The position numbers and the translations under genes were made by a program. Positions 1-64,000 of a stretch of DNA of 64,000 nt are shown here, piece by piece. Position 1 is the stretch's first letter. The number at the start of each line of letters is the position of its first letter. The notes beneath the pieces were generated by a model. That model saw only the letters and a program-made list of their open reading frames with translations. It made no database searches and was not told where the DNA came from. This DNA comes from Isoetes taiwanensis (Eukaryota > Streptophyta > Lycopodiopsida > Isoetales > Isoetaceae): positions 12,788,134 to 12,852,133 of the forward strand of contig JAJEKV010000028.1 in NCBI GenBank assembly GCA_021234155.1, written 5' to 3'.

Positions 1-617
1 ATCGGCCATGAATTTCCTAAATGCAGCTGCTGGAAAACCTTTGCCCTCCATCACCTTATTTAGTTTTTCCCAAAACAGTCTTTGTGCAATGTAATCTTCA
101 GTTTTCATGTCACACAAGGCAATAGTCTGTAGAGACCTTATCCTACATGAAAGGAATTACAAAAATGAAATATACAACTTATCTTGGATCAAAATAAAAA
201 GAAAGAACTTACTTCGGATCATAGACATGACACCCTAACGTTGTCCAAGTCGGAATACGTTTCACATGATCAAAATGAACCCAACTATGTTCCAAATCCC
301 CACCTGGACGCATTCTATTTACTAAATCTACTCCTGAGCCAGGCCCGACAGTGGACATCTTGAAGATATAACATCTTTCATTATCGTCATCATGTAACTG
401 GTAAGGAAACACTGAACCGTGAAAGTACTGGTATCTGCTATGTTGTTTCAAATATAAAATTTGAGAAAACTCATCCCCTCCTTTCTTGTTCTGAGCCTTA
501 GCTTTATGAATCCACCTTCGTAATCTGAAGTTCCAAAATTAATAATAAATGCCAGTTAAAGACATTGGATGTAAATCGCGAAAGTTAATACAATACCTTC
601 GTTGATTGTTCAATGGT
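1..617 (-). pseudogene. MULE-like transposase fragment (copy A), truncated at 617
   Basis: This segment repeats 8265-8881 at an offset of 8264 bases, and I saw only two differences between the copies (419/8683 and 430/8694). On the minus strand it holds the end of exon 1 (617-597), all of exon 2 (524-213) and the start of exon 3 (142-1, running off the window). Exon 2 carries the presumed first catalytic Asp (motif HFDHVKR). Unlike copy B, exon 2 here is open: it has CAG where copy B has TAG. The copy stops abruptly at 617, inside exon 1, where a histone-like sequence begins. It is either part of a second element extending off the left edge or a duplicated fragment. It cannot encode a full transposase within the window. 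Confidence 0.8.
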
Positions 618-895
618 CAGCTAGAATGGTCAGGTACGAGATGCAGGCCATTATTGACAAGAGGAAGAAATCAAGGAGGAAGAGGAGGGACAGAGCACCA
701 GACTTCATCCCGATGGTGGAGGAGGAGGTGAATAGAATCCAAGCAGAGGCCTTGGACATACTGCAAGAGGCAGCAGAGGCTCATCTAATTAGCCTCTTTG
801 AGGACAGTGTCCGCTGTTGTGTGCACAGAGGACGTGTTACTGTGTAGGGCAGGGACTATGCCTTAGCTAGATACTTCCGTGGATGCCTCCCTTAG
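618..895 (+). pseudogene. Histone H3-like (possibly CENH3-like) gene remnant
   Basis: The plus frame encodes a stretch matching the H3 histone-fold core: a basic segment, then a helix reading EALDILQEAAEAHLISLFED, then C..H..RVTV. This corresponds to the alpha-2 helix and loop 2 of H3 (LQEA-EA-L--LFED---C--H--RVT). An in-frame TAG at 845-847 interrupts it, but the same frame continues with RDYALARYFRG before a second TAG at 893-895. That matches the H3 C-terminal pattern D--LAR--RG, so the TAG is a nonsense mutation in a once longer gene. The divergent sequence and the basic insertion before the core recall centromeric H3 variants more than canonical H3, but this is not certain. The 5' end is lost: the only upstream ATG (602) lies in the adjoining transposase copy. 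The gene is probably inactive. Confidence 0.7.
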
Positions 896-1029
896 CATCC
901 TTTTGTAACCCTTTTTTGGTTGTTAATATATGAGTGTTTTAATATTTATGGTTATGAGTGTTTTATATTTATCTGTAATTATTTGTTATTCTATTTATTG
1001 CGGCTGTGTATTTATCTACTAGTGTTGGT

Positions 1030-1180
1030 CGTGGCCACGGTGCGAAAATGACTATTCCACATTCTGTGGGAAGGTCTATTTCGCGACCGCCGCCCAATCT
1101 TGAAAAATAGTAGTTCCAAAGTTTTTGAGGGGCAATTTAGACGATCAGAACTACGGTGCGTAAAACGCATATTCCACACC
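1030..1180. repeat. Degenerate palindromic repeat units
   Basis: Diverged pieces of the palindrome arrays at 1930-2135 and 3905-4345 occur here, for example GGCCACGGTGCGAAAA and TATTTCGCGACCG. They lie between the convergent 3' ends of the H3-like remnant and the minus-strand frame at 1384-1737. Confidence 0.5.
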
Positions 1181-1383
1181 TGCTGAAGAGAATGCTTATC
1201 TGAATTTAGAATCTACATGTAAGGAAAATGGCCAAGAGCTTTCCAAATCGAAAATGTATGGTAAATAGATGGATCACATGTATCACTTATGGTTACATAC
1301 TTAAAACTAGCGAATGTCTGAAATATTGTAGTAACAGAATTTAGAACTCATATAAGAGGCATAGCATACATGAATGCAGAAGT

Positions 1384-1737
1384 TCATTCGCAATCGGGAT
1401 CATCATGAGCAGATAGTTGAGTGATGCGATTAATCTCATAGACGCAACGCTCTGGAACCCTCCAAAGGTGGATAACAACACGATAAAACCCGTTGGAAGA
1501 ACGATTTCGACGCTCTGCTACTCCTTCCAGCCAGGGATCAAGGGGGATACCCCTCTGAGAACATCTATAAAGATCATTATATGTCATAGTGCAAGTAATG
1601 GAGTCCATATCTTCGGGACGAGGAGGCAAGGTAGACCCCCTGTAATAAGAATAACCAGGCTGAGACATAGCAAATGGATGCCTTCTCGCATTGAATGGAG
1701 TCGCATACTTATATCGAACAAAATTATTGACATGCAA
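1384..1737 (-). CDS. Hypothetical protein, about 117 residues
   Basis: This minus-strand frame has no family I recognise. The product is rich in Arg, Tyr and Pro, with short motifs such as PPRPEDMDS and RGIPLDPW. I see no signal peptide and no membrane segment. It overlaps a plus-strand frame of identical length, but the plus translation looks like an antisense shadow, whereas the minus reading has a more protein-like composition. It sits among other intronless frames and palindrome arrays (618-4345) and may belong to the same insertion. Whether it is expressed cannot be judged from the sequence. Confidence 0.3.
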   Translation of the reverse strand: MHVNNFVRYKYATPFNARRHPFAMSQPGYSYYRGSTLPPRPEDMDSITCTMTYNDLYRCSQRGIPLDPWLEGVAERRNRSSNGFYRVVIHLWRVPERCVYEINRITQLSAHDDPDCE

Positions 1738-1929
1738 TCAGAAAGCGGCGTTATTGGTTATATATACTGAGCATAATGTACAAAATACACATGTAAATAT
1801 AATGTAATGAGTGAAAGCAAGGTGAAAGAATTTATAGCTACTTAATCCAATAATGTTGAAGTATAATACTAATATTGTTGAAGTATAATACCAAGAAAGT
1901 TGAAGAATAATATCAATAATGTCAAGTAT

Positions 1930-2135
1930 TATACCCTTTGGTGGTGGGCGTAAATAGGCCCTTCAATCATTTGTAATCGAATGATTTCGCGACCGTGGCT
2001 CTGTGAAAAGATGGGCTGTAACTAAACTGGATCCACGTATTTAAGACTTTGTAGCCAATGCGGTCGAAATAGGCCCTTCAATAATTTGTAATCGAGGGCG
2101 ATTTCAAGACCGCGGGCTACGGTGCGAATATGACC
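1930..2135. repeat. Palindromic repeat array, left (minus-oriented)
   Basis: Units contain AGGCCCTTCAATAATTTGTAATCG and palindromic GC-rich cores (TTTCGCGACCGTGG, GACCGCGGGCTACGGTGCGAA). They are in reverse orientation to the array at 3905-4345 and lie just 3' of the minus-strand gene at 2335-2799, mirroring the right-hand gene and array. Confidence 0.7.
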
Positions 2136-2334
2136 ACAAATAGAACATTCACATGAGAAAATACAAGGAAAATGGTAGAAGAAATCATTCCATTATACTA
2201 AAAGTGTAAGATTGCCAAGATAATACATGACAATATAAGGATGTTACTTAATTACACGGAAATCACTTGCTTATATACTTAATTTCTATGAAAATCTTTA
2301 TACCAGTTTATACACATATTCCAATGGAGTATCT

Positions 2335-2799
2335 TTATCTATGATATGTACGTATTATGTGTTGTGTGCTATGTAGCCATAGGTCACGTGTATCCCAAGG
2401 AATTGTATCCCAGTCGGGGAATTTAGACAGTAACCACAGGATGTTGAAGTCAAGGGATTGGAATAGGAGCTTACCAATATCCACAAAAGATTTGTAATGG
2501 AAGTTGTAAAGTTCAATGAGGATATAAATCCTATTCTTTTCACTAGTAGGAATGACCAGAGGTGCATAGTGATCCAGAGAGCAGGCCATGAAACCATGGA
2601 AAAGCATGTCCTTCAACTGTTCTAGCCTATCTTCTAAATCTGAGGGGGGTTCAAGAAGTCCCAAAGCACTTAGAGTGATCCTTGCATGTGTCGAACTGAT
2701 CTCCTGCAGTGGAGGGAGATGACGAGTATAGCGATCGATAATGAAGTTGATCAGCTGCCTTGCAAGCTCTGTGGTCTCACCTTTGTTCCATGTTTTCAC
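2335..2799 (-). CDS. Hypothetical protein, 154 residues, with divergent paralogue at 3166-3761
   Basis: An intact intronless minus-strand frame that I cannot assign to a family. It is mostly helical in character, with ELARQLINFIIDRY near the N-terminus, LGLLEPP at about residue 50, and a conserved block IELYNFHYKSFVDIGKLLF followed by LSKFPDWDTIPWDTRDLW. The plus-strand frame at 3166-3761 shows the same order of blocks (ELAMELINFI, GILEPL, LIRTYYNEYNNFVELGPLFF, MTRYPIWW, WDMREL), so the pair arose by duplication. The two genes diverge from a CTTG-rich spacer, and each is followed by a palindrome array. There is no signal peptide. The protein-level similarity between diverged copies suggests it was once a real gene. 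Its function is unknown. Confidence 0.5.
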   Translation of the reverse strand: MKTWNKGETTELARQLINFIIDRYTRHLPPLQEISSTHARITLSALGLLEPPSDLEDRLEQLKDMLFHGFMACSLDHYAPLVIPTSEKNRIYILIELYNFHYKSFVDIGKLLFQSLDFNILWLLSKFPDWDTIPWDTRDLWLHSTQHIIRTYHR

Positions 2800-3180
2800 C
2801 TTGCTTTCACTTCTCGTGTTCTCACCTTGCTTTCACTTCTCACCTTGTGTTCCGTGTTCTTTGCTAATTGATCTTGATCCTTGCTTCTTGCTCCTTCATC
2901 TTCGTGCTACTTCATGCTACTTGGTCTTGTTCCTTGCTCTTGATCTTGCTACTCAATCTTGTTCCTTGCTTCCTTGCTCCATGATCTTCCTTGTTCCTTG
3001 ATCTTCTTGCTCCTTGATCTTCCTTGTTCCTTACTTCTTGCTACTTGATCGTGATCCTTGTTCCTTGCTACTTGATCTTCCTGTTCCTTGCTACTTGGTC
3101 TTCTTCCTTGCTTCTTGCTCCTTGTTCCTTGCTCTGCTCCTTGTTCCTTGCTCCATCGTTGATCCTTGCTTGCTTTTGCA
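2780..3180. repeat. CTTG/CTCCTTGAT low-complexity spacer
   Basis: Irregular tandem copies of CTTGCTCCTTGATCTTC-like units separate the two divergent homologous frames. Plus-strand frames here are Leu/Pro/Cys-rich and are repeat artefacts. The spacer would hold any shared promoter. Confidence 0.8.
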
Positions 3181-3761
3181 AATGATTGGACCCAATCCTC
3201 CCTGGGCTACTCCAGAAGGTCTGCAAGCATGCCGGGCATTACAGGCGGCCCTGAAACCGATGAGCTATTTGACCATTTCTTGGAGTGGAGGTTGCACCAC
3301 GATCCCACCAAGGAGCTTGCAATGGAGTTGATCAACTTCATTCGAGCGATTTGATTGTGGTCATGAGCCAGCGATGGAAATTAATCCATCGAATGTTATA
3401 GGAGACTTGCAATGAGGGGAATTCTTGAACCCCTCCTTACGGGACGAGATGCTCGCCAGTTGAGGCCTCTTCTTCGTCTTTGGTTATTTAGCACACTCTC
3501 TCGGATCAATACATATCGAGTTCATTCATGAAATTTGTAAGGGGACAGATGTATGGCCTTATTAGGACGTACTACAACGAGTACAACAACTTTGTGGAGT
3601 TGGGTCCGCTCTTCTTCCGTGAGTATCATCATGTGGAATTACTTTTTCTAATGACTAGGTACCCCATATGGTGGAAAGAATCAGGCTGGGATATGCGAGA
3701 GCTCTCGTTTCCTAACCCAGCTGCGTGGGTTACCCCTCGCAGGGGAAGGGGAAGGGGTTAG
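3166..3761 (+). pseudogene. Broken paralogue of the 2335-2799 protein
   Basis: Three plus-strand frame pieces together reproduce the minus-strand protein at 2335-2799. They are 3166-3354 (ending KELAMELINFIRAI then stop), about 3396-3530 (LAMRGILEPLL..RLWLFSTLSRI) and 3528-3761 (LIRTYYNEYNNFVELGPLFFREYHH..MTRYPIWW..WDMREL, with an Arg/Gly tail ending RRGRGRG). At least two frame changes and several stops lie between them. The Arg/Gly tail is absent from the minus-strand copy. The piece is probably dead, but its coding similarity supports the reality of the family. Function unknown. Confidence 0.5.
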
Positions 3762-3904
3762 GAACCTAGGGGAAGGTTACTAGGGACATACTGCCGTGGT
3801 CTCTAGTAACCTTTGCTACCTATCATACATAATTCATATGATACCGTGTTAATATGTTCTCTAAATATTCTCTAATATGTTAATATGTTCTCTAATATGT
3901 TAAT

Positions 3905-4345
3905 ATTCTCTAGCTACAGGCCCATATTTCGCACCGTAGCCACGGTGCAAATCGACTCATTTACAAATTATTGAAGGGCCTATTTCGCACCGTAGCCACG
4001 GTCGCGAAATCATTTCGATTACAAATTATTGAAGGGTTTATTTTCGCGACCGCGGGCTACTGCGGGCGAAATACGCGGATCCGGTTTTAGTTACAAAGCC
4101 CATATTTCGCGACCGCGGGCGGTGCGAAATCGATTTCAGTTATAAATTATTGAAGGGCCTATTTCGCACCGTAGCCACGGTGCAAAATCAACTCAGCCAC
4201 AAATTATTGAAGGGGCCTTTATTTTCGCACCGGTGGCTACGGTGCGAAATACGTGGATCGAGTTTAGTTATAGGCCCATATTTCGTACCGTGGCCACGAT
4301 GCGCAATACATGCATCCAGTTTACTTACAATACAGCATTTCGCAC
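3905..4345. repeat. Palindromic repeat array, right (plus-oriented), about seven units
   Basis: About seven palindromes spaced 50-75 bases apart, with core ATTTCGCACCGT-AGCC-ACGGTGCGAAAT or the variant TTTCGCGACCGCGGGC. They alternate with the direct motif ACAAATTATTGAAGGGCCTA. The array lies immediately 3' of the plus-strand pseudogene. Each unit could form a stable hairpin in single-stranded DNA or RNA. Confidence 0.8.
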
Positions 4346-4399
4346 ACTGAGCACTATCGAACTGATAAATAAACCAACTCTTTTACAGTAGAGACATTA

Positions 4400-5481
4400 T
4401 CAAGAGCTCTCAATACGGACATAACCTTTGCCTTGCCTACATCTCATTGATCTCCACTCCCTTGATCGCTTCCCTCTTTCTTTCCCGCTGGGTTTTTTGT
4501 CTAAACAACTTAGCAAGTGTTGATTCGCCTCGTTCCGTGATTTCTTCACCCGGTTGCACACGATCCATCCTTCGTAAAACCATTGACACATCTGCTGCAA
4601 GGAATTCCCAACTGAACCTCTGTGTTGAGTGAAACGGAAGAATGCATTCTTGGCTTGCTTATGGGACTTCTCCATTCCCTGTGTATTCCAAATTCCCAAG
4701 CTTCCATATTCCCTGACAAACCACACGCCATGTGCGAACAGAATATGGACATAGTGAGTCAAATTGGCCTCACCCCATGCCGTCAAGAAAGACTTAGTGA
4801 AGTTTGTGACTTGCCTCCGGAATTTGGCAACATCATTTTCCTGCACTACCTTTTTCTGCATTTCCTTTACCGGTCTGGAGAAATCACGCCATGCCTTGAT
4901 TTTCTTCAGGCGTGATCTACCACGATCATTTCGATCATCCTCAGCTGCAATAAGATCCTTGTAAGCTTCCCAAACACCAGATAAGTTCTCTTTCGCGGGA
5001 GGCAAAAACCTCTTAGCCTTTGAACCACCCATACTAGGTTTCAGGGGAACCTTGCCGGATACCTTTGGATCTTGAAGTATTTTGTAGTCCCACCATGAAG
5101 TCCCACATTAGATAGCACCTTTTCAACTTCATGCATGGCAGCTTCCCTAGAGCTTTGGGGTGATTTATTCCAAGCAAACAAGATACTCATGTAAACCATC
5201 TTGTCTATGATTCTCAAGAAAGCATGAAGGGTGCATATGTGTACTTTTTTTAACGGAATCGACAGAATTGGCATCAAGGTTGTGTCCTTCTCTTCTCTAT
5301 TTGGTGGCTCATCCTGGACACAGTCTAATGTACTCTTGTCCAACCTAGCTGAATCTCTTCTCGCATAGAGACAGTAGGGACAAGCATAAGTAGTCTTACC
5401 AGCACCATGCTTCATTACGTACATGCATTTTATTGTCTTCAAATCTGCAAAGAAGATGCCATTCAACCTTGTACTCACCAT
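4400..5481 (-). pseudogene. Transposase-like gene remnant, 3' part, frameshifted
   Basis: Two adjacent minus-strand frames make one protein. 5481-5041 contains CPYCLYARRDSARLD and LHAFLRIIDKMVYMSILFAW and ends in GGTTKYFK. 5032-4400 begins at GGSKAKRFLPP and contains HYVHILFAHGVWFVREYGSL, WNTQGMEKSHKQAKN and a basic tail. The second frame can be followed back across the stop as PKVSGKVPLKPS, so a single one-base indel near 5075-5080 separates them. The pattern of His, YGS, QG-EK and K residues resembles the C-terminal half of transposase-like proteins that I recall from plants and basal animals. I cannot name the superfamily. The 5' half, at 5700-6840, is more decayed. Confidence 0.5.
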
Positions 5482-5699
5482 ATCCAGGGCGCAAGTTTTT
5501 CTCCGATTCCGTGAGAGGCAATCATTGTGGGGATGGGTGTTTGATCAAAAATCCATTTCAAGATTATCTTGTGATTTTCCTCACGGTACTGAAATAAACC
5601 AACCCACCAAATGTGATCTTAATTTGGACGGACAACTTAGTAATACCATCTAGATTTGACTCTTCATTCCCTTTATTCAAAGCTCGTTCATTAGACTCG

Positions 5700-6840
5700 A
5701 GTGAAACCCTCTCGTACTTTCGCCTTTCACCAATTCCATTTCATCCGACTTCAAAACAATTCTTAGTTTGCAAACAAGACTCTTCTACCTTCATATCATA
5801 AATCGAACAAAAAAGTGAAGCATTCTACTTAAGTCTATCCAAAGAATTGTTATTTTCATTAAAGCGTAAAGTATCACCAAACTTCGACTTCTTCTTACCT
5901 TTGGTATAGGATGGCAATGTATCCAAATTGACACCTGCTTGGTCGGTGATACATATCACCAAGAAGCTCTTGCACTTGTCTGTTTCTCGATGACCTACAA
6001 GTCCTCACACTAGTCATCCTTGGTAGTAGAATAGTTTTGGTAATGCCTTGTTGTTTAAGGCCATCCTGCAAGCATCTGAACAAAGCAATGTAAGCTTGCC
6101 TACTTATTAGACATTGTCACACGGTTCTTTAATCGATTCGAGAGGTTTGACCGTTCCCCAACTCCTCGCGTAGATTGTTTGTACTACAGCTTTCCTAAGT
6201 TGAATGCTACCAGGAAGCTTTAACATTTCTAATACATCATCTTTAGTAACCAATTTCTTTAATAAACGGGCAATATTAGCAGGTTTTCTCTTATTTTTTC
6301 TTCGCGATTTGGATCAACAAGCTTCTTAATAGCCATGGCCCTTTTTTAAGCCTCCACCCCGAGGGGGCTAATATATTTATGGGCTTCGGGTTTCTTGCCC
6401 TCTCCCCCGATCCCCGGTGGAGTTCTTTTCAAGCGTTTGACTTCGCTTGTGAAGGGAATCATTTTCTTGCACAACCCTCTTCATTCCTTGCTCCGGTGAT
6501 TTCATCTCTCAGTCACCATTTTCTGATTTTCTACCTCCAATTCATTGAGCTTGCGGCATTGTTGAGACAGAAAGTAGTTCGCCTGTTGGAGCTGGTTAAC
6601 ATCCGATAAAACTTTGCAATTGAATCCATACAAGTAGTTATACATGGCACATAAATGTGGATCAAGATTACCCTTAACCAAATTATTACAAGAACCTAGT
6701 AACCCTTGGAGTGCGACTTTTTTTAAGTTTTTTCGAACTATGTTTTCATGTTTTTTTATAAGGATCATTTGTCGAATTGGGAAAATTGGGAACTCTGATA
6801 TGGAGAAAACTGAGTATATAAAATTGGCAGGAATCTTCAT
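5700..6840 (-). pseudogene. Decayed 5' portion of the 4400-5481 transposase-like gene
   Basis: Minus-strand coding traces appear in changing frames. 6840-6502 has LQGLLGSCNNLVKGNLDPH and a coiled-coil-like tail LSQQCRKLNELEVENQKM. Near 6350-6120 the strand encodes ANIARLLKKLVTKDDVLEML and AVVQTIYARSWGTVKPLESI. At 6083-5895 pieces such as CKSFLVICITDQAGVN lead into LDTLPSYTKG. Stops and frame changes occur every 50-100 codons. It lies head-to-tail behind the MULE-like transposase (6864) with almost no spacer, so it may be a second gene of the same element or a separate older insertion. GC-rich patches near 6340-6420 do not code. Confidence 0.35.
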
Positions 6841-6863
6841 TTTTATAAAATATCATCAACACT

Positions 6864-9800
6864 TTACATTTTTATGTTGGTATCTCTTCGGAGCTCAAAA
6901 ATTACATGCTTTCCGCATGTGATAATCTGTTTTCCAACTACTTCTGCTTCCATGTCATAACTTCGCTCTAGATTCACATCTGCATCGTTACTCAATCTGG
7001 CTCTTTTATTGACACGCCTTCCATTTCTAACTCTGACGAAACTACTCGCAGAAGGTGCATAAGAAGAAATGTCAGTGGAGTACTGATTAGATGTGGATGA
7101 TAGCCCTCTCACCTCGAATCCGCTACTCAGCAATACTTGCAATTCTTCATCCTTTATGTTGACTCCTGTAGCCACTGGCCAACTACCAGGTCTGCTAGGA
7201 GCACTGACTATATTGTAATCCGGATACCATGTATGTTGCACATTGGTTGAACAAAACCACATCATTTGTTCCTGCTCTCCATTACGATGTCTTCTAATCC
7301 CATAAAAAGAAGGGGCAACAGTGGATTTGTTCCCCTTGTTAATACCTGTTTGGCATTTACGACCAGTTTTTGAAACACGGCCCATACATTTCACTTCACT
7401 TCCAGCAAGTGTCCTCCTCAAGGCCCAACTAGCCTGATGAATATCTACTTCTATGACTCTAATTCGTGGACTGCTAAAATTTATTGTCCTTCTTGCCGAG
7501 TCATCAATTCTTGAACGTGACATAGTGTGGGTCACCTTATCTGGACGGTGACTTCCTGCTTCAGAATTAGTAATTGTGGATGTCTTTCTCAAGATGGTTT
7601 GGTTATTACCACCGGATCCAGGATTATATTCTGGCATTCCACTCCTAGATGCTTGTTCATTAATTATATTCACTCCCTGCATAGGGCTTATTCCAGAGCG
7701 AATACTTCTTTCCAATCTTCCCAACAAATTCGAAACAGTAGGCCCTGTTCCCAAGTGTCTACCCTCCAACCATGCTTTGTATTTTGAACTTTGCAAGAGT
7801 GCTTCTGTCATATCAAATACGCATGCATCATATAAATTCATAGTCTTTCTGTATCCCCTAGCTGCTAGCCAGCTTCCGTGCTTGGATTCAGACATGTTAG
7901 TGTGAGGGACATGTATGGCACTGGCTATGTCCATTCCTGTAAGCATATAATTTCCCCATCTGCTTACCCTCTGATGCCACCAAGACAACCAGGAACCTAA
8001 CGACTTTATGTCCACCTCGTCGGCTTTTCCAGGCCACCAATCAATGGTTTCATGATAAATATCTTCTGCAATTTCAATAGTTTCTGCATTTCTCCATTTC
8101 CTACATAAATCCAGATGCTGGATACGGTAGGCCTCATAAATGTATTTATTTGTGTGACGTTGCAAGCACTGCTCAAAATGAAATTGGCATGAGCGTTCTC
8201 CACCTAAAATTTCCTGGCCATTATTGAACACATCTCGTACTGCTGTCCAGTTAGCCTGTGCTTCATCGGCCATGAATTTCCTAAATGCAGCTGCTGGAAA
8301 ACCTTTGCCCTCCATCACCTTATTTAGTTTTTCCCAAAACAGTCTTTGTGCAATGTAATCTTCAGTTTTCATGTCACACAAGGCAATAGTCTGTAGAGAC
8401 CTTATCCTACATGAAAGGAATTACAAAAATGAAATATACAACTTATCTTGGATCAAAATAAAAAGAAAGAACTTACTTCGGATCATAGACATGACACCCT
8501 AACGTTGTCCAAGTCGGAATACGTTTCACATGATCAAAATGAACCCAACTATGTTCCAAATCCCCACCTGGACGCATTCTATTTACTAAATCTACTCCTG
8601 AGCCAGGCCCGACAGTGGACATCTTGAAGATATAACATCTTTCATTATCGTCATCATGTAACTGGTAAGGAAACACTGAACCATGAAAGTACTAGTATCT
8701 GCTATGTTGTTTCAAATATAAAATTTGAGAAAACTCATCCCCTCCTTTCTTGTTCTGAGCCTTAGCTTTATGAATCCACCTTCGTAATCTGAAGTTCCAA
8801 AATTAATAATAAATGCCAGTTAAAGACATTGGATGTAAATCGCGAAAGTTAATACAATACCTTCGTTGATTGTTCAATGGTTCTAGTTTTTGAAGAAATT
8901 TATCCACACCCGCAGAGTCCATTGTTTGAAAAGCCGAGATTTCCTCTTCAGAAATTATATTACCATTCACAAAATCCATTGCAAGATCGTGTTGTGTTTC
9001 TCGGGCTCCCTTCATAGTTGATGGTGTATTTGCACCTCTAGTGTTTAAAAGTGCCTTGGCCATATACATACTTTCTCTTGACTCTGCAACTCTGATAGGA
9101 TGATCATGACTTCCGATGTGAAAGGCCAACCTCGTAAAACTTGTGCATGTGCACTGGCTTATGCATTCTGGCTTATGCATTCTGGTTGTTCCCTACAAAA
9201 TATACAATTAAGTGAACCATTGACCATAGATAGTTCTCCTATAAATGGTGTGTTCCTTAAGGTTCCTCTCCATTGCACCTCATTTGGTTTTCCTGTTCCC
9301 AATAAACATTCGCAACTCATATTCTTGCATTGTAGGTGGCCACAACAGTGGGCCAATTTCACACAACCTGGAAAACTTGGAACAACTGTATGAGAAGGGT
9401 CTGACCAAACATGAGGATCCATGTTCTGTTCCATTCCTGACATGGGCTTCGAACATTTTTTTTCACTTGGGAGCTCGTAAACTACAGTACCATTATAAAA
9501 CTCTGGCAAATGGTTCACCCTTACAGATCTTCCGACCTCTAGTGCCCAACTCTTCAGCTTACTATTGCTACCATTTGTGATCAAGTAATCGAACATTGAC
9601 CTCTCACTTATATTGGAATCTATAGATTTAGGAGAGTCCACAGATATGGGACATGCTGGAGAACTGATAATTTCAGGCATACCAGTCACTATAACACGTG
9701 AGCCAAATTCTCTATCAATCACATAAACTCCATCAACATTCATCTTCACAACGTATGTCAAAGTATCATCGTCATTTTCCGCCGACACTTGTTGCAACAT

Positions 9801-9932
9801 CACACTACCAGGTTGAAACCCAAAACATTGTGAAACTAGATTGTTACTCACAAGGCAAATACCATTGACATCAAATGGTAACTGCATAGATTGCAGTTTG
9901 CCTGGAGAAGTCATGCTAAGCACGGCATCCAT
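6864..9932 (-). pseudogene. MULE-like DDE transposase, three exons, with two disabling lesions
   Basis: Exon 1 is 9932-8861, exon 2 is 8788-8477 and exon 3 is 8406-6864. The donors read GTATTG and GTAAGT, and the phases match. The reading frame totals about 970 codons. Exon 1 has a Cys/His cluster (CCGHLQCKNMSCECL) and an RLAFHIGSHDHPIR block typical of these proteins. Exon 2 has HFDHVKRIPTWTT (first Asp). Exon 3 has CDMKTED, FMADEAQANWTAVR (second Asp), CQFHFEQCLQRHT (the Cys-His pair between D2 and E) and NMSESKHGSW (Glu). This order fits Mutator-like transposases that cut and paste DNA in the nucleus. Two lesions are visible: a 14-bp tandem duplication at 9156-9183 shifts frame in exon 1, and exon 2 has TAG at 8694-8692. 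Its neighbour is the divergent ParB/methyltransferase gene. Assignment to MULE rather than another DDE group is by motif layout only. Confidence 0.7.
9156..9183 (-). other. 14-bp tandem duplication causing a transposase frameshift
   Basis: GGCTTATGCATTCT occurs twice in tandem. Read on the minus strand, exon 1 runs into NA-stop after PECISQ. With one copy, the frame would pass directly from PECISQ into CTCTSFTRL. Confidence 0.9.
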
Positions 9933-10745
9933 TTCTCACTAACGCAAATTCCTACGAAAACAATTCCTGTAAGTTGATACAAAACGAGTTCAAGTAACGT
10001 TATTTTGTTTTAATACAAAGCATTCACGAAGATCAAGCCGTAATATATGGACATTTTCGTAACCCTCCAATTTGTATTTAAATTTCTCCACATAATGATG
10101 CATCCTAATAAATAATAAGCTAGATCTTATAGTCTAGCCTAGTGTAAAGGAAATCACACGTTTTGTTATTTAAAAATAAAACGGCTACTTAGCAACGACC
10201 ATTAAAATCAGTATATATATCAAATGCTTTAGTTATGTTTTTGCTTTGGGCGCTTACAAGTTGTCGAGTTGCTTACAAGTTTGCGTTTACAAGGCTTCTG
10301 AGGTAGTATGCCCTTATAGTTGTACATCTTAAAGTAGTACATTTTAAAGTAGTACATTTTAAAGTAGTTGTACATCAAATGTAGTTGTATATTAAATATA
10401 GTTATATAATTGTCGAGTTGCATACTTTCAACCTTAGCATTGCTTTCTACAATAAGTTTTCCACATTTCCGACATTTATGTTGTCCACATTTTCAAAAAA
10501 CGGCATCCCTTTCTGAAACATCTGAAACATCTGAAAAAAAACGAATCCCTTTCTGGCTTTTTTGATACGAAGTCCGCTGTATCCGGACCAGAAGGCTTTT
10601 CTGATACCAATCCGGACCAGAAGGAGGAGCTTGCAGCCGGACTCTTATCCAGTTTAAATCATGCTCTATACACAAACTGCCCTTAGATCCGGCTCCGGCT
10701 TCAAGCACTGTAAGTTTTACTGTCTTTTTTTTATTCGAAGCTAGT
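9933..10745. other. AT-rich divergent intergenic region, left part
   Basis: No gene seen. It contains three tandem copies of a short AAAGTAGTACATTTT-like unit at 10330-10365 and a partial inverted repeat around TCCGGACCAGAAGG at 10575-10625. It is expected to hold the transposase promoter on the minus strand. Confidence 0.6.
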
Positions 10746-11221
10746 AGGGGACGGCGCCGTTGCCCTTAGAAACTCAAAATCTCAAACCCTTAGATATCTC
10801 AGGAAGACATAGATTAGGGGACGGCGCCGTTGCCCTTAGAAACTCAAAATCTCAAACCCTTAGATATCTCAGGAAGACATAGATTCGAAGGGGACGGCAC
10901 CGTTGCCTTGGAAATGGCAGTGGCAGAAATTTTGTCAGATCGGTTTATCCAGAAATGTTAGTTTTGTCTTATTCTATCACATCCGATTTTTAAACTTAAT
11001 CACTGTTCAAATGCCATCCAATGAAAGGGGACGGCACCGTTGCCTAATAAATTGTATGATTTTGAATCCGGAAATGACAGCAGATTTTAGTCAAGATTTT
11101 CACTTTTCAAATAACGTACTGCCATCCAATACAAGGGGACGGCACCGTTCCAGAAGATTGGACTGAATCCAAAACAGATATGCAGTTAGATCATGCTGAC
11201 ATTTCAAGAGGACGGCACCGT
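10746..11221. repeat. Six-copy GGGGACGGCRCCGTTGCC motif array
   Basis: The near-palindromic core ACGGCRCCGT starts at 10751, 10821, 10894, 11031, 11139 and 11212. The first two copies (ACGGCGCCGT, a perfect palindrome) sit in an exact 70-bp tandem duplication; the later four read ACGGCACCGT in unrelated flanks. The array lies between the divergent transposase and methyltransferase genes, where a shared operator or transposase-binding site would be expected. Confidence 0.85.
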
Positions 11222-11424
11222 TGCCTTATTTTTGTCTGGAGACTTTCATTGTTGCCATATATCAGATTTTAATAGATTTTCGTTTTGTCTTCTTCAATAA
11301 CATTTTGTCTTATTCTGCTTTAGATATTCAAGAAGATATTGTCTTATTCAAGAAGTTATTGTCTTATTTTAAAATACAGAATTGTTAAACATGAATTGTA
11401 TTTTCTTGCAGTGTGGCCTCTGTT

Positions 11425-14400
11425 ATGGTAGAAACAAGGAACAGTCAACCAGATTTGCAGCCTACTAGACTCGTCACTCCTAAAAGAAAGCCAAGAGGTC
11501 GTCAGACACATCGAAGTTTGGCCATGTCGTTTGAATCTACCGCAGATGCACTAGAGACAAAAGAAGGTCCTGCAGATATGATTGTTGACATAGACAAAGA
11601 GGCAGTTGCTACGCAGTTGGATGACAGTACAATCGTTATGGAAGCAGAAGAGGGAGCAGCACTTATTGAGAAAGATATCAGTGCAGCAGATAATACTAAA
11701 GTAAACAGAAAAGAGAAAGGACAGAAAAAAGGGCAGAGTTCAGGATCTGATGATGATGTTCTTGGTGACTTATCTGCGTCTTTTACTGTGGAAGTGATTT
11801 CAGAAACCTTGGATGCACTAGCATTGAAGAAGGATACAGAACCACCAATGATTCCATTATGTCGGATTAGGATAAATGAGGAGGTCCGCAAAGTGGGTTC
11901 AAGAGCGCAAATACTAAGAGATACCTTCAGACAGGATGGGTATGTGAAATCCAAGGGGAACTTCATTTTATCTATGGCTACAGCAAAAGGTGATGTTATT
12001 CCAGTGACTGATGAGGACATTGATGGTTGGGACTCGTATTGGCAAGAAGTGAATAAGGCATTTGAAGAGTCATTGGTAAATAACAAAGACTGGTCAGATT
12101 TGAGTGGTAGAATGTTTCTTTGCTGGGATGGCAACCATCGAACTGAGGCATGGATGTCTGAAATCAACGGTACATACAAACATGTCAAATCCAAACATAT
12201 TTGTGTTCGTGCTGATTTTATAAACATCGACGAGCCGAACGAGACAACACTAGTTGCTGCAATGAACAGAATAAACTTGTGAGTTTTTTAGCTTTTCTAT
12301 TCTTATATGCATATCATTCTTGCTCAGTTGCAGAAATTGCTTGTTGTAGACTGAACGAGATTGGTGTTGTTCGTACAAGTCTACAAGATACTCTAATGAT
12401 TGTACCACGAGTTGCTCTTGCCAAACCCGGATAAGTATATGAAGGAATTATCTCGGTGAGTTAAAAGCCTGAGAGGACAAGGGAAATGATTGGGTCAAAC
12501 GAGCCTTGGTATCCTCTCACAAGATTGGCCTATGCAAAGATATTATATAACGTAAGTTTAATGTTGTTTCTGCTGTTATGTTCCTTTTGTTGTTTAGCAT
12601 TCAATAAATTAATTACTAAAAATCTATTGATGCAGGCTTCAATGGTTAAGGACATTGAGGATTACATAAAATCAAATCATGAAAACATTTCAGAAGTTGA
12701 TGTCTTGAAGGCAAATGCTGAAAGGGAAGTGAGGTGAAAGTGGACAACTAAAATGCAAAAATATCTAGCCATTGTGAATCCTAGTCTTGGGAATGTTTGG
12801 TTACGCCATGTCACAACCAAGGATTTAGAATCTAAAGGAGTTAATGTGACAGTAGAAAAGCTTTTGTTTATGGTCAGATCAAAGGTGCAGAACAGTGTGA
12901 GAGATAATTGGATTAAGATAATGACTAGCACATCTCAGTTTGGAAATTATCAGAAGATACCAACTAATGACAAGAGCTTCAATTCTTGGGTAAAAAAGGA
13001 AACATGGCTAGAGCATTTACTTACCAGATCATGTGACTTGGTGAAGGGAGCAATTGAACAACATAATTTGCAGTTGTTAATACCCCGGGACTGTGATGTG
13101 GAGACATGGTACAGAACATTCAAAGCTAGAAACCGAGTTGAAATGTTTAAGCATTGGGAAAGACATATGCAATCTACAGTCAATGTTTCTGAAGCTTTTG
13201 AAGTGCAAAGGACAGCTATGTGAGTTGCATACAGATATTTCAAGTATTTGGTTCATATTAAGTGCATGGAATCAATGCATCCACAGATACAGATATGGGT
13301 GTCTCACACAGGTGCTGACTGTATTTATAGTCCAAAAGGAAATCTAGACAGGGGAGGTGGAATGCATAAATGGGAAAGAGAAAATTGTCCCTGGTGGATT
13401 GATTTCCCTTTAGGGTCTTATCCAGAAGAAGAAGAGTCAGATTACAACCGGATCCGTGGAGGGCAGAAAATTATGGTTGATCCAAATGAGGAAAAAGTGG
13501 ATGTTGACAAAAGAAAGAGAAGCAGGAAAGATAAGCCAAAAGTATCTGATGCAACTAATGAGGAGAATGAGGAAGAGGATCTTATCGTCGATTGTCAAAC
13601 ACCTCCACGAAGGCATATTCCTGATGTTATGCAAGTTCAAAAAGAATGTCATACTGAATTTCGAGTTGTCCAAGCAGATATATGTGTGGTCTCCAGGGCT
13701 GTAACATTAGGCGGCCATGAAGTGTTTACATCATTGAGAAATTTAGGAAAGGAGGTCAAGAAAACATCCATGTACTACAGGAATGGAAAAGTCAGAGATT
13801 GGGGCGCTAACTTGGTTCTTGTTGATCTGCCAACAAATGAGCCTACAAGAAGTGACTCAAACGAAACACCATACTGGAACAAACTTGACACACAACTAGT
13901 AGATGGATGTTTCAGTTTGGGTGAACTTTGTTTGGATGACAGTGGATGGTTAGTGTGCATTAGCAGTTTTGAGTTTCAAAAGATGGTAGACATGGCAGCC
14001 AGAAAAAAGAACCTTGAACTAGGAAGATCATACAAATTGATAGGGGACAGACCATTCAGTTACCATAAAGATAAATACGGTATTCTATCAAGAAATGTGT
14101 TGGTAGTATCTCTCTATAAAAGAGCTGGCACAAATCCGATATTTAAATCCAAGGAGGTATTTAGTCAACATGAGTTGGACTATAGCAGTGAACTTTTGAG
14201 GCATTACTTAGGGCCGGGTGACAGAATGAGATCAGCCAAACATCATTCACTGCGGCATAATTTAGAGAAGAGCACCCGCTTTAACGAGTTCTTACTCCAG
14301 CTGCTATGTGAATATGGTGATTATGTCGTGGATTTATTGACAGGTACAGGGTCTATGGTTGATGCGTGCGCACTCCGAGGTCTGCATTGCTATGCAATGG

Positions 14401-14751
14401 ATTTTGATGCTGATATTTGTGATGTGGTCAAAACACTTCGAATGTCTACATTCAAAAAACCATTAGCAGAAGGGGCTCCTTCTATGCAGCTGGATTTGGA
14501 GGAAGAGGATGAGATAATCACAGATGTGATTGAAGAACCAGCTGATTAGTTAGTGAGCTAAAATTTGTATTTTTTGCTTACATTAACCATCCATACCAAA
14601 ACTAACTGTGTTTGATTTACATTGCAGTTTCTTGCCCGTCTACGCCGAGCAACATGCCACATTGTTGTCCTCAATGTCAAGTATTGAGCAAAAAGTAAAG
14701 AAACGCAAACGATGTCTTTACATCGATGACGAGGCAGAAGAAGATACTTGA
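11425..14751 (+). pseudogene. ParB/Srx-box plus N4/N6-type DNA methyltransferase gene, multi-exon, damaged
   Basis: The first ATG is 11425; the preceding TTGCAG may be the acceptor of an upstream intron. Exon 1 (to 12278) begins basic, then has an acidic linker, then about residues 143-245 carry PLCRIRI..RAQILRDTF and WDGNHRTEAWM, a ParB/sulfiredoxin-type G-H-R--A box. An intron at 12279-12349 joins TT|A. Later exons include 12636 onward (after a phase-0 intron at 12552-12635). The C-terminal domain (13700-14450) has LVLVDLPTN (13805-13835) where N4/N6 methylases have a DPPY motif, then GDYVVDLLTGTGSMVDA (14322-14370), the SAM-binding motif, with D at GLHCYAMDFD. This IV-before-I order is that of beta-type amino-methyltransferases. 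An intron at 14549-14627 leads to a last exon ending in a KVKKRKR-like basic motif and an acidic tail. Lesions: TAA at 12432 from one extra base, and in-frame TGA at 12735. The TGA at 13221 may lie in an intron. A role in modifying element DNA is inferred. Confidence 0.6.
14549..14627 (+). other. Last intron of the methyltransferase gene
   Basis: It runs GTTAGT..TTGCAG. The apparent stop TAG at 14547-14549 is made of the last two exon bases plus the G of the donor. Splicing gives TA+T (Tyr) and an open last exon to the TGA at 14749-14751. Confidence 0.65.
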
Positions 14752-15113
14752 TCTGAAAATACATAATACATATGTCGTTTATGCATTGGATATAGTATTT
14801 GCAATTATTGCAGTGACATAAATTACTATCTAGATTGTTATTGTTTTATCTAGATTTGCAGTAACATAAATTACTATCTAGATTTATTTTATTGTTTCAT
14901 GTTGTTATTATCTAGATTTGTTATATTTGTTTCATGTTGTTCTATTTGTTATATTATTTCATGTTGTTATTATACCAACGTTGTTCTATGATTCGGTTGT
15001 TTAAGTCTACGGTGCAAGGTGCTATCTCTTTTGGAGGCAAACATTGTTTCCTGTGGATTCTTGGAATATTAAGAATATTCCATAAAAACTCAAAAAACAT
15101 GTTTCAAAAAAAC
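14752..15113. repeat. AT-rich 3' flank with TATCTAGATTTG repeats
   Basis: Repeated ACATAAATTACTATCTAGATT and TTTCATGTTGTTAT units lie at 14815-14965. No gene seen. Bases 15075-15125 are weakly similar, in inverse orientation, to 6715-6770. Confidence 0.6.
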
Positions 15114-15600
15114 CTAAAAAAAATTTCCCCCTAACCCTTGCTGTCCCTTGCAAGCAAATTCAATAAGACCGGATGCAGAGTGGAAGTTTGGATGGGCTCG
15201 AGTGAAAGGATCACAAGGATACAATTGGCCTTTAGCCCAGAGGTCTATATTCATGGCTCCAGAAGCTCGCAATGCATCTTCATCTATTGGTTGTTTCCAA
15301 GTGAACTTATTCCTGTAAGCCAGGCATCCTTTTGGCACTTGCACTCTAAATTGACCATCGGAATTAGTTTGATCCTGAAACAGAAGTATTAGAACCAAGA
15401 ACACTCAAAGGAATGCAATGACAACTCGGAAACCAAATACCTTTGCCAATGACGTTGCAAAAGACCGAGACCCAGAGCGGAGCTTAGAATTAGGAAGATT
15501 CTTGCCAACAAACAGAGCGAAATTGAAAAATTTCGCTCCATTTGCTGGCAAGAATCCGCCATAATTCGAATTCAAACAATGCTTGGGCGCGATGGCAAGA
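15114..15600 (-). pseudogene. Two-exon minus-strand gene remnant of unknown family
   Basis: Exon B (15374-15114) encodes DQTNSDGQFRVQVPKGCLAY, then KFTWKQPIDEDALRASGAMN and LWAKGQLYPCDPFTRAHPNF, ending GLGGNFF. It is preceded by an acceptor CTGTTTCAG and, across a 66-base gap, by a donor AAG|GTATTT. The upstream frame (15441 to about 15600) stays open and reads ..FVGKNLPNSKLRSGSRSFAT before SLAK at the splice. RSFATSLAK resembles a mitochondrial presequence end, but this is weak. I do not recognise the family. The exon A sequence overlaps a 60-base DNA hairpin (15497-15556). The upstream start and the end of the gene are unclear. Confidence 0.35.
15497..15556. repeat. Perfect-length inverted repeat (28 + 4 + 28)
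   Basis: GATTCTTGCC..GAGCGAAATT, loop GAAA, AATTTCGCTC..GGCAAGAATC. The arms match at about 25 of 28 positions, and partial pairing continues outward through GAATTAGG/CCATAATTC. Confidence 0.85.
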
Positions 15601-16457
15601 TCGTTGGCGCTCGATGGCGCGATGGCAAGCTCGATGGCGCTGAAGCTCGACGGCGCTGAAGCTCGGTGGAAAAATGAAAATCTTAGATGTAATCATCAAA
15701 TATTCAGGTCGTTAGAAAATAATGATTGCAAAGTTAGGTTCGGAAGTTAGGTTCGGAGGTTAGGTAGTTAGGTTAGGGGAGAGTGAAAGTTAGGTATGGA
15801 GGGGGGGAAGCTAGGTTCGGGATCCTACGTGGCGGCCCCCCTAATATATTCTTACAAGGCCCTTATTTGACCTAAAAAAAACTCTAATGTCAAATATCAC
15901 AAAAAAACCTACATGTGGATCTGTGGAGGTGTGGTTTTGCTGATTGACGATGTTCTTTTTTAAGTGGACAAAAAACGTCCACTGTTATTGTTTCAAGAAG
16001 TTATAGTTTTTATTTTTTAGGCTGTTATGTTTTTAAGGAGTTGTGATTTTTACTTTTTAGGAGGTGTGGTTTTTTAAGGAGATATATTTTTTGTTAAAAG
16101 CATTGTGATTTTTGTTTTTTGAGGTGGTGGTGTTTTTAAGGAGGTGTAGTTTTTGAAGGTGTAGTTTATGAGTAAGTGTAGTTTTTAAGATGGTGTTTTT
16201 TTAAGGAAATATGGTTCTCTAAAATAGTATGATTTTTATAGCCAATTTTGTGAGCACCATTATACAATTGTTGCGCTACTCTCATCCATATTATCACCGT
16301 GAAGTATCCATGTTGTCATTACATGCCATGTGTCAAAATGCATTATCTCATCTGTTGCCCCTAAATCCTTCATGCTTATAGAAAACTAGATTGCAAAGGC
16401 ATATGAAGATTCTAGAATCGAGTTGAATTCAATTAAACTTTAACATCCACATCCACC
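15557..16457. other. Gene-less stretch: GGCGC repeats, GTTAGGT repeats, T-rich spacer
   Basis: It holds TCGATGGCGC-type short repeats (15590-15665), GTTAGGTTCGGA repeats (15720-15790) and a long T/G-rich strand of AGGTGTAGTTTTT-like units (15940-16230). No gene seen. Confidence 0.6.
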
Positions 16458-18039
<1,582 letters not shown>

Positions 18040-19960
18040 GAAGGTGTCACATAGGCTCCAACAAGCCACCCTGGCTCAAACATGCCATGTAGGCCCCAAC
18101 ATGTCACCTAGCCTCAAACATGCCACCCAAGGTGGCTCAAACATGCCACGTGGGCTCCAACATGCTACATGGACTCCAACATGCCACGTATGCTCCAACA
18201 TGCCAAGGTGGCTCAAGCATGCCAAGGTGGATCCAACATGCCACCTTGGCTCAAATATGCCACGTGGGCTCCAACATGCCAAGGTGCATCAAACACGCCA
18301 CCTACGCTCCAACATGCTAAGGTGGCTCCAACATTCCAATTCAAACATTAATGGCCTAAAAGTGCCATTTCTAATGAAATATATTTTAATGGTGTAATTG
18401 ATTTTAGGTGTTATTTTTTATGGCTAATTAAGGGTTGTGCCCCTAGGATCTACCATGCCACTTGGTTGGCTCCAACATGCCATGTGGGCTCTATCATGCC
18501 ACGCGGGCTCCAACATGCCAAGGTGTCTCAAATAGGCCACGTGGGCTCCAATATGCCACCTAGGATCCAACATGCCAAGGTGGCTCAAACACGCCACGTA
18601 GGCTCCAACATGCCACGTGGGCTCCAATATGCCAAGATGGCTCAAATCCAACATGCCAAGGTGGATCCAACATGCCAAGGTGGCTCCAACATTCCAATTC
18701 AAACATTAATGGCCTAAAAATGCCATTTCTAATGAAATAATTTTTAATGGTTTAATTTATTTCACATGTTATTTTTAACTATTCAAATGTTGTGCCCCTA
18801 GGATCCCAATGTACTACGCAGGCTCCAACATGCCATAAGGGCTACAACATGCCAAGGCGGCTCAAACATACCACGTGGGCTCCAACATGCCACCTTGGGT
18901 CCAACATGCCAAGGTGGCTCAAACATGCCACGTGGGCTCCAACATGCCAAGGCGGCTCAAACATGCCACCTAGGCTCCAACATGCCAAGGTGGCTCCAAC
19001 ATTCCAATTCAAACATTAATGGCCTAAAAATGCCATTTCTAATGAATTTAATGGTGTAATTGATTTCATGTGTTATTTCTTATGGTTCAAATTTTGTGCC
19101 CCTAGGATCTACCATGCCACCCGGTAGTCTCCAACATGCCACGTGGGCTCTAACATGCAACACGAGCTCCAATATGCTAAGGTAGCTCAAACAAGCCACG
19201 TGGGCTCCAACATGCCAAGGTGGCTCTAACATGCCACCTTGGCTCCAACATGCCAAGGTGGCTCAAACATGCCACGTGGGCTCCAACATGCCACCTTGGC
19301 TCCAACATGCCAAGGTGGCTCAAACATGCCACGTGGGCTCCAACATGCCAAGGTGGCTTAAACACGCCACTTAGGCTCCAACATGCCAAGGTGGCTCCAA
19401 CATTCCAATTCAAACATTAATGGCCTAAAACTGCCATTTCTAATGAAATATGTTTTAATGGTGTAATTGATTTTTTATAGTTCAAATGTTGTGCCCCTAG
19501 GAACTACCATTCCACCTGGTTGGCTCCAATATGCTATGTGGGCTCTAACATGCCACATGGGCTCCAACGTGCCAAGGTGGCTAGGTGGCTCAAACATGTC
19601 ACCTAGGTTCCAACATTCAGGTAGCTCAAAAATGCCAAGTGGGCTTCAACATGCCTGACTCAAACACGCCACCTAGGTTCCAACATGCCAATGTGGCTCC
19701 AACATTCCAATTCAAACATTTATGGCCTAAAAATGCCATTTCCGATGAAATATTTTTTAATGCTTTAATTGATTCTATATGTTATCTTTAATGGTTCAAA
19801 TGTTGTGCCCCTAGGATCCACCATGCCACCTGGTTGCCTTCAACATGCCACGCGGGCTCTACCATGCCATGTGTGCTCAAACATGCCATGTGTGCTCCAA
19901 TATGCCACCTAGGCTCCAATATGCCAAGGTGGCTCAAACATGCCACCTAGGCTCCAAAAT
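18040..19960. repeat. Higher-order minisatellite, CATGCCAMGTGGGCTCCAA units
   Basis: Eighteen-base-class units alternate between CATGCCAAGGTGGCTCAAA, CATGCCACGTGGGCTCCAA and CATGCCACCTAGGCTCCAA. They are grouped into five blocks, each closed by the same 120-130-bp spacer (ATTCCAATTCAAACATTAAT, GGCCTAAAA, TGCCATTTCTAATGAAAT, GTGCCCCTAGGAT). Spacer starts are near 18333, 18691, 19001, 19402 and 19702. Frames on both strands (NMPRWLKHATWAP types) are repeat translations. Confidence 0.95.
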
Positions 19961-20982
19961 GCTCCCTCCCTCCCTCCCTCTCCCTCTCTCTCATTTGGTC
20001 TGATACCCTAAAGCTTCTCCTTTTCTCTGTGGAATTTTGGCAGCATGGATTGTAGTCAGATATCTTTTTTGGCCATGTCCTTCCATCCACGTCCTACTGG
20101 AGTTTTCATGGTGGTGGACAACACTGCCGCCAATACCTTACAGAACCTCCACTGGCTGCATCAGTACGATTGCCTATTGTCTTGGTCTGCATTTCAGGCA
20201 AACTTTCTACTCACACGTTGGGATGTACCCATATGGGAGGTCACAGAAAATTGCCTCTTATGGTGGGGATTGCTGTTACGGAAAGGAAGGCTTGAGATTG
20301 TCATGGAAATATTTGTAAAGACAAGCACTTTGTTAGCTCAGTATATTGCCTCCTCTTAGCATCATAGCCCCTCTCATTGCCAAATGGGTGGCACCTGCAG
20401 GTTCCACAGCCCAATTCGGGTCGTACATGATGTTGGCTTTGAGATAAGTTGCTCTATCCTAAAGTGTTTGTACTTTAGTGGCAGGTTATCTATAGGTGCG
20501 TGCATGTTAATATCTTTTGGCATCGCTATGATCTTCGCATATCTGCATGGCCGCTCTATCTTTCAGACGTTGAGACTCTTGAGCATTGTCTTTTTGCTTT
20601 CGACCAGCGTGGTCCTGACTATAGGTTTTATTTTTATTTTTTATTTTTTTTATTTTTTTTTACAGTGCACTAAATTGGCAATGCATCCACTTGGCTTCCT
20701 ACCCCAATACAAAGCCTCCATGTAGACATAGGGCATTCCACCTTGATTTTAATTGGCTCCTATTGCGGACGTCACATTTTTTAGGGTATCTACTCATCTG
20801 CTCGCATTATTATTGTTGTGGCTCAGGCTAAGATATTGATGGCCTACAAATTACTCCCTTGAGCGAGAAGTGAGGAAACATATTTAGATTTAGCATCTTT
20901 AAATTGGTTCTAATCATTAGTCTCCCTGAAGCTTGTGTCCCCGTGACATATTCTTGTGCTTATACAGTGTACATTCCATAAA
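19961..20982. other. CCCT tract and gene-less retroelement-like stretch
   Basis: A (CCCT)n/(CTCT)n tract at 19964-19992 is followed by plus frames near 20037-20725 with no recognisable family (Trp-rich, ending in a poly-T-derived Phe run at 20620-20665). Possibly an old retroelement body. Not supported as a gene. Confidence 0.4.
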
Positions 20983-22318
20983 TTTTTTTTTTTTTTGAAG
21001 AACTGTGTCATCAATATATTAAAAGAATGGTAATGTTACAAAGCAAGTGAGGAGGAAGGAGAACTGCCCCAAAGAGACAGCGATACCTCGACACTCCACA
21101 ACAAACTCACAAAAAACGCAACTCCTCATCTTTGTACAAACCGACCATCACCATCTACAACACCCAAGAAGTCCCGCCAAATGGCAAACTTCCGCTCTAC
21201 TAATCCGGGAACACCGTTAAAGCTTTGAAATAGCTTGTACCGAAGTCGAGGAATCGAGAGGTCGCAGTCGCTAAATCCCCCGAAAAGATCCACAACCGCC
21301 GCTTCCAAATCAACCACACCAACCAAGCCACGCGACAGATGCAAGGCTTTGCCGCAAGAGCGGCCAAGCACCGAGGATACACATGAAGCAAAGAATGGCG
21401 GCTAGTCAATCTCACACGAAGCAGAGCTCGACCCAATCCCAGGCAGCCCGCAAGTGAGGGCATAAAACGCACAATGCTCCACGGTCTCCACGATGAAGGC
21501 CACAACAAGGGCAAAGAGGGCTCACACCGGTCCTAAACCCGACTCACAAGGACATTCACCCCGACACAACGGTGCACCACCGCCATAGAAGCACCCTAAC
21601 CCGGTGGGGAAGTGAGCTCCATGTCCACGCCCAAACCGAAGCGCCATCGAGAACCCGTAAGCCGCAGAGACCACTTTGCGAAGGGGCAGAGTGTCATGAA
21701 TAGCCAACACCCGGTAACAAGACCAAGACAAAACAAGAAGACACAACATCCGGATGAACCTTCCAAACCTCGCACCACCACATCATCCCGAGGGACTATA
21801 GGTATGTGTAGCGGAATACTCCCCGCCACTTGTTCCCGTGATAGCCTTGGTCCACGCCCTTCAGTAAAAGCGAGCTCGAAAGAACTCCCACGAAGCTAGC
21901 TGACCACCCCAATACCAATCCTCCAAAGTGAGCACAGCAGCTCGCCTCCAATGGGCCAAGGTCCGGAGCATGCATAGTGGCGACCAAAGGGCAAGTGCTA
22001 GGGGGTAGAGGAACCCACAAGAAAGGAGAAGAGTGGTGATAAACTGAGGCATAATCTAGCTGGAAGAGCACACGCACATGATCCCAAGCCCGCAACACCC
22101 CCGTGAGAAAAGAGGATGCATGTGGGAATGGCCGGAGACCATACAACAGTGGCCAGGGCAACTCCACATGCACAGACGGCTTCCCAAACGCCACACAATG
22201 GCGAAGAGACTGCAACAACAGCGTCGCACCAGGAGAAGATGCTCCATCCTGCAGAGCGCTCCAAACAAACTTGGAGACCAACACCTTACTATGCAGTGCC
22301 AAATCTAGAATGGCCTTT
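20983..22318 (-). mobile_element. L1-like LINE, 5'-truncated 3' end (minus)
   Basis: It starts with a T run (20983-20996, the poly-A tail on the minus strand) followed by GAAGAACTGTGTCATCAATA. The same sequence starts the fragment at 45634, and the body matches the LINE at 48738-51800. Minus frames encode the C-terminal part of ORF2: KVLVSKFVWSALQDG, SLRHCVAFGKPSVHVELPWP and LRPFPHASSFL, which match SLRHSIVFRKPAIPAQLPWA and LRPFPHASPFL in the plus-strand LINE near 58200-58320, then zinc-knuckle remnants. Several stops and frame changes show it is dead. The RT and endonuclease domains are missing, as in a typical 5'-truncated insertion. Confidence 0.8.
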
Positions 22319-22372
22319 GATTAATAAACTTTTTGCTTTCATCCTTCAAAAAAAAGAAAAAAGAAAAAACGC
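22318..22372 (+). mobile_element. LINE 3' tail remnant in plus orientation
   Basis: TTGATTAATAAACTTTTTGC, then TTTCATCCTTCAAAAAAAAG and A-rich sequence. It resembles the LINE end at 29266-29310 read on the minus strand (CAATAAAGTTTGACGTCCTT). It directly adjoins the truncated minus-strand LINE. Confidence 0.5.
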
Positions 22373-23600
22373 TTATGAGCAATTTTGACATCGATGGCAC
22401 TCTAGATTAAGTGCTAAAGTACTGATTTGTATTCTTTTTACATAAGGCCTGGAGCCTAAATGGCTTGATTAAAAAATAAAATTTTACTTGAGGTACTAAA
22501 TTTATGCGCGTCTTCAGTTGTTGAGCCATCAACGGTCACCATGATTCTCTTTGTACAAACTTATTGATTACTGGCTGTCTAGTATAATGATTACTGCAAA
22601 AGTTTTTCCATTGAAAAGCTTTCAAGGCAGGGTTTTTTGGATTGCTCCCTGTTAAGGGGGGCAATTCGTTAGGGAGAGGGTGGGTTTTGAGCATTTTGAG
22701 CATATTTTAAGCATATCTAACTATCTGACGGCCACAATCACTAGTTGTATTTCCGACGGTGAAAAACTTTTTATATTTTTTCATCTAATGTTGAGCCTAA
22801 GGTTTTTGGATTCTTGCACGCCGGAAACTTTTGAGATACACTGGAAACTCATTTTGGTATAATCTACTCCTTTGATAAACCATCAATAAAAAAACTGTGA
22901 ACGGGGACCGTCGGGTTCAGCCCAAAAATACAGTGCATTGGGCCGGAAGGCAGCGGATAAAGCGTGGTGGGGCGTTGTTGTGGTAACATCCCCTTCATCT
23001 CATCATAACCATTTTCTATCCAGAACAGCGATGGGCGCACTGCCAAATCCCTTTGAAGCTTCGCCTGCCATCCGCTGGAGGCGATTCCGGCAGTCTTATT
23101 GGAGGTTCCCCTGCGTTTCTGGCTTCATGTCCTGAGCATAGGAACAAGCTTTTTGTTTCCAGATGCTTTCTTGAGAAGTTAAGTAGTCTTAGGTTTCTCT
23201 GTGTTTTTGTTGGGCATCTCTGTTCTATTCTTGCATCAGAAGTTTTTTGTTCTTGCATCAGATGTCTCTTTCTGGCATCCGGCATTAGACGCATTTGTTT
23301 CTTTTATTATCGATTAGAAGATGCAAGCCGCCATACTGCCTCTAACCTCCATTATTGGATCATTTTCCTTCATCCAAAAATTTGCAGACCTTCCTTTGAA
23401 TCGAAGAGAAAAAAATACTCCAGCGATGGTCTAGCTCAGAATACCAGCTTCAGTCTGTGTTCAAGCTATTCAAGAGCTATTGCCTGTTTTCCTTTTATGC
23501 TGCGGTTTGTTTTATGCTGCGGTTTGTTTTCCTTTTATGCTGCGGTTTGTCCTGCGGTTTGCATTTCTAGCATCAAAGGAATTTAATTATTCATGGAGCT
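22373..23600. other. Gene-less stretch with TGCTGCGGTTTGT repeats
   Basis: No gene seen. 23490-23570 repeats TTTTATGCTGCGGTTTGT four times, and 23225-23285 repeats TTCTTGCATCAGA. The 3' end adjoins the oxidase exon remnant. Confidence 0.5.
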
Positions 23601-23778
23601 CAGGATTGGAAGGCGAGATGATAATAGATTGTGATGTCGTTGTGGTTCAATCTGGATCTGGCAGAGGAGTGATAGCAGGGGAGCTTGCAAACAGAGGATA
23701 CAGAGTTATTGTGCTAGAAAAGGGCAAATATTTTTCCCTGTCCCTTCTTGAAGGCCCATCTGAGGCGGCCTTTTAAGC
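23601..23778 (+). pseudogene. Long-chain fatty alcohol oxidase-like (GMC oxidoreductase) exon remnant
   Basis: The frame reads [20 protein letters not shown], then [18 protein letters not shown] and [11 protein letters not shown]-stop. Plant long-chain alcohol oxidases start their FAD-binding Rossmann fold with CDVVVVGSGSGGG..LA..G..V.VLEKG.YF and continue LLEGPS, so this is one exon of such a gene. Such enzymes oxidise long-chain fatty alcohols at membranes. Here the first Gly of the dinucleotide-binding motif is Gln and a later Gly is Arg. The frame ends right after EGPS, and I found no neighbouring exons. It is a dispersed fragment, perhaps captured by a transposon. Confidence 0.65.
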
Positions 23779-24208
23779 ACTTACGATGGCGCTTTGCGGT
23801 AAACTAGTCTCCTTCAATCTGCACTCCAGTCTAACCAATCTAAGCAATCGCATCTAATCCAATCTTATCAATCTAAGCTTTTGCAACATAGCAAGCGAAC
23901 TTTGCTCCTCAGATTTGAGCATATTTGACGAATAGATTTGGGCTTGCTTCTTTACCTGTTGGAGCGATTTGGGGCAAAAGCACCATCGTTCTGGAGCTTT
24001 TGAGCGCTGCTTCTACCGTTCTTTCTTGTCCCTGGAATGCCTATTTTCTGCTTAAAAAACTTGCTCAGGGCCTGTGCAATCGGACAGCATCTAAGCTTTT
24101 TGCAAGGATTTGAAGCTTTTGCTCTTGTAGCGTTGTTCTGGCACCCAATCTAATAGTCCGATTCTTTCCCAGGTTTTGCCAGCTTATTCAACCTGCTCGG
24201 ACCAGTGG

Positions 24209-24328
24209 TTAAGGGAGGCCAACCCTCCCCTCTCGGGGATCATGGCAAAATAACCCTCTCGGCCTGCCGGCCTCGAGGGTTATTTGCCATAATCCCCTCA
24301 AGGGGAGGGTTATCCTCCTCTTCGTTAA
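24209..24328. mobile_element. Foldback hairpin element flanked by TTAA
   Basis: Arms of about 50 bases (GAGGCCAACCCTCCCC..CTCTCGGCC and GGCCTCGAGGG..GGGGAGGGTTATCCTC) pair at roughly 85-90% around a TGCC loop. TTAA lies at 24209-24212 and 24325-24328. It has no coding capacity and is likely a small MITE-like foldback. Confidence 0.7.
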
Positions 24329-26639
24329 GTATATTTTAGCAAGCATACTCTTCCAGTTGGTTTTTCTGCATGTTTCTGATCCAATGTCAACAGGTCCCAC
24401 TTCATACGCTTAAGGGCCATGTTGTGCATTGTTTTGGCCCAAGTAGTTATTTAACAAAGTTTCTTGGGATGACATGTGCTTTGTGCAGATTGGTGGAAAG
24501 ACGACTGCATTGTGAGTGGAGGGGATGATTGCCAATTGAAAACCTATACAGGAGCAAACGTGGAAGCATCTTGATTCAATCTTTCCCTTTACTTGCTTAC
24601 CAAAGTGATAATGTGGCTGTATTTTGCAAACAATGAGATAAATGGTCACATGACAATGAGGTCCAGCCATGAACCTGTTAAATGTTGAAGATCAATTGGT
24701 GCAGCAAGATCTAAAGCTCTATATATTTCTAGACACTTTTTTCCAGCTAGTTTCCAGGGCTACATAGACGAGCATAAGACTGGCCTTTGTTTTTGAAGAG
24801 AGTCGTATGAGGGGTGCTTGGGGAGATGCAAGTGGACAGGCTGGTGTAAAGAACCGGTGGCTATTCAGGTAACTCCATGCAATTTGGCCGTTTGGCACAC
24901 AGGTTGTCAAAGACCAGCCTGCATCCTTGGCTGCCGAGAGAGGGCATGCCTGCTTATAGTCTGCAGAGCACATGACAATTGGTAATATGCACACTGGCTA
25001 TGCCTATGCCAAAAAATTTTAAATTAGATAGAGATCCTTTGATATGTATACTCAGCACATTGGAAGAAAGAAGCAACACAGACTGATAAAAAAAGGTACC
25101 CTAATTGAAGCAAAAGAGTTTGTCTATTAGCCTTGCTTGATTTCATGGTGCAATAAGTGTAAAATCCGTGCTTGATTCGTGGAAATCCACTTCTATCGTT
25201 CACTGCTTCAAGGTCGTTGCTACAAAAAAATGCCCCGTTGAAGGTATTCAATAAGTTAAAACTAAATAGGACCTAAATGATTTTTGGTAATGTTAAAAAG
25301 CCCTAGGCATGAAGAACTAAGCTTTGCTTCATCAATCAAACGCCGGCGTCAGATGCCATCTCCGTGCCAATTTTCCAGGGTTATCTAATTTCATGGCCTT
25401 AGATTTGAGAAAATGAAGATCTAACGGTTTTTATAATGCCATGTCAAATTTGGCCGAGGTGGAGGTGATACGTGGATAGGCTAGAATTGTAGAAAAGGTT
25501 GTAGGTCCGGTAGGGTTGGTGTGCTAATAATAAGTTAATAATAAAAGAGTTATTCAGAGCTCATGCCTAAGAAAATTCAATGAGCAAGATCATAGCAGCT
25601 TCCATGCGGCAAAAAAAAAAAACTACCTTCAAAATATCCAACAATCTACCTATGGTTGGAACATGCAGTGATGAAGCTGGAAATGATGGTCGCGGTAATT
25701 AGTGCCATATATTGCGGGTTGGTGCAAATTACATATAAAAGATTTCTTCCATCGAGACGAGTTGGACTATGTAATTAGATATGCATATCTAATCATGACA
25801 TGTTTGATTCGTAGCAGATGTAATCGAGGTGAAATGCCATTGCAAAAGGTAGAACGAGTTGGATAGGCATTGCCAGATACCAGGGATGATAATTTTCACA
25901 AACGGTCTCATTGAGTGGATAGGTTTGGACCGCAACAATTTGACATTATCGGTTGAATAGTGCAAATTATTTCATGCTGATTCCCTTGTCATGTTTGATG
26001 TCATTGTGGAAAAATACAATCGTTGATGTGAATTCAAAATATGGCAACATGGAGAAGGCCTCTCAACAATTGCAAATTGTCTGCTCATAATATCCCACCA
26101 TGGAATGTGATGCTTAGAAATAACATTTACTAATGTAATGATAGTAATGCAGCTGAGACTTTGTTTTGCTGCAACACTTTAAAAAGTTTTAACGCTAGCT
26201 ATAGATAAGTTGAGCTATAACAGTAGCCATATTGCTTGCCAATGTTGGCAGGCTTGATAATGATGGTTTATGGTCCATTACTTTCTTCTTGCTAAAAGCT
26301 CTAACTAGTGTACATCTTTGCTATGAAAACTGGTATAGTATGCACCATCAAGCAAGCAGAATATGCAAAAACAGAAGTTTTTGAGTAACAAAACATGCCT
26401 GTTTCTTCAAAGGGCGTTCTGGACATCCGTTCTACGGCCAAGCAAGAATACAAGCCTATGAACATGAACTGCACTAGATATTCGTGGGGCCTAGTATTGC
26501 TAGAAAGGCAACAGCCCGAGACTATAGGTATAATGAATGGAAAGTTGCAGTGTGGGATAGAATGGGACGACAACTACCTTCATCTCGGGCCTCAAAACTA
26601 ACAGCTTGGACCGACTAAACGATGCCCTCCATGCAATGT
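24329..26639. other. Gene-less stretch
   Basis: No gene supported. Short frames have no recognisable families. Base composition is AT-rich, with scattered A runs (25613-25623). Confidence 0.5.
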
Positions 26640-26775
26640 TGTTCAAGAGTGTTGATGAATAGAAAAATCAATAAAAAATAGAATAGAATACAATAGAATA
26701 GATTCTTTAACCTCCACGGAGACCAAGAGGTCATGGGTCCCATACAATGGGCTAGTACAACCATTACTTGCTAGG
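26640..26775 (-). mobile_element. Retroelement 3' end with (TTCTA)n-type tail (minus)
   Basis: Read on the minus strand: GGTTGTACTAGCCCATTG, GGGACCCATGACCTCTTGGT, CTCCGTGGAGGTTAAAGAATC, then a (TATTC)-type tail. The order and wording match the plus-strand copy at 29140-29225. Confidence 0.6.
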
Positions 26776-27477
26776 ATTAAAAACCCCTTCCTCGAAAGGT
26801 TTTCAAGGAAAAAACCTTTGCAGTAATGATGATACTAGACAATCAGAAAAAATAAGTACATCATCATGACTACTGAGGGCTCAGTAATTGAGGGTCTAGA
26901 ACATCAAGTATGTATAACGCCAAGTCATGCACAGATGGTGCTCTGAGAAGTTGTGGAATTTGTTGAGATTCCAAGTTGTTTTATGATAACTATACTTGTC
27001 CAGTTTTAAAAATACATGATAAGAGATTGGCCATACGCATTTAACATAGAAAATTTGGAAAGGACTATGCAGTATAGAGCACAAGGTGAATTATAATATT
27101 TGGATCTATATAACTTTTCGTTAATTATATTTTCTATTGGCATATGATTTTGCTCAGATCTATCAAGATAAGTATCTGCTTTTTGTACTTTTCAATTCGG
27201 GTACCTTTCTGCAGTGCACGGCATGCGATTTGAATGATATCACGTTTTTTTTTATCATAACTCTTGAATCTGAGTCCGTTTTGGGTGTTTTTATTGCATT
27301 GGAAAGCTCTCTCTCGGGGTCTTTTCGATGGTGTATGTTGTGCCCTTGATTTGGTAAAGTGTTCGCTCAAAACAAAGCAAATTTCCGGCCCAGATTTGGC
27401 AGAGTTTCAACTCCCACAGTTGATTACAGTTTGATCCCAGCAACTCAGATTGCCCTTGCCTCCGCAAAGCCAAGAAC
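26776..27477. other. LTR-like scrap and AT-rich stretch
   Basis: 26780-26830 (AACCCCTTCCTCGAAAGG, TTTTCAAGGAAAAAACC, TTTGCAGTAATGAT) resembles 63780-63825. Both look like Copia LTR or leader sequence. The rest shows no gene. Confidence 0.35.
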
Positions 27478-28220
27478 ATGACAAGGACACCTCGAAAGGC
27501 ACCTTATGATTCTATCATTGAATCATACCTCCTTGCTGCGCCTTTTTCTGGACCCCAAATGTCTATTTTGAGGCACACAGATGCACCGACAGCTTCAGAT
27601 ATGGTTCTGGATACGGTTTTGGATAAGCTAGATACTCAGATTCAATGCCTACCGCTAGCAGTCCTTGCTAGGATTCACACAATCCGGTCCAACACCACTA
27701 TCACAGGGACATCTGTTCAGTTGCATTTGAGAAGCTGGGTACAACTTTTGAAACTAGTGCATATACAGGCGGATGGCATCATCTCAGCACATCGGGTAGG
27801 AGCAGCATGACCAGATCGTCCTCGTCATTTCCTAGTCCATTTTAAAGATGCCATTTCCCGGCTGCATATACTGAGGCATGGGAATCATCTAACATGGACC
27901 AGCTTTTCTGTCCAAGAGGATCTAACTCCCGCACAGATCTGTAGAGGAAAAGAGGAATTATGTCGGGTACGCGAAGCTCGCCTACAACGGAAGTGGGCAG
28001 TATACAGAGGTGGTCAGGCTATAATTAGGGATCAGTGGCCTACTGATCCATGGACATTTTTGTATAGCGCTGCTCTTCTTTATGTTGTTATTTCTATTTG
28101 TTATTGTGTTTTGTCCAAGTTTCATTTGGGATCCTGCCCTTTTTGTTGTTTTTTAGGGCTTCCATGCCCCTTCTGTTGTTTGGGTCCCATGGCCAATTTG
28201 GTCTCTGTGGACGTTAAAAA

Positions 28221-28298
<78 letters not shown>
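27478..28298 (+). mobile_element. Non-LTR element remnant (ORF1-like) with (TATC)n tail
   Basis: The plus frame 27478-27807 and, after TGA, the same frame to 28050 read DRPRHFLVHFKDAISRLHIL, LTPAQICRGKEEL, REARLQRKWAVYRGG and RDQWPTDPWTF. This resembles the basic C-terminal part of an L1-type ORF1 nucleic-acid-binding protein, but that is a weak call. The element ends with GGGTCCCATGGCCAATTTGG, TCTCTGTGGACGTTAAAAAA and about 20 copies of TATC (28218-28298). The ACGTTAAAA end is shared with the copies at 28741, 29140 and 41868 and with the more diverged ends at 26640, 42250 and 53860. Confidence 0.45.
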
Positions 28299-28299
<1 letters not shown>

Positions 28300-28740
28300 C
28301 TTGTGTAAACTGTACATTGTTCGACGTAAACCCTAGTACAAACTCTTCAACCAACTTCCATTGAAGAAGTGCCGCCCCATTAATGATGCGGCTAGAACAT
28401 GTTTAATGCTTACATTTTCGTGGTGCTATCCCATGTGTACCTAATTCGTGATACTGCATTTATATACTTTATATGGGCCAATGTAAGTTCATGATATTTC
28501 AAAACTTGCCATCGGGCTAACATGTATTGGGAATACGCTGATTGATCTATATGCGCACATTTGGGCATTATTTGAGACACTCTTATTAGGCGCTTTATTA
28601 CCTTGATTTTCCATCTCGGTACCATGTATTGTGTCTCAAAAAGTAGATCTATTTCTTTTACCTTCTCAATGGCCCTCTTATTGCTATGGTTGATACTTTT
28701 TATAATACTCAATTGGAACACATATGTTCTATGATTAGTC

Positions 28741-28842
28741 ATTGATTTGGCTCACTCTTATAATGTAGTATGGTGTGGTCACATGTCCAGTTGGATGCTG
28801 CCTAGTGGCGTGACGTTAAAATACTATCTATCTATCTATCTT
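28741..28842 (+). mobile_element. Retroelement 3' end, GTGGCGTGACGTTAAAA plus (TATC)n
   Basis: GGTCACATGTCCAGTTGG, ATGCTGCCTAGTGGCGTGAC, GTTAAAATAC(TATC)4. The reverse complement of the same sequence is at 41868-41945 with an AAG tail. Confidence 0.6.
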
Positions 28843-29139
28843 ATAAGACACTTGACTTCCAATCTCAACATCGTTTATCGTATCTCCACAAAATCCAATA
28901 GGAACATACAAGATCAATTGTGCAAACGTGATCATCGAGTACGAAAAAATCTAGACAACCATCTTTCTGTCTATGAACTTTAGTCATAAAACAACCAAGC
29001 TCAAATGAAAAACAAACTGATTAATCTTCCTTATAGTTTTATAAAATACTGCAGATTCTTTGTATTCTATATGTATGTTGTTCGTTTGCCCATGGCATCT
29101 TGGGGGCAATCCGTAGTGCTTTGCACCTTGTTTATTCTA

Positions 29140-29225
29140 GTAGTAACGGTTGTACTAGCACATGATATAGGTCCCATGGCCTATTGGTCTCCGTAGACGT
29201 TAACAATTCTATTCTATTCTATCTT
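29140..29225 (+). mobile_element. Retroelement 3' end with (TTCTA)n tail
   Basis: GGTTGTACTAGCACATGATA, GGTCCCATGGCCTATTGGTC, TCCGTAGACGTTAACAA, then (TTCTA)3. This is a homologue of the ends at 28180-28298 and 26640-26775. Confidence 0.65.
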
Positions 29226-29473
29226 CTTCCTAAGATTGTAGAATATGAAATTTGGAGACTTAGAATTTTTTTTTCTTTTGAAGGACGTCAAACTTTATTG
29301 AAAGTTCAAGCTAAAAGATAGATACAACTGCACAGGCGGGATTAAAATCTCAAAGGATAATCATGATCCACTGAGTAAGACGACCAGCCTATGCATAAGA
29401 CAACACACCTAAATAAATCTCAAGGATCAACTGTCGCTTGACAGGAGTAAGTGATGAACAATGGTAAGCCTTA

Positions 29474-29548
29474 GAAGAAGAAGAAGAAGAAGAAGAAGAA
29501 GAAGAAGAAGAAGAAGAAGAAGAAGAAGAAGAAGAAGAAGAAGAAGAG
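29474..29548. repeat. (AAG)n microsatellite inside the LINE 3' region
   Basis: About 25 AAG units. The minus frame gives a poly-Leu run, which is an artefact. Confidence 0.97.
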
Positions 29549-30910
29549 ACACAATCAGACACACAATCTTCTTCGCTTCTAAATAGACCACAACAACCAC
29601 CCTGATACTAAGTGAAAGGCTTGGCTTAATCACTTATTCTTAGTATTCAGATAGATAGCGAAGAGTACTTGTTGACTTGTCAATGTCACATGAAAAAGAG
29701 AAAGCTGCCATGACCAAGCCGGTTGGAGGTGATCACACGAAAAGAAGCAATGCTCAATAGTCTCTTCCTTTTGCTTGTACAATGAGCAGAATGCTGACAT
29801 TTGATGATCGAAATCTGTGGACAAGCACATTAACACGAAGGCAACTATGAAAAATTTGCGACCACGGCATAGCCACTTTAGGATGAAGTAGTTTATCCCA
29901 AGCCCAAGTCCATATACGTCTCTATCTAGGAGGCCGGAGCTGAAGGAACCACTTAGTGGATGGCAGAAGGATATCACCATTTACAAGCAGCTTATACATA
30001 GAGTTTAGGAACCTGTGCCCGTTAACACTTTGGCAAGAAATCCACATGCACCCTTCAACAGGCTCTAGAGCAACAAATCACAGAGTAATAGCAACCTTTT
30101 GTCAAACAGGTCTGTCCCATCGAGACAACAAGAATTTTTTTTTGAAGAACCCTCCTAGGTCACCAACTAGCCAAAATCATACCATGCCCACAACTATCAG
30201 GATTCCTGCTAACCTCCAACATCACTGAGTTAATGGATGGATTGGGGCACATAGTGGAAGATTATTCCCCACAGGTATTCACCAACAAGGAGCACTCAAT
30301 TGATGACATGCAACATAATTTATATGAAATAAGGTCTGTACTGTCTCCCAGGACTCCAATAAGCCTTTCAAAAAAGGGGGGGCATTAGGAAAAGGGCATA
30401 GCTAGTAAAAGAGACTCCATGGAAGAAGAGGTTTTAATGAAGTTTTTTCAAAAGGAACACAATGTGCAAGCGACTGCTTCACCAATCATGATCCTAGTGA
30501 ATCAACCATATCCTTAAGGATCCTCTAGATGAACTTAGAAATCACAATCTTAGTTTGCAAATGGAAGTCTATCAAATCCGAGCCACCAGTAAATTTTGGC
30601 CTGGTGCATTTGGACCATGCAATCTTCACCACAATATGCTATTCATTCCCAGTTATGAACAATGATAACTATCACCTGAAATTTTGCCTGAGAAGCCAGA
30701 ATGGTAGAGGCCATATAAATATAGGAATTTCTTAAAACATTTTTAAGCAGACAGAGCTTAGAAGTATTCCATCAAAACAAATGCTTTCTCAACCCTTCTA
30801 TGATAATATCCCAAGCATCTGAAGTAGAAATACGAATGCTCCTAAGAATACCCAGAAGTTTAGTATCCTTCCCATGAGGAAGTACCTTCCAGGAAAAATC
30901 AGCAACACAA

Positions 30911-30997
30911 GAATAGAATAGAATAGAATAGAATAGAATAGAATAGAATAGAATAGAATAGAATAGAATAGAATAGAATAGAATAGAATAGAATAGA
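30911..30997. repeat. (AATAG)n microsatellite within LINE RT frame
   Basis: Seventeen or so pentamers. The minus reading gives repeated FYSIL. Confidence 0.97.
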
Positions 30998-31560
30998 CAA
31001 GGAAGCACCACCCCATCAAGTATCCATAATGCATAACACTTCGACCAACCAATAAGAACTCCAGATGCTAAAGAAAAATTATCAAGAAGAAACTTTGCAT
31101 TCTGAAGATCGTTCGCATCAACAACAAGAAAGAGGAATGTGTCATTGGCATATTGGTTACAAATTTCCTTTGAACCTTCCTCCATAGTCAGACCCTGCAC
31201 GATCCCATCTTGCACAGCCTTAGCAAGTAAACATGAAAGGACCTCAGCTACCATTGTAAACAAAATCGGAGCTAATGGGCATTCTTAGTGAACTCCCTGC
31301 CCAACAGAAAATACAGTGGAGGGTTCCTCTAAAAAAGCACTATAGACTGTGCAGAAATATGGAGCTTTATAACATCATTGGTGAACTGCTGACCAAAACC
31401 CCACATCAAGGGGCTCTTACTAAAAAATTCCCAATCCACATTATCATATGCCTTGGCAAAATCTAATTTAAGATAGACTATGCGTTGACCTTTCAGTCAA
31501 TAATAATACATTCCATCATAAATAGTAGCAACATTGCCTAAAATGCACCTCCCTTGGTTA

Positions 31561-32320
31561 ATAAGAATGTACCAATATAACCAGCGAGTTCATGGAATTT
31601 TTTTTATTGAATCTTTTATTTTTTTTCTTTTTGTTACCCATTCAATTGTTCTAGGGCTATGGTCTATAGTTTTAGGTATGGTCATCTATGCATGCAACTA
31701 AAACCCCTTGTTATTGTGCTGCATATTAAGACACTCTCTTGGGTGTCAAATTTCCACATTAACAAGTACAAGCCTAGGAAAATAGATGAGCGCATCATAT
31801 TTCTAAGGTTACATGCATGCAAAATAAAAATGTAGTTTATGCCGCAATTATCACTTCTTCTAATTACTATAAGCTATCTTTGATCCGTGCAACACCTAAG
31901 ATACAAACATCTGCCAAAACAACATTAGCATTACGGTTTCAAGACTACACTCATTGTTGTTGCCATCTGTTGGAAAAATTCCTAGCATACCAAGTGGTTC
32001 AAATGTTTTGCAGCTTTTTATAAACAACCTCGTCTCTTTTGCGAAAATCAAAATATGTAGACATTTCCCCGTTTTTTTAGCCCCTCGCCTTTTTGTTTGA
32101 ATCTGTATCGCTCGCTTGGATTTTTGGACAAATTTGCTGCTTCAGGGTTCATTGGATGAAAACTTAGAGATTACCTATAGCACGCGCCTAGGGTTTTTGT
32201 TTGAAGAACATTATAAACGTCAACGCAAGTGGGTCTGCCTTCCGGTTGTTTCTGCCTCCATTAGTAGCAAATCACTATGAAAAACCTGTAGAATCTGGTT
32301 AACTTCTTGCCTTGATGCCG
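31561..32320. other. Gene-less stretch
   Basis: T-rich 31597-31640 may be another retroelement tail. Otherwise I see nothing. Confidence 0.5.
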
Positions 32321-32465
32321 TGGAACAGGAAGGGGTCAGGCATTCTTGCCAGCTTCCTGACCTGCAGAATCCGGGAGCGTCGCAGAATCTGGTCGTGCTT
32401 CAACGGCGCTCCCAAATTCTGCATGTCAAGGGGCTGGCAAGAATGCCCTCCCCCTTCTTGTTCCA
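32321..32465. repeat. Foldback: 63-base arms, 19-base loop
   Basis: TGGAACAGGAAGGGGTCAGG..GGGAGCGTCGC pairs with ACGGCGCTCCC..CCCTTCTTGTTCCA at about 85% identity. The length and imperfect pairing resemble a microRNA-type or MITE hairpin. Confidence 0.8.
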
Positions 32466-33672
32466 CATCACATAGAGATGAAATAGAATGTAACGCATTT
32501 TTAATTATGACCATGACAACTATTGAATCTTACATTTTGTTCGCAAAAATTAATTTGACACTTTATCGTTTGTTTAGTAAAAAATATTTTGACACTTTTA
32601 TCTCTACTTTATTAGAGTGCTTGGAGTATCTTATCTCCCTACGTTTTATGTTTTACAAGTGAGTGAACTTGGTATGAACCTTTATGAAAAAGGTAATTGA
32701 GGAATGACAATGCCAGAACATGAGTTGGAAAAGGATCATTGATGTGACTATGCAATGTGCATAGTTAGACTAATTTTTCCAATGTCACGATCAAGGGAGT
32801 ATTTTTAAGCAATGTCTCTAGTTGAGATTGTTTAGAAAAGTGACGTAGTAAGGGGAAGAGACATATATATTATTGATAGAAATGACGTAATAAGAATAGA
32901 GGGATCTGGATATTTGCCATAGGATCATTCCTTTGTTGAATTGAAGAGCAAATATAAAAGATTATTTGAAGATCCTCAAAAGGTTAAGGAATAAAGGCCA
33001 AGATATCCATAAATCTACTCCTCTCGTGCAATATGAACGAGATCCCATTATATGAAGATAACCAGGCTACATGATAAGAAGTAAAGACATTAGCAAATTG
33101 CTAGACACTCGTGTGCCATGAGCATAAAATTCCATTATAAAATTAGCGAAACTTGTGGAGACATTGAGAAAATTGCTGGACCTCGTGCGGGTAGGAGCAC
33201 GAGATCTTGATTTTAGTATAGAACTTGAGGGAGGAGTATGGAGCGAGATCAGGATCGAGAGACGGATCAGGACGATTTGGATGGGTGGCAGAGATATGGG
33301 AGCTGGAAGTCTACAAAGATATATGGAGGCAATAGTTTTTTGGAAGGGGTCGAAGGAGGAGGATAAAAAAGTGGGTAGGCAACAAGGTAAGAAATAGACA
33401 AAATGTGAAAGGATAAGCCAAGGGAAATAAAGGCCTGGCCAAAAAATACGAGCTAGGGGTACGACGAGCAGGGAATTTGGACGAGGATGTAGGGATAAAA
33501 AAAAAAGGGATAAAATGGGCAGATGGAGGGCCCCGTGATCGCCAGGCAACAGAGCTGGAAAAGCTGAACATGTTATAATGCTGCAACATTGCTAGCATAA
33601 CCAAGAAGAGGAAGAGGAAGAGGAAGAAGAAGAAAAAGAGTTCGTTAATATTTTGAAGAACTAGAGCGCACC
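32466..33672. other. Gene-less stretch with GAAGAG microsatellite at its end
   Basis: No recognisable gene. 33600-33645 is (GAAGAG)n/(GAAGAA)n. A purine-rich plus strand runs through 33160-33530. Confidence 0.5.
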
Positions 33673-33954
33673 ATGAAGGCGTTCCCCTTCTTCGGCGCTC
33701 CGGCCTACCAGCGGCTCCCCGGCCAGCCGCAGCCCGCCCGCCGCAGGCTGCGGCCCGGCCGATCCCGCCGCCGGCCTCGCAGATTCGGCATCCGATTGCC
33801 TCGCTGTCGATTGAGGCTCCATTCTGCATTTGCTTTGCTCAAAATGTATGCCAAGCTCTTGCTTAGCTTTAGCTCTGTTTCTGTTGCTAACAAATGTGGT
33901 ATCAGAGTTGCTAGCATTGGTAGCTTCCCTCTCGTCCTTCCTAACCGCCTCTGA
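33673..33954 (+). CDS. Possible small basic plant protein, 93 residues
   Basis: The frame starts at an ATG in a sharply GC-rich island (33680-33800) unlike its AT-rich surroundings. The product begins MKAFPFFGAPAYQRLPGQPQ, has an Arg-rich middle (RRRLRPGRSRRRPRRF), then LKMYAKLLLSFSSVSVANK. Short plant-specific proteins with a polybasic Trp/Leu/Arg segment followed by a hydrophobic helix look like this, but I cannot name the family. There is a TATA-poor, (GAAGAG)-rich upstream region and no visible introns. It could equally be a gene fragment or a chance open frame in GC-rich DNA. Confidence 0.3.
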   Translation: MKAFPFFGAPAYQRLPGQPQPARRRLRPGRSRRRPRRFGIRLPRCRLRLHSAFALLKMYAKLLLSFSSVSVANKCGIRVASIGSFPLVLPNRL

Positions 33955-36900
33955 TTTTTCCCTGTAAAATGTTATCACTGTCTTCTCTGTCTTATATATG
34001 CAATACATTTTTTTCTTGCTGCTATTTTTTGGCTTCTGGGACGTAATTTGGAAGTTGATGGTTGAATTTCATACTCAAAAGCTCATTTCCTCATTAGTAT
34101 TAGGCTCAGTACTCAGAATCAAAATGAAAATGTATATGTTTTCACTGTAATTGTGTAGAATAACACATGAAATTTTAACGACGTTGAAGTTTATATTACT
34201 GATATAGCTGTAGGATATTTGAAGCTAAAATAATGTTTTTCGTTACTTAGCAAATGGTTGTTACTTCGGCTCCAAGAAGTTAGAAGTGCTCCTGTTCAAA
34301 TAACTGGAAAGCTATTGAACTCGCTAGAAAATCACAAGTTTCTTCCCCAAGGATGTCGGATTTAAGTAGAAATGTTCTGTCTTTCTGCAAAACAGATGGC
34401 CTGCTAGATTTCCATTCCTGAAGTCCATTTGTTAACAACAGAGCCTGGGATTTGAATCGAGAAGATTATAATTAAGCCAATCCTCTATCTCCGACTCTTG
34501 AGGAATTGCAGCCAGTAAAGCAAAGACTAACCTGGTATTGCCACCAATTCACGAAAATTCTGAGGATCAATCGGGATAAATGTCCAAGCCACTAGGCTTT
34601 ACCAAATCCGGCTACAGCAACCTGCAAAACAAGTTGTGGAATTCGCCTTTCCACACACAATATAGTATTTGTGTTAGCTTTCGTCTATCTGCTAATGCGA
34701 CTGCGTATTTCGCAGTTGGGGACGGGTTATGAGAGGGATAACACACTGGAACGAGGGTGTTACGCCCTACTACAGCAATTGAAGGAGAACGCTCAATATT
34801 GCTATAGTAAGGCATAAACACCCGAGTTTTAAGGTGTTTATCCACCTTAACAAATTGGGCCGAGTGTATTATGGTGGTTTTATAGTGATTTGCATGACAA
34901 ACTAGGTGTTTATGCCAATTTGGCATAATAAATTAGGTGTTTATTAGCCCTCAAGTGTGTTATTGATGTGACACCATTGCAACCAACAGTTGAGATCTGA
35001 TCTCAGCTCCAAAACCTGAGGACCAAGCTATTAAGGGGTTTATCACGGACCTTTCACCACATTTATCTTGGATCCTCCATGCCCATACATCCATGGACCC
35101 ATGGCATGCCCCTTGGATTATCCTGGACGCCGATGCTCATCTATCCTTCCCCCGATATTTGCGGGGTGTATTTTGTATTTTTGGCCTGAGCCGCATGATT
35201 AACATAGGTCGTTCCAAACGGGTTAACCCATCCTAGTAATATTTATTCCATCCCACTTATTTCACAATATCCTATATCCGTATTCAAGACCATCTTAAAT
35301 TTTTTACTGTCCTTATTAGTTGCATTGAGTGTCTTTTCCTGTGACGTTCCCCTAGAATATACGATATAAATACGTATATCCATGTCACTATACACAAATC
35401 TACATTAGTAGACTTGTATGCACCAAGTGTGGAGGCATGGCCAAGTTATTTACATTTAGCCAACCTTAGGAGATGACCCATTGCCACATGGCTTCACTCT
35501 ATAGATGACCCGCCACATGGATGCACCTTATTGGAGCCAAGTGGCCCTCATGTGAACCTTAACACAGAAAAGGCCAAACCCTAAACCTAGACCACTTTTG
35601 GCTCCACCAACTTCTGATCCACCAGTTTGTGCCCACAGCTTCAATTCGAGGATCGTCTTCGACATCCGAGGTTGCAGTAGCAGTCCCGAAGCACAAGCGT
35701 AGCAGAGGAGGGTCATCTGCTCGAACCACCTGCTAGAGATGGAGAACCAGGGATCCGGTGGCAGCTCGTCATGAGCAGGTACTTTGAGTAGACTCCAGGG
35801 AGTTGCACATTGTGTCCTAGTAGAGCCATTCTAGAACCTATAGTTCTGAGCATGAACCCTAATCAATCAACCCTAACTATAAGTTAGACGTATGTGATTA
35901 GGATCAGTTGTTATTCTTGTTATTTATCATGTTATGTTGATATATGATGATGGTTGATCTTGTGTTTGCACCTCTTGTGTATTGGGAAGGGGGGTAGAGA
36001 CCTAGTAGCCATTATTTAGATGATGCTCCTAGTTTAGACCCATTAGTTCCCATTATTATATGGCCTGTGCTTAGAGCCCACCTGGCTATGGAGGCTATGG
36101 AATGACTGTGTACCACATAACGGGGTCAGTGGCAAAGTGGAGGGAGGTCCCTACTGAGCACGGCTACTGGGGACCCATAGTGGGCTAGGCTTATAGTCGG
36201 TCACTGCGTGTGGGCCGGGTATGAGTCCGACACTTCCTGGGTCGATGGTGTCGCCCTGACTCTCAAGAGCTGCAGGTGTCGGCCTGGCTCTTGTTGGGGA
36301 GTTCAGTCGGTATGGACGTGTGTCGCCACGATCCTCTAGCTGCCCATGGAGCCACTGCACTTCGAGAGGGGGAGATGCAACCCCTCCTACTTCATCGGAT
36401 CGGGGAGATGCAACTCGAAGCAGTCTCGTTGGGTGATACCATGGGATTACGTCCCCGGCAGGTACAGTCACGACAGAGCCTAGTTTAGCCTATCTGCAAG
36501 GTATGCATAGGAGGGGTGGATGGAGTGGCCAACCCTAGCCATTGTCTATTGCCAGCCCAAGTCATTGCCACAACTCAATCTGTTCTATCTGGAGGCCCCC
36601 AGCCGTCAGTCGACTCCCCCTTGAGTCTGAGCCCTGGGTAGGAGCCTCCATTTGATGTATTTGGTGCATTTGTTGTATTGTTGTATTCGATGACTTGGAC
36701 GGATGATTATCACTACACTTCGAGGTAGCTTGTTGTTATTGCTGCTAATGCTTATGCTGTTATGTTTGCTTCTGCTGATGTAGGAGCCCATAGGGGACGG
36801 CTAGAATGACACCTCTATGTCCTCTGCTCATTGTCTGGCCATTCCCAGACGCGGGTTAGATGGAGGGCCCGTTCGATAGATGTTGTTGGACGGGGAAGGT

Positions 36901-38117
36901 CCTTCGATATATACGGTGGGTTGTCGTATATAGCACAAGGAGCGTCACATTTCCTGCCAAGTTATCTCAGTCAATCGGATCGTCGAAGTCCTTGCTCACT
37001 CATCCAAGGTCCCAGGCTAGCGATCTAGCAATGTCGTCGCCCAAACCAACAGCTGTGTGGTGAGTTGGTATAGGCCTAATAATGGCAGTAAAAACGTGGT
37101 AGAACTACCACCTGACATGTGCATAGTTTGTCTGCTAGGGTTTGTGGGATTTGGTCCCCTACCTAGGGTAGGATAAGCTCTAGCTAGTCTAAGACTAGTT
37201 TGTTTGTTTTTCCAATAAAAGAAAAACACAAAGCCGAGGCTGAATATCTGTCACTTGATTTTGGTACTCCAAGCAAGAGGGTGTACACCGATGAATGTGG
37301 CTATAGCCTTGTCATTGAGTTGGTTGAGTCGTCTACTGAGTGTAGCTGTGCTCCACCAGGGGAGGATTACTGAGGGTTTGTTATGGTCCGGGTCCCCACC
37401 TAGACAATATAGCTATATCATGTTTCACTTATGGGTTCTCGAGCGTGGGCTCAATCCCTTCTTACTACTACACAATGCGCTGAGATCAACTTCAAAATAT
37501 ATAAAATAGTTAACGTCCTAAAGGATATAGACGAGGTAGCCGAGCTCAGTCGATTGATCACCCATTCGCCATAACTAAACAATATGGTAATCGTGCAACA
37601 ATAAATGTAACAGATAGGTTTTCCTTATCCATATTTTCAGCTTTCCTTATGTCAGTTCCCTCTTCTTTTAGGTCAGCATTATTCCATGTTACGTTTTGCC
37701 CAATGATATTATGTGTTGTCCACTTCATTTTTCATGTTCCCACAAGTTTGTAGGCATCCTAAAAACAATATAAAGTGAAGCACAATTTCATTAAATGTGG
37801 ACAATACCTGGATTTGTGGACTTTTTATGAAAACCTTGCTTCCATGACAGTTTTCTTACACTAACATGTATTTTTTGCATGCCCCGACTTTGCAACTGTG
37901 GAGTTTTATGCATACTCGTAGAGATTCGATAATAAAATAGAAAGAACTTGATCTTTTTTCAACATTTCCATTGCCAATCCTCTGCTAAAAGCTCTGATTA
38001 TTGAGACTTTTTTTACATTCATTCATGGCTCTTGTAATGTGACACTCAATTGTTCCATTAAATTGAAAGGGCTGTTTTTGAAATTCTCTAGCCATAATTA
38101 AAATTAACATCCCTTAA
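33955..38117. other. Long gene-less stretch, possible old LTR-element spacer
   Basis: No coding family seen on either strand. 35990-37230 is moderately GC-rich with CTACCTAGGGTAGG-type imperfect palindromes and looks like retroelement non-coding sequence, but I could not find paired LTRs or primer sites. Confidence 0.35.
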
Positions 38118-38414
38118 ACCCCCTTTGGTTTGGGTGCATATTCACACGAGGGGGTGATTCCGGGCAACGAGAGCTGTTGGATAGGCATATTCACCCCTTA
38201 TTCCTTAATCTACACCGTACGTAAAGTTCCTTGTTTGTGGGGTATGCAAGTATAAGATTTGGTATACTGTATAACTAATTTGCAAAATACTATAAGATTT
38301 TAAGCAAAATACTATATGGTGTTGATTTTGTACGTGCAAACAATAATTAAAAGGGCTCTTGCTGCCTTACGTCACCCCCCGTGTGAATATGCACCCAAAC
38401 CAAAGGGGGTTTAA
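38114..38414. mobile_element. MITE, 293 bp, perfect 31-bp terminal inverted repeats, TTAA on both sides
   Basis: The element 38118-38410 begins ACCCCCTTTGGTTTGGGTGC and ends with its exact inverse; the first 31 bases match perfectly and pairing continues imperfectly into GGGGGTGA. TTAA flanks both ends (38114-38117, 38411-38414), as expected of a target-site duplication. The interior is AT-rich and non-coding. A TTAA target suggests a piggyBac-type transposase in trans. A 3-bp TAA reading (Harbinger) is less consistent with the ends. Confidence 0.88.
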
Positions 38415-40750
38415 GTGGGATTTTAATGTAAATGTGTTGGACCCAATGGTTGTGTTAGTTAATGTTAATTTTAATTATGTGTTGGTTGTTATACTAAAAA
38501 AAAAAATTACAAAATACTTGCTAGGGTCTAATCTAGCAAATACTATACTTCAAGAACTAAACCTAGTTAGAAATTGAGAATTTGTCTGTCCTGGTTTAAA
38601 CCAGGCCCACGTCCTTCATCTGGCATACACATATGGTGAGGTATTGCCCCTAGCATTCTCTAGTAAAAGCCAAATTAAAGGTTCACATAGTAGAGGGTTG
38701 AGATTCCAAACCCCAAGACTATGCAGCCCCAAAGCATTGGCCCAAATACATGATACAGCATTACACCTAGCATTCTCTCGTCAAAGCATTACACCTAGCA
38801 TTCTCTCGTCAAGGCCAAATTACTGGTTCACATAGTAGAGGGCTGAGATTCCAAACCCCATGACAATGTAGCCCCAAAGCAGTGGCACAGATATATGGCA
38901 AGGCATTACACCAAGAGTTCTACAACAGTAAATAATTTGTGGGATAAGCTGCCGCAAGGTGTTATTCCCAAGGTAAATTACTAGTTAAAGTCATGTAGAG
39001 GAAGTACACAGTAGGGAGCTGAATCTTCAAACCCCAATACTAAGTAACCCCACACTTGACTCACAGATATATCAACAAAGCGTTGAACGTTTAAATAAAT
39101 AAACTCTACTATAGTGCAATGAACATTTAGAGTCGGGATTTAAATAGACGTGTTTTTTCAGAGTAAATTACTAGTAAAAGTCATGTACTGGGAGCACATA
39201 ATAGGGAGCTGAATCTTCAAACCCCAATACTAAGTAAACCCACTCTTGACTCACAAATATATCAACAAAGCATTGAACAAAAGGCATGACCTCCAATGAT
39301 TCCACGAAAAAGGAGGTTAAATATCCTCAAAACCTTGTTTACCAAGTGGAATCAATATGCCAAATTTGTTCGTATCCGTGATAAAAAAGGATATATGCAT
39401 ATTAACATCCCTAGAGGTGATCCTAAGGCTGTGAGATGAGGATTCAGACCCCAAACATGTGGTTTTAAGGTTCCTTTATCAGACCAGTAGTTTAACAGTG
39501 TATATTAGCACTATCTCTCATTAGTATAGGCAGTTGGTAAATTTTTGGCACAAAGGAGACTCAAAAGGTTAGAGTTGGACCATGATTCCATAAGCAATAA
39601 AGCCATTATAATTGGTTTATGACTTTTAAGGATGATCCCATCTAAATAGATGAACACAACAACTGGAAGAAACACAGTTTTCATAATCTTTTTTTCAAAA
39701 TTGTTTTTCAATTTTTTGTTTTCTGATACATTCCCTTCTAGCTATAGATCTAGAAGTCAATCCTACAAAAGCAGGCCGGATTCCAAAAAATATGGCCATG
39801 TAAGACAAACTGTAGCAGTGTATTCAAAACGTGCATCACTAAAAATCAAAATGCTTCCTTAAGTCTTTTCGGAAAAGCGAAAAAGATACTAAAGTTATCT
39901 GCATAAGAATATGAATAGTTTCTTGTTGCAAATTGTCAGATCTGCATTCCATTTCAGAAGTACTCCAAAGATATGTGTCGCCCAAAAACTTCGGGCCCTA
40001 AGAAAAGTAAACATACGAAAGAACTTGAAAATTAAAGAACAAGATAATGTAATTTAATTATATACGCTTTAAAAGCATATTATGTAAAAATTTATTAAAT
40101 CATTGAAGACAGCAAAAGTGTTAAAGCAATTTTGAAGCACTCAAAATGGATAGCGGCTTAAGATACAATGCATATGTTGGTTGATTTGCCTATCAAACAG
40201 TCTGCAGAGGGCAGTTAGCCTGTTTATTTGTGCACATTCGTTGATTTGCGCCTCTTCTTGTGCAGGATGATTTATCTCGTACGTGATGCCTTCTGCTTGC
40301 ATGACTCCCGTTCGTGATGTTGAGCTTGCGCCTCGTCTATTTTGTGCCATTCGCCTCATTGTAATATTTGGAACTAATATCTACCATTAAAAAAAAACAC
40401 AATTGTTAATAACTAGTAATTTTAAAAACAATATGACAAACACAACCTTGTAATACTAATATGTATCAAACTTGTAATACTAATATGTAGCAACAAGGGT
40501 TACATTTTTTTTGCAAGGTTAAAGGATGTTTTTTTGGTCACTTTTCGATTTAGGGCAGGGTTAGGGTTTCGGAATTCCACAATGGCAGCGATGGCAGTGT
40601 GCATGCTCAAAGACATGCTTATGGGGGCCGAATTTTTCTATGGTGTTGCGAAATCAGGGGGTAAGGGTCGTCCTACAGTAGATCCAAGCTGCTGGATCGT
40701 GTGGCAGCGAAAATGTAATCAGATGGCCCTGGCATGCAACGAAAATGTAA
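38411..40750. other. Gene-less stretch with diverged tandem repeats
   Basis: 38640-38935 has two diverged copies of about 160 bp (GTTCACATAGTAGAGGG, TGAGATTCCAAACCCCA, GCAGCCCCAAAGCA). 38995-39270 has two copies of about 190 bp (GGGAGCTGAATCTTCAAACC, CCAATACTAAGTAA, ATATATCAACAAAG). No gene seen. Confidence 0.6.
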
Positions 40751-40904
40751 TGGTCTGAAGTTCTGGATTGGCCCTGGCATGCAGAATTCGGCTATGGCAG
40801 GCTAGATTGGCCCTGGCATGCAGATTCCGGCCATGGCAGGCTACAAATTCAGGGAGATGCTAAACAAAAGGAAAAGTTTAGGAAGATAAACATGAAGGAG
40901 AGCC

Positions 40905-41117
40905 TCAAGATCTGTCTCCATCTGCACTTCACCATGCTAGGTATTTGCCTGCAGGTTTTGGATTCCAAAATGCAAGACCAAGTAATAAAACAACAGAATA
41001 ACAAACAATCCTTCAAGATCTGTCTCCATCTGCACTTCACCATGCTAGATATTTGCCTGCACGTTTTGGATTCCGAAATGCAAGACCAAGTAATAAAACA
41101 ACAGAATAACAAACAAC
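40905..41117. repeat. Two tandem 108-bp units
   Basis: TCAAGATCTGTCTCCATCTG..AACAGAATAACAAACAA is repeated at an offset of 108 with about four changes. Just upstream, 40760-40850 holds two copies of a roughly 44-bp unit (ATTGGCCCTGGCATGCAGA). Confidence 0.9.
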
Positions 41118-41867
41118 GGATCATGAAATATCTGCCATCAATATGTAGCATAATAACAAAATGGAGGACGGATTTTGTTGAATATCTGTTTTAATATCTG
41201 CCATGAGATATCTGTGAAACAGAATGAAGGATGGATTCTCTTGAATAACTGTGAAATAGAATGAAATAAGATTACAACAAGAAAACATTGTTAGCAAACA
41301 AGAAACAAAAATCTTGCATACGACAACTGTTGAATGAATTGTTCAACAGGACGGATCGAAAAACCAGCAGAAGAACTTTTGAGAAAAGAGAACTTCTCTG
41401 GTTTCATGCATATGCATATGAATAAGGAGGACAAGATAAGAACCGTTAGATTGTTGAAGCTAAAAAAGATCGACGCTCCAAAAAAGCCGCACTCTAGAAA
41501 TACTATTTAGTATGGCCCAATGAATACAGCACTGAAATCATAGGAAAACCATGCCAAAAAGCGTACAAAAACACAAAAAAAAACCCCTTGTTATTATGCT
41601 ACATATTTAAAGATTTTATGGCTTTAAATTTAAGACTAAGAGAATTGTCGTTGTTGCGAAGTATTGGTTGACATGGCAGAATTAAGCCACACAACTCACT
41701 CAACATGAAAAATGCTTTTAGTAGACTTCAGTATATACTTGACAATATTTGGTTAATTGCAACCAGAACAGGTGGATGAAACTATTTGAACTATGTGTAA
41801 TACGAGAATAAAGAACAACATTATAAAATCAGAAGCATTCACATGCCAAGCTCTTCAATAATAATAG

Positions 41868-41945
41868 AAGAAGAAGAAGAAGAAGAGATTTTAACGTCAC
41901 GCCACAAGGCAGCGTCCTATCGGACATGTGACACTTTACAACACT
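41868..41945 (-). mobile_element. Retroelement 3' end with AAG tail (minus)
   Basis: Read on the minus strand: CACATGTCCGATAGGACGCT, GCCTTGTGGCGTGACGTTAA, AATC then (TTC)n. It is homologous to 28775-28842, but the tail unit differs. Confidence 0.65.
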
Positions 41946-42249
41946 GTGGACACCCAAGAAAATATGCTAAAAAAAAAAGATAGGCAATCCGCATGTCCAT
42001 CGAGATATCAAATAGAAAAATATCAATACACATCAGTGGCACCCATCTACCTTAGGAGCATGAGAACTCAAAACAACAATGTGGTGTTAAGTCCTATTAC
42101 TTTACAGGGTTGGAACAAGAGAATTTGTATTATATAAAAACTAGAAGGGCCAAAACAACGTCTACCCTAGTCTAAGAACATTGGTGGCACCACAACAACC
42201 TAGAGTAGAGGATATGGAACCTATAATATCTCACAAGAAGCATACCATT

Positions 42250-42330
42250 GAAATATTGAATAGAATAGAATAGAAATTAATGTCCCTTGTGCCCTCATGC
42301 CCCTGGACTTGTGTAGCATGGGCGAGCTCC
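42250..42330 (-). mobile_element. Retroelement 3' end with (TTCTA)n tail (minus)
   Basis: Minus reading: GGGGCATGAGGGCACAAGGG, ACATTAATTTCTATTCTATT. A diverged member of the same tail family. Confidence 0.4.
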
Positions 42331-42385
42331 CTGAAAAGGCGCTATTAGCACATCACGCTGATTTAATGTAGCCTTTTTTGAAGGC

Positions 42386-45300
42386 TTACTTTTTTTTATT
42401 AGTACCAGCACCCCGCTTTACATCGGCGTCGTGGCCATGCGGTGGTGCGTCGTTATCAATCAGCTTTTAACTGAACAATTTGTGTGGGGTTTATGAGTCG
42501 CCTCTTGTGCGGTTCATATCACAAGCCCTTTTTCTTTGTGTACTTCTCGATGTCTGATCATCATTCCCTGGATTGCTTCTGCCATGTCTCTCATTGTTTC
42601 TGTCCTTGTCATCAGAATGTGTACTGGTTGACCCCATCTTATATTTCTGTATTTGTCTCTGATGTCTCCGTATATCGGACACTCATTAATCACGTGGTTC
42701 TCATCCTCCACTTCCCTAGTGTCACAGATTCTGCATATCCGGCACTCCTTTTCTATTCCCCTCCACCTGTCCTTTTCAATTCTTAGATCATGACTCCCCA
42801 TCCTAAATCTTGCCAGGATGTCTCTTCTGGACTTTCCTAGTAGGTTATCTCGGTACATCTGATGCCCTATCTGCTGCTCTGGATTGAAGACTGTCATGAG
42901 CCAGAGTGTCTTGGGTTCTGTGTGTTTTTGCAGCCATGCTCTTGTAGCTCTATCTGCCCATTCTTCATTCCACTTCCCTTCGTTTATCAGACCACTCAGA
43001 TTCATTCCCATTTCTCTGGTCCACCTTGCTACATCCTTAAACCACCCACTGCCAATAAGAATGTGTGATTTTGCTGACTCGATGATTGCAATACTTGACA
43101 GCTTCCCTTGGTGATCTCCTGCATTGTCCTTTATTAGGTATCTGATGGTCCTCTCCCATGCTCTCACCTCCATTGGTTTCTGCCCGGTTTCGAGTATCAT
43201 GATTGTTAGTGGCGTATTTGCCCATACCTTAAATTCCTGTTTGTGCCATTGTCTGAGGATTCCTTCATGTTTGTCCCACTTTTTGTCTGTTAAACCTGGC
43301 CCCCAAGCTTCAGCCCCGTATAGTTGCGTCGTGGCTACTACTGCACTGAATAAGTAACACTTGATGTCCCAATCAATTATTCTACTTTTATTGCAGAAAT
43401 TTTTCATATTAAAATAGCTCCCAATGGCTGATTGAAACCTCATGTCTGCACCCTTGGCCCATTTCCCCATGCTGTGTCCATCATATCCCAGATACCTGTA
43501 TTCCGCTGATTCCTCTATTTCTGTCTCCATATACCTGAAAGGTCTATGCTTGTTCTTATGCCCGAAGATAACTATCTTGGTTTTTGCCAGGTTAACTGTT
43601 AGCCCTGTTTTTTCACAGAAGGTCTCTAGTATCTTTAGTAATCTGTGCATCCCTTTATTCTTTGTGGCCATCATGCCCAGATCATCAGTGTACAACATAA
43701 TAGGTACCTTGGTATCTCCTAATGTAGGGGCGTGTTCGTCCCCCTATTGTTCTGCTATGTAGCCCTGCAATGCATCTATGTATATTCCGAATAAAGTGGA
43801 GATAGGGGACACCCCTGTTTGACGCCTGTATCACAGTTTATTGCCTGTCCTCCCTGTTCCATCTTCGCATATACCCTATGGTACAGTCTTAAAATCAATC
43901 CTACCATGTCTCTTGGTGCTTGCATATCTATCAGCCTTTGTAAGAGCTTCTCCCTCGGGACTGTGTCGAATGCTTTCCTAAAATCTACGAAGCAGCAAAT
44001 TATTTTCTTTTCCTGGGCTTTGTTCTGCTCTATTAATATACGGAGGGTTACTAGATGGCCTGTGGTTGAGTGTTCCGGTCTGAAGCCTGCTTGCCCCTGT
44101 GCCCTCAGATTTCCCCCTTCTGCCCATTGTTTCAATTTGCTATCTAGGACTTTTCCGAACCATTTTGCGAAGATGGAGCTCGCCATTATTGTCCTATAGT
44201 TTCCGGGCTCCTGTCTGCTTCCCCCCTTGTGTAGAGGTATGATCCTGTTGTATGTCCACCTGTCAGGGAGCCCTGTATGTATTATGCCATTGAAAATGTC
44301 GGTGACTTGTTTCCCTATTGCTGTTTCAGCACACTTCAGTAACTCCACTGTTAGTCCGTAGAGGTCCGGGGCTTTGTGATTATCCATCCTGTTTAGCGCT
44401 ATCATTACTTCCTGCATGCTGAAGCACGGTTTATCCATATTCTGCAGTGTTGGTATTGGCAGTGGGGATGCCAACGTCCTGTATAATTTCTCCAGATATT
44501 TCTCCCATCCCGCTGCTCCAATGGTGTCCTGCTCATTCTCGGTTTTCATATTCCCATCTCCCTTCCTTTTAAATCCCTTCCAGAAATTTCGGGGTTGCCT
44601 TTTCAGCAATTTGGCGAGACCCCATTGATGTTGTACCAAGTTTATGTTTCGTTTTAACTTCAACAGTCTTAAGTATGCTGCTCTTTCTGTCTGATACGCC
44701 TCGCTCTTTGACCTTTCTTTTTTGCTCCCTGCATTCCTCATCGTACCATACAGAGGCCTTAAAAGCATTTCTCTTCCTGGGTCTCTTTCTTTTTTCGAAT
44801 ACCTCTGTTTCCACTCTAACCATAATGTCATTAAGGATGTTGTTATTATCACCATGACCGATTGTATGAATGTATCTGTATACTTTTCCTGAAATTGGAT
44901 TTTTATCTTCACCTTCTCTTTCTCCTTTTCCCGTGTGTTATAAACTTGTGTCGGCTCGCCCCCTTTGAGTGTTAACTGTATAGGTCTGTGGCTTTCCCTT
45001 TTCCCAGTCGGCCATTCTAGTAACATAAATCCTGCGACGATTTCCACTGCTTGGCCATTCATAATCACATAATCCACTATACTCTTCCCGTGTGTATTCT
45101 GGCTCGTGAAATTCCCTGATCTTTCCCATTTTTGTATCCCATTAGCTATGATGACCCCTGTCGCCATACATACTTCGAGTAGTAATTCACCTTTGGCATT
45201 GATCTCTGCCTTGTCTTCTGTATCCCTCTTCCATTCCTGTGTTCTTGCTGTATATATCGTCTGACCATTTGTTTCATCAATTGTGTTTTGTGCTTGTTCC

Positions 45301-45450
45301 TGTCCTGTTCTAGCATGTAAATCCCCTATTAGAATCATTGTCCCCTGTTCCTTCCATTTCATCATGCTCTCCCCCAGGTCTAGCAGTTCTAGCTTGTCAC
45401 TGTTTGGCGGGTAATATGCTATGATCAGAATTAGGTCAAACATTAGCATA
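42386..45450 (-). mobile_element. Non-L1-clade LINE, 5'-truncated (minus)
   Basis: Minus frame 45449-43776 encodes the C-terminal part of an AP-type endonuclease (YYPPNSDKLELLD, GDLHARTGQ where GDFNART is usual, NAKGELLLEVC, VDYVIMNGQ, SHRPI where SDH is usual) and then RT (HKAPDLYGL, RWTYNRIIPLHKGG, GNYRTIMASSIFAKWFGKVL, FRPEHSTTGHLVTLR, CFVDFRKAFDTVPREKL, GVKQGCPLSP). After one frame change and a TAG it continues (43698-42514) with YTDDLGMMA, KTGLTVNLAKTKIVIFGHKN and a C-terminal C..C..H.NECPIY knuckle. The wording (VDFRKAFDTVPR, YTDD, KTK) differs from the L1-like LINEs here (KLDFAKAYDSV, FADD) and resembles the Jockey/RTE/RandI-type clades; I cannot fix the clade. The endonuclease active-site changes suggest it is dead. 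The 3' T run is at 42388-42398. Confidence 0.75.
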
Positions 45451-45633
45451 GATTATGCCAAACATTAGCATGCATGCAAATTCACAGCAATCTTTTGCAA
45501 AATATCTTAGGCCTAACAATTTTGAGAAAATATTTCTTTGTAAGGCATTAGGAAATATTCCTTTGTAAGGCTTTTGAGAAAAATAAGTGAATTTTTATTT
45601 GCAGATATTACATGGGCTTCTTCTTGCTTGAAA

Positions 45634-46014
45634 TTTTTTTTTGAAGAACTGTGTCATCAATATATTAAAAGAATGGTAATGTTACAAAGCAAGTGAGGAG
45701 GAAGGAGAACTGCCCCAGACAGCGATACCTCGACACTCCACAACAAACTCACAGAAAAACTGCAACGCTACTGCTGTACAAATCGACTATCACCATCTAC
45801 AACACCCAAGAAATCTCGCCAAATGGAAAACTTCCGCTCTACTAATCCCGGGAATGCCAGAAAGCTTGGAAATAGCTTGTACCTGAGTCAAGGAATCAGA
45901 GACGCTGCAGGCTGCTGAATCCCCTGAAAGATCCACAACCGCCGCCGCTTCCAAATCAGCCACACCAACCAAGCCACACACAGATGCAAGGCTTGCTGCC
46001 GCAAGGGCGGCCAA
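45634..46014 (-). mobile_element. L1-like LINE 3' end, interrupted at 46014
   Basis: From the T run, the sequence follows 20983-21365 (GAAGAACTGTGTCATCAATA and so on) with small gaps, then breaks at an LTR fragment. The LINE body resumes at 48738 with sequence matching 22020 onward, so about 650 bases of LINE are missing at the junction. Confidence 0.75.
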
Positions 46015-46082
46015 GCAGCCTTGTCGCATTCGGCAGTCATGGACTGCTGCTGCAGGGTGTATGCCAAGAACTCAAACTAACA

Positions 46083-46100
46083 TTGGCGCCGTTATGCCGG
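46083..46100 (+). promoter_or_regulatory. Primer-binding site of LTR element
   Basis: TTGGCGCCGTTATGCCGG directly follows the LTR end, as in plant Gypsy/Athila-type elements (consensus TGGCGCCGTTGCCGGGG). Confidence 0.75.
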
Positions 46101-48308
46101 GTTCGCTCGTGATCACCTTCTTCACCCTTGCTGTTTGCTGTTGTCTTGCTGCTCCCATTCTTCCCCGTTTTGACAACTTCTTGTATACTATTCTTTCCCT
46201 GTTAGGTTTCCTTAGTTTGCCCAACCAAGTCGATTTATGTATCCGCTTGGAGGCCTTTGTTTTTCCAAATAGCTGATGATTTTGCCAGCTGATCAAGTTT
46301 AATTTCGTAACTCTGTTCTCAAGACTCTGTTTTTCAAGTGCAGCAAGCACAGTTTGCAGTTCCAGGATTTCTGGAGTGGTGACAGCACTCCTCTCTGCAA
46401 AAATCTCAAGAAAATCACGTATTGATCCCATTTTTATCTTCTCTCTGCTGAAAATATATCAGACAAATCCTGATTCATTCTTTGTTCTCGTCTGCCTTAT
46501 CATGGTTTATCAGAAAATTTGTGCTTTTGCACAGCCAACAAAAAATAAGCTTATGGATTTCATGCAGCACATCAGCAAGGTATCCCCAGGTTTTTATGAT
46601 GATTCCTTCTTCCGATTCTTTATAGAGGGCCAGCAATCAGCTAGCCCCCTTTAAGCTCCTGTGGTGATCCTTTGTAGCACTTGTTCAGTCCGCTCCAAAC
46701 CGTGCAGAGCTCTTTCAGAGCTCTTTCTTCCTCGAGGGCTAGCAGCCTGGCTAGGCCCCTTTGAGCCCATAGTTCCTGCAAATACACGAAAAGTTCAAAG
46801 TTCTTAGGCTCCTGACTTACCACAGAGTCGTGGCAGATTCCAGCAACTATGACACAAAAGGATTTTTTCAAGCTGTCTGTCACACTTTGTCCCTGTCTGC
46901 ACATCAAAACGAGAAGCAAACGATTTTTCAATACATCATGATCAGCTTTGGGGCATTACCTCAGTTCTATCTGCACAGCGTCCATTCCATTACACAAGTA
47001 TTCTATCTTCTTCAAGCTCTATCCAGTTATCCTGTTTTGCACCAAAACAAGCGAAGGGAAGGGTTTTCTTTCAGTATTTCGGCCTCCAGCTCGTCTATCT
47101 TCTTATTGAATTTTTTCAAGAGAGCCAGCATTTCTGCTAGCCCCCCTTCATCTGTTCAAATACGTACTGGTTGCAAATCCAGCAAGCCCATTTATAAGTG
47201 GATCTTTGAAGCATCAGGTCGGTTTCATCTGCAAAACAACCATTTCATCAGTCACAGCTGGATTCCATTTGAAATTCATTGTGGGTCTTATATTTTATCT
47301 CTTAAGCCATGCAGCACCGCTTCAGGCAACCCAACGGCTCTGTTCCAGCAAACATCCGGGCAGTTCCTATCTATGGAAGCTTCAATTTCGGCACCATATC
47401 AGACTTTCCCTTATGCAGATCTCTCTTTTCGCATGCGCACTTCAAGGCAGATATTAAGCTCCATTCGACACCCTATTTTCTGAAAATAGCAACAGCCGCA
47501 TATCTTGGCCGCCCGGAGAGCTCTGTTCAGATCATTGCTATGACTGGCCGCCGCAGAAAAACCATTCTCTAGGGTTCGACCTTTTTAGAGTTCAAGCCTT
47601 CATTATGCAGGCTGATCACGGGTCACGCCGTGGGTCAACCCTACTCACGCTCACGGCCACGCTAATTAAAAAGTCACGATCACAGCCCACGCTATGTATT
47701 TTTGCCCACGATTGACCACGCAAATTGACCACGCAGATTGACCACGCAAAAGCCACGCTATGTAATTCTTGTCCTCACAAAACCCACGCTCTGTTTTTTA
47801 AGACCCCCGCTTTGCCACGCTCTTCATGCTTTTTTCCGATGCTCACGCTGACCCACGAACCTCACGCACGCCCACGCCAAGTCCATGCAAGCCACGCTTT
47901 GTACTTTATGCCAATGTTCGCTCAAGCCCACATGCTTCTTTGATCCCACGCTCACGCTCCCCTATGGCTGATCACGGGGCCCGCTTTTATGGTGCTCACT
48001 TTTTTAAGCCCCCTATACTTGTTTTTAAGTAAAATTTTGGGCATTGTTTGTTCAAATGGACTTCCCCATGATATAAGGGGATAGTCTTCATATTTTTCTT
48101 GCCCCAATTCCTATGATCCACATTCTGCATCGACATTCTTTCGGATCTTATCCGTCATCGACACATTCATGAAGATCTTTTACGGCGACACAACCCAACC
48201 ATTACCATCATTTTTACCCCTAATTTTTGGCACCATGTTCTAATTGTCGGACTTGTCTTATAAAAGTCTGTACATGTTTTCGTGCTAAAAACTTTTAGGG
48301 GGAGGCAG

Positions 48309-48664
48309 TGTTAACCACCTAGTGGTTAACATTGTGCATGCACATGTTAGGTGCATGCACATGTTAGGTGTCATTGGTGGCAGACTGACACTTGGCATGA
48401 TTAGGTTAACATAAGTGTAGGGATTAGATTTAGTTAGATGTACGGCTCAGATTTGCGGTCTACACTATATTAGACCGGAGCCTCTTCAGATGTACTCAGG
48501 TTTCATCTCATATTTGGAGAGCCTCACTTGGCCACGTTCCTTTCATTCTTTGTACATATTTCTTTGTCTTGTTCTTGTTTTGTGATCATGAGCATGGCAG
48601 CCTTGTCGCATTTGGCAGTCATGGACTGCTGCTGCAGGGTGTATGCCAAGAACTCAAACTAACA
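48309..48664 (+). repeat. 3' LTR, 356 bp
   Basis: It starts TGTTAACC after a purine tract and ends CTAACA. The short terminal inversion TGTTA/TAACA is intact. The internal sequence GTGCATGCACATGTTAG is duplicated at 48332-48370. Confidence 0.75.
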
Positions 48665-48670
48665 CTGGCG

Positions 48671-48737
48671 CAACCTTGTCGCATTCGGCAGTCATGGACT
48701 GCTGCTGCAGGGTGTATGCCAAGAACTCAAACTAACA
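48671..48737 (+). repeat. Extra copy of the LTR 3' terminus
   Basis: After six bases resembling the start of the primer site (CTGGCG), the last 67 bases of the LTR are repeated (CAACCTTGTCGCATTCGGCA..CTAACA). Then the LINE resumes. Confidence 0.85.
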
Positions 48738-51700
48738 AGGAGAAGAGTAGTGATAAACTGAGGCATAATCTAGCTGGAAGAGCACACGCACATGATCCCA
48801 AGCCCGCAACGCCCCCGTGAGAAAAGGGGATACATGTGGGAAAGGCCGGAGACCATACAACAGTGCCCAGGGCAACTTTACATGCACAGACGGCTTCCCA
48901 AATGCCACACAATGGCGAAGAGACTGCAACAACAGCGCCGCATTAGGAGAAGATGCTTCATCCTGCAGAGTGCTCCAAACAAACTTGGAGACCAACACCT
49001 TACTATGCAGCGTCAAATCCAGAATGGCCAAGCCCCCATCCTCCCGGGGCGGAGACACTTCCACCAAGCCACTTTAACAACTGCCCCTTCATCATCCCCG
49101 CCCCACACAAAATTGCGAACATTCTTATCCAAAGCCTGTATCTTACCTTCAGGAGCTAACATCGCAGATGCTGTATACACATGAGTGCTACAAAGTACTG
49201 ACTTGGCAATAATGATCCTACCTGCCATGGACAACTTGCTACCCTTCCACCAATTGAGATGTTTCTGCAACCCCTGCAAAATCTCATCCCACATTCTCCC
49301 CATGGAAACATCCCCTCCAAAGGGAATACCCAACAGCTTAGTGCACACATTACCTGGAAGCACCTTCCAAGGGAATAGAGCCAAACAAGGGGGAGGCGGA
49401 GTCAGCTGGGCCCATAATGCAGAGCCTTCACATTCAAGGAGAAAGTATCCAGCAAACCCTTCACATTCCGCAGATTCCTCTCTTCTGCCACCAAGAAGAG
49501 GAAAGTGTCATCGGCGAACTGGTTAATAATCTGCTGGCTACCATCCTGTATCCGAAGCCCATCCACCACCCCCTCCTCCACTGCAGCAAAAAACAACTGA
49601 GACAGGGCCTCCGCCACAATCCTAAACAAAAATAGCGCCAAAGGGCACCCCTGACGCACCCCTCTGCCTAAGGAGAAAAAGGCGGAGGGTTCACCCCGAC
49701 ACACCACCGTAGCCCGCGGCTGACCTATAAACTTCATGGTGCATCTACGTAAAGCGTGGACCCGACAACGTTAACATCATGGCAACAAGAACTCCCAACG
49801 GACACTATCGTAAGCTTTGGCAAAGTCAAGCTTAAGATAGGCAATGCCTTGACCTGTTCTCCGGCCCAATAAAGGCCCTCATAAGTCAGCGCGGCAACAT
49901 TAGTCAAAATGTTCCTCCCGGGAACAAACCCGGATCGCACCTTACTAATGGAAGAAGTCAACACTAGGGCTTCAACTTCTCTGCCCGGGGCTTTTCGCGA
50001 TAATCTTGTACCTGAGAGGACAACAAGGAGATAGGCCTCCAATCATTAATGGTAGAAGGCTGTTTAACCTTAGGAATCAAGGAAATGCATGCGGTATTCA
50101 AGATTCCTATCCATTTGAGAAGACTGCAACAACTCAAGATACACCTGGTACACAGACTCACCAGCCCACTCCCCAATAAGTCGATAGAACTCATTGGGGA
50201 TGCCATCCAGCCCGGGACATTTATCCTTAGCCATGCACATACTGCGCCTCCAGCTAAATCCTCTGCGGAGAGCTCCCGCTCCAAGCTCTCATCTTTGGTG
50301 AGGCGAGAATAGATGGCTTAACTAATGACCCCAAAACAAGCTCTTGCATCTCCTGCTCATAGGGAAGAGTGCGTTGTACGAAAAACCCTGAGAAATGAGC
50401 ATGCACATACCGTTGCAAATCAGCGAGATCCTCCAAAGTCCGGCCATCAGACAAAGCAAGGGACGCCATAGATCTTTTGATATCGCCATTTGCTTCTAGC
50501 CGCACGAAGAAGAACACCGGACGAACTTGTGTCCTCGTCCTTCAACCGGATAAGGGCCACCTTCACATGCGCCTCCTGCACTTTAACTCGCTCGAGCAAC
50601 AATATTTTGCAACCTTTGCATTCTCCTAATGCCATCGGAAGGTGGCGCCGAATCTTCTCAACTCCGATAGAGACCATGCAACTCCTGGCCGCTCCTGGCC
50701 GCACACGCCTACTAAAGACCTTGGCAAAATGCTTCGGTTGGCCAACACAGTCCACCATACCGGACATATCCGCCGAGGAGATGAAAAGGTATCAAGCCAC
50801 AACTCGGCACCGGGGCGAAATCCGATCGGCCCGGCCCGGGTGTTCAAACGGAACACCGTCCTAGAGGGCCGAGAGGCAACCGCACCGACCGGACAAAACA
50901 CGAGGGTAATGATCAGAAATGGAGGTAGACAGAATGTTACTCCGGTGCAAAGAGGGCACACCATCCAGTGCGCATGGGGAAGCATAGCAGCGGTCATGCC
51001 TAGCATAGGCCCGGCCCGCACCAATCTGCCTATTACAATAGGTGAAAGACAAGTCCCTAGGGACCTCAACCAAGGCCAAATCCTGCAATAAATGAGACCA
51101 CTGGTCCCTCTCAAATCCATGCACAACCTGGGTTCCAGAACCAGAGCGATCCTCTACTCGCTCTACTATATTGAAGTCCCTTAACAGCAACTAAGCGACC
51201 TGCAATCCAGCAAGGGCTCGCAACTTATTCCGGACTGTGGCCCATAAAGCACCCTGCTGAGAAGGCTGATTAGGGGCATAAACGTTAACAATCCCCCACT
51301 CTTGCTCTCCCTCCAACCACTTAATTATTGCCCACAGGCCAAACACATGCTGCGAGTATGTGACCTGCACATCCATCCTCCAAGCAATAAGAGTACCCCC
51401 ACTAGTCCGCCTAGAAGAAGAAGCAATAGAGACAAACTGCCTACCAACCATATTCATGAGCCTGGACATATCACCCCCGTGACACTTATGCTCCTGAATG
51501 CAAACAATATCAGGACGCAACTGCCGAAGTGCCAAAGAAACACGGGCCCTCTTACTACTAGAGGACCGCACCCCCTGCACATTCCAACTGAGGATTGACC
51601 TATTCATCCCGGAGGAGAAGTGTCAAGCCCCACATGCCTACCCACCAGGCCATCAGCCAACTCCACAGAGTCATCATCTAGAGCCAGAGGATTAATCACA

Positions 51701-51800
51701 GCAAAGTGACCCACAGCCGCTCTACGTGACACTCCATTTCCACTACGTGTTGGAAGTCCCCCAGGCACCTCCATAGAGTCATGGGCCACACTAGTCTATA
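48738..51800 (-). mobile_element. L1-like LINE ORF2 region (minus), decayed
   Basis: Read from 51607 down: SILSWNVQGVRSSSSKRARV, DIVCIQEHKCHGGDMSRLMN, GIVNVYAPNQPSQQGAL, then RDFNIVERVEDRSGSG (endonuclease, with an intact DFN), then ISDHYPRVL. The RT follows in pieces: 50284-49964 (LNTACISLIPKVKQPSTIND, WRPISLLS), FVPGRNILTNVAAL near 49910, and 49737-49402 (LGRGVRQGCPLALFLF, INQFADDTFLFL). The thumb and C-terminal part (WKVLPGNVCTKLLGIPFGGD, SMAGRIIIAKSVL, FVWGGDDEGAVVKVAWWKC) reach 48740. At least six frame changes or stops are present. The 3' end was separated by the LTR element and lies at 45634-46014. Confidence 0.8.
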
Positions 51801-52748
51801 TTATTGTTGTCTATATATTTATTGTTTTCGTCATTATTGATGCTTTTATGAATCATTAAAGTAGTGGTTGGAACAATTATTATAGGATATATCATCTTTG
51901 AAACTTTAATTAGAATACTTGGAAGTCCATATATCCATCAATGCTCAAATTTATTGTTTGTATTCTATAGGAAAATATTTTATGTTAAAAGCAGTATTGT
52001 AATACTTTTGGCAACATGAAACATGACTTATAAAATCGACGTGTTATACCAACATCTATATGCCAATCTAACACAGCATTTTATTGCTAAAACTTGAATA
52101 TTGGGCAACTATATGTTTTAAAAGAGATTAAAATTATATATAAATGACACCTTGATAACACACATATGTATATTCCACAATATTTCAAACAATAGAAAAA
52201 GACAAATATCATACTAGCATGAGTTTGACATAACGATAATTCAATATTCAAAGAATGCCAAGCTTATCAATATTTAAAACAATTGATATTATCAAATTTA
52301 TCTACAAATGTGATTTGTAGCAATTTGACAATGAATATAATGCAATATCACAAATGGGAACTTGTAAAAATGATCTATAGATAAATTTATATACAGTATA
52401 ATGTGATAATGAGCATTTAAATAGTTGATAGAACTATTTAATGAGCACAATGGCAACAATGCTTATTTCAAAAGATCTTAAGAAAAAGATCCATAGCACT
52501 AAGACTTTGACCTCAAGAACTTGATTTTTACACATCCCAATGGTAATTATTCTTATATATTATGCTCTTCTCTAACTCGAACTGACAATTGAAATCAATG
52601 GAAAAAACCCTATGTTTATTTTCTTACGAGAGACGGGAGGCCACGTTTTATGTCATGTTGTATATTGCAATCTCATGTACCCCACCAACACGATGGTGGC
52701 AAAAAGAAGTGGACATGTTGCACGTAGCTTATTTGTAATGTCATGTAC
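51801..52748. other. AT-rich stretch upstream of the arabinogalactan peptide gene
   Basis: No gene seen. Very AT-rich (52000-52600), possibly old retroelement or promoter-distal sequence. Confidence 0.5.
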
Positions 52749-52756
52749 TTATAAAC
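52749..52756 (+). promoter_or_regulatory. Possible TATA box of the arabinogalactan peptide gene
   Basis: TTATAAAC lies 72 bases before the ATG. A start about 30 bases downstream would give a leader of roughly 45 bases. Weak evidence. Confidence 0.3.
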
Positions 52757-52827
52757 AAGCATGTTGCAAGGGCAAGGCAACATTACAATTAGCTTGATTA
52801 GACATCGGTGAGTGTCAAAGCAATCAA

Positions 52828-53121
52828 ATGGCAGCCTTCAAGTTCCAAATCATGCTTGTGTTTTTGGCATTGATGGCGATACATAGTGTTTGGGGTTCTG
52901 TGGAGAAGAAAAAGATGGAGGTTGTATGGGCAGAGGAGTTGGATGAACCTTTGCATCTTGTTCAACTGACTAAACATGAATCTGCTCCAGCTTCTGAATC
53001 TGCTCCTGCTTCCGGGCCTGCTCCGGCTTCTGCTCCATCAACAAATAGTAGCTCTATGCTAGCATCTCCATATTCATCTACATTCCTTGTCCTCTTGCTT
53101 GCCTTCATCTTGTTGGGTTGA
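52828..53121 (+). CDS. Arabinogalactan peptide/protein, GPI-anchored, 97 residues
   Basis: This single-exon frame has all parts of a short classical arabinogalactan protein. An N-terminal signal peptide (about residues 1-23, hydrophobic LVFLALMAIHSVWG) is followed by a charged stretch of about 30 residues. Next comes a Pro/Ala/Ser block (SAPASESAPASGPAPASAPS), whose AP, SP and GP dipeptides are typical hydroxyproline O-glycosylation sites. Small residues (SSSMLAS) then precede a hydrophobic C-terminal tail (STFLVLLLAFILLG) that would signal GPI anchoring. The mature product would sit on the outer plasma membrane or cell wall. The charged segment between signal peptide and Pro block is longer than in minimal AG peptides. 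The frame is intact, making this the most convincing host gene in the window. I cannot assign a specific member. Confidence 0.75.
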   Translation: MAAFKFQIMLVFLALMAIHSVWGSVEKKKMEVVWAEELDEPLHLVQLTKHESAPASESAPASGPAPASAPSTNSSSMLASPYSSTFLVLLLAFILLG

Positions 53122-53439
53122 TTTTCTATTTCGTATTCATATGATGTTAATAATTATAGATTCATGTGGTCTTAATATTGCACTCTTATGTTGTTTTTGA
53201 ATCCTAAATGATATGGCCAAGATGATATCTTGGATTCTTTGGAAATAATATTATCGCAATCTTCACATGTGTAGCTAACAATTAACGATTTAAGGAGAAA
53301 ATAAGCGCACACATATTTTTTTATAAAACATGGTTTGGCTAATCTTTAAAATCTTAGAATATTTTAAGCTACATGTTTGGCTAAAGTTATTAGTATCACT
53401 ACCTTATAGCTTCAAAATATCAACCCACGTGTAAGGCGG

Positions 53440-53600
53440 CCTGCCTGAGCGCCGGCCCGGCCGCCTGCCTGAGCGCCTGGGCGCCTTCAGGGTTGTCTGG
53501 GCGCAGTGACGGATGGCGCCTGGGAGGTGCAGTGATGGATGGCGCCTGCGAGAGCATGCCTGAGCGTTTGCGCCTGAGAGCATGCCTGGATCGGTGGAGC
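53440..53600. repeat. GC-rich GGCGCCTGxGAG/CCTGAGCGC minisatellite
   Basis: Irregular copies of GTGACGGATGGCGCCTGGGA and CTGCCTGAGCGCCT occur here. Minus frames of 101-131 codons through it are Arg/Pro/Thr-rich and are not convincing genes. Confidence 0.7.
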
Positions 53601-53859
53601 GTTTTGGTGAGGAGGCACCTCCACTGGGCGATTTCCCTGAGCGGTTTCTGAGCGCCGCCTTCCCTGAGCGTCTGGGCGATTGGCGTTGGGGGCGTCTGTT
53701 TTCCAGCACACAGTTGCGAAGAGGTTACGGTTCGGAGGCGTTTGGTGAAGGTTTGTCTGTTGGAGGTATGCTTGTTGCTTCTTGCAACAGCATGGATTTT
53801 TGGATGTGTAATCATCCTGGCAACAGTTTTTTCCCAGGTGGTTTTTAATCTGGGCCATG

Positions 53860-53998
53860 GTGATTATGTTCTGTTCTGTGGGCTTCGGCCCTTGTTCTGG
53901 TTAGGGACTTTGGTCCCGTTTTGTACTTGTGGTCCCATAACCCGATTGGGTTCAGTGGACATTAAAAGTTTCTTCCTTCCTTCCTTCCTTCCCTTACA
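53860..53998 (+). mobile_element. Retroelement 3' end with (TTCC)n tail
   Basis: GTGGTCCCATAACCCGATTG, GGTTCAGTGGACATTAAAAG, then (TTCC)5. The wording parallels GGTCCCATGGCC..GTGGACGTTAAAA at 28180-28220. Confidence 0.55.
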
Positions 53999-55520
53999 AG
54001 AAATTTATTGCACGGCCGCCATGAACATTTCTCTCAGCTGAGTCACTTATTGATCTAAATTGTGTCTATTTGGAACAATGTGAAAGTTGTCCTTCAGCAT
54101 GCAGGACAATATAGTTCTAGACACATATGAAAGTTGAATCAATAGAGCAGTTTGGACCTGCGAAAGTTGAACTAGTTGTAGTAGTGAACCTCCATATTTG
54201 GTAGAATATTTTAAAGATGTCAAATTAACCTTAATCCTCGAGAATTTTACTATGCTATGTTCATTGGGCCAAATTTAATAAGGCCCTAGATAACGTGTGC
54301 TAAAATGACTTGAAAATTTTATTGTGCTATGTTCAGTGGGCCAAATTTATTAAGGCCCTAGATGAACATGTGCGGTGCATATGGAATAAGTATAACAATG
54401 GGATGACTAGTAGAATAAAATAAACGTAAAAAGAATAGCGCCCCATCTACCTACTAAACCATTCCAAGATTCCATCTATATACAGGATTGACTAAAAAGA
54501 CATTTTGCCTTCTTTGTAGTTGTTCTGTAGATGGTACCTTATTCTCTAACACATTACTGCCACTACACCACAAAGAAGAGTTCCACAAACGTCCATTAGA
54601 GATATGGTGTTCCAATGCTGAAGAGGTCACTACAATCAGGAGTTACAATCCATGAACAATAATTCAAAATCACCAAATACGTGAGAAAGCATGTATATAA
54701 ATATAATTCGACAAACAACCATAGAACTTTAGACCTTTACAATTGACATTGTCGTATTATAAAGTTTAGTAATGCATGTTCTTTAAGAAATAGTGCTAAA
54801 AAACAACATTGTCTTCACGAAATAGTTTAGTAGATCAATATGTAAATATTAGGCCAAACAGAAGAAGCTTAAATAAAGGTAATCTTTTGCTCCCTTATCT
54901 GTGAGCACTCAGTTTCCAGCTTGAGATCTTACTTGGAGTTCAAGAATCGAATACTTGCCTATTTTTCTTCCTAAATATCATGTTCTAGATTTCAAAAATT
55001 AATCATATAAATTTGCTGTAGGAATTGATGTCTAATTCTGTGGAATGGGTCCACAACACCTGAAGGCCTGTTGGAAGAAGAGACAAGCTCAGTGGTTCTC
55101 CCGATGGAATGTACAACAACGCGTGTGCATGCAGGTACAAACCGAGGAGGATCACCATCGCTTACGACGATATCTTGGCACTTGCTTCCTCAGCAAGCTT
55201 TGGCATGCTAATGCCCTGGAGCAGGTTAAGACGACATATTACAAGCGCCAGATTACACGGGGTCCATAGGGATATCTCTGTGCACATTTGCCCATGAAGA
55301 AGCAGAGATTGATAGCCTCAATTCGCACAGGTGCACATCGCCTCCGAACTGAGACAAGCAGACAGGTCTGGGAGGTTGTTAACAACACCATTGGAGACGA
55401 ATGTCACACTCTTCAAAACTGTATGGTATTCACCCACATCCGAGCCTGCTCTGCTGAGTTGATCCCACCTGAGGCTTTGCAAGGGGATCCTGGACCCTGT
55501 GCACAACGACCCACATGGAT
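53999..55520. other. Intergenic sequence and possible LINE 5' region
   Basis: 54230-54370 repeats TATGTTCATTGGGCCAAATTT. 55045-55520 has plus frames in two phases (QVQTEEDHHRLRRYLGT; ITIAYDDILALASSASFGML) that may be remnants of LINE ORF1 or unrelated sequence. Not assigned. Confidence 0.4.
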
Positions 55521-58500
55521 AAGAAAATTCTATCTTGGAATGTGAGAGGCATCAAATCCTCTCCAAATAAGTGAGCACGTCTCGCCATGGCTGTGAAGAA
55601 TCTTAATCCAGATATCTTGTGTTTGCAGGAGCATAAATGTGCCACGGGCGATATTAACAACCTAATGAATATCCTGAGTAATCAGTATGTGGCTGCAGTT
55701 GCTACAACGGGCAGGGCCAGGGGAAATACTTTGATTTGTTGGAAAATAGGTGTACATGTAACCTTTTCAGCCACAGATAGCCAAGGCCAGTGGGCAGTGA
55801 TTAAATGGAAGGAGGGCCAATCTGAGTGGGGCTTACTAAATGTGTATGCACCAATTGGGGCCACTCAGAGAGGTTGCTTATGGGAACAACTACGAAATAA
55901 GCTCCAATCATTTGGTATGGGTTCTACATGGTTTGTCCTGGGTCTCCTAGAGGACAGGCATAGTATTGGTTCGGATATTGTGCAGGGTTTTGAGCGTGAC
56001 CAATGGCTTAGGCTTGTGCAGGAGTGGGGTTTGACAGAGCTTCCCGGGGATCGGAATTTTACTTGGTGCAATAATTGGCTGGGGCATGGTAGGGCATACT
56101 CTAGGCTGGATAGAGTTTATGGCACTCCAGCAGTCTTGGATTATGCTCAAGCTTTCACTAGGGTGAATGTTCTGGCCACCTCTGTCTCTGATCACACTCT
56201 CCAGATCATTCAGCGGCTTCATGACCACCCACCGCGGCCTCTCAGGACGGTTTTTAAGCTTAACACAAGCTTTCTTCAGGATCCAGAGTTCACAGCCGAC
56301 TGTAAGCTCATTTGGCAGCAGATATTCAGCCAGGATAGTGGAATGAGTGCAATGGTTACAGCATTGCTTAGGGTAAAACAGTTTGCGAAAGAGTGGGGGG
56401 CGGCAAAAGGCTTTGGCTCAGCGTCGCAGGTTGGATGCCTTATATGCGGAACTGGAGTCTCTTAGAGGGCGGATCTTTGATGGCTTGCATGAGCAGCAGG
56501 TGCTTCGTCAGATCGTGGTTGACGAGGAGGCCAAGGTGTCGCAGGCCAGGGTAAAAGCGGGTTTGACGTGGCTGAAACAGTCTGACACTTGCTCTAAAGT
56601 CTTTTTCCGAGCAGCCCGCCAGAAGAAGTATGCAGCTGCCATGGCTGACATAGTTACACCCCAGGGAGTGTTGTTGCAGCAACAGATGCTATCAAGGCCT
56701 TTGTAGCAGAGCACTATGAAAGGTTTTTCAAGGAGAGCCTGCTTCCCTCACAGAGTATTTTTTAGGAGCTGGTGTTGGCCAAGGTATCGCCAAGAATCTC
56801 AGCCCTTCAAAGACAGAGCTTAGAGGAGCCGTTGACAGGGCAGGAGTTGGGGGACGCATGCCGCATGTTGGCTCGGAATAAGTGTCCTGGGTTGGACGGA
56901 ATACCAGTGGAGTTTTTTCAGCAGTACTGGGAGTGGGTGGGGGACTTGGTGGTGCAGGTGTATGTGGATCTTTTGGGGAATAACTCGATGCATCCTCTAC
57001 TGAATACAGGTTGTATTTCACTTATACCCAAATGTAAGCATCCTAAAACCATCAATGACTGGAGGCCTATTACTCTGTTGTCTGTAGTGTATAAAATCAT
57101 TGCTAAGGCTTTGGCGGAGAGGCTTAAGCTAGTACTAGTTCGCGCCATTAGTCCAGAGCAGTCTGGTTTTCTCCCTCAGCGGAATATTCTTCATAATGTG
57201 GCTGCTGCTTTTGAGGAAGTGCATTGGGCTCGTAGGATGAGGCAGCCCCTTGTTTTTCTTAAGCTGGACTTTGCCAAGGCTTATGATAGTGTCAGCTGGC
57301 AGTTCTTGGCGGATATGATGCAGGCCTTTGGGTGTGGACCTAGTTTCAGGAAAACGGTTATGAAGCTGCACGTGTCTGCTAGGGCGACAGTGTGGTGTCA
57401 GGGTGAGACCTCTTCAATCTTCTTTGTGGGCCAAGGCATTAGGCAGGGATGTCCGTTGGCCCCCTTTCTGTTCACTATAGTGGCAGAAGCTCTTTCGCAG
57501 CTTTTTCAGGTGGCAGTTGCTGACAATGTGGTGCAAGGTCTCCGCATGGGTGATGGGTCGCAACAGGTTTGCAGTCAATTTGTGGATGATACATTCCTCT
57601 TTCTTCATGCAGATGAGTCCAATCTCCAGGCAGCCAAGAATATTTTGGATGCCTTTTCTTTAGCGTCAGGGTGCTTGCTTAACTGGTCGAAGTGCTCGGC
57701 CATGTGGGTACTGGAGGAACCTCCTCCTGCGTGGTTGACTCAGTTTCTCTGGGCTCTTACACCGCCACACACAGCTGCCAAAATTGGCATACCATTTGGC
57801 TTGGACATTAATGCTAGGGCAATTTGGGCAGAGACATTACACAATCTTAAGCAGCATCTGAACTGGTGGAGGGGAAGTAAACTCACCATGGCTGGTAGGA
57901 TTCTGGTAAGCCAAGTCGGTGCTCTGTAGCACTCATGTTTATGCAGCCTCCTGCATACTTGCGCCAGAAAGTGTGGTTAAGGAGTTGGATGACACCATTC
58001 GCAATTTTGTTTGGGGAGGAAATGAGGAGGGGGCTACAGTGAAAGTCGCATGGTGGAAGTGTGTGCGTCCCAGAAAGGCGGGGGGTTTAGGTATGCTTGA
58101 TGTGTCGTTGCACATGAAGGTTCTGGTCGTTGCACATGAAGGTTCTGGTATCGAAATTCATCTAGCAGTTGTTGCAGGAGCAACAAACCCCAGGTTTGGC
58201 TCTGTTGGCACAGTCGCTTCGCCACTCTATTGTGTTTAGGAAGCCAGCAATTCCGGCTCAGTTGCCGTGGGCTCTGTTTGAGGATTTGCGGCCATTCCCC
58301 CATGCTTCGCCTTTTCTTAAGGGTCTCCTGAAGGCCTGGAAGGTGGTCAAGCTTCTCTTTTCATTGGACCCTAGCAAGTGTATGGTAGCCTCATCGCCCT
58401 TTCTCTGGGTACCTTGGATTCTGCATCTCCCTTGGCCTCTTTCCTACACCCAGGTACTCAGCGCCAACGGATTGCTGCAGGGGTAACATCCATCCGTGAC

Positions 58501-59145
58501 TAGGGCTTATGGGCTTCTAGTGCTTCAGGACACTTTGCCGCCTTCGGATAAGTGGTCGTTAAGTTACAGGGAGTAAGTGGCCCGCCATGTGGAAGTGGGC
58601 GTGGAATACATTGCCTCCTCCTAAAATCCGTACCCTTTTGTGGCAGATCTTGCACCGTAGCCTCAGGGTGAATGTCCGAGTCCACAGGTTCAAGCCTCAG
58701 GTAGCGAAAACATGCCCTTTATGTGGGCGGCGTCGAGAGACCATTGAGCACTGCTTTGTCCTATACACAGAGGTAGGGGCAGCTTGGTCATGGGTGAGAG
58801 CCCTCTTTGGGTCTTCACTGTGCAGTCAGAAGATTCTCTTGGGAGTCTTTCCTAGCAGTTGGCCAGTGGCCAAGCAGCAGGCGTTCCATGGCTTCTGTGG
58901 TTGATTTGGAAAAGACGGAGAGGGAAGGTCTTCCAGAATGCAGTGCTTAGCCATTTTCGGTTGGTCCCGATCTTGAGGCATAAGTTGTGGCAGGCTTACC
59001 AAGTCTCAAGCTTGTCTGGCACAGTTAAGCGGGAAATTTGGTCGACATTCCTACAGATTGTGAATCATGATGGGCACTTTATTTCTTAGCCCCACACTTA
59101 TCATTGTACTTGATCGCATTCTAGTGGTTTAATATATTCCTATAT

Positions 59146-59176
<31 letters not shown>

Positions 59177-59178
59177 CA
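55521..59178 (+). mobile_element. L1-like LINE, nearly full-length ORF2, with poly-A tail
   Basis: KILSWNVRGIKSSPNK then TGA (an Arg position in the relative at 51600) opens ORF2. The endonuclease frame (to 56465) has DILCLQEHKCATGDI, GLLNVYAPIGATQRG, a defective LGLLEDRHSIGS in place of DFN, NFTWCNN, SRLDRVYG and SVSDHTLQI. The RT frame (to 57929) has KCPGLDGIPVEFF, LIPKCKHPKTINDWRPITLL, SGFLPQRNILHNV, KLDFAKAYDSV (57261-57290), GIRQGCPLAPFLF and FVDDTFLFL where FADD is usual. After a frame change come FVWGGNEEGATVKVAWWKC, LRPFPHASPFL and the zinc knuckle CPLCGRRRETIEHCF (to about 58780). The A tail is at 59147-59176. Two or three frame changes and the altered endonuclease Asn/Asp site make it inactive, but it is the best-preserved LINE here. 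Confidence 0.88.
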
Positions 59179-60376
59179 TGACCTGCATCCTTCTTCTTGC
59201 ATTCTTTGAACAAAGTTTGATCATAGGTCACGGTTTTCTCAGCTCAAGAATCTATGATTAACATTTTGTTATCCTTACTTTGCAAATCATTTGAAATATT
59301 CAAAGCAATTTCATTTCTTACCTCAGCAGTATCATCCTCCTCCTCCTCTTCATTTGCATTTGATTCTTTGACCACATTTACAGATGGATTGACCCTGTAT
59401 GCAGTTCTTCCTCTAGTGAAACTTCCCCTTGAATTTGCAGACCTTCCTCTGCCTCTGCCTCTTCCTACAGTCCCTCTTGGACTTGGACAATTAGCAGCTA
59501 CATGCCCTTTCCCATCACAATTAAAATACTTTATAATTTTACCTTCATTAGGACAATCATACTTAAGATGTCCATATTGGTTGCAATTATAGCATGGGCC
59601 GAGTTTGTCCTTGCTTGGTACTCCAGTTTTCTTTGCTTTCCCTGCATACAAAATTTCAGCAGTGTCATCTTCATAACTAACACACTTTTGTTCAAATTCT
59701 GTCCTTATCATCTGAATAGCATGCTCTTTGGACCTTGCCACATCGTAGATTAATGTGGCCAGTTCATTATTATGGGATACAGATCTTGCAAGAGACAAGA
59801 TTTGATATTGATCATTAAAAATTATGCCAGCTCCCTCCAAATCTGCAATTATAGAGTCAAATCTTTCCAAAAACTCAGTCATATTATCCTTCTCAAATAA
59901 TTTCAACTTCCTAAGTTGTTTTTCCAACATGTCAATTTGGGATGAGGTTTTAATCTCATACTGACTGACCATATATTCCCACATCTCTTTTGGATTCATA
60001 CCCCTCAGTTTCAGTTTGATAGCAATACCAACCTTGCTTGTTATAATGGCTTGTGCTTCCATCACTTTGAATGCATCATCATGTTCTGTACTTACAGCAA
60101 CTCTTGTGATTTCAGGGACATTATTGCCTCCTCCTTCAACTGATGCCTCACTTGTCTCCCCTACAACAGAATTTTTGGATCTTACCATTGTCGAGGCTCT
60201 TCTGATATTTTCTCCATCTCCATCTATAAGATACCACAGGTTCTCAAACTCAAGAACTTGTCTAATTCCCTGTTTCCAAATTTGAAATCCACTAACTCCT
60301 TTAAACACTTCAAAAGATGTTAGTAAATTTGCTCCAAATCTAGTAGACATTGTTGCAATGCTGGCTCTGATACCAA
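59179..60376 (-). mobile_element. Ty1/Copia retrotransposon: leader, gag and start of protease (minus)
   Basis: The 368-codon gag (60350-59244) starts MSTRFGANLLTSFEVF. It has the Copia capsid wording (MWEYMVSQYE, LKLFEKDNMTEFLERFDSII) and then CYNCNQYGHLKYDCP, a complete CCHC zinc knuckle, and YFNCDGKGHVAANCP, a second knuckle whose first Cys is Tyr. An Arg/Gly-rich tail follows. The frame ends LIIDS-stop exactly where the protease active site D-S-G is expected; the same frame continues AEKTVTYDQTLFKECK. The LINE poly-A tail abuts at 59178, so pol is missing here. The primer site TGGTATCAGAGCC (minus strand, 60375-60363) marks the leader, and the LTR begins at 60377. Inactive. Confidence 0.85.
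60363..60375 (-). promoter_or_regulatory. Copia primer-binding site (initiator Met-tRNA)
   Basis: The minus strand reads TGGTATCAGAGCC, just downstream of the LTR end and 5' of gag. Confidence 0.9.
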
Positions 60377-61094
60377 TGAAGTAATTTAGCTAGACAAATT
60401 GCTAGACAAAATTGATTTCCAAACACTTAAGCAATTATTAGAACTTAGCAATGTCTATAGCAATACCAATTTCAACTTATGCAACAATATCTAAGATTAT
60501 TTAACCATTGAAGAAAACACTGTTCATATGGTATTGACTGTACTACTGTAGCATATTTGACTTAATTTTTGACAGCACAAGCTCGATCCTTTTCTATCTG
60601 GAAACACTGTAATCACTTCGGATCAATCAAATACTGCATCATACTCCTTGTTTTTATCCTCTAAGGTTCGGCCGATTAGCCAGACCGATCTCCATTGCCG
60701 AGATCTCTCAGCTATATTGGCTTCTTCCCATTTGACCGTTTTCATCATACTTTTTATGGTTATTTCTTTCTAATATTAACTCCAACCTTTAACCTTAGCT
60801 TCAATTAAACCTTAGGCATAAATAACCTAGGTCATTAGCTTCAATAAATCTCGTCCTCAACCTTAGGCATAAATAACCCAGGTCATCAACAAATAACCTA
60901 GGTCATTACCATCTTAGACAACTTTCAGCCTTTTTCTCCTTTTGATCTCATTGTACAACACAAGGTTCCGACTCCCCTTCAACAGTGTGAAATTATCTCA
61001 TGCACAAGCAAACTGTTAAGTTAACCATAAAATATTACATGATCAACTTCTTTCAATTAGTGGGACCTGTGTGACAAGCAGTGGTTGCAGCAAG
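60377..61094 (-). repeat. Probable 5' LTR of the Copia element plus AT-rich flank
   Basis: The plus strand begins TGAAGTAATTTAG next to the primer site. The distal LTR edge is not resolved. 60800-60910 repeats ACCTTAGGCATAAATAACC and AACCTAGGTCATTA. Confidence 0.5.
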
Positions 61095-61974
61095 GTCTGC
61101 AATTGCATCTCTCCTAACACTGCATGTAGAAGAATATTAGCTGCCAAAAAGAAATTGTAGAGGAAGAAGAAAAGGGATTCTAAAAAGTTTGGCCTTCAAT
61201 CAGACAAAAGCACGGAAGGATTGACCACTAGGAAGAAACAAAAGCTCTCCAAGGTTATTGTGGATTTCATCAATGAGATATGCTTGAATTTGAATTCTGA
61301 TGATAGAAAGGCAGTCATATCCAGGGCAGCTGAACAGTTACCTAAATTTGACATCATTAGGAATAAGGCACTTAATTTACAAGCATGTTGTTGAGAACGT
61401 GAAAGAGACTCTTCAAAGCAAAAAACAGGACTATAGATGTTAATCAAGCGAGGTCATCTACTTTGATGATGGCTGTCAATTCATGTAGCAAGCATCAGTA
61501 GTTACAAGGCCTTGAACATGAAGAGAAGGGTTGTCTATGCTACGTTGGACAAAAGGAAACGCGCTAAATTTGGAGGACATTGGTCCATGTTCAAGAGGAA
61601 GAGCAGATCTGATAGGCTCTAGTTTCAAGAGGAGAGACTCTAGTTTTAGAAATTCAAGAGGCTCTAGAGACATGTAATGGTCAAAGAATAGCAAAGCCGT
61701 ATAATGCGCATCCCATTCACTTACTAGAAGAGACACAGGTATGTAATTGCTTGTTATCTTTTGCTAGAAATAACATTTCATATCTTATGTTCTATTCTTC
61801 GAATTGCAGGCCATGTTCTCTAGAAGATTCAAGCGTCAATATCCAGACATGAAGATAGGGCTGAGGTTGTTTGAAGCTTTGAAGTCTAAGTTTGTCAAAA
61901 GGCTTAAGGAAAGGGAAACGTGTTGCTGCATTTACCACATGAGAATAGAGTTTGTTAGGCAAGCAGTTAATAAA
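61095..61974 (+). pseudogene. Transposase-like multi-exon remnant (plus)
   Basis: The first exon (about 61095-61391) follows TTGCAG and reads CISPNTACRRILAAKKKL, TAG (61158), then KKFGLQSDKSTEGLTTRKKQ and IVDFINEICLNLNSDDRKAV, SRAAEQLP. Coding traces (RRVVYATLDKRKRAKFGGHW, then YNAHPIHLLEETQ ending at a GTATGT donor near 61740) lead to a clean 55-codon exon 61810-61974 between ATTGCAG and GTAAGA: MFSRRFKRQYPDMKIGLRLF, FVKRLKERETCCCIYHMRIE. The CCCIYH block with KIG..F..L..FFV..LKER recalls an N-terminal region of plant transposon proteins that I have seen but cannot name. Several stops in the middle exons show decay. No DDE domain is visible here. Confidence 0.45.
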
Positions 61975-61989
61975 GTAAGACGTGATCCA

Positions 61990-62800
61990 ATGGCATCTTC
62001 TATTTCCTTCGTATTGTTCACAGATTCCTTGTTGTTTAGGAGGGAAAACAGAGTAAGTCCCAGCAACTTCTCTTCATCTCTAAACTTTGCTCTTCGGGGA
62101 CAGATTTCTTCCAATGCTTGCAATTTTTCCTTGACTTCCTTAATGTCTTTGCAAATAGATGCAGTTGATGCATCATATCCACGAAGGAGACCTTTTGTTT
62201 CGACCAGCTGCATCTGCTTTTCCTTCAACTGATTTTCTAATGTCAGAATTTCCTCACTAAACAAGTTCAAATCTGATTCCAAACGGGATACGGAATTGGC
62301 AAATGTTGGAATAAGCCATTCATTCTCTCACAACTCTTGTATAGTTATTCCTCATTGAGATTTGCATCGACTTCTATGCAAATCTTGCCCAATTAACTCT
62401 AAAATTTATAGAATTTGCAATTGCCTTCTTTGTCTGCTGCCATGCAAATGCCCTAGCAAATTGAGTTCTTGCTTCCTTATTTTTCAAACCACGATGATAA
62501 ACCCTTTCAACCAGATCCTGCAGTTCCTTTTCAAACTCAGGCCGAATTTGGTGCAGCTTGATCTTATTATCTTTACAGATAGAAAATCATCCTGATTACA
62601 ATCATTCCAAGTCAATGCTGATGGATCTCTGCCTTCATTACACAGACCATACACAACAAACTCCTCTATTGAAGATGCTATCCGCATTTCTGACAGAGCG
62701 ATTAAACACACACATGCAATGAGGAAAAAATAAAGGCATAATGAACACTGGTGCTTACCTTCAATCTGAAACTTTCTGCCGAAGCAACTATTCCGCATCT
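61990..62800 (-). pseudogene. Unassigned coiled-coil gene remnant (minus)
   Basis: A short first exon (MRNSCFGRKFQIE, about 62798-62759) splices through a GTAAGC..CTGTCAG intron to MRIASSIEEFVVYGLCNEGR, DPSALTWNDCNQDDF (to about 62490). A frame change later, DLVERVYHRGLKNKEARTQF and AFAWQQTKKAIAN continue to about 62390. Then 62282-61990 encodes a coiled coil (SEEILTLENQLKEKQMQLVE, KDIKEVKEKLQALEEIC, KFRDEEKLLGLTLFSLL). It converges with the plus-strand transposase-like exon at 61974. I do not recognise the family. Splitting over frames implies it is broken, unless further introns exist. Confidence 0.35.
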
Positions 62801-63299
62801 TTCTCCGGAAGGATTATAAATCTGCATGCTCATCCCTGCTTTTGAAAAAGGGATATAGGGATGAGTGGAAATCATGAAGGAGGACGGGATGAACTCAGCG
62901 GGTCCGACATGCCGGACACACAGAATGATGACGACTCGTCATCGTCCTTCTTAAAAAAAAAAAAAAAAGGGTATAGAGGTGCTTCATGGGTGCCCGGGGG
63001 GTGCACCTAATGTAAAGTCTATATGGCATGTGCATGCATAGGGTTAAGAGAAATTATCCCTTATACGGAAATCTCCTAAGAAACTATACCTCATATTTCA
63101 TATACCCCTACCATATTTCTCTTATATACATATACGGAATTCAAGCAAGAAAAATACCCCCTCCCATATATGGGCACGGTTTTGGCCCCAAAAAAACCCC
63201 CTCCCGTACACTCACATGTTTTCTACGGTTTTTACTGAGTGACCCCCTGGGGCATGGGTGCTTATCTAGCGTGAAATTGCCCTCCAACTCTATGCTTAG
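62801..63299. other. Gene-less stretch
   Basis: An A run at 62953-62968 may be a retroelement tail. 63060-63240 has repeated ATATACGG/CCCCCTCCC wording. No gene seen. Confidence 0.5.
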
Positions 63300-63760
63300 A
63301 TCCTCTTATTGAGATCAAAGCATAGAACAAACGAGCCATTAGAGCTTATTCATATAGATTTATGTGGACCCCTTAATGTTAAGGGAAGGACTGGAAAAAG
63401 ACACTTTATTCTTTTATTGATGATTTTAGTGGAAAGTGTAATTGCTACTGCTTAACTAGAAAGTACCAAGTGTTAGATGCTTTGAAATTATATGTGGCTG
63501 AGATAAACGGACAAATGGAAAGAAAACTGAAATGGATTAGATCAGTTTGAGGTGAAGAATACCTCTCCGGGAGTTCAAGCAATTTTGTACTACAAAAGGG
63601 TTTAGACGACAATTGACTTGTAGATTCACTCCACAACAAAATGGTGTTATTGAATGCGAAAATAAAACCCTATTGGATGCTGTTAGATCCATGTTGAAGT
63701 ATGCAGGTCTGCCAAGTAAGCTAGGGGGAGAAGCTCTTAAAACTGTGGTTATGATCAAAA
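63300..63760 (+). mobile_element. Ty1/Copia integrase core fragment (plus)
   Basis: Frames in the plus strand read RFMWTP (for DLCGP), KTLYSFIDDFSGKCNCYCLT, then VLDALKLYVAEINGQMERKL, GEEYLSG, RQLTCRFTPQQNGVIECENK, TLLDAVRSMLKYAGLPSKLG. This is the integrase catalytic core with the TPQQNGV-E block; the Asp/Glu region is partly preserved (FIDDFS; IECEN where AERKN is usual). Stops at 63437 and 63548 and missing flanks show it is a scrap. Its orientation is opposite to the gag at 59-60 kb, so it is a separate insertion. 63780-63825 resembles 26780-26830 and may be LTR-derived. Confidence 0.75.
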
Positions 63761-64000
63761 TACCTTCAAGTGGTTTGCAAAAAAACCCTTGTCGTGAAGG
63801 GGTTTCGAGGGAAAAACCTTGGCAGTAATAGGTATGTTGAGAAATTGTACAATGATACATTATGATATATTTTAATTTCAATGCAGTGTCTGAGCACATT
63901 GCCGAGTGTGCTCATCCTTGATCTCCTGGAGATAAGATCCCAATGAACCCGTTGAAGTTGTCTCCAATAGCACACGATCAGCCCAGGAAGAATTGTTCTG
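63761..64000. other. LTR-like scrap and window end
   Basis: AAAAAACCCTTGTCGTGAAG and GAAAAACCTTGGCAGTAAT recall Copia LTR sequence. No gene seen. Confidence 0.35.

Follow-up and report, generated by a model that had tools for sequence, protein, structure and literature searches.

The transposase gene and its divergent neighbour (gene 2) in the 64,000-nucleotide stretch of Isoetes taiwanensis DNA analysed here (the window) belong to a single MULE-type DNA transposon, a decayed member of a MULE family with two genes. In gene 2, a ParB/sulfiredoxin-type box domain appears to be fused with the fold of the beta-type amino-methyltransferases; a row of palindromes precedes the gene, which suggests that the element possesses a self-recognition system. 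On balance, we lean towards a reading in which the gene 2 protein binds the repeats of core CGGCRCCG and marks the promoter of its own element, and would thereby keep the element expressed or set the level or assembly of the transposase.

Boundaries of the element and its transposase

The element spans positions 6709–15131 (8,423 bp), which corrects the extent of 6864–14751 given in the original prediction. It ends in terminal inverted repeats, and the 9-bp target-site duplication around it is perfect. Local alignment of the two ends placed the left inverted repeat, which starts the element with GAGTGCGACTTTTTTT, at 6709–6759 (plus strand) and the right one, whose reverse complement starts with GGGGGAAATTTTTTTTAGG, at 15082–15131 (minus strand). 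The flanking letters TAACCCTTG are the same at 6700–6708 and 15132–15140. The alignment score of the ends was 42, versus 18 for the next best duplication-flanked pair in the end zones, and none of 300 block shuffles reached 42. Two other copies in the same genome (1.66 Gb), L099 and L100, terminate at the same base as the window element. Both ends were located in nine of the 21 copies examined, the window included; with copy ends shifted by up to six bases in the scoring, the 9-bp duplication was perfect in seven of the nine and matched at eight of nine bases in the other two. The length of 9 bp lies within the 8–11 bp that PMC6446971 gives for MULE duplications, outside the inverted repeats.

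Gene 1 is a DDE transposase. Its open reading frames occupy 6864–8420, 8803–9192, and 9159–9935 of the minus strand. The last exon (6864–8420) contains the second catalytic Asp in FMADEAQANW and the Glu in NMSESKHGSW, an upstream coding piece (8440–8802, minus strand, with one in-frame stop) contains the first Asp in HFDHVK, and the 5′ coding pieces (8803–9935, minus strand) encode a Cys/His-rich region; the 9159–9935 piece was matched in 13 of 20 fetched copies. A C-x2-H motif between the second Asp and the Glu is the pattern of MULE DDE transposases, and CQFH is found at this place; the first Asp and the C-x2-H pattern were assigned by reading. The Asp and Glu blocks are common to two database relatives and most copies covering them, with Gln for His in P0006. 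The protein database search with the transposase returned two relatives, both unnamed. A SWIM zinc finger is common, if not universal, in MULEs; the C-terminal finger is lacking in the window copy and present in the relatives L117 (PF04434, 19.7 bits versus a cut-off of 19.6) and P0005 (17.7 bits, below the cut-off). Pfam transposase models such as PF10551 gave no match at E values up to 1 (window), 10 (joined pieces), or 0.5 (L117), in searches where HMMER filters limit weak matches. DUF5094 appeared below its cut-off in the Pfam scan of L117.

Head-to-head pairing of the two genes

The transposase (minus strand) and gene 2 (plus strand) lie head to head with approximately 1.5 kb between them, a predicted layout that the positions of the open reading frames confirm, and the light decay ascribed to both genes is also seen, each having a small number of stops and one break of the frame. 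A divergent transposase lies upstream of gene 2 in 16 of the 20 fetched copies and in three of six further, shorter copies; L115, L118, L119, and L122 have no transposase match within the stretch seen. The pairing was counted genome-wide from at least 80 and 83 merged loci among the matches listed. At least 30 transposase/methyltransferase pairs lie within 15 kb of each other (29 distinct loci per side), and all 30 listed pairs are divergent; 0.12 pairs are expected under uniform placement, versus the 30 observed among the matches listed. Three transposase loci without a listed partner all turned out to have one. The proposal that both genes belong to one element is thus borne out by the ends, the 9-bp duplications, and the head-to-head pairing.

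The ParB/sulfiredoxin-type box of gene 2

The first of the two gene 2 exons considered here (11425–12279, plus strand; defined by open reading frames and aligned in 13 rows, window included) encodes the box MFLCWDGNHRT[ED]AW, whose GNHR was placed at 12130–12141 (plus strand) by motif comparison across loci. The main exon (12637–14549, plus strand) contains the methyltransferase-fold domain and in-frame stops, its open reading frames being 12738–13223 and 13224–14549. The GT-AG introns, the GNHR box, and the order of motif IV before motif I described in the original prediction are all found in the window. GNHR is kept in 20 of the 22 loci with residues at the box, the other five of the 27 loci having none at this position; L101 reads GNH-stop and L121 has no box. 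A G-x-H-R type box with a following hydrophobic/Asp pattern is a feature of the ParB/sulfiredoxin superfamily, and the G-x-H-R box is found in gene 2. Pfam, PDB, and profile comparison of the box domain gave no match to a ParB/sulfiredoxin fold. The conserved box and its setting suggest a ParB/sulfiredoxin-type domain.

Palindromic repeats upstream of gene 2

Six copies of AGGGGACGGCRCCGTTGCC, unlisted in the original prediction and a new observation here, lie at 10746–11225 on the plus strand: 10746–10764 (AGGGGACGGCGCCGTTGCC), 10816–10834, 10889–10907, 11026–11044, 11134–11152 (two mismatches), and 11207–11225 (one mismatch). As judged from their letters, the repeats are shown to be parS-like and near-palindromic, with the core CGGCRCCG. 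There are 58 sites of the core in 18 of 27 loci, versus 0.9 expected, and 57 of the 58 precede the start of the ParB gene by 175–1,197 bp (starts partly estimated); the 55.6 kb of the window outside the element contain one site. The flanks around the core are subfamily-specific, L127 adding another subfamily flank. The core is missing in nine of the 27 loci searched. In L100, L102, L110, and L112 the repeat-holding stretch itself is absent; the core is missing from L115, L116, L117, and L122 even with the ParB gene retained; L118 has neither the core nor a ParB match. The core is also missing in L126 and L128.

The arrangement bears on two other readings. Gene 2 may be a transposition helper whose protein uses the repeats as an enhancer and builds the transposase complex, with no role in silencing. 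This is rather unlikely in our view: the pairing of gene 2 with the transposase even at deep divergence and the second ORFs of other MULEs (PMC6446971) are consistent with such a helper, but the repeats sit in the divergent promoter and not at the termini, which fits regulation better. Alternatively, the repeats could be sites of host transcription factors such as AP2/ERF proteins, unrelated to gene 2. AP2/ERF proteins favour CCG cores, and some subfamily versions of the repeats contain GCC- and DRE-like cores; the near-palindromic symmetry, the arrays, the flanks that change with the subfamily, and the ParB-box gene directly downstream nevertheless make this reading improbable.

The methyltransferase domain of gene 2

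The C-terminal half of gene 2 is, by profile evidence, a beta-type amino-methyltransferase domain. The window copy matches phrog_3008 (E 2.7e-5) and, below the cut-off of 26.7 bits, PF01555 (E 0.0012, 19.2 bits); three relatives exceed the PF01555 cut-off (L117, 34.8; L114, 33.1; L120, 37.9 bits), and the gene 2 family gives a profile–profile match of E 2.3e-11 that spans 185 methyltransferase columns. In this alignment motif IV precedes motifs X–I, the beta-type order. These matches support the predicted methyltransferase fold. The family profile placed the motif I DLLTGTGS (SAM site) at 14331–14354 and, together with motif comparison, motif IV at 13824–13835 (both plus strand). Motif IV reads DLPT, not DPPY, in the window. 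Of 27 loci, 25 have D[LF]PT, one has ELPT, and one is broken at this motif, so the catalytic [DNS]PP[YFW] is not found in the gene 2 family. The aromatic residue missing here is Tyr in 81 and Trp in two of 84 phage relatives (rows kept from 87 hits, three being dropped for length or as a second hit at one locus); a separate tally of 79 DPPY in 79 phage rows is no count of nature because the rows were picked by the word DPPY. Decay of DPPY to DLPT in the window copy alone was rejected, since the motif D[LF]PTN is family-wide.

Motif IV was misplaced in a MAFFT run on a trimmed query, and in 12 runs on queries with a shuffled N-terminal part other residues took its position, two of these runs giving a D-P start; the family profile located the motif without trimming. 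Single-sequence structure prediction failed (pLDDT 33.4). A second model, built with 51 phage methylases as alignment (pLDDT 62.9, pTM 0.65), appears to match DNA methylases by fold, which we take as supporting and as partly circular because these methylases were in the alignment.

The form of motif IV makes classical amino-methyltransferase activity of gene 2 doubtful. We therefore consider it unlikely that gene 2 is an active 6mA or 4mC enzyme modifying element or host DNA. In favour of such an enzyme, purifying selection has conserved both the SAM motif I and the aligned fold, motif IV retains its Asp and the Pro at its third position, and bdelloid rotifers have functioning amino-methyltransferases of bacterial origin, which have also been reported from Marchantia (PMC8885841). 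Against this, D[LF]PT has lost the aromatic residue, and the change of SPPY to APPA abolished the activity of the rotifer enzyme (same source).

Purifying selection on gene 2 is shown by codon comparison: dN/dS was 0.11–0.22 in five pairs among the window, L099, L103, L105, and L107 (nearer subfamilies), 0.16 for L114/L117, and 0.29–0.41 in four close pairs of families C and D. Fragments of host genes tend to be picked up by MULEs (PMC6446971), but capture of gene 2 as a hitch-hiking Pack-MULE fragment is highly improbable given this selection across copies 33–96% alike, the joint presence of the ParB and methyltransferase parts, and their fixed place relative to the transposase.

No relative emerged when protein databases were searched with the methyltransferase piece or with the gene 2 pieces joined together, nor from scans of viral contigs, prokaryote genomes, and plasmids, or from a comparison of the ParB exon with phages. 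A tblastn search of phages with the methyltransferase piece gave 130 records, the lowest E value in the listed part being 6e-3; the 30 records listed comprise 25 with an annotation as methylase or methyltransferase, three hypothetical ones, and two without annotation. Phage ParB_N + N6_N4_Mtase fusions share with gene 2 a ParB-type box followed by a permuted methyltransferase, the latter being the part covered by the 185-column profile match. Of these, L004 was identified by Pfam and L003 by 44% identity to L004, ParB_N being seen in L004 only among the three phage proteins scanned. Unlike gene 2, the phage proteins mostly have DPPY; their ParB_N failed to align with the box domain of gene 2. 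Gene 2 looks derived from a phage/bacterial ParB-methyltransferase pool.

Discussion

In the mechanism that we favour, binding of the palindromes by the gene 2 protein would mark the promoter and the element would stay expressed against host silencing, in a VANC/VANDAL-like manner; alternatively, binding may set the level or assembly of the transposase. The methyltransferase fold does not have to be a classical DNA methylase; it could act as a module that binds SAM or contacts DNA.

MuDR/mudrB is a two-gene MULE and shares with the present element the two-gene layout, the 8–11 bp duplication, and, in relatives, the SWIM finger. The same holds for other MULEs with second ORFs (PMC6446971). Table rows of that source name PMD, SET, ovarian tumour, and MutB among the extra ORFs, and the word methyltransferase has no occurrence in its main text. 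In open-licence literature covered by title and start of abstract, no ParB-methyltransferase in a plant transposon is described, which does not establish its absence from print. The bdelloid N4CMT (8s9m; PMC8885841), which has a chromodomain and SPPY and acts on transposons, belongs to the host, whereas here the transposon owns the gene. In the Arabidopsis VANDAL MULEs, noncoding regions carry arrays of short motifs, all in one orientation, to which VANC binds (PMC5735166). Common to VANDALs and our element are a duplication of 9 bp, a gene in addition to the transposase, and short one-orientation repeats that are noncoding, partly tandem, and different between subfamilies (same source). The present element differs in the ParB-type box and methyltransferase fold of gene 2 and in its near-palindromic motifs.

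A broader proposal, which we put at slightly short of evenly balanced, is that a eukaryotic cut-and-paste transposon lineage adopted a phage/plasmid-type ParB-methyltransferase whose parS-like "self" tags co-diversify with it, forming a module of self-recognition and anti-silencing (or of new chemistry, through D[LF]PTN) independent of VANC. To our knowledge, VANC is the transposon protein known for telling its own element from the host through DNA motifs. If gene 2 binds the palindromes, it would represent a second solution to self-recognition, drawn from the bacterial partition/methylation toolkit, and the subfamilies would provide natural protein/tag pairs for testing specificity. The conserved D[LF]PTN further raises the question of whether a DNA-methyltransferase fold may work without the classical catalytic aromatic residue.

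Extent of the element

The two genes of the window copy were found at the places and on the strands of the original prediction, the transposase (gene 1) at 6864–9935 on the minus strand and the ParB-box/methyltransferase gene (gene 2) at 11425–14549, possibly to 14751, on the plus strand, with a spacing of ~1.5 kb. Both are interrupted by a small number of stops and by a frame break, in agreement with the light decay noted there. The best pair from an inverted-repeat search outside both genes consists of a left repeat at 6709–6759 and a right repeat at 15082–15131, directly abutted by the two identical copies of a 9-bp direct repeat, TAACCCTTG (6700–6708 and 15132–15140). The two flank zones are bridged by 53 nine-base repeats; the inverted-repeat score of the end pair is 42, and that of the runner-up 18. 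None of 300 block shuffles with the duplication condition on reached 42 (maximum 33), and shuffles without that condition (three sets of 60) gave at most 38. Over the whole window, five of 7,889 nine-base pairs 1–20 kb apart scored at least 42, the end pair included; the other four, one of which scores 43, are overlapping registers within a palindromic array, around 1,985 and 4,105. Because the inverted repeats and the 9-bp duplication bracket both genes, the element extends over 6709–15131 (8,423 bp), and the proposal that the two genes belong to a single element is borne out.

To the right of the element lie an inverted repeat at 16774–17960, with arms of ~500 bp that are 74% identical, and, at 18045–19963, a large array built from a 19-bp unit of the CTCCAACATGCCACGTTGG type. 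By eye, ORFs at 42514–45452, 55575–57929, and 59244–60389 resemble LINE reverse transcriptases and gag with CCHC knuckles.

Pairing of the two genes across the genome

The assembly holding the window (1,658,258,908 bp) contains at least 106 matches to the methyltransferase piece and at least 91 to the transposase exon. The matches listed, merged to 80 and 83 loci (lower bounds), include 30 gene 1/gene 2 pairs within 15 kb (29 distinct loci per side), all divergent and none in another orientation, against 0.12 pairs expected under uniform placement. The pair distances range from 134 bp to 13 kb, and a few of the longest may span two adjacent elements. For three transposase loci without a partner among the matches listed, the predicted side was read; each of them shows, in the expected orientation, a ParB match together with a complete or partial methyltransferase match. 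In 16 of 20 methyltransferase copies taken with their surroundings, the transposase is located upstream and encoded by the other strand (exceptions: L102, L104, L110, and L115), and it is visible within the stretch read in three of six further copies of 5.9 kb each. Both ends were located in nine loci among the 20 copies and the window; with end adjustment of up to six bases tolerated, the 9-bp duplication is perfect in seven of them and matches at 8 of 9 bases in L103 and L112. The pairing persists in three divergent relatives, L114, L116, and L117, at 34–36% methyltransferase and 35–49% transposase identity. Head-to-head co-occurrence and definable termini are features of other copies as well.

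Identity of the two proteins

The transposase exon of the window contains the blocks FMADEAQANW and NMSESKHGSW with CQFH in between; from their sequence, we read these as the probable sites of the second and third catalytic residues. Two unnamed proteins from the database (E 1.0e-59 and 2.6e-53) have the D and E blocks as well. In L117, a frame of 600 residues ends with a SWIM finger that scores just above the cut-off; this tail is absent from the window copy. No Pfam transposase model matched the window copy, its joined pieces, or L117, and MULE membership is therefore carried by the motif pattern, the SWIM finger, the inverted repeats, and the 9-bp duplication. Elsewhere in the window, positions 1–617 are 99.7% identical to 8265–8881; judged by eye, both differences are C/T changes of the transposase strand that fall in CG and CHG settings. 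Yet the transposase match at whose edge this stretch lies is 75% identical overall, with nine stops. The stretch is apparently a patch or mosaic copy, with an abrupt end at 617. An open frame adjoining this truncated copy (617–841) encodes a histone H3-like protein, of which it covers the C-terminal part (Pfam Histone, E 1.3e-9; H3 by eye).

The methyltransferase fold predicted for the C-terminal domain of gene 2 was recovered by profile comparison. Against a profile of 84 phage-type methyltransferases, the piece by itself aligns over motifs X-I-II with a probability of 95.6% (E 1.1e-8); a 13-row family profile reaches 97.3% (E 2.3e-11) over 185 columns that start at motif IV; and three relatives pass the PF01555 cut-off. 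Of 27 loci, 25 have D[LF]PT as motif IV, one has ELPT, and in one the motif is broken; in the phage set of 84, the column matching its aromatic position holds Y in 81 sequences and W in 2. The absent aromatic residue argues against the classical methyltransferase reaction, and the kept SAM loop argues that the site probably does something. For the methyltransferase exon, dN/dS in 13 pairs was 0.11–0.22 in five pairs among the window, L099, L103, L105, and L107, 0.16 for L114/L117, 0.29–0.41 in four close pairs of families C and D, and 0.30 and 0.32 in two saturated distant pairs; one pair was not computable. The ParB exon gave 0.08–0.42 in six of seven pairs, the remaining one not being computable.

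The ParB-box domain is 53–55% identical across the deep split, exceeding the methyltransferase in conservation. The GNHR-type box in the original prediction holds, GNHR of MFLCWDGNHRT[ED]AW being kept in 20 of the 22 loci with residues there. Profile and structure searches placed the domain in neither ParB nor sulfiredoxin. The putative name ParB rests on the box and on a phage precedent, protein L004, in which ParB_N is fused to PF01555.

Palindromic repeats upstream of gene 2

Six copies of AGGGGACGGCRCCGTTGCC lie at 10746–11225, and none occurs elsewhere in the window at up to three mismatches (none of 100 shuffles gave one). A 70-bp tandem array (2.4 copies) contains three of them, and on the left side extra bases are common to repeats 4 and 5; the surroundings are otherwise unlike. 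In gene 2 orientation, the core CGGCRCCG has 58 sites in 18 of 27 loci (26 copies and the window), against 0.9 expected from block shuffles, and 57 of these precede the ParB start by 175–1,197 bp, the start being an extrapolated estimate in several loci. The flanks are AGGGGA/TTGCC in subfamily A (27 sites), TAGCAG/CACCC in B (5), GGGGG/TCCCC in B2 (8), CTGGT/ACTG in C (14), and CTGAA/TTTAT in D (4); L127 additionally has AGG/TCCT (3 sites). The core is absent from nine loci. In L100, L102, L110, and L112, the repeat-holding stretch is missing in the alignment to the element; L115, L116, L117, and L122 keep the ParB gene, and L118 has neither core nor ParB match. Nor was the core found in L126 and L128. 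A second, different tag may exist in core-less loci. Gene 2 of subfamily D (L115, L118, and L119) has no recognisable transposase within the stretch read, L119 having four palindromes, and this subfamily may use another transposase.

A different palindromic repeat, of TTTCGCACCGTAGCCACGGTGCGAAA type, forms arrays at 1028–4345, some of them mutually inverted, that adjoin another transposase-like gene and may represent another element with its own palindromic tags. Transposase-like ORFs were seen by eye on the minus strand at 4400–5544, with a weak RAG1 recombinase match at 4400–5107 (E 0.019, below the cut-off).

A possible self-recognition system

Since ParB proteins bind palindromic parS sites, the palindromes would be the natural target of gene 2, whose protein may bind those of its own element. 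Neither the superfamily nor the concept of self-recognition through an accessory protein is new; a limited literature search turned up no MULE that combines a ParB-box/methyltransferase-fold gene with palindromic tags. The VANC proteins of Arabidopsis bring about loss of DNA methylation and recognise short motifs that are lined up in one orientation within the noncoding parts of VANDAL elements and evolve through tandem repetition (PMC5735166). In outline, the present element resembles the system described there: it is a MULE with a 9-bp duplication, it has a conserved second gene, and its noncoding part carries motif arrays specific to each family, but its gene 2 protein is of another kind than VANC. 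From this VANDAL-like anatomy and the binding of palindromes by ParB, we infer that gene 2 would act in self-recognition, the outcome of which may be regulation or anti-silencing of the element.
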